From positions 1 to 24,524 of IMG/VR virus record IMGVR_UViG_3300010885_001479: a stretch of 24,524 bases of DNA; one strand, given 5' to 3'. Position 1 is the stretch's first letter. Each line of letters begins with the position of its first letter. The translations under genes and the position numbers were made by a program. The stretch is from a virus. Positions 1-24,524 of the stretch are shown here, piece by piece. The notes under the pieces were generated by a model. The model had not been told where the DNA came from. It searched no databases and saw nothing but the letters and a program-made list of their open reading frames with translations.

Positions 1-41
1 GCATCAGCAATTGCTTCTTTCAACAATTTTGAACTTGCCAT
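1..41 (-). CDS. Probable major capsid protein gp23, first 14 codons only
   Basis: Only the start is inside the window. The ATG is at 41-39 and reads MASSKLLKEAIADA before leaving the left edge. Two things suggest the precursor of the major capsid protein: it follows the portal, protease and core genes, which is where gene 23 lies in T4-like phages, and the KLLKEAIADA type of helical start resembles capsid precursors that I recall from marine T4-like phages. Unlike most genes here it has a good purine-rich ribosome binding site (AAGGA, about seven bases before the ATG), fitting a very highly expressed protein. It also has the longest untranslated leader in the window, with several hairpins. 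Another core or scaffold protein with a helical N-terminus is possible. The identity is inferred mainly from gene order. Confidence 0.5.
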   Translation of the reverse strand, partial: MASSKLLKEAIAD

Positions 42-66
42 TTGTTTTCCTTATTTATCGGATTTC

Positions 67-92
67 TGAAGTCATTGTATTTGTGGACTTCA
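67..92 (-). other. Hairpin in the leader of the probable capsid gene
   Basis: A perfect 7-bp inverted repeat (TGAAGTC at 67-73 and GACTTCA at 86-92) with a 12-base loop lies 25 bases before the ATG at 41. It is one of the most GC-containing stems in the intergenic DNA here. It could stabilise the 5' end of the message or affect initiation. No function is shown by the sequence. Confidence 0.45.
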
Positions 93-125
93 ATAGAATG
101 TTTTTATTGGCGTTTTGGTCACTGC

Positions 126-176
126 TCATATAGGAGAGTATTCATTACCAATGGAAAAACCTATATGAAATAGGTT
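126..176 (-). terminator. Terminator-like hairpin with a competing downstream pairing
   Basis: On the minus strand AACCTAT (176-170) pairs with ATAGGTT (164-158) around a 5-base loop and runs into a T tract (159-155), giving a weak intrinsic-terminator shape after the 209-residue gene. The same arm also pairs over 9 bp with a segment further downstream: TCATATAGG (168-160) with CCTATATGA (134-126). The two structures cannot form together. This may reduce or tune read-through into the probable capsid gene, which has a candidate promoter of its own at 186-193. The stem is short, so confidence is modest. Confidence 0.35.
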
Positions 177-185
177 ATTGTATCA

Positions 186-193
186 ATAAATAT
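186..193 (-). promoter_or_regulatory. ATATTTAT motif, candidate phage promoter element (copy 1)
   Basis: ATATTTAT on the coding strand, 144 bases before the probable capsid start and 45 bases after the stop of the preceding gene. It is one of six intergenic copies of the same octamer in the same orientation relative to transcription. T4 gene 23 also has its own strong late promoter, so a separate promoter here would make sense. The motif is not the T4 late consensus TATAAATA. Confidence 0.4.
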
Positions 194-238
194 ATAAAAG
201 TTTACAAAAACGTAAAAATCTATATATTTCTTTAGAAT

Positions 239-868
239 TTAATCTTCTGCTTTTAATTCAGCATCTCTATAAAGAGATGTTACACTATTATCTAATTCAG
301 CTTCCAATTTCTTTTTAACATCGTTTAATTTTTTAAGATTTTCAACGTGTTTTTTAGCCATTGGAGTATCTTTGTGTTGTTTGTATGCTTTTAATTCACC
401 TGCTATAGCTTCAACAGTCTTACCCAAATCTCTTTGAATAGAACCAACATTTCTACCTTCTCTAACAATTGATTCATTAGGTACACAATTTGGAACTTGT
501 CTACCACCTTTATCTTTCATACCAATTTGCTTATATCCTTTCCAGCAAGGACCTTTATCTTCAGCTATTCTAGCTTCATTTTGTCCGTATTCGTGATAAT
601 TAGTTGATGCTTGTGAAATAAAATTAGCTGCGTTAGTGATATGGTCTTGAATCCAAGCAGGGATATCCTTTTCGTTTTCTCCCATTTTAGCTTTCAATTC
701 AGTTGCCATCTTAATAATAGTATCCAATGAATTGTTTGCCATAGAAACTTCGTGGTCTTCACCTTCTGCTTCTTTAATGAATGCGTTTGCAAATGGATTT
801 GAAATTACTTTACCCATTTCAAATTTACCAAATGCTTTTTGATTTACCAATCCACCTAAACTAATCAT
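239..868 (-). CDS. Conserved phage head-module protein with CWKGY motif, core/scaffold candidate
   Basis: A 209-residue, mostly helical, soluble protein without membrane segments. Residues 68-94 (DIPAWIQDHIT and the following YHEY) and residues 106-130 (GPCWKGYKQIG to VPNCVP, with C108 and C128) are blocks that I recognise as recurring in uncharacterised proteins of marine T4-like phages. Function is unknown. It lies two bases after the preceding stop and directly before the probable capsid gene, the position of the scaffold gene 22 in T4, so a prohead-core role is a reasonable guess. FIKEA at 30-34 fits the (L/I)xE rule for cleavage by T4-type prohead protease, which would remove the N-terminal 33 residues. 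The two cysteines might bind metal, but no partner ligands are evident. Confidence 0.75.
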   Translation of the reverse strand: MISLGGLVNQKAFGKFEMGKVISNPFANAFIKEAEGEDHEVSMANNSLDTIIKMATELKAKMGENEKDIPAWIQDHITNAANFISQASTNYHEYGQNEARIAEDKGPCWKGYKQIGMKDKGGRQVPNCVPNESIVREGRNVGSIQRDLGKTVEAIAGELKAYKQHKDTPMAKKHVENLKKLNDVKKKLEAELDNSVTSLYRDAELKAED

Positions 869-870
869 AA

Positions 871-1419
871 TTATTTCTTTTTATTACCTAATCTTTCTTG
901 CATTGTATCCGTAGATATATCAGCGATTTCATAATAACGATTTAATATGTGACCCATATCTTCATATAAAGAATGTAATCTCTCATCCATTGCTTTTGCT
1001 TCAACAGCGAACTTATCAAATGATTTACCCATTTTATCCAATTCCTGCATATTTCTTTTTACAGTCACATTATCAAACCAGTCACCACTTTCTCTTAATG
1101 TCATTTCTTTTGCGGCCTCAACGATAGCACCTAATGTATCAGCTACTTCACTCATATCTGATTTTCTTTTCATTTGGTCTTGAAAAGTATTGTAAGTAGA
1201 AATTATTTCTAAGAAGTGTTTTTTAACTTCATTTGATAACTTTCTATCTTCTAAGTTTTCAGCTAAGCTGAATTTACCATTTACTATCTTTACTTCTTTC
1301 AAGTTAGTTTTACGGATATCATTGTATGCTTTATGTACAGTTGTTCCTTTTGGTGCATCAACTTTTAAGGTTATCTTATTGTTGTGTACGAAATCGTATA
1401 TATCAAAGTTCTTTGCCAT
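871..1419 (-). CDS. Helical protein of the head module, unknown function
   Basis: A 182-residue protein. The first 50 residues look like a small alpha/beta domain (DIYDFVHNNKITLKVDAP), and the rest is charged helix, probably coiled coil (about residues 60-175), ending in a basic tail GNKKK. I do not recognise a named family. It is packed two bases from its neighbours on both sides, between the prohead protease and the CWKGY protein, so it is almost certainly translated with them and is a candidate scaffold or core component. A long helical, lysine/glutamate-rich composition is typical of T4 core proteins, but nothing here is diagnostic. Confidence 0.7.
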   Translation of the reverse strand: MAKNFDIYDFVHNNKITLKVDAPKGTTVHKAYNDIRKTNLKEVKIVNGKFSLAENLEDRKLSNEVKKHFLEIISTYNTFQDQMKRKSDMSEVADTLGAIVEAAKEMTLRESGDWFDNVTVKRNMQELDKMGKSFDKFAVEAKAMDERLHSLYEDMGHILNRYYEIADISTDTMQERLGNKKK

Positions 1420-1421
1420 TA

Positions 1422-2018
1422 TTATGCTATTTCAGTTATTATTTCTCTCATTAAATCCTGTGCTTTGCAGTAATCACCACAAACATCAGTTCCTATTTGT
1501 TGTAAACCTCTATTAACAGATTCGTTTACAGGCACCATAAATGCACCATGCGTAGATGGGTTAGATACAAAATCCCAACCAATCAATTCAAAATCATCCT
1601 GAACCTTTACTTTACCTTCTCCGATATTAGTTACCGAACCCATACCTCTTGATGAGATACCTAATAGGATTCCAGCTTTCAACAATTCTTTTAAGATGTT
1701 ACCTGATGGAGTTGGTAGAATTTCTACTGTACCACACAGGTCATCACCTTCCCAATGTATTTCTCTTACGTTATGAGATACATTCTTTAAATTAATTACA
1801 GTAGAATCCGGATGGTCTAATTCACCCAATGCTCTACGTTCTTTAATTAGTACTTCGTATTTCTTAGCCTCTCTCATTAAGATTTCTCTAGGATATACTC
1901 TACCATTTTGGTTTTCAGCAGATGCTCTTTGTAGAATACCCTTTACTAAGGTTCTCCCTCCTTCATCTTCATTTACCTTACCTTCGAATAGGTTTGTTTC
2001 TATTAAGAGTGATTTCAT
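1422..2018 (-). CDS. gp21: Prohead core protease, gp21-like (S80/U9 family)
   Basis: A 198-residue homologue of the T4 prohead protease, which digests the scaffold core and trims capsid precursors before DNA packaging. The fold markers are visible: NGRVYPREI at 38-46, the catalytic-His segment GELDHPDS with H69, the Ser segment GISSRGMGS at 120-128 with S122/S123 as candidate nucleophile, and GWDFVSNPS at 147-155. Its own N-terminus (MKSLLIETNLFEG) contains LIE and LFE, which match the (L/I)xE cleavage rule, so self-processing is likely. Its length is close to that of T4 gp21. It sits among candidate core proteins between portal and probable capsid, as in T4. Confidence 0.92.
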   Translation of the reverse strand: MKSLLIETNLFEGKVNEDEGGRTLVKGILQRASAENQNGRVYPREILMREAKKYEVLIKERRALGELDHPDSTVINLKNVSHNVREIHWEGDDLCGTVEILPTPSGNILKELLKAGILLGISSRGMGSVTNIGEGKVKVQDDFELIGWDFVSNPSTHGAFMVPVNESVNRGLQQIGTDVCGDYCKAQDLMREIITEIA

Positions 2019-2027
2019 TTTATATTC

Positions 2028-2699
2028 TTATTTTTTAGATTCCATTTTACTACGGATTCTAGTTGCTATTGTACCTAATTGTGTTTTATCCACACCCAAT
2101 GCATCAACAACTTGTGCTACTAATTGTAATTTTTGAATATTACTAAGTTTTGCATCTTTAATTTTATCAATAGCCATTCCTAATTTTTGTTTAACTGCAG
2201 ATGGGATTGAAGCTTTTGGTAATTCTGCTGATATATCTTCGGTTTTGTATTTATCTCCATCAACTTCGAATGTATCATCACCTTCTTGCTTTGCTTTAGA
2301 AACAGCTGCTCCAAACGTATTACCTTCATTTTTTTCACCCTTACCATTCCAAGCAGAATCAATTTTGTTAAAGAAAGCTTTCTTTTCTTCATCTGACATT
2401 GCATTTATATCTTTACCTGCTTTATCTAAAGCTTTTTGAAAGAATGCCTGATATTCAGATTCTTCTGTCATTACTTCCTTAACTAATTCTTTTAGTCTTG
2501 ATTTTGTAATTGTTGCGTTCATATTTTCTTTTTTGTTTGGTAGACCTTTATGTGATGTTGATGCATAATCTTTAGCATCTTTATCAGTCATACTATCAGC
2601 TGCTTTTTCTACTTCTTTAGATGGTGCTTTCATGTCTCCTTTTTGTACTGCATGAACCATACCCATAAATCGTTGTTGTGCTTTTGATACTGCTGGCAT
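2028..2699 (-). CDS. DUF3008-like head-module protein, possible core protein
   Basis: A 223-residue protein. Residues 1-54 (MPAVSKAQQRFMGMVHAVQ onwards to HKGLP) match what I know as DUF3008, a short domain common in marine T4-like phages. Residues 64-118 form a second recurring block (KSRLKELVKEVMTEE, then EYQAFFQKALDKAG and DEEKKAFFNKIDSAW). The remainder is helical, with repeated short helices near the C-terminus. The stop lies 9 bases before the protease start, and the start directly abuts the preceding stop. RLKELVKE resembles the leading helices of neighbouring proteins and may be a core-targeting or processing segment. The biochemical function is unknown. Confidence 0.8.
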   Translation of the reverse strand: MPAVSKAQQRFMGMVHAVQKGDMKAPSKEVEKAADSMTDKDAKDYASTSHKGLPNKKENMNATITKSRLKELVKEVMTEESEYQAFFQKALDKAGKDINAMSDEEKKAFFNKIDSAWNGKGEKNEGNTFGAAVSKAKQEGDDTFEVDGDKYKTEDISAELPKASIPSAVKQKLGMAIDKIKDAKLSNIQKLQLVAQVVDALGVDKTQLGTIATRIRSKMESKK

Positions 2700-3266
2700 T
2701 TATAAAGTTCTTATTTTTTCCGAAAGATTCATTAACCTTTCTTTGATTTTATGTAAACTCTTATTTGTTCTTTTATAGTAATCCCCTCTCTTAACTCCAT
2801 TCTCATTCTTTATCTTAGAATACCAGTTAACAAATTTCTCTACTTCACCCAATTGTTGTTTTATAGATGTTATACCCTTACTCATTTTAGATTTAGGAGA
2901 ACCATCTTCGTTTTTAATTGCTAACCAACGATTTTCCATAAGTTCCATACCACTTAAATCAGCTATCTCAGCCGAATCAATATCATCAGCTGCCACTTTT
3001 TTCATAGGTAATCCCTCATCTTTACTAACTGCCATATGTCCTAATGCATAATCATTTTGAGCTTCTTCTAAATTATCAACAACAGTTCCACCAGCTGCTT
3101 TAGCTAATCTATTATTTTTTTTCTTAGTTTGACCAGGTTTTGCAAATGCTGACGGTGTATCGTATCCAGCTATAGCTCCAGTTACTGTCATTTCCTCCAA
3201 TTCCTTTTCGTCTTGGATTTCTTTAACTAACTTTTGAATTAACTCTTTTAATTTAATATTATCCAT
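2700..3266 (-). CDS. Head-module protein with TGAIAGYDTP block, unknown function
   Basis: A 188-residue protein starting with a short amphipathic helix (KLKELIQKLVKEIQDEKE, residues 5-22), followed by EEMTVTGAIAGYDTPSAF (24-41). I recognise the TGAIAGYDTP block as a piece that recurs in otherwise different proteins of T4-like marine phages. The C-terminal 60 residues are strongly basic and helical. The start overlaps the previous gene by 8 bases and the stop abuts the next start, so it is translationally linked to its neighbours. It is probably a minor prohead-core or internal protein. No enzyme motif is visible. Confidence 0.75.
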   Translation of the reverse strand: MDNIKLKELIQKLVKEIQDEKELEEMTVTGAIAGYDTPSAFAKPGQTKKKNNRLAKAAGGTVVDNLEEAQNDYALGHMAVSKDEGLPMKKVAADDIDSAEIADLSGMELMENRWLAIKNEDGSPKSKMSKGITSIKQQLGEVEKFVNWYSKIKNENGVKRGDYYKRTNKSLHKIKERLMNLSEKIRTL

Positions 3267-4131
3267 TTACTTTAGACTTTAATTCTTTTATTAATTCATA
3301 TGAAAGCATAATAGATGAAACCTGACCATCGGAAACACTTTTACCTATTTTCATTTTTTCTAAAACGGAAATAGTTTCTGATAATTTAATTTGTGTAACT
3401 TTATCTGTTAGTTTTGATTTAATACTTTTTAATTCAGATATAATTTTTGGTAATTCAATGCCAACGTAATCTTTGAATTTTGTAGTATTTGTGATGTTGT
3501 TTATATATTCTTTCAACAAATTCTTTTGGGAAGAATCTAAATTTGTATATTTTTTGTTGAAAGTTTCTACTAGAATCTTATAGGTAAGTAAACGTAGGTC
3601 TTTGTCTTGTTGTATATAGGTTTCTATTAACTTCTTATCTTCGATTGATTTAACCACTTGCGCTGGTTTAGAAGTTATATTTTCTATTAAGGTAATCTTT
3701 GAATTAAAGATATCTTTAATATCATATTTTTCATCTCTTTTAGATTCAAACACTTTATATATTGAAGCTAAAACTTTATAATTTGATATAGGAGAGCTCA
3801 AAAATTGCTCCAAATCAAATTTTTCAGCTACTTCTTTAATAAGATTATACTTCTCTTTAGAAAGTTTAATGTAATTTAACTTAGTATGTGCTTCACATAC
3901 AGTTTCTACTAATCTATCTGCTTTAGTTTCGGAACTATACTTCTCCTTTAACAAAAGGTCATAAAGACGTAATTCTTTATTTAATTCTGTTGAAGGCGCA
4001 AAGAATTCCCTAACTATGTTTTTAGCGTTTTCCGTCTTATCGCCGTTAAGAACTTCTAATGTTATTTGTCTTACTAATAATTCAAATAACACCCCAGTGT
4101 TCTTAAACTTGGAATGTTTAATTTTTTTCAT
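3259..4131 (-). CDS. Lysine-rich helical protein between portal and protease, unknown
   Basis: A 290-residue, lysine- and isoleucine-rich, all-helical protein beginning MKKIKHSKFKNTGVLFELLV. The KHSKFKNTG(I/V)LFELLVRQ start is a pattern I associate with an uncharacterised protein next to the portal in marine T4-like phages. No catalytic motif or membrane segment is evident. A 66-base gap separates it from the portal gene. That gap holds one of the ATATTTAT motifs and two TATAGGGTA direct repeats on the coding strand. It overlaps the next gene by 8 bases. It could be the main scaffold or core protein, given its length and helical composition, but this is inference from position. Confidence 0.75.
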   Translation of the reverse strand: MKKIKHSKFKNTGVLFELLVRQITLEVLNGDKTENAKNIVREFFAPSTELNKELRLYDLLLKEKYSSETKADRLVETVCEAHTKLNYIKLSKEKYNLIKEVAEKFDLEQFLSSPISNYKVLASIYKVFESKRDEKYDIKDIFNSKITLIENITSKPAQVVKSIEDKKLIETYIQQDKDLRLLTYKILVETFNKKYTNLDSSQKNLLKEYINNITNTTKFKDYVGIELPKIISELKSIKSKLTDKVTQIKLSETISVLEKMKIGKSVSDGQVSSIMLSYELIKELKSKVNG

Positions 4132-4136
4132 TTAAT

Positions 4137-4161
4137 TACCCTATATTTGTTCTACCCTATA
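4137..4161 (-). repeat. Two 9-bp direct repeats before the 290-residue gene
   Basis: TATAGGGTA occurs twice on the minus strand (4161-4153 and 4145-4137), 16 bases apart start to start. The second copy lies 5 bases before the ATG at 4131. In a gap that is otherwise nearly all A/T, these are the only GGG runs. They could be a protein-binding site or part of the leader, or a chance duplication. Confidence 0.35.
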
Positions 4162-4172
4162 AACTAACACAT

Positions 4173-4180
4173 ATAAATAT
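4173..4180 (-). promoter_or_regulatory. ATATTTAT motif, candidate phage promoter element (copy 2)
   Basis: ATATTTAT on the coding strand in the 66-base gap after the portal gene, 41 bases before the ATG at 4131. It has the same orientation as the other intergenic copies. Confidence 0.4.
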
Positions 4181-4197
4181 AAACATTTTTTTCTTTA

Positions 4198-5967
4198 TTA
4201 AATTTTAGTATCATCTAATAGGTTTTTTTCATCTAACATATCAGATTTTTCGTTTAAAACCTTCTTTTTTGATGAAATTCCGTTTATATATTCTCTTGCT
4301 AACTTTTTATGAGTTGCTGTTAAGTTTCTACCGTCTCTTTTTCGTTCACCGTGATTTTCTTTATCTCCCAATGGGTCTCTACCATATGGATGCTTATCTT
4401 TACCATATGTATTACCTTCTTTAGGTCTACCAAGCTTACCCTCAATTTCAGTTTTTAATTTACTAATTTCTTCTTCCACATTTTGTTGTTCTGGTGGATT
4501 TGCTGGGTCTTGTCCTTGTGTTTCTATTGATTGATATCTGAATCTATCTTTTAAATCCAATATCATTTTAGCTCTTTCGGTATCAATTTCATCTTCACTC
4601 ATATTAAATACATTATGATACACCCAATCGGATGATAACATATTCAATTGTTTGATAGAACTTGATAGATTTACCTTTTCACTCCATAAATTTACTTTTT
4701 CTTGTTCGTAAATTGTAGAAGCGTTAGTTAATGATAATTCAAAATTTGTTAATTCCGAATCATCCACACCTTGTGCAGCTAAATGAACAATTGCAATCTT
4801 AGTTAATTCACTAACGACTGTTCGTTGTATTCTTTCAATAGTTCTTGCAAAACGAACATCTTCTGCAGCCAATGTAGCTTTACCATTTACGTTCTCATCA
4901 TAAGATAAGTAAGCTTTTGGTACTCTCAATGCTGCAAATAGTTTAGCTTTAAGATATTCTATATCTTCAATTGCTGCGTATTCTAAACCTTGTAAATTTT
5001 CAATAGAAGTACCACTATCACTACCACGAACAGGTAAAAAGAAATCTTCTGTAAGGTTTTGTATATTATATTTTAAGTTATAATCACCAGTATCTTTATT
5101 AACAAATGGAGTTTTCTTCATTTTATTAATAATCTTTTGCATGTAGTTATCAACCTCCTGTGGTGGAATATTACCAATATCAATTTTGAACACTCTTTTT
5201 TCAGGTGCTCTCATAATACGATGGATTAACATCGCATCTTCCATTAAAGTTAATTGCTTCCATATTCTTCTAGCGTTTTCAATCATAGCCTTACCATATG
5301 GTAGGAAGTTTGTATCTGAAAGTAAGCGAAAGTGAGCCATTTCATAGTTCTCATATTCCTTTTTACCATGTTGGTCTAATTCAACTTTAAATTTAACATA
5401 ATTTTTATTATGTGGGTCAGTACCTTCCAAACGTTCAACATTATATACAGAATATGGCATTACGTTTATAATACCTTTACCCTCTGCCATTTCCAATGCT
5501 AAGAAAGCATCTCCGTATTTAACCATATTTCTAATCCAAGGCCACAAGTTAAATTCTACATTCATTACATCATAAAACAAGTTATGTAATACCTCTCTTA
5601 CATTTTCATTTGTAGATTTAATTTGTATTACATCACCGTATTCATCTTTAGTTGTAGATTCATCAGCGTAAATATCTAATGCCGATGCTATAATTGGGTC
5701 ATTATCCATAGCATCATAATCTCTGAATAATTCTCTACGAACTTGATGATACGCCATAGATTGCGCACCATTACTATTTTCATAGAAAGATTTTTGCAAC
5801 TTTGTGTATCTATCTCTAAGATTTACAAAATTGGTGTTATACTGTCTATCATCAACATCAACAACTTTTCTTTTACCATCTTTATCAACGGTTACAATTG
5901 CTTGAGTTGAAAATAGTTTTTTTAACCTACCAAAAAAACTTCTATCGTCTGTTTGTTGCTCTGCCAT
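4198..5967 (-). CDS. gp20: Portal vertex protein, gp20-like
   Basis: A 589-residue portal protein of the T4 gp20 family. Twelve copies form the ring through which DNA enters and leaves the head and on which the prohead is assembled. Family-like stretches are DNDPIIASALDIYADE (88-103), MVKYGDAFLALE (148-159), IHRIMRAPEKRVFKIDIGN (248-266), EDFFLPVRGSDSGTSIENL (307-325) and LRVPKAYLSYDE (347-358). It is longer than the 524-residue T4 protein. The extra part is a very hydrophilic C-terminal tail (about 495-589) rich in K, R, D and G, with HPYGRDPLGDKENHGERKRD-like sequence. The start context AATAAATTATGGC has no Shine-Dalgarno sequence. If the frameshifted upstream gene is read through, its stop lies only 8 bases before this start. 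Confidence 0.93.
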   Translation of the reverse strand: MAEQQTDDRSFFGRLKKLFSTQAIVTVDKDGKRKVVDVDDRQYNTNFVNLRDRYTKLQKSFYENSNGAQSMAYHQVRRELFRDYDAMDNDPIIASALDIYADESTTKDEYGDVIQIKSTNENVREVLHNLFYDVMNVEFNLWPWIRNMVKYGDAFLALEMAEGKGIINVMPYSVYNVERLEGTDPHNKNYVKFKVELDQHGKKEYENYEMAHFRLLSDTNFLPYGKAMIENARRIWKQLTLMEDAMLIHRIMRAPEKRVFKIDIGNIPPQEVDNYMQKIINKMKKTPFVNKDTGDYNLKYNIQNLTEDFFLPVRGSDSGTSIENLQGLEYAAIEDIEYLKAKLFAALRVPKAYLSYDENVNGKATLAAEDVRFARTIERIQRTVVSELTKIAIVHLAAQGVDDSELTNFELSLTNASTIYEQEKVNLWSEKVNLSSSIKQLNMLSSDWVYHNVFNMSEDEIDTERAKMILDLKDRFRYQSIETQGQDPANPPEQQNVEEEISKLKTEIEGKLGRPKEGNTYGKDKHPYGRDPLGDKENHGERKRDGRNLTATHKKLAREYINGISSKKKVLNEKSDMLDEKNLLDDTKI

Positions 5968-5975
5968 AATTTATT

Positions 5976-6430
5976 TTACCATTTTCTACAACTCCAGTAG
6001 TTTGCTTTTGTTCTAGGACCAGGATTGTCACAATTCATTCTAGCTCTAAACTCTTTCTACGTTCTGGGTTGTTCTTTTTAATTACCATACCTTTTTGTCC
6101 AAAGTTTACCTTAATAACTTTACCAGTTTTTGGGTTTTTAACATAAACTTTAAATTTCTTAACATCTCCCTGTGTTGGCTTACCTAACTTTACTTCTCTA
6201 CCCTGATACTCTGCTTCGTAAACACAATTACAATTTGCTTCTTCCAATTGAGTTGAATATGCTTTTAAGAAGTTTACGAAATCATCCATATCTTCTTGTT
6301 CAACATCTAATTCATCATAATCATCAATCGGATTATCAATAGGTTGGTCTCCTTTTGAATATGCATTATCTACATATTCATCTTCTTTGATAATATTTGT
6401 TAATCTAATCATTGGCTTGTATTTTGACAT
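5976..6430 (-). pseudogene. Small conserved phage protein, C-terminus split off by a -1 frameshift
   Basis: The ATG at 6430 opens 131 codons ending at a TGA at 6037-6035. The C-terminal half (YQGREVKLGKPTQGDVKKF onwards, then GQKGMVIKKNNPERRKS) is a block I recognise from marine T4-like phages, where it continues as roughly SFRARHNCDNPGPRTKARYW. Here the frame instead ends in SLELE. The missing part is present in the -1 frame immediately after: from the TTT at 6050-6048 it reads FRARMNCDNPGPRTKANYW and then SCRKW before a TAA at 5978-5976, 8 bases before the portal start. A single lost base (T run or neighbouring) explains it. It may be a real mutation, a sequencing or assembly error, or less likely programmed slippage. 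The N-terminus is acidic (residues 11-52) and includes IIKE, a possible protease site. Molecular function is unknown. Confidence 0.75.
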
Positions 6431-6435
6431 ATATC

Positions 6436-6443
6436 ATAAATAT
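6436..6443 (-). promoter_or_regulatory. ATATTTAT motif, candidate phage promoter element (copy 3)
   Basis: ATATTTAT on the coding strand between gp17 and the frameshifted small gene, only 5 bases before the ATG at 6430. If it is a -10 element, the message would be essentially leaderless. Confidence 0.38.
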
Positions 6444-6468
6444 CGTAATTTAGTAAAACCCTACTATT

Positions 6469-8064
6469 TTACAACCATTGAGTTAAATCTTCCATATCAT
6501 CTCCAATTTTCATCTTCCAAGGGTTATCATCAAATGAATTACCCCCATATACACCTGTATATTGCATATTGGATGAAATTCCCCCCAATGCTCTTTTAGT
6601 TAAGTCAATACCTTCTTGTCTTAATCTAAGTGCGGTATCTCTTACCCATAAAGCGATTGATAAAGACATTACCAAGTCATCATTATAACCCTTCATAGCT
6701 TCAGCTCTACCATTCATATAGATAAATGTAAATAATTCATCTATCAAACGAGTGGAACGTACTATGATTGTTTTTTCTCTAAAATACTCATCCAATTTAG
6801 ATATAATCAAAGGTCTTGTTTTTGATGTTGTTGAGAAACCAGCAACCATTTGTTTTTCATCTGCTCTATATTTGTTTCTCATTTGATTCTCTACATCAAT
6901 ATATTTTAAATCCTTACTCATATAGAATAAGTTTTTATATTGTCTATCTATACATTGTTGTATTGCAGCCCATCCAATATTTGCGTTTTCTACAACAAGT
7001 AATGCTTCATTATATTCAGTTGATAGATTAACTAAAAAATTTCCAAAATCTTTAGTATCTATTTTTCCTTTATATTCAGCTACTTGAGTTGCTGTTTGTA
7101 TATCCAATACTTGTGCAGTTGAATAATCGGCCCCATCTCCTCTAGCCACATCGGCTACCACCATATATGAACCATTTGCCATTGGATATTCCCATCTCCA
7201 TAAATTTCCATCAAATCCTGTTTTTTCCAATGGAGGTTGTACATATGTTTCTTTATAAAACATTAACAATTCAGCATCAATTACAGTTTCACCAGAAGAT
7301 ACAAAATCACAATCACATTCTTGTGCCGCTTTTTTAGGTCCCAATAATTTCTCTTGTTCGGCTCTCCACTCATTTCCTCTTTCAGGGTGTACAGTCCAAT
7401 GTAATCTTATTGTATTAAATGGATTAGTTGATTCTTCTGCAGCAACCCATGTTTTGTGAAACCAATTACCCACACCATTTGGAGTAGATAATGCAATACA
7501 AGCACCACCCGTTGAAAGTGTAGATTGTGCAGATATCCAAATTTCATCAATATCGCCAATAAATGCAGCCTCATCAAATATAAGAAGTGATAAGGCTTCA
7601 GAACGTCCTGCATCAGGAGAAGATGCGATTGCTTTAATTTGAGAACCATTTTGTAATTTAAGTGAAAGTTTGTTATCTTCCAAAGAACCTCCTTTAAGCC
7701 AACCCGGAAGTAATTCATGCATTACCCTTACCTTTGTTACTAAGTTCTTTGCAACATCTTGCTTTGTTGCAATAACCAACACGTTAAAGTCACCATTGAA
7801 TATCATTTTCCAAAGTGCGTATCCAGCCGATAAAGTTGAGATACCAGTTTGACGTGATTTCAATACTATATTAAATCTATTACTAGCAAATTCAGTTAAT
7901 GTTTTTTCCTGAAATGGAAATAAGTGAAATGGTATCTTTCCTCTAACTGGATGCTGAATCATACAATACTTCTTCATAAAGTGAATAGGGTCTACCGCAC
8001 ACTTTTTGTATTCTTCAGCTACAATTTGTTTTAATGTTTTCTTTTGTATTATACCAGTACTCAT
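6469..8064 (-). CDS. gp17: Terminase large subunit, gp17-like packaging ATPase/nuclease
   Basis: A 531-residue DNA-packaging motor. The N-terminal ATPase has FPFQ (49-52), a Walker A segment LKSRQTGIST (68-77), Walker B LLIFDEAAF (160-168, D164 and E165) and the coupling motif STPNG (193-197). The C-terminal RNase H-like nuclease has three acidic positions: D305 in VADVARGDGADYS, E359 in LLVVENANIG, and D462/D463 in YNDDLVMSLSIAL. The usual Walker A lysine (T4 SRQLGKTT) is Ile75 here. K69, at the front of the loop, is the likely substitute, as in lambda-type terminases. It starts one base after the stop of the zinc-ribbon gene in the gp16 position, so the two are co-translated. It is shorter than T4 gp17 (610) but complete. 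Confidence 0.95.
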   Translation of the reverse strand: MSTGIIQKKTLKQIVAEEYKKCAVDPIHFMKKYCMIQHPVRGKIPFHLFPFQEKTLTEFASNRFNIVLKSRQTGISTLSAGYALWKMIFNGDFNVLVIATKQDVAKNLVTKVRVMHELLPGWLKGGSLEDNKLSLKLQNGSQIKAIASSPDAGRSEALSLLIFDEAAFIGDIDEIWISAQSTLSTGGACIALSTPNGVGNWFHKTWVAAEESTNPFNTIRLHWTVHPERGNEWRAEQEKLLGPKKAAQECDCDFVSSGETVIDAELLMFYKETYVQPPLEKTGFDGNLWRWEYPMANGSYMVVADVARGDGADYSTAQVLDIQTATQVAEYKGKIDTKDFGNFLVNLSTEYNEALLVVENANIGWAAIQQCIDRQYKNLFYMSKDLKYIDVENQMRNKYRADEKQMVAGFSTTSKTRPLIISKLDEYFREKTIIVRSTRLIDELFTFIYMNGRAEAMKGYNDDLVMSLSIALWVRDTALRLRQEGIDLTKRALGGISSNMQYTGVYGGNSFDDNPWKMKIGDDMEDLTQWL

Positions 8065-8065
8065 A

Positions 8066-8749
8066 TTAGTCTTTAAGAGGTCTAACTAAATCGTAATTCT
8101 TATCTTTTAATTTATCGTAAGCCTCATTTCTTAATTTAGTAGCTTGTTCAATTTCACTTTCAAACTTAATAATTTCCAAAAGGATTTCTGCTTTAAGTTC
8201 TTCAACATCCCTTTCCATACTCCATTTTTCAATAGTACCATCTTCTTGAACAACTTCATAAGTTTGTTTTGCATCATTATATGCTTGTTTAAATTGAGCT
8301 ACGATATCTTTACCATGTGAAATCATATTAGAATATATTTTGTAATCTTCATATGCATCCCACAATCCATCTATTTGTATTTGAGATTCTTTTTTAACCA
8401 AACAAGTTAAACAATAACCAGTTTTAGATACTAACTTTTTATCATGTCTACTTAGTTTAATAGTTTTACAACCTTCTGCTTTACAACTATTTAACCTATC
8501 TAAATAAGCTCTAACTTCGGCCATAGTATCACCCAATTCGGATGTTTCTATTTTACCAGCTTCTAATTGCTCCCAAGATTTTCCATTATCATCTGTCCAT
8601 TTTTCACCAACCTTACGTTTTACAATTTCTTTATCTACTCCAGAAAATGATATTTGTGTGTTTTTTTCGTAATCACCACCAGTCAATACCATATCTACCA
8701 ACTTTCTACGTGTTGGATGCATAAACTTTTTGTTGAATTCCTTTGCCAT
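8066..8749 (-). CDS. Zinc-ribbon protein in the gp16 position, possible small terminase or packaging partner
   Basis: A 227-residue protein directly before gp17 (1-base gap), the place of the small terminase gp16 in T4. The N-terminus carries HPTRRKLVDMVLTGGDYEKN (11-30) and VGEKWTDDNGKSWEQLEAG (47-65). A CX4C-X18-CX2C zinc-ribbon pattern uses C89, C94, C113 and C116. Residues 165-225 are a long charged helix, probably coiled coil. T4 gp16 has a helix-turn-helix and coiled coils and, as far as I know, no zinc ribbon, so the equivalence is positional. A DNA-recognition factor for packaging or a late transcription protein are both possible. It is the first gene of the head operon, with a candidate host-type promoter at 8784-8812. 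Confidence 0.75.
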   Translation of the reverse strand: MAKEFNKKFMHPTRRKLVDMVLTGGDYEKNTQISFSGVDKEIVKRKVGEKWTDDNGKSWEQLEAGKIETSELGDTMAEVRAYLDRLNSCKAEGCKTIKLSRHDKKLVSKTGYCLTCLVKKESQIQIDGLWDAYEDYKIYSNMISHGKDIVAQFKQAYNDAKQTYEVVQEDGTIEKWSMERDVEELKAEILLEIIKFESEIEQATKLRNEAYDKLKDKNYDLVRPLKD

Positions 8750-8783
8750 ACTATATACGATATATTTGTATATATAAGTATAT

Positions 8784-8812
8784 CAAAATTAGGAAAACAA
8801 TTACTTTTCAAA
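8784..8812 (-). promoter_or_regulatory. Candidate Bacteroidota-type promoter for the head operon
   Basis: On the minus strand TTTG (8812-8809) is followed after 17 bases by TAATTTTG (8791-8784), matching the Bacteroidota -7 consensus TAnnTTTG with a TTG-type upstream box. The upstream box lies inside the end of the 1013-residue gene. A leader of about 30 bases would precede the ATG at 8749. The spacing is at the short end of the usual range and the DNA is AT-rich, so a chance match is possible. Confidence 0.35.
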
Positions 8813-11800
8813 GAAAATACCTAAAATTTGATTTAGTGGTGCGAATGCACCTGTTAATTTGTATGTGTTACCAGCATAGACAAATACAATACCTTCATTT
8901 GGTACAATCTTTTCAAACCCACCAAGTGCATTAAGTCTTTCTAACTCTAATTTTAATTTTGCAATCTTCTTAGGGTCACCACTTGCTTTTACTTGAGATA
9001 TTGTTGATTGTAAGCGAGCTACCATTTGCCTTTTGGCACTATCAGGGTTTGCTGTAAGAACCGAGTCCATAAAAGATAGTACATCGGCACCAACTCCTAA
9101 AAATATCTCCTCAAATCTCATTAGATTTTGCTTCCCTATCTTTTGTTGGTCTTGCTTATCAGTTTGTTCTGCCCAAGCTTTTAATTTTACATCAGTTATT
9201 TCTGCTATACGAAAACCCTTGTCACCAAAAGCCCATCTTTTTATTAATCCTATCTTTTGTTGATAATCTAATTTCTTAGCTTTCTTTTCCACAAAATCAG
9301 TCCACCAAGCTTGATGATAATCAGCCACACCATCACTATCAGAAAGATTAAATTCTTTTTGAAGTTTAGAAATCATTCCTAAATACTTTCCTTGTAGTTT
9401 AGAAAGGTGTTCTGATTTAGGAAGTTTATTAATTGGAGGTCCCTGTATTGTGTATTGTGATTGAACATGTGCATTTACTTGCTTAATCATTCCACCTAAT
9501 ATAGTTGCCGCTTGTTGGTTTTCACCTACAATAGTACCATCGATATCATAATCAAACGTACCATGAAATACCAATAGGGGTTGATTGTAAGGGATTACGT
9601 TTACAGAGGTTGGATATATTACTTCCAAATTCATAAACGAACTACCATCCTTAAATATCTTCTTACGTTGAGGTTCTGATAGGGATGCTATTGCTGCAGA
9701 TAAATCTTTCATAGCAAAATTGTAAGCGTCGGTCAACCCACCCCTACCAGCAAATTTATCTGCTACCTGTCCTATTGTCATAGCATCAGCTCCTTTGTTC
9801 TTTAGGTGTGATTTGTTACGAGCTGCAACCAATCTACCATTTACCCAACTAACTGCCAATGCTTGTCCATCAGTCTTCTCTCTTGCTAATTCCAAATCAC
9901 CATTCAATGCTCTTACCACAATTTGTTTTAAATCACCAAATGTAAGATTCATTTCAATATCAAATGGATGGTTCATATGTCCATAAGCCCCACCTTCGGT
10001 TAATAAAGATTCTTTAATAAAATCAGATGGAGATTTTAAACCATGCTTTAATATACGATTGTATTTATCAGTTGTATCGTTATGATTATCTATTGGTAAT
10101 TTTTGGTCTACTGCTTTTTTCTTTTCTCTTTCAGATGGAGTTTCATCAAAGAAATCCCAACCTTCTAAGTTATCTAAATAGTATCCTTCATTATCATAAT
10201 CATTCCAATTAGCATTCCATTGAGTACCAGTTGTTGAATTGCCATCATTATAGAAAGCACCATTACCACTTGCTTCAGCTATACTATCACCTTCTATACT
10301 TGCTAACTTTTGATAATAATTTAAATCTTCCCATAAATGGTCCATTGCTATTTCAGCTGCAATACGAACATCAGTTGTATGTTCCATTTCAACTTTAATA
10401 CCAGTTGTAAGATAATCTTTTATTTTAGAAAGCTCTACATTATATTTACTTGCTAAATCTTTAGTTGTTTTTTCTTTTGCTAAACCACCAGGAATTTTAT
10501 CAATCTGAACTGCTATTTCATCTATCTCCTCATATCCACTCATACCTTTATTGTTAAGTTTCTTACTATTCTTCTTAACATCTTTAGAATCAGGTGCTCC
10601 ATTGATATATCCACCCGGCAAACTCAAACCCACACCAGCCCCACCACCAAATCCCATCTCATCTAATAGTGCATCAAAATCAGAAACTATTTCTTTAATA
10701 TCTTCTTTTGAAATTATTGTATCTTTTTGATTTTTAGGAAGTTCCCAAAATCTTTTAGGTTTTTTTATTGATTTTTTAGGTTTTGTTTCTTGCCAATCTT
10801 CTGTTTTATGTGGGTCATCTGCTGGATTTAATGTACTTTGAACTACATTTTTTACTTTATATACTGCTTTTCTAAATTGAGTTTCGGTATCTTTTGATTT
10901 ACCCTTACCTCTCATAGCATCTGCTTTTGGTTTTTCTAATTGAACATACCCACCTTGCTTATACCAATTTTCAGGTTTAGCAGTATTTAATATTCTTTTT
11001 TGTCCATCAGCAACAAATGAAGTATCAGGCTCATCCCCTGCATTCATACCAGCATTGGATGCTGCTTCTTTTAATTCTTCTTTTTTAGGGATTCTAAATG
11101 TTACTGCTTTCTTACCATTAATTGTTGGCATTCCCCAATCATCAGTTCCTATTGTTTTTACAACTACTTTTTTGTTTTTAAATTTACCCATTAGTAAAGT
11201 ATCACCAACCTTTACATTTAGTTTTATTTCTTCATTGATACATTCTTTAAGTTTTTTCAACTTAAGAGTAATCATTTTAAAAATTTGGTCATCAAACTTT
11301 GGATATGCTTTTGTAAAATTCTTTTTTCTTTCAGCTGCATCTCCACTACTTAACCAATAACGGACATCAGTTCCACTAATAGGATTTGATTGTGAAGGTA
11401 CTGCATAGACATATCCTTTATCCAAATAAGGTTCAGTTACCTTACCTTTATATGGTGTAAAGTATTTACCACCCAAACGATTTTCATCTTTCTCACCAAC
11501 TACAACTATTAAACCAGTTGTATCCTCATCATATTTGTTTAGAATTTCAGATGGGGCATATGGATTTTTAACATTAACGATTTTAGATGATGGAATCCCA
11601 AACATCTTTGTCATTATTGCTTTCTTTTCAGAAAAATTAAATGGAGATTTATTGTTATCGGTAACGTTGGAAGTTCCTATAAAGACACTATCTTTACCAA
11701 ACTTATTTACCAAATGGTCATATGTTGCATAATGACCTTTATGAAATGGTTGAAAGCGGCCCGAATAGACAACAACTACTTTGTCCATTTGAGCTGCTTC

Positions 11801-11842
11801 TCCCAATATTGTTTCTATTAAAAATTTTGTTAATCCCTTCAT
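8801..11842 (-). CDS. NMN-adenylyltransferase-like / polynucleotide-ligase-like fusion, probable internal head protein
   Basis: A 1013-residue multidomain protein. Residues 1-15 (MKGLTKFLIETILGE) resemble the capsid-targeting peptides of T4 internal proteins and end in a possible LxE protease site. Residues 21-195 are a nucleotidyltransferase with GRFQPFHKGH (28-37, HxGH) and ISGTDVR (155-161), the NMNAT signature, which would make NAD from NMN and ATP. Residues 208-252 look like a small beta-barrel. Residues 480-517 (GIKVEMEHTTD, then DHLWEDLNYYQKL) resemble DUF5661. Residues 617-1013 carry covalent nucleotidyltransferase (ligase) motifs: KTDG (656-659, K656 nucleophile), R675, FMNLEVIYP (736-744, E740), EGIVF (983-987) and YKLTG (994-998). 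Whether it joins DNA or RNA cannot be told. The ligase part is preceded by FIKESLLTEGG, itself like a protein start, suggesting fusion of once separate proteins. Confidence 0.85.
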   Translation of the reverse strand: MKGLTKFLIETILGEAAQMDKVVVVYSGRFQPFHKGHYATYDHLVNKFGKDSVFIGTSNVTDNNKSPFNFSEKKAIMTKMFGIPSSKIVNVKNPYAPSEILNKYDEDTTGLIVVVGEKDENRLGGKYFTPYKGKVTEPYLDKGYVYAVPSQSNPISGTDVRYWLSSGDAAERKKNFTKAYPKFDDQIFKMITLKLKKLKECINEEIKLNVKVGDTLLMGKFKNKKVVVKTIGTDDWGMPTINGKKAVTFRIPKKEELKEAASNAGMNAGDEPDTSFVADGQKRILNTAKPENWYKQGGYVQLEKPKADAMRGKGKSKDTETQFRKAVYKVKNVVQSTLNPADDPHKTEDWQETKPKKSIKKPKRFWELPKNQKDTIISKEDIKEIVSDFDALLDEMGFGGGAGVGLSLPGGYINGAPDSKDVKKNSKKLNNKGMSGYEEIDEIAVQIDKIPGGLAKEKTTKDLASKYNVELSKIKDYLTTGIKVEMEHTTDVRIAAEIAMDHLWEDLNYYQKLASIEGDSIAEASGNGAFYNDGNSTTGTQWNANWNDYDNEGYYLDNLEGWDFFDETPSEREKKKAVDQKLPIDNHNDTTDKYNRILKHGLKSPSDFIKESLLTEGGAYGHMNHPFDIEMNLTFGDLKQIVVRALNGDLELAREKTDGQALAVSWVNGRLVAARNKSHLKNKGADAMTIGQVADKFAGRGGLTDAYNFAMKDLSAAIASLSEPQRKKIFKDGSSFMNLEVIYPTSVNVIPYNQPLLVFHGTFDYDIDGTIVGENQQAATILGGMIKQVNAHVQSQYTIQGPPINKLPKSEHLSKLQGKYLGMISKLQKEFNLSDSDGVADYHQAWWTDFVEKKAKKLDYQQKIGLIKRWAFGDKGFRIAEITDVKLKAWAEQTDKQDQQKIGKQNLMRFEEIFLGVGADVLSFMDSVLTANPDSAKRQMVARLQSTISQVKASGDPKKIAKLKLELERLNALGGFEKIVPNEGIVFVYAGNTYKLTGAFAPLNQILGIFFEK

Positions 11843-11862
11843 TACATAGTTTTCTATACTAT

Positions 11863-11870
11863 ATAAATAT
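11863..11870 (-). promoter_or_regulatory. ATATTTAT motif, candidate phage promoter element (copy 4)
   Basis: ATATTTAT on the coding strand, 20 bases before the start of the NMNAT-ligase fusion gene at 11842, in a 34-base gap. This is a suitable distance for a -10-like element followed by a short leader. Confidence 0.42.
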
Positions 11871-11876
11871 TTAAGA

Positions 11877-12278
11877 TTATTCTTTTACGACTTTCATACC
11901 AGTATTCGAATCAGCTGGTGTTTGTTCTCTCTGCATTTCAGCCATTTGCTTTCTTGTAGGAGCTCCTGGTTGATACTGAATCGTACCATCTTGCATATTG
12001 ATTCTTCCTTGTGGGAATTTTTCATCCAAACCATCGATAAACTCTCTTAATTGAGAATTTGCCATTTTGAATTCATCTTCTCCCTTTTCTAAAAAATCAT
12101 CCATTCTAACCACTTCGTCATTGATTTCCTTCTTGCGAATGTGGATTTGACCGAATTCAATGATTAATGCGTTAATCTTTTGATTAAGCTCTTGCATCGA
12201 TTTGAATACATCTGCATCTATTTTTGCAGTTTCAATCGTAATTTGTTGTTGCTGTGGGATGTTATCTAAGCTTGCCAT
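11877..12278 (-). CDS. Small coiled-coil protein, paralogue of the gene at 15681-15938
   Basis: A 133-residue soluble protein. Residues 20-90 form a long heptad-like helix (LNQKINALIIEFGQIHIRKK onwards), followed by LDEKFPQGRINMQDGTIQYQ (84-103) and a hydrophilic tail. The helix plus the (D/E)KKYP-type turn and the final YQ match the 85-residue protein on the other side of the glycosyltransferase pair: LNQKINALIIEFGQIHI against LNTRKNELIINTGQVHL, and EKFPQGRI against KKYPNGEI. This type of short coiled-coil protein occurs near structural genes in marine T4-like phages. A tail or baseplate accessory or a fibre-assembly role is possible but not shown. The start context AATAAATTATGGC is the same as that of the portal gene. 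Confidence 0.75.
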   Translation of the reverse strand: MASLDNIPQQQQITIETAKIDADVFKSMQELNQKINALIIEFGQIHIRKKEINDEVVRMDDFLEKGEDEFKMANSQLREFIDGLDEKFPQGRINMQDGTIQYQPGAPTRKQMAEMQREQTPADSNTGMKVVKE

Positions 12279-12321
12279 AATTTATTGTTTTTATATATAT
12301 AACTATATTGTTTTTTTGTTT

Positions 12322-13467
12322 TTATAATATTTTTTCTAATTCTTTTATTACCTGTTCCGATGTTATTGATTTAGTACATTCAAAATGTCTATCCGTACCT
12401 TTATGGTCAGGACACCAATTCCAATCACCGGGATCTAATCGTACTCTATTGAAGCATCCTTCACACTTTCCTTTAGGTGGGGATATTCTGATACAATCTT
12501 TCATCTCCGCCCATTCATATGAAAATCCACTAATCAAAACAGTAGGAACATCCAAAGCCCAACTCAACCAACTCAAACCACTTCCAATTCCAATGAATGC
12601 TTTGGATTTTTTCATTTCATCTATTACTAATTCAAGTGGTCCATCTGGGTGCTTAACTATACCTTTTGGTAATTTATTACCCATATAATCATCACCTTCT
12701 TTTGATACTAATTTAACTGTGTATCCTTTTTTATTTAACCAATCTACTATATCTTGCCATCCAGTTGGGTTATTCCAAAATTTAGATTGTGCTGTACCAA
12801 ATACTCCAATACAAACTTGTTTAGTATTATCTGCTAAAATTTTCCTTTCTTTTATTTTTGGTTTTATTTCAACATAATCTAATCCTAAAATATCCGAACA
12901 CATTTTTTGCATTGTTTGATGCTTAGGGTCTTTTGGATTCTTATATACATTTATAGTATCATCCTCATTATAAAATAAACCAATACAATACATAGCATAT
13001 AGATTTGTAACATTTGTTCCAGGAGATACAAATTCTAATTCAGGATATTTTTCCTCAAACATATCGTTCATAAATGTAGATACTACAACTTTACAATTAT
13101 GTTTTTTTCTAAATTCATCTACATAGGCAAACCATGCTAAACTATCGCCCAATGCTTTTGAATCCAATGCAATATAAACTCTTTTATTTTCTGCATTATA
13201 AAGATATTCATACCAAAGTTTACCATCTTCAAATATTTCAATTTTCCATTCTACAAAATATTCAATATTACAACGTGTCCACATATTTGTAGATATATCA
13301 GATGAGAATAAAATTCTTCCAGTTTTATTATCTTTGAAATTAACTTTATAATTGCACTTATTTGCCCCTACTACTTCTACAAATGCACCTCTTACAAAAT
13401 TTAAATTAACTTTATTTTTAACTAAAGTTTTATTGTTTATATTTTTAACTAAATTATCGTAAATCAT
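12322..13467 (-). CDS. Autotransporter-type protein O-heptosyltransferase (TibC/Aah-like)
   Basis: A 381-residue protein from the ATG at 13467, chosen over an upstream TTG because that ATG shares one base with the preceding stop. It looks like the bacterial autotransporter heptosyltransferases, which put heptose on serines of beta-helical adhesins. Residues 10-90 form the beta-rich strand-loop-strand domain. VYIALDSKALGDSLAW (97-112) carries the conserved GD (D108). Then come the donor-site region with SKFWNNPTGWQ (228-238) and IGIGSGLSWLSWALDVP (292-308). Four cysteines, C335, C338, C352 and C364 (CEGC, NWC, FEC), match the iron-binding set of this family. No heptose-synthesis gene is in the window, so the donor must come from the host or elsewhere. 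Neighbours suggest that the acceptor is a virion protein such as the giant fibre. A related hexosyltransferase activity is possible. Confidence 0.85.
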   Translation of the reverse strand: MIYDNLVKNINNKTLVKNKVNLNFVRGAFVEVVGANKCNYKVNFKDNKTGRILFSSDISTNMWTRCNIEYFVEWKIEIFEDGKLWYEYLYNAENKRVYIALDSKALGDSLAWFAYVDEFRKKHNCKVVVSTFMNDMFEEKYPELEFVSPGTNVTNLYAMYCIGLFYNEDDTINVYKNPKDPKHQTMQKMCSDILGLDYVEIKPKIKERKILADNTKQVCIGVFGTAQSKFWNNPTGWQDIVDWLNKKGYTVKLVSKEGDDYMGNKLPKGIVKHPDGPLELVIDEMKKSKAFIGIGSGLSWLSWALDVPTVLISGFSYEWAEMKDCIRISPPKGKCEGCFNRVRLDPGDWNWCPDHKGTDRHFECTKSITSEQVIKELEKIL

Positions 13468-15638
13468 TAACTCCAAGTTTTAACTGTTAAATCTAATAAT
13501 GAAAATCCTTCTGCTTGTTTGCTATACATTTTATTAGTAGTGTATCTATTTTTAGGATGATTATAAAATACGTGATTGTACCACAAATCACCAACATCCC
13601 AACCACAATCTTTTATTCTATCTAACCACCATCCTTTGGTTCTATTTGGTATTAGATATGCATGTGCAAGGTCTTGGTTGTATGCAGTTTTAGTAAATAG
13701 TTCATCTATTTTTGTTTTTTCCCTAGATGGATTATCAGCCAATCCAATAAAATAAACATCATCTCTTTCTGATATAAAACATGCTTTATGTACTATATCA
13801 ACAAATTCTTCTAAACCAGTATAGATGAATGCATCAGCTTCAAATATTAAAGTATAATCAAAATTTTCAGTATCCATTGTTTCCAATGCATTTCTATGTG
13901 CCAAATAGCATCCATAATGTCTACCAGTCATCCAACCCAATCCAGCACCAGGATATAATTCACCAGGCTTATTATCTTTACTTATATGTTCGGGCCTTCT
14001 ACAATTTTCAGCTGGTGCCAATCCTTCATATACTTCATTTACAATAGGTTGATAAACCATTCCATATTTTTCCAATTGCTTAAGAGATTCAATTGATACA
14101 ATCTCTCTCATATCATCAGGTCTAGTCAACATATGTTTAATTTGAATTCTAGGTTTCTTTCTTACAAAAGAACGGAATCCTTTATGGGTTTGATTGTAAA
14201 AGTATTCATCTGCCGCTTGAGTAACTCCTTGAAATACACCATAATCATCACCACTAATAACTCCACCTGGTTTTACTTTATTATACCAAATATTTAAATC
14301 TTCCATTAATGCTTCATATGAATGACCGGCATCAATCATAATAAAATCTATACTATTATTTTGAAATTGATTTGCTGCATTCTTTGATGTATCTTTTATA
14401 CTTTTAAAAACTCCACGATTTCCTGAAAGTAATGTGTTATCTAAAAATTCATAATAGATATCTCCGTTAAATGCTCCTACTATATTTTGGTGTAAGTCTT
14501 CATCATCAGTTCCTTTCCAAGTATCAACACAAGTGAAATCAATATTCTTATTTGATTCTCTTATTTTGGTTGCTAAATGATTTGTTGATTTACCAAACCA
14601 AGAACCAACTTCAACAAAAGTTTCTCCTCCATTTGCATTATCTACAATTGTATTATATAATTCGGAGTATGCAAACCAACCAGGAATTTCATTAAATTCA
14701 GGTTGTAAGGTTTCTAATATAGTTCTTTTGGTTAATTTTAAATCATCATTAATATAAGTTACTAATGAATTATTATCGTATGTATCTAAGTATGTGTGTA
14801 ACTTTCTAAATATAGAAGGCATCTTATAAGATAATGCTTCTTTAACTGATAATGGATTTAGTTCTAATATAGATGAAAAATAGAACATATCACAAGCTGC
14901 GTAAAATGTATCTACATCATTTCTTTCTCCCCAAACAACACAATTATCAGGTTTAAATTTCATCAATGGCTCCCAATAATTTTGAAAATTCATAGCTTGG
15001 TTTCCTACGAAATGAAATTTAATTTTATATTTTTCTAATTGTCTTGCTATTGAAAATATTTCACCTTGATTTTTTCCAGATGAAAATAATCCTACGTTAA
15101 GTACGTGTTTCCAAGTTGGGTCTAATTCTAATTCCTTTTGTGCAGCTTCTTTATCAAATACATAATCTTCAATTGGATATTGCCATACATCAGTTTCAAC
15201 ACCAAGTCCTTCAAAACGTTGTCTACTCCATTCAGATACCAAAACGTACTTATCAGGATGATAAATTATATCCTGTGGGTTTGTGAACGAACCATGCGTT
15301 GAACATATAATAAAGTAATTTCTATTTGGAGAAAATATCTTTTCAACTATCTCTAATTGTAAATCAAATTGTGGTATTTCCTGAAAATGAATTATATCGG
15401 GTTTAAATTCTTTAATTAAATTTAATATCTCCGCCTTATCATCTCCCAATGTTTTTACAGGAACCAATGCTTTGATTCTATTTTTTTGAACTACAAAAGC
15501 ATCCCCACCACTATTATTTATTTCAATGACTTGTATTTCAAAATCATTTATAAAATGTGTTATCTGCTTGTATGTGTATTGTGGTTGCCCTCCAGTAGAT
15601 AAATGGGGACATACATAAAGTAACTTTTTCTTTGTCAT
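13467..15638 (-). CDS. Three-domain glycan enzyme: GT4 glycosyltransferase, methyltransferase, GT25-like glycosyltransferase
   Basis: A 723-residue protein from the ATG at 15638 (MTKKKLLYVCPHL). A TTG four codons earlier is rejected because it lies within the promoter -7 box. Residues 1-315 are a GT-B glycosyltransferase of family 4: GGQPQYTYKQI near the N-terminus, NVGLFSSGKNQ (181-191) and the E-x7-E element in ELNPLSVKEAL (E259 and E267). Residues 325-500 are a class I SAM methyltransferase of the Methyltransf_24 type: VEVGSWFGKST (342-352), DFTCVDTW (367-374) and IDAGHSYEALMEDLN (435-449). Residues 510-723 resemble GT25: GCYLAHRNALE (576-586) and the acidic FEADAF (599-604). All three domains look intact. 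The logical product is a short, possibly O-methylated glycan on a virion protein or surface polymer. The substrate is unknown. Confidence 0.85.
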   Translation of the reverse strand: MTKKKLLYVCPHLSTGGQPQYTYKQITHFINDFEIQVIEINNSGGDAFVVQKNRIKALVPVKTLGDDKAEILNLIKEFKPDIIHFQEIPQFDLQLEIVEKIFSPNRNYFIICSTHGSFTNPQDIIYHPDKYVLVSEWSRQRFEGLGVETDVWQYPIEDYVFDKEAAQKELELDPTWKHVLNVGLFSSGKNQGEIFSIARQLEKYKIKFHFVGNQAMNFQNYWEPLMKFKPDNCVVWGERNDVDTFYAACDMFYFSSILELNPLSVKEALSYKMPSIFRKLHTYLDTYDNNSLVTYINDDLKLTKRTILETLQPEFNEIPGWFAYSELYNTIVDNANGGETFVEVGSWFGKSTNHLATKIRESNKNIDFTCVDTWKGTDDEDLHQNIVGAFNGDIYYEFLDNTLLSGNRGVFKSIKDTSKNAANQFQNNSIDFIMIDAGHSYEALMEDLNIWYNKVKPGGVISGDDYGVFQGVTQAADEYFYNQTHKGFRSFVRKKPRIQIKHMLTRPDDMREIVSIESLKQLEKYGMVYQPIVNEVYEGLAPAENCRRPEHISKDNKPGELYPGAGLGWMTGRHYGCYLAHRNALETMDTENFDYTLIFEADAFIYTGLEEFVDIVHKACFISERDDVYFIGLADNPSREKTKIDELFTKTAYNQDLAHAYLIPNRTKGWWLDRIKDCGWDVGDLWYNHVFYNHPKNRYTTNKMYSKQAEGFSLLDLTVKTWS

Positions 15639-15647
15639 AAATTGTAA

Positions 15648-15678
15648 CAAATATACGAATAATTTTTCAATTATCCAA
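15648..15678 (-). promoter_or_regulatory. Bacteroidota-type promoter for the glycosylation pair
   Basis: On the minus strand TTG (15678-15676), 20 bases, then TATATTTG (15655-15648). This matches the Bacteroidota primary-sigma consensus TTG-N(19-21)-TAnnTTTG in both boxes and in spacing. It fills the gap between the 85-residue gene and the three-domain glycan enzyme, whose ATG is at 15638, so the message would have a very short leader. It is the cleanest host-type promoter in the window. Confidence 0.6.
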
Positions 15679-15680
15679 AT

Positions 15681-15938
15681 TTATTTTTGGTAAACTACGA
15701 TTCCTTCCACTAAGTCGATTTCACCATTTGGGTATTTCTTTTCAAAATCAGATAAAATTGTGTTCATTTCTTTACTTGTTTGCTGAAATTCCACTTCTAA
15801 CATAGTTAAAACTCTTTCCAATTCAGTTATATCTAAATGAACCTGACCAGTGTTTATAATTAGTTCGTTTTTTCTTGTGTTTAGTTGTCTTAGTTTTTCA
15901 ACTACGGATTCTTCTAATTTTTCTGTATGCTTTTCCAT
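15681..15938 (-). CDS. Small coiled-coil protein, paralogue of the gene at 11877-12278
   Basis: An 85-residue protein, nearly all helix (residues 5-70), ending KKYPNGEIDLVEGIVVYQK. It is clearly related to the 133-residue protein at 11877-12278 but lacks that protein's N-terminal 18 residues and hydrophilic C-terminal tail. It lies between the giant fibre and the glycosylation pair. A role with the fibre (assembly partner, trimerising helix or baseplate accessory) is possible from position only. The start follows a palindrome of 16 A/T bases and has no Shine-Dalgarno sequence. Confidence 0.75.
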   Translation of the reverse strand: MEKHTEKLEESVVEKLRQLNTRKNELIINTGQVHLDITELERVLTMLEVEFQQTSKEMNTILSDFEKKYPNGEIDLVEGIVVYQK

Positions 15939-15943
15939 ATTAT

Positions 15944-15959
15944 TATTTATATATAAATA
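15944..15959. repeat. Perfect 16-bp palindrome TATTTATATATAAATA
   Basis: Perfectly self-complementary and composed only of A and T. It lies 5 bases before the start of the 85-residue gene and overlaps the ATATTTAT motif. It may be an operator, a cruciform-prone site or just low-complexity DNA. Confidence 0.35.
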
Positions 15960-15960
15960 T
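15953..15960 (-). promoter_or_regulatory. ATATTTAT motif, candidate phage promoter element (copy 5)
   Basis: ATATTTAT on the coding strand, 14 bases before the start at 15938 and partly inside the 16-bp palindrome. This gap is the most A/T-rich, so this copy is the least informative of the six. Confidence 0.33.
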
Positions 15961-15971
15961 ATACTTTATTT

Positions 15972-18900
15972 TTAAGAACTCAATTTATTTTCTAAATCTT
16001 TAACTTTTTGTGTTAATTCTTGTACTGCCTTCCACAATACAAATACTAATTCTTGCTTAGCAATACCAGAAGTCATCCATTTTTTAGGTCCGTCTGGATT
16101 ATCAGGATCTTCAAACCAATCATAATCCACATATTCTTCCAATCCACCCGCTTCCAATTCTTCAGCAATTATACCTATTTGTTGTGGTCTTTTTTCTGCA
16201 TCTTTATCAATTTTCCAATAATAAGTCCTTATTGGTACGTTATTCACAGCATCTAATATAGATGGATGTTGCCAATCTTCTATTTCTTCTTTAAATCTTC
16301 TTGCAGATGTATTTCTACCTACTCTCCAAGTAGATAATGATATTTCCATACCTCTAATAGTACCACCACCGGGACTACCAACATTATTTAATATAATTGC
16401 GGGTCTAATTCCACCATCACTATAAGTTGTTATGTATCCTGCGAAAATCCCACCAGTATTCCAACTTATAGCACCAGAACCCAATTCAATATTATTACCA
16501 TTCATAGCAATTTTACCAGTACTAGCTGCTATATTAATGGCAGTACCATTTGATGTACCACTCAATTGAATCATTGAATTTGAAGTATCCCCTACAAGTG
16601 ATATAAATCCTTTCCCATCCAACAATGGTGTAGATATACTATCTTCTCGTCTTAATCTAATATATCTATTAGCAGATGTTGCAATTTGAATACCTTTGTT
16701 TGTTAATTCAACAACGTTTAAGTTTGCAACTGATGAAATTGATGGAGTAGCTGTTCCAAAGCTGATATTTAAATAATCAGAGCCACCACCACCATAATAT
16801 CCAGCAACGTAGTTATAACCTGAAGCAATAAAGAATGTTTTAAAAGTATATGATGTTGATGCTGCATTGGGTGGAGAGAATTGAAAAGTTCCCGTATAAC
16901 CAGAAATGGTTGCGTAACTATCATCAGGACCACCATTCCAATATGTAGAGCCTATTGTTACTTCAGAAATTAAAGTTGCCCCTTCGTAAATTCTATATCC
17001 CCAATACAAATCCAAATTACCACCTCTACGAAATGCATCAACTACAGTACCAGGAGATGGCCATACCACAGATGAATCTACATAAGTACCTCCCGGAACA
17101 CTAAAAGTTTGTCCAGTACTTTCCACCTCTATATTTATACCAACAGAAGCTGCTGGAGATTGATATTCAGAAAGATATTCTGCTGATAAATTTATAGCTC
17201 CTCCGGCTAAATCAGTTAATTCTCCAAAGTTTACTTTAAGACGTGTTTCACCACTTTCTTTGATTGCCATACCAGGTAAAGATGGGTCAAAGAAAATTCT
17301 ACTAGTACTATCTCTTAAATTACCAGTATCAGAATCTACCGTCCAGTTACCAATACTACCATTATTAGCATTAATTGTACCAGCTATACTTGCATTTGTT
17401 ACTGATAATCCAGAAGAATTTAAAAGAAATCCAGGTCCACTTAAAATACCACCGCCCATACTAATTTGATTGGGCGCTGTTCCAACTAAAACAGAACCAG
17501 CAAATGTACCAGTTGCCGCAGATATATCTCCAGCAAATGAACCATTAGCTGCTGATAACGTTCCTTTAAAGAATGCATCTCCAGTTGTATCTATATAAAA
17601 ATTCTTTGAGTGTATTGAACCAGCTGCTGCTAATGTAATACCTGCACCTGGGTTATATCCACTAAGATTTTTAGTACCACTATATATTGCATCAGATGCC
17701 AATTCCCATCCTCCTACTTCTCCCGAATCATGTGAATCACCATTATCAAATGCACCAACTTTACCACCATCTCTCGCAGTTGATGTATTTTTGATTCTTA
17801 TATTACCAGCAATTTCTAATGCAGAACCATCCCATTTAAGAAATCTATCACCTGCCCCATTTACAATTGAAAATCTACCAGTAGTACCACCAGAGCCAAT
17901 AGGTTGTTCATATATTCCTAAAAATATACCAGGTCTTTCGTAACCAATAACCGCCCCACCTGGGTTTAGTGATGTACCAGAAGTACCAGCCGAACCAACA
18001 GTTGCGTTTTGACCTATAGCGATATATGGGTCAGTTCTACCACCAGCAATTACAATATTAGCAAATGCACCAGTACCATTTTTAGTACCAACGTTAATTG
18101 TATTCTTAACATATGACTCTTCAAATATTGCAATCTTAGCTGCTACAAAGAATTCTTCCTGTCCTAAAAATTGCCACCAATCATTATCACCATCAACAGT
18201 TGGAGCATGATATCCAACCGGCTGACTATTATTATCATTCGTTGCTGGGCCACTTCCACTAATTGCTGCGTAATATTTTACAGTATCCGTTGTTGCTAAG
18301 TAGGTAACCGCATCTCTACGATTGTTTGAAGTTTCTACCGAACCTATATAATCAATCGATGGCGACCATTCACCTCTCATAACAATACCAGGTCCAGTTG
18401 CTCCTTCAAATTGTACTGATATTGATTGTGTTTTATAAAGTGTTTGTCTACCTTCACAATTAATTCCATAAACAATCTCACCAGTTAAATTTGTTTCAGG
18501 ACTATCCCATGCAGAAATACCTGCCATTGATGCTTGTGAACCAGGTAATTTACTACCAACAATTAATCCACCTAATAAAGTTAAGTGAGATGATATAGAT
18601 GTAATTTCAACCTGGCATTGTTGTTCGTAAGATGAACTACCATATGCATCTATTACAACTCCAGTAAATCCAGAAGGTTTGTTTGTTAATTCATAATTAC
18701 CTCTATATGCTCTGATAATGTTTGAAGTAGTTCCCAATTCAACTTCACCAGATACTCTATAAACAATAGATGTATTTTCATTTTGCATCTTAGCATCATA
18801 TGGGGCAGGTTCGGTAAATTGTACAGCAAATGATTGTGTTACAAATTGAACTTGTCTATTATCTTCAAAATCAACTTTATAAACAATTTCTCCTGTTTTA

Positions 18901-21900
18901 TTTATAGCCGGCTTATCCCAAAAAGTTAAGTTACCAATTGTTGCTGGATTTGATGTTGGAAATTTAGTTCCCGCCATAGTAATCCAAGAAGATTTTGAAT
19001 ATATAGATGCTGATGAAAATCCTAAATTTCCAATATAACTACCTAAATAATCATAAACATTGTTTGCTGCATTATATGTACCTGCATTTACATTTGTTAA
19101 TTGAGTTATTCCTTTAAACGTGGTAATCTTCATACCAGTACCAGAAAGATTTGTATTAAACAAAGTAGCTGATACAGATGTATTATCATTACTAGATACT
19201 ATTTTATATGCATCTGCTCCAGCTTTTATACCTGCTATTGTTAATTGAGCTTCTGCTCTAACAGGTTTATTTCCAGCTGCTATTGGTGAATTTCCATCAG
19301 AATCACCATCCCAAATTTTTACTTTCCAAGTTTTATTTTCACCTGGCCCAGCAGCATCAGAACCCCCAACTGAAATAGATGACTCCTTTGAATTTGGTGT
19401 CGTTTCAGGATCAGGTCCTTGATATGGAACTTCACTTCCATCATAATCAATATAGTACCATCTATAAAAAACAGAACCAGTTGTATTAAATGCAGTTGCC
19501 GTTAATGTGATATCTCCTTCAGGTTCAGTAACAACTCCATCTCTATTATAGTTTACAGTATAAGATGATGCTTTAAAATCTACCGAACGAGCATTTGGAG
19601 GTGCTACTGTTTTTGTAAATGTTTGTGTTCTAGTGTATATAGAAGATGTATATTCATGTCCAGGTCCTAAAGAATATGGGAATACTTCAATTGTATAAAA
19701 TGCACTTGCCGAAACATATGGATAATCAAATCTATTAAATGTTACATTTGCTCCCAAATTATTAAGAGAACTCGTCAATGAACCTGTTCTTATATTATAT
19801 AAATTTAAAGAACTACTTGTTTCTAATTTATTTACTTTCCAAGTACCTGGTTTTCTAGATTGAGAATAAAATAATGTATCATCACCTTCTCTTACTTGTA
19901 TAGATGTATTAGCTGATGAATAATTTACAGGTGTAACATATCCAACTTCATCAGCTTTCAATGCAGATACCAATGGATTTATTAAAATTTGAATTGGTTG
20001 TGGGCCATCTAATACTTTTGTATATTGTTGTACAACACTTGCTGTGTAAACTGAAGAAGTATAATATGGTTGAATCTCCAATGGATATCTAATACTTCCA
20101 CTTAGATTTACCATATTGTAAGATGCACTTACTATTAAAGATTCGGTATATGCATTATCAAAATAAATAAGACCACCAGTAATATTTTGTGCAATAATTG
20201 ATGCAGTTGCTATATGGAATGTACCAGGTTTTCTACTACCAGTAAATGCCAAATATCTTGAACCTTGCTTTAATTTTATTTCAGTAATAGTTGGTTTATA
20301 ATCATTTACAATTCCTTTTGAATTTGCAGCCAATGTTACATTAGCTGGATTGACTTCAAAAATAATACTTTCATCTCCCGGTTTACCATCAGGTATAATT
20401 TGAAACAGATGGTCTACTGAAACAGAAGCAGAAGTCCAAGGTTCAGTATAAACAAAACTAGTCAATAATTGTTTAGTTTGTTGTAATCTATTACCTAATC
20501 TATATGTTGCCGCATTTGCTCTAGATGGAATTATATTACCAGCTTCATCATAAGCAACAACACTAATAGTTGGGTCACAACTATGAGTAACGTATTGAAT
20601 CCAATACTCAGGAACAAAATCGTTATTTATTGACATTGATGGATATACTTCAAACGAACAACTTAATGGAGAATCAAATTGACCTCTACGGAAAAATGAT
20701 GCAGTTGCCGATGAAAATATAGGTCTGAATTTGGTTTCGGTTCTTGGGTTTATATTAAATGTATCCGCATCATATAATACAACACCAGCATCCAAACCAT
20801 CTTGTAAATCAGTTAGTGTTATTGCTGTTAAAATAGATGCCGATGGATTTACTGAACCAGTTGGTATCAAATACAATGTTCTCTGACCATCGATGGAATC
20901 TCTATTAAAAATTGCATTATAGTTTATTTGACCAGAACCAGTTATACCAGGCTTAACACCCCTAACCCATTGAGATGCCGATGCATCTTGTAGTGTGATA
21001 TATTTAGAACCGGATTGAACGTGTAATATAATAGATGAACGCCCAGCAGGCAAACCACTTCTTAATTTAATTTCATTAATACCGTCAATACGAATAGCTT
21101 GTACTTCCAATGCTGACGATGAATCAGAGTTTCTAATTACAGTTCCATTATAAGGTCTAATCTCATAATTAACACCACCCTTACCATCTATTACTCTTGT
21201 AATTACAATACTATCTTCAACTCCTTCACATTCAGCAGTGTACTCAATATATTGTACAACAATTTCTTCTAAATTTGGGTCTCTTGAACCTGTGAAGTTT
21301 TGTACAGTTAAATAAGGTCTATCGGTATTTATGTCATTTAATTGACCAGGAAATTTCCACCAATTATAACCAGGTGTTACAGTTGTAGAATATTGCGAAG
21401 ATGATAATTCATTATTGAAAAAATCAAATGAACGTGAAGTAAAATGAACCGAACCAGTTAAATAACTTTTTACAACATCTATAAAAATTGTATTAGGTGG
21501 GACTGGGTTACCATTACCAGAACCAGAATCAAATTGAAAATATAAAGCCGATGGTATTAATTGTAAATCTTTATTAATACGATTTAAGTTTCCACCATCA
21601 AATGTTTTTGATTCTTCTACAACAACAGGAATATAATTGTTATTTATATCATAAAATTGAAATAAGAAATCAAATGTTTCCTTTGGTAAAGTTCTTGGTA
21701 TTGGTTGAATAAAAGATATCTCATCAGGAGAGAATGAACTTTCTTGAGATGCTCTTAAACTAATATCAGATATGTACCAATCATTACCTTTTACTTCAAA
21801 GTAAAGTTTTGCATTAGAAAAGCTGTCAGCTTTAAAGTTTGCTGTAATTTGTGATTTTTGTAAAATAGATGAATCTTCGGTAACAGTAACTATTGATTGT

Positions 21901-23228
21901 TGTACACCTGTTGTTTGTGTTATTCCTGCGTATGAAGATTGTCTAGAACCACTAATAAAAACTTTTAAATAATCAGATGTATTTATTGTTTGATTACCAA
22001 GTCTAACATTAAAAGTTAATGTATATTCAGCACCATCAGTCAATGCCATAGATTTTGATGTAAAATAATTATTTACACCAGTACTATTTAATTTAACCGA
22101 ATTAAATAAATAAGTTTGATTAAATTGAGTTGTTACATTATTTGATGAAGTAACCCAATATGATTTAAAATTTGTATTATCAAACAAACCATAGAATTCT
22201 TCATTTTTTGTTGTTGATTCTAAATCTTTTAACAATTCATTAGATTCCAATTGAATTTCTTGTATGAATTGATAATCAGCTAAATCCGATTGAGATTTTC
22301 TAAATATTTTAACTCTAGCACAATCTCCAACAAATGTAGTTAAATCACTTAATGTTATTGTAGCAAACGAACCAGTTAAGGCTGTTTTTAAATTATCAAC
22401 ACCCTCCACATAATTAAATGATGCTGTATATCTTTGATTTGAAAAGTCTTGAACGATTCCATTTATAGTATATGGATTTACTACAGTTAAATCAGTTTTA
22501 CTTATAACATCATCTGCTTTAGATATAAATCCCAAATCAGTAAATTCAATATCAGTACCTACCACAGATCCAGTCCAAGCACCACCATCATTTATTTGAA
22601 TTAAATAATTAGTTGGTAATGTATAATCTGTAAGTTTTTCTCCCTGCGATGGTACTTGTGCAAATCCATCTACAAATCCTTTTTGAACAACTGGTGCAAC
22701 TATGTTTGCGAATATTGGTTTAACTATTTCATTTATTGTTACTTGAGGTCTGCGATAGAATCTAACCTTATCTTCATTTGATATTAATCTATTTACTTTA
22801 AATTCCTTTTCCCACTTTACATTATATACACCTTTCCATTCGTCTGGAACATCTCTTACAACACCGCCCTCATCTATATAAGTTTTTAATTCACCAAGAA
22901 CAGTTATTTTTGCTTGACCGATTGGAGTATCTTCATAAACATAAACAGCAACAAGTTTAGAAACACCCTCATAATATTCAGGAACACCATTACCAGGTTC
23001 ATAATAAATAGAATTACCATTTACATCTAACATTTGAATCTTTATTTCAGTAGATTCCATTAAATGTTGAGAACCTTCTATTAAGAATCCGTTTTTGCCA
23101 CCTGTAAATGTATCTTTAAACTCTGTTATTCTAAAGTATGTAGATGTTGGCGCCGTATCAACTAAAAAGGTTTGAAACGATGTCAAATTTTGAGTTAATG
23201 TCTCTGCGTATTTTTTTATTACTGCCAT
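15972..23228 (-). CDS. Giant tail fibre / receptor-binding protein with C-terminal S74 self-cleaving chaperone
   Basis: A 2418-residue structural protein, rich in S, T, G, N and beta strands. The N-terminal 170 residues look like an attachment region (FLIEGSQHLMESTEIKIQML, ITVLGELKTYIDE). The middle is built of beta-sandwich-like repeats. One pair repeats SRKPGT at about residues 998 and 1124; another repeats TGEIVY at about 1443 and 1580. Around 1617 a GEWSPSIDY stretch looks like a small carbohydrate-binding-type module. About 1800-1970 is a shaft with GTLSAANGSFAGDIS-type repeats. The last 111 residues are the S74 intramolecular chaperone: SARRFKE with S2308 and K2313 as the Ser-Lys dyad, IGIIAEEL, and a final helix. 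It trimerises the fibre and then cuts itself off. Ser/Thr-rich beta repeats are plausible acceptors for the nearby glycosyltransferases. Confidence 0.92.
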   Translation of the reverse strand: MAVIKKYAETLTQNLTSFQTFLVDTAPTSTYFRITEFKDTFTGGKNGFLIEGSQHLMESTEIKIQMLDVNGNSIYYEPGNGVPEYYEGVSKLVAVYVYEDTPIGQAKITVLGELKTYIDEGGVVRDVPDEWKGVYNVKWEKEFKVNRLISNEDKVRFYRRPQVTINEIVKPIFANIVAPVVQKGFVDGFAQVPSQGEKLTDYTLPTNYLIQINDGGAWTGSVVGTDIEFTDLGFISKADDVISKTDLTVVNPYTINGIVQDFSNQRYTASFNYVEGVDNLKTALTGSFATITLSDLTTFVGDCARVKIFRKSQSDLADYQFIQEIQLESNELLKDLESTTKNEEFYGLFDNTNFKSYWVTSSNNVTTQFNQTYLFNSVKLNSTGVNNYFTSKSMALTDGAEYTLTFNVRLGNQTINTSDYLKVFISGSRQSSYAGITQTTGVQQSIVTVTEDSSILQKSQITANFKADSFSNAKLYFEVKGNDWYISDISLRASQESSFSPDEISFIQPIPRTLPKETFDFLFQFYDINNNYIPVVVEESKTFDGGNLNRINKDLQLIPSALYFQFDSGSGNGNPVPPNTIFIDVVKSYLTGSVHFTSRSFDFFNNELSSSQYSTTVTPGYNWWKFPGQLNDINTDRPYLTVQNFTGSRDPNLEEIVVQYIEYTAECEGVEDSIVITRVIDGKGGVNYEIRPYNGTVIRNSDSSSALEVQAIRIDGINEIKLRSGLPAGRSSIILHVQSGSKYITLQDASASQWVRGVKPGITGSGQINYNAIFNRDSIDGQRTLYLIPTGSVNPSASILTAITLTDLQDGLDAGVVLYDADTFNINPRTETKFRPIFSSATASFFRRGQFDSPLSCSFEVYPSMSINNDFVPEYWIQYVTHSCDPTISVVAYDEAGNIIPSRANAATYRLGNRLQQTKQLLTSFVYTEPWTSASVSVDHLFQIIPDGKPGDESIIFEVNPANVTLAANSKGIVNDYKPTITEIKLKQGSRYLAFTGSRKPGTFHIATASIIAQNITGGLIYFDNAYTESLIVSASYNMVNLSGSIRYPLEIQPYYTSSVYTASVVQQYTKVLDGPQPIQILINPLVSALKADEVGYVTPVNYSSANTSIQVREGDDTLFYSQSRKPGTWKVNKLETSSSLNLYNIRTGSLTSSLNNLGANVTFNRFDYPYVSASAFYTIEVFPYSLGPGHEYTSSIYTRTQTFTKTVAPPNARSVDFKASSYTVNYNRDGVVTEPEGDITLTATAFNTTGSVFYRWYYIDYDGSEVPYQGPDPETTPNSKESSISVGGSDAAGPGENKTWKVKIWDGDSDGNSPIAAGNKPVRAEAQLTIAGIKAGADAYKIVSSNDNTSVSATLFNTNLSGTGMKITTFKGITQLTNVNAGTYNAANNVYDYLGSYIGNLGFSSASIYSKSSWITMAGTKFPTSNPATIGNLTFWDKPAINKTGEIVYKVDFEDNRQVQFVTQSFAVQFTEPAPYDAKMQNENTSIVYRVSGEVELGTTSNIIRAYRGNYELTNKPSGFTGVVIDAYGSSSYEQQCQVEITSISSHLTLLGGLIVGSKLPGSQASMAGISAWDSPETNLTGEIVYGINCEGRQTLYKTQSISVQFEGATGPGIVMRGEWSPSIDYIGSVETSNNRRDAVTYLATTDTVKYYAAISGSGPATNDNNSQPVGYHAPTVDGDNDWWQFLGQEEFFVAAKIAIFEESYVKNTINVGTKNGTGAFANIVIAGGRTDPYIAIGQNATVGSAGTSGTSLNPGGAVIGYERPGIFLGIYEQPIGSGGTTGRFSIVNGAGDRFLKWDGSALEIAGNIRIKNTSTARDGGKVGAFDNGDSHDSGEVGGWELASDAIYSGTKNLSGYNPGAGITLAAAGSIHSKNFYIDTTGDAFFKGTLSAANGSFAGDISAATGTFAGSVLVGTAPNQISMGGGILSGPGFLLNSSGLSVTNASIAGTINANNGSIGNWTVDSDTGNLRDSTSRIFFDPSLPGMAIKESGETRLKVNFGELTDLAGGAINLSAEYLSEYQSPAASVGINIEVESTGQTFSVPGGTYVDSSVVWPSPGTVVDAFRRGGNLDLYWGYRIYEGATLISEVTIGSTYWNGGPDDSYATISGYTGTFQFSPPNAASTSYTFKTFFIASGYNYVAGYYGGGGSDYLNISFGTATPSISSVANLNVVELTNKGIQIATSANRYIRLRREDSISTPLLDGKGFISLVGDTSNSMIQLSGTSNGTAINIAASTGKIAMNGNNIELGSGAISWNTGGIFAGYITTYSDGGIRPAIILNNVGSPGGGTIRGMEISLSTWRVGRNTSARRFKEEIEDWQHPSILDAVNNVPIRTYYWKIDKDAEKRPQQIGIIAEELEAGGLEEYVDYDWFEDPDNPDGPKKWMTSGIAKQELVFVLWKAVQELTQKVKDLENKLSS

Positions 23229-23250
23229 AATGTATTCTTATTGTTCTATG

Positions 23251-23258
23251 ATAAATAT
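23251..23258 (-). promoter_or_regulatory. ATATTTAT motif, candidate phage promoter element (copy 6)
   Basis: ATATTTAT on the coding strand, 22 bases before the fibre start at 23228, in the divergent gap between the fibre and the plus-strand regulator gene. Confidence 0.42.
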
Positions 23259-23290
23259 TTACATAAATTTTTTATGTTTATAATTATATT

Positions 23291-23315
23291 AGAAAACTAA
23301 AGAAAACTAAAGAAA
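23291..23315 (+). repeat. Tandem 10-bp repeats in front of the regulator gene
   Basis: AGAAAACTAA occurs twice in tandem (23291-23300 and 23301-23310), followed by a partial third AGAAA. The ten-base period puts the copies on the same face of the helix, as is usual for ribbon-helix-helix operators. It lies 5 bases before the ATG at 23320, so it may also act as a purine-rich leader. Confidence 0.5.
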
Positions 23316-23319
23316 CGTT

Positions 23320-23493
23320 ATGAAGAAGTACGCAATGATACAAATTGATAGTGAAATTCACCAAATATTAAAAGAATTTTGCAAAGAAAAGGGATATAAG
23401 ATAAACGGATTGGTTGAGACCCTTATAAAAGAAAAGGTGGAATCCTCAAAGAAGACCCCACCTAAAAATGTATTACCAGTTGTTAGAAGTTAA
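23320..23493 (+). CDS. Small ribbon-helix-helix-like DNA-binding protein
   Basis: A 57-residue protein, the only plus-strand gene recognised. A beta strand (KKYAMIQIDS, 2-11) is followed by helix A (EIHQILKEFCKEKG, 12-25), a turn (YKIN) and helix B (GLVETLIKEKVE, 30-41). This is the layout of MetJ/Arc-type repressors, which dimerise through the strand and insert it into the major groove. A basic, proline-containing tail follows. It is transcribed away from the fibre gene across a 91-base gap, and its last 11 bases overlap the end of the gp46-like gene convergently. The tandem repeats just before it could be its own operator. It could also be an early regulator of late genes. DNA binding is inferred from the fold pattern. 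Confidence 0.75.
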   Translation: MKKYAMIQIDSEIHQILKEFCKEKGYKINGLVETLIKEKVESSKKTPPKNVLPVVRS

Positions 23494-24524
23494 TTTTAGA
23501 AAATCCTTCTACTTTTTTAATTTCAATAAGTCCATCCACAATATCTCGCATTTGTTCTAAATGGGAAATTACCCAAATGAAATCAAATTGAGTTTTAAGA
23601 TATTGCATCATCATAAATAATGAAGATAGGTTATCTGCATCCAATGTTCCAAACCCTTCATCGATTACTAAGAAGTTAGGTCTTGGTAGGTTGCATATGT
23701 TAATTAGAGCCACTCTAATCGCTAATCCACTAATGAACTTCTCCATACCACTACACATCTCTAAAGCCCATTCCTGGTCTTCGTAAACGATTCTAGCGTT
23801 AATGTTCTTTCCATCGGTATCCATTGAGATTGAGAAGTCTACTACTTGTCCTAATATATTGTTCACTTCGTTTTCAATTGCTGGAAGTGCCTTAGATATT
23901 AACTCATAAGGTACGCCATCTTTCTTAACTGCATCTAAGTAGAATGTATATAATTGGTTTTTACTTTCCAATTCTTTTACTTCCTCCATCTTAGCTACCA
24001 TATTATCAATGTAGGTTTTTGTTGCTCCTACCTCTGACATTAATTTCAACATAAGTTTGTTCACATCAGATATTTGCTTTTCTACACCTTGCTTTAATCT
24101 ACGAACATTTTGTATTTGAATATCTAATGCTTGATTCTTTGTAATTGTTTCTACATTATCATTATATCGTTTAATATCTGCATTTACAGTTTCGTTTTGA
24201 GTTTGTAATAATTCAATTTTAGAATCTGCTGTTCTGATGTCCGCTTCTAATCGTTCTCTAACTATAACCAATCGTTTGTACTCATCGGTCCATTCTTTCC
24301 ATCCTTTGAATTGGTCTTCTACACCTTCCCAAGAATCTAAAGTTTGTTGAATACCCGTACATTGTATAGTTGCATTTTTAACAAACCCTTCCAATTCAGG
24401 TAATGCTTCTTTTGCTCTCATTGCATCTTTAACAAATTCATTATCGCAACAAAACTTACAATTTGGGTCATATTCATGCTTATCCAAATGATTAATCTTT
24501 TCTTTAGCAGAATCTAATTGTGAC
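23483..24524 (-). CDS. gp46: Recombination endonuclease subunit gp46-like (Rad50/SbcC family), C-terminal part
   Basis: The reading frame is open to the right edge (upstream residues SQLDSAKEKINH precede a TTG at 24487 that is not a real start), so the N-terminal ATPase half lies outside. About 346 residues are visible. A CxxC (CKFCC, just after HEYDPN) is the zinc hook at the tip of the coiled coil. The returning coiled-coil arm spans about the next 190 residues. Near the C-terminus are the ABC signature CSGMEKFISGLAIRVAL, Walker B FLVIDEGFGTLD with its D-loop, and the switch histidine in VISHLEQMRD. With gp47 it would form the Mre11-Rad50-like nuclease that makes 3' ends for recombination-dependent replication and can degrade host DNA. 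The 3' end overlaps the plus-strand regulator by 11 bases. Confidence 0.93.
   Translation of the reverse strand, partial: SQLDSAKEKINHLDKHEYDPNCKFCCDNEFVKDAMRAKEALPELEGFVKNATIQCTGIQQTLDSWEGVEDQFKGWKEWTDEYKRLVIVRERLEADIRTADSKIELLQTQNETVNADIKRYNDNVETITKNQALDIQIQNVRRLKQGVEKQISDVNKLMLKLMSEVGATKTYIDNMVAKMEEVKELESKNQLYTFYLDAVKKDGVPYELISKALPAIENEVNNILGQVVDFSISMDTDGKNINARIVYEDQEWALEMCSGMEKFISGLAIRVALINICNLPRPNFLVIDEGFGTLDADNLSSLFMMMQYLKTQFDFIWVISHLEQMRDIVDGLIEIKKVEGFSKINF

Follow-up and report, generated by a model that had tools for sequence, protein, structure and literature searches.

A largely viral branch of TibC-type heptosyltransferases linked to collagen-like repeats and a candidate virion O-glycosylation cassette in a T4-like freshwater phage

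A probable virion O-glycosylation cassette was found in a 24.5-kb IMG/VR fragment from a T4-like freshwater phage (24,524 nucleotides; this whole stretch is called the window here). On sequence grounds we put at about 60% the chance that the window holds the core of such a cassette, in which a TibC-type heptosyltransferase (HepT) heptosylates GTSG repeats of giant fibre proteins and a GT4-methyltransferase-GT25-like fusion enzyme (GMG) extends and may methylate the glycan. HepT would prime the acceptor by transferring heptose, with ADP-(D,D-)heptose as donor, to Ser/Thr of the collagen-like G-S/T-S ('GTSG') repeats in giant fibres of the phage itself, after which GMG would add further sugars through its GT4 and GT25 domains. 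The putative donor supply is host ADP-heptose in the window phage, and HldE1/HldE2-like enzymes encoded behind HepT in about one third of its relatives. The acceptors in the window lineage would be giant GTSG virion ORFs lying beyond the fragment, with the adjacent 2,418-aa fibre perhaps a secondary one, and the modified virions might gain a stiff or protease-proof fibre, altered host binding or shielding.

The features of the window are listed in Table 1. HepT, GMG and the fibre all lie in one direction, as the first-pass annotation had described. The likely start codon of HepT shares one base with the stop codon of GMG (TAATG), and the two small coiled-coil proteins flanking the enzymes are paralogues with approximately 26% identity. 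The gene order fibre-cc85-GMG-HepT-cc133 is conserved in dozens of related contigs, so the block is not a product of chance, and G001 and other relatives likewise have the SMC/gp46-like gene as upstream neighbour of the fibre. Terminase, portal and head genes follow downstream and assign the cassette to a T4-like phage's structural module.

Table 1. Coordinates of the annotated features, given as positions in the window.
Feature	Coordinates	Strand	Basis and remarks
Head and packaging genes downstream (NadM-like 1,013-aa protein, g8066, terminase large subunit, portal)	4198..11842	-	PHROG terminase/portal matches, CTP_transf_like, synteny
cc133, second small coiled-coil protein	11877..12278	-	Position past HepT, 43-bp gap
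HepT, TibC/Aah-type O-heptosyltransferase	12322..13467	-	381 aa from ATG at 13467; TIGR04414, PDB 4rap, TibC fold
HepT, whole ORF	12322-13476	-	384 aa, open to TTG at 13476
GMG, GT4-methyltransferase-GT25-like fusion	13467..15650	-	727 aa; Pfam and domain homologues adjoining HepT in other phages
cc85, small coiled-coil protein between fibre and GMG	15681..15938	-	Position kept in relatives; cc133 paralogue
Virion fibre with C-terminal S74 intramolecular chaperone	15972..23228	-	2,418 aa; Pfam Peptidase_S74 2.4e-7
SMC/gp46-like recombination protein, cut by window end	23483..24523	-	Pfam; upstream neighbour of the fibre

Enzymes of the TibC/Aah type sugar-coat surface adhesins of E. coli, and HepT is, by sequence and by structural model, a true member of this family. 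It matches the TIGR04414 profile (hepto_Aah_TibC) with 290.6 bits (E 1.7e-86) against a curated cut-off of 200, which was exceeded by 15 of the 15 phage records tested, and it matches TibC in PDB 4rap with an E-value of 5.8e-53. The AlphaFold2 model (pLDDT 83) has the N-terminal beta-barrel and GT-B core of the TibC fold, and a Foldseek comparison with TibC (4rap/4rb4) gave a TM of 0.81 (E 1e-30; over 374 columns for 4rap). The iron cysteines C338, C341, C355 and C367 together with Asp111 were found to be invariant in alignments of 11 and 13 sequences, which bears out the earlier description of a TibC/Aah-like enzyme with four iron-site cysteines; the counterparts in TibC are the iron-finger cysteines C339/342/358/370 and the catalytic D110 (PMC4358343).

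The profiles of LPS heptosyltransferases (NCBIfam equivalogs WaaC/WaaF/WaaQ) did not recognise HepT, with heptsyl_trn_I reaching 27.1 bits against a cut-off of 185.3, and the structures of WaaC/WaaF gave a TM of about 0.5. We consider it distinctly improbable that the enzymes prevent superinfection by altering the LPS/O-chain polysaccharide on the host surface, a role suggested for glycosyltransferases in the host-recognition regions of pelagimyophages (PMC7029224). The GT4, GT25 and HldE families do act in LPS synthesis, and phage glycosyltransferases by tail fibres have been interpreted in this way (PMC7029224), but HepT falls in a protein-modifying family, lies inside a structural module and has bacterial homologues that adjoin secreted GTSG proteins instead of LPS loci. 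Glycosylation of the phage DNA (base hypermodification), although a common role of phage glycosyltransferases (PMC12619734), is extremely unlikely in view of the TibC-family fold and protein-substrate iron finger of HepT, the absence of any base-modification gene in the window and the secreted proteins beside the bacterial homologues.

GMG is, as judged from its sequence, a glycan enzyme. Its GT4 (aa ~5-320; Glycos_transf_1, 2e-9) and methyltransferase (~335-490; Methyltransf_24, 4e-20) domains were matched by Pfam, whereas the GT25-like domain (~497-722) gave a weak match below the cut-off (7.6e-4) that was rescued by a homologue (L074:5607-7271; 4.5e-7, above the cut-off). The three-domain fusion of the first-pass annotation is thereby upheld. 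Homologues of the GMG domains adjoin HepT in other phages, where the GT4/MT/GT25 partners often share one polypeptide with it. Mel-JY01, a related Microcystis phage that has been isolated and cultured, carries a GT4-MT-HepT fusion one gene past a GTSG fibre, and this fibre is a homologue of the window fibre with 202 GTSG-type triplets.

Many relatives carry HldE2-like or HldE2- plus HldE1-like genes between HepT and cc133. In 47 of 143 loci an HldE2-like gene lies directly against HepT, and an HldE1-like gene follows in 35. These genes score 90-117 bits (E 1e-26 to 1e-34) against TIGR02198/TIGR02199, where the cut-offs are 345 and 181.5. The HldE-like neighbours point to ADP-heptose as the likely donor, as for TibC, and the transfer of heptose from ADP-heptose to Ser/Thr is the predicted function of HepT. 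No HldE gene was found in the window. The NadM-like protein of 1,013 aa was considered as an ADP-heptose synthase and rejected, as its GRFQPFHKGH motif and the NadM matches of its Mel-JY01 homologue indicate an NMN adenylyltransferase and not HldE.

The first-pass annotation had named the giant Ser/Thr-rich fibre as the acceptor. The giant S74 fibre is present, but its Ser+Thr content (18.9%) is ordinary for a fibre, compared with 6-15% in the other proteins of the window and 19-22% in other fibres of these phages. No TIGR04415 O-heptosylation repeats were found in it (no NCBIfam match at E<=1), nor above the cut-off in any of 18 phage records. GTSG arrays are also absent from the window fibre, which has only two isolated GTSG/GTTG motifs, and no GTSG-type array gene occurs anywhere in the window. 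An AlphaFold model of residues 1470-2418, run as a beta-helix check, had low confidence (pLDDT 44).

It is unlikely that HepT and GMG act mainly on this adjacent fibre and that the GTSG proteins have no role. The conserved order of the gene block speaks for it, as do the homologous fibre of Mel-JY01, which lies near the enzymes and carries GTSG arrays itself, and the short GTSG arrays in three fibres of the window family (L009, L017 and L033). Against it stand the absence of both repeat types from the window fibre, the occurrence of its N-terminal ~680 aa in relatives without HepT or GMG (G058, G059 and G060), and bacterial relatives that have GTSG proteins only and no such fibre. The earlier suggestion that beta-repeats of the fibre replace the autotransporter is not supported, given the first two of these observations. 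The enzyme pair had also been expected to keep company with a comparable fibre; taken literally this fails in L068, L074 and L076, where HepT lies beside GTSG collagen-like fibres, and the L068 enzyme belongs to the same clade as that of the window. The window fibre may be a secondary acceptor.

A Ser/Thr-rich surface protein is usually found near HepT, and the consistent feature is the GTSG array. Among phages, arrays were found in the locus in 16 of 26 HepT clusters outside the window family in a first sample (absent from the other 10, several with short flanks) and in 23 of 28 enzyme clusters of a fresh sample. The window-family contigs extending at least 22 kb past HepT (G001, G003, G014, G030 and G032) contain GTSG ORFs. 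These would encode giant virion proteins of up to ~4,700 aa, located 22-60 kb downstream of HepT, and the acceptor of the window phage itself probably lies outside the fragment. Collagen matches occurred in 0 of 12 HepT-less terL relatives, a result uninformative on GTSG dependence because most of these contigs stop short of the GTSG region; from such relatives we use only the occurrence of the fibre N-terminus in the absence of HepT. A scan anchored on the tail sheath found GTSG ORFs upstream of the sheath in contigs that do not reach HepT, ~60 kb away. The absence of a GTSG array from immuto, an isolated HepT-less relative with a complete 160-kb genome, is consistent but weak as a single case.

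GTSG arrays are common in the tail-fibre regions of these phages, and the nearness of HepT to them could stem from a shared, plastic host-recognition region in which fibres and glycan genes gather, the acceptor being another virion or host protein. In G001 and G032 HepT lies 41-48 kb from the arrays, no closer than random, and adjoins the fibre instead; in other phages the random-position fraction is 0.07-0.21. We nevertheless regard mere co-location as quite improbable, since it leaves the bacterial loci unexplained. A GTSG-array gene was found within 10 kb of the enzyme in 10 of 10 non-classical bacterial loci (within 2.5 kb in nine) compared with 0 of 35 classical ones (Fisher 3e-10), although in most non-classical genomes no more than 1-3 ORFs across 2.6-4.9 Mb give a collagen hit (chance of proximity 0.002-0.005 each). 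The neighbours are secreted or lipoprotein-like proteins. Co-location likewise leaves unexplained why TIGR04415 is absent from exactly these genomes (0/10), while it occurs in 11 of 12 classical ones.

This division follows the tree, in which TibC groups with the classical BAHTs in a 100/100 clade whose members have no GTSG neighbours. The phage enzymes fall outside this clade, that of the window within a 100/100 phage clade. Screening of 369 genomes of the same class for further bacterial cases yielded only two, both already known, and cellular genomes thus seldom carry this branch. Taken together, the comparisons with hundreds of relatives suggest that the HepT branch decorates Ser/Thr-rich collagen-like (GTSG) repeats of virus fibres and bacterial surface proteins and not the known adhesin repeats. 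The phage most plausibly glycosylates its own virion, because HepT is a true TibC member, its partner acts on glycans, and in phages that are not related the enzymes still accompany virion fibre genes; in this respect the first-pass annotation was probably right, and probably wrong in its choice of acceptor.

In a literature search we found no prior description of this system and no paper tying heptosyltransferases to collagen-like proteins and glycosylation; phages are not mentioned in the 2014 TibC paper (PMC4358343). HepT resembles the TibC/Aah BAHTs in sequence family, fold, iron-finger cysteines, catalytic Asp and HldE-like neighbours pointing to the same donor. It differs in its separate branch without autotransporter or TIGR04415 repeat, in the link of this branch to GTSG collagen-like proteins and in the GT4/MT/GT25 partners that join the phage members. 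In Clostridioides difficile, SgtA is encoded beside bclA3 and primes O-glycosylation of Thr in the BclA3 collagen repeats (PMC7157674). Here too a glycosyltransferase gene adjoins that of a collagen-like protein, but SgtA adds GlcNAc from UDP-GlcNAc (PMC7157674), whereas HepT is a TibC-type heptosyltransferase and mainly phage-borne.

Mycobacteriophages also carry glycans on their own virion proteins, although with different enzymes and at capsid and tail-tube C-termini (Freeman et al. 2023, cited in PMC12619734). HldE-type genes have been described in viruses able to make ADP-heptose, their viral role being left open (Tang et al. 2024, as summarised in PMC11461863 and PMC11573728); in relatives of the window phage the HldE-like genes lie directly behind a heptosyltransferase gene. 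In the host-recognition cluster of pelagimyophages, which are T4-like and aquatic, glycosyltransferase genes and rfaE lie close to tail fibres and to collagen repeats. The arrangement is similar, although the authors read it as host O-chain modification and the text consulted mentions no enzyme of the TibC type (PMC7029224).

We see an even chance that a second, largely viral TibC branch O-heptosylates GTSG repeats, and that aquatic phages use it, together with ADP-heptose genes that they encode and a GT4-MT-GT25 extension enzyme, to make heavily glycosylated collagen-like virion fibres. If true, a likely modification would be identified for the GTSG collagen-like fibres, whose motif ranks among the most repetitive in proteins of aquatic phages, and the viral ADP-heptose genes reported in 2024 without a known function (PMC11573728) would gain a role. 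A glycosylation family associated with virulence would then have a separate substrate class, and a class of O-glycosylated structural proteins new to science would be common to phages and bacteria.

Four lines of evidence point to collagen-like, Ser/Thr-rich G-X-Y (GTSG) repeats, away from the beta-repeats of the window's fibre, as the predicted acceptor of the heptosyltransferase HepT. All of the main genes in the window, a single IMG/VR fragment of 24,524 bases, lie on the minus strand, and the three genes picked out by the first-pass annotation (HepT, the fusion enzyme GMG and the fibre) were confirmed as real. HepT scored 290.6 bits against TIGR04414 (cut-off 200) and matched TibC in a PDB search (E 6e-53), and its AlphaFold model fits TibC with a TM of 0.81, whereas LPS heptosyltransferases reach only ~0.5. 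The four iron cysteines and catalytic Asp known from TibC (PMC4358343) are invariant across phage and bacterial HepT relatives. The GMG stop codon shares one base with the HepT start (TAATG), which suggests that the two are translated in a coupled manner.

Bacterial enzymes outside the TibC clade, found in Methylobacter, Methylomicrobium, Polaromonas and several gammaproteobacteria, adjoin small GTSG-repeat proteins that are secreted or resemble lipoproteins. In the tree, TibC and the classical enzymes (partners of autotransporter adhesins) are split from all others with 100/100 support. GTSG arrays occur within 10 kb of the enzyme in all ten non-classical loci versus none of 35 classical ones (Fisher 3e-10); the ten are partly non-independent, five gammaproteobacterial MAG loci forming one group, and still come from several families and no fewer than two distinct clades. 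Most non-classical genomes, each of several megabases, hold only 1-3 collagen-hit ORFs. TIGR04415, the O-heptosylation target repeat of autotransporters, was found in none of the ten non-classical genomes versus 11 of 12 with classical enzymes. Three 'bacterial' MAG contigs (L105, L106 and L109, assigned to Rickettsiaceae, Flavobacteriales and Bacteroidetes) carry phage-like HepT fusions and GTSG fibres and are probably misbinned phage.

Among phages outside the window family, arrays were present in the HepT locus of 16 of 26 clusters, and in 23 of 28 clusters of a fresh sample (<80% identity to the first); by an estimate from array positions, a point chosen at random on a long HepT-positive contig has an array no more than 10 kb away in ~11-25% of cases. 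Part of this proximity could come from a host-recognition region common to both kinds of gene; in pelagimyophages, glycosyltransferases of that region have been read as modifiers of the host surface (PMC7029224). Within the window's lineage, fibres lack arrays except in three loci (L009, L017 and L033), and contigs extending 22-60 kb downstream of HepT hold other giant GTSG ORFs, for example one of 4,539 aa in contig G001, where 271 triplets follow each other uninterrupted, and one of 4,590 aa in G032. The HepT-to-array distance there is 41-48 kb, no nearer than chance; contigs of HepT-less relatives mostly end before the GTSG region, and their GTSG-free state is not counted as support.

In the cultured Microcystis phage Mel-JY01, the homologue of the window fibre (24.5% identity across the first 540 residues) carries 202 GTSG-type triplets, and its gene spans the record's ends. 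An annotated gene there is antisense to the repeats and probably spurious. In other loci, Pro/Glu/Val/Leu-rich ghost ORFs are antisense reads of GTSG genes, by which gene finders may mask GTSG proteins.

The earlier proposal that the fibre's beta-repeats are the acceptor is not supported. TIGR04415 had no match in the window fibre and none above cut-off in 18 phage records; the fibre's N-terminal part adjoins the SMC gene in relatives without HepT or GMG (G058, G059 and G060), so by this comparison the fibre is independent of both enzymes. The window fibre's later repeats are not kept in these relatives, so those repeats may still be modified. Ser+Thr content (18.9%) is at the level of other fibres in these phages, and the structure prediction was of too low quality for a beta-helix test.

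Sequence searches gave 78 close loci in viral contigs and a profile search at least 580 TibC-type stretches, so TibC-type enzymes are common in aquatic phages. The order fibre-cc85-GMG-HepT-cc133-NadM-terL (cc85 and cc133 being small coiled-coil proteins) is kept in the window's own lineage; unrelated HepT phages have a different terminase and other different genes, but 31 of 41 clusters keep a homologue of GMG's GT4 domain close to HepT. HepT itself frequently forms the C-terminal portion of a longer enzyme. In Mel-JY01, GT4, MT and HepT make up a single polypeptide of 1,226 aa, which bears the annotation 'methyltransferase FkbM'.

Of 143 phage HepT loci, 47 have a 129-aa gene that begins where HepT stops or close to that point, its best NCBIfam match being HldE domain II (heptose-1-phosphate adenylyltransferase), and in 35 of the 47 the next gene encodes a kinase of 250 aa resembling HldE domain I; scores fall under curated cut-offs, leaving exact activity uncertain. 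The pair would correspond to the kinase and adenylyltransferase steps of a putative phage-encoded synthesis towards ADP-D,D-heptose, the TibC donor (PMC4358343). Neither gene is present in the window (43 bp separate HepT from cc133), which would have to draw its donor from the host. A 2024 report described functional heptose enzymes of viruses, with no known role (PMC11461863, PMC11573728).

Features of the window and of related loci and contigs (L and G handles)
Feature	Position	Strand	Remarks
Window gene order		minus	SMC/gp46-like, 2,418-aa fibre (S74 chaperone end), cc85, GMG, HepT, cc133, NadM-like, terminase, portal, prohead genes
GMG		minus	727 aa; GT4-methyltransferase-GT25 fusion
HepT		minus	384 aa; heptosyltransferase
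Coiled-coil family	window 15681-15938, 11877-12278		80-130 aa, ends like YPNGEIDL..G; brackets glycosyl cassette in window family
Similar-looking small proteins	L199:13230-13472; L202:7361-7612; L192:11439-11693		By HepT/fibre genes, unrelated phages
HldE2-like and HldE1-like genes	L180:11143-12277; L028:3114-4239; L176:11149-12283		Directly behind HepT; ~1/3 of phage loci
Virion ORFs, window lineage	G001:74294-87913, 90014-104167 (L087-L089); G032:35541-49313, 50235-64721		4,500-4,800 aa; some up to 271 uninterrupted G-X-Y triplets
Mucin-like ORFs	L052:4287-5654; L062:3617-5722; L066:6115-7464		TTTTTTEAPTTTTTT, PTPAPTPA, PTPPSPTP; in part of the window family, inserted after the fibre gene and before the glycosyl genes
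Putative glycosyltransferase with radical-SAM domain	L052:5672-7669; L049:939-2936		665 aa; adjoins cassette
Two TibC-type heptosyltransferases	G007:160218-161354, 278601-279659		436-kb phage contig; one has only 33% identity to the window's
Mel-JY01 annotated gene	L080 (PP395634.1):739-2298	minus	Probably spurious
Mel-JY01 fibre ORF	L417, record 187762-190001, across record's ends	plus	1,788 aa; likely the true gene; C-terminus separately annotated as 2519-3052
Ghost ORFs	L115:8621-9052; L114:7788-8546; L116:3750-4370		Antisense reads of GTSG genes

In the proposed mechanism, HepT would prime Ser/Thr of GTSG-type virion fibre repeats with heptose, and GMG would, presumably as a later step, lengthen the glycan through its GT4 and GT25 domains and methylate a presumed acceptor, with a putative benefit to the phage from fibre glycosylation. 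The closest tested precedent for the priming of collagen repeats is SgtA of C. difficile, encoded beside bclA3, which primes Thr with GlcNAc (PMC7157674). The first-pass observation stands and its reading as virion glycosylation is partly supported; the acceptor class of HepT probably departs from the TibC paradigm and from that earlier proposal alike.
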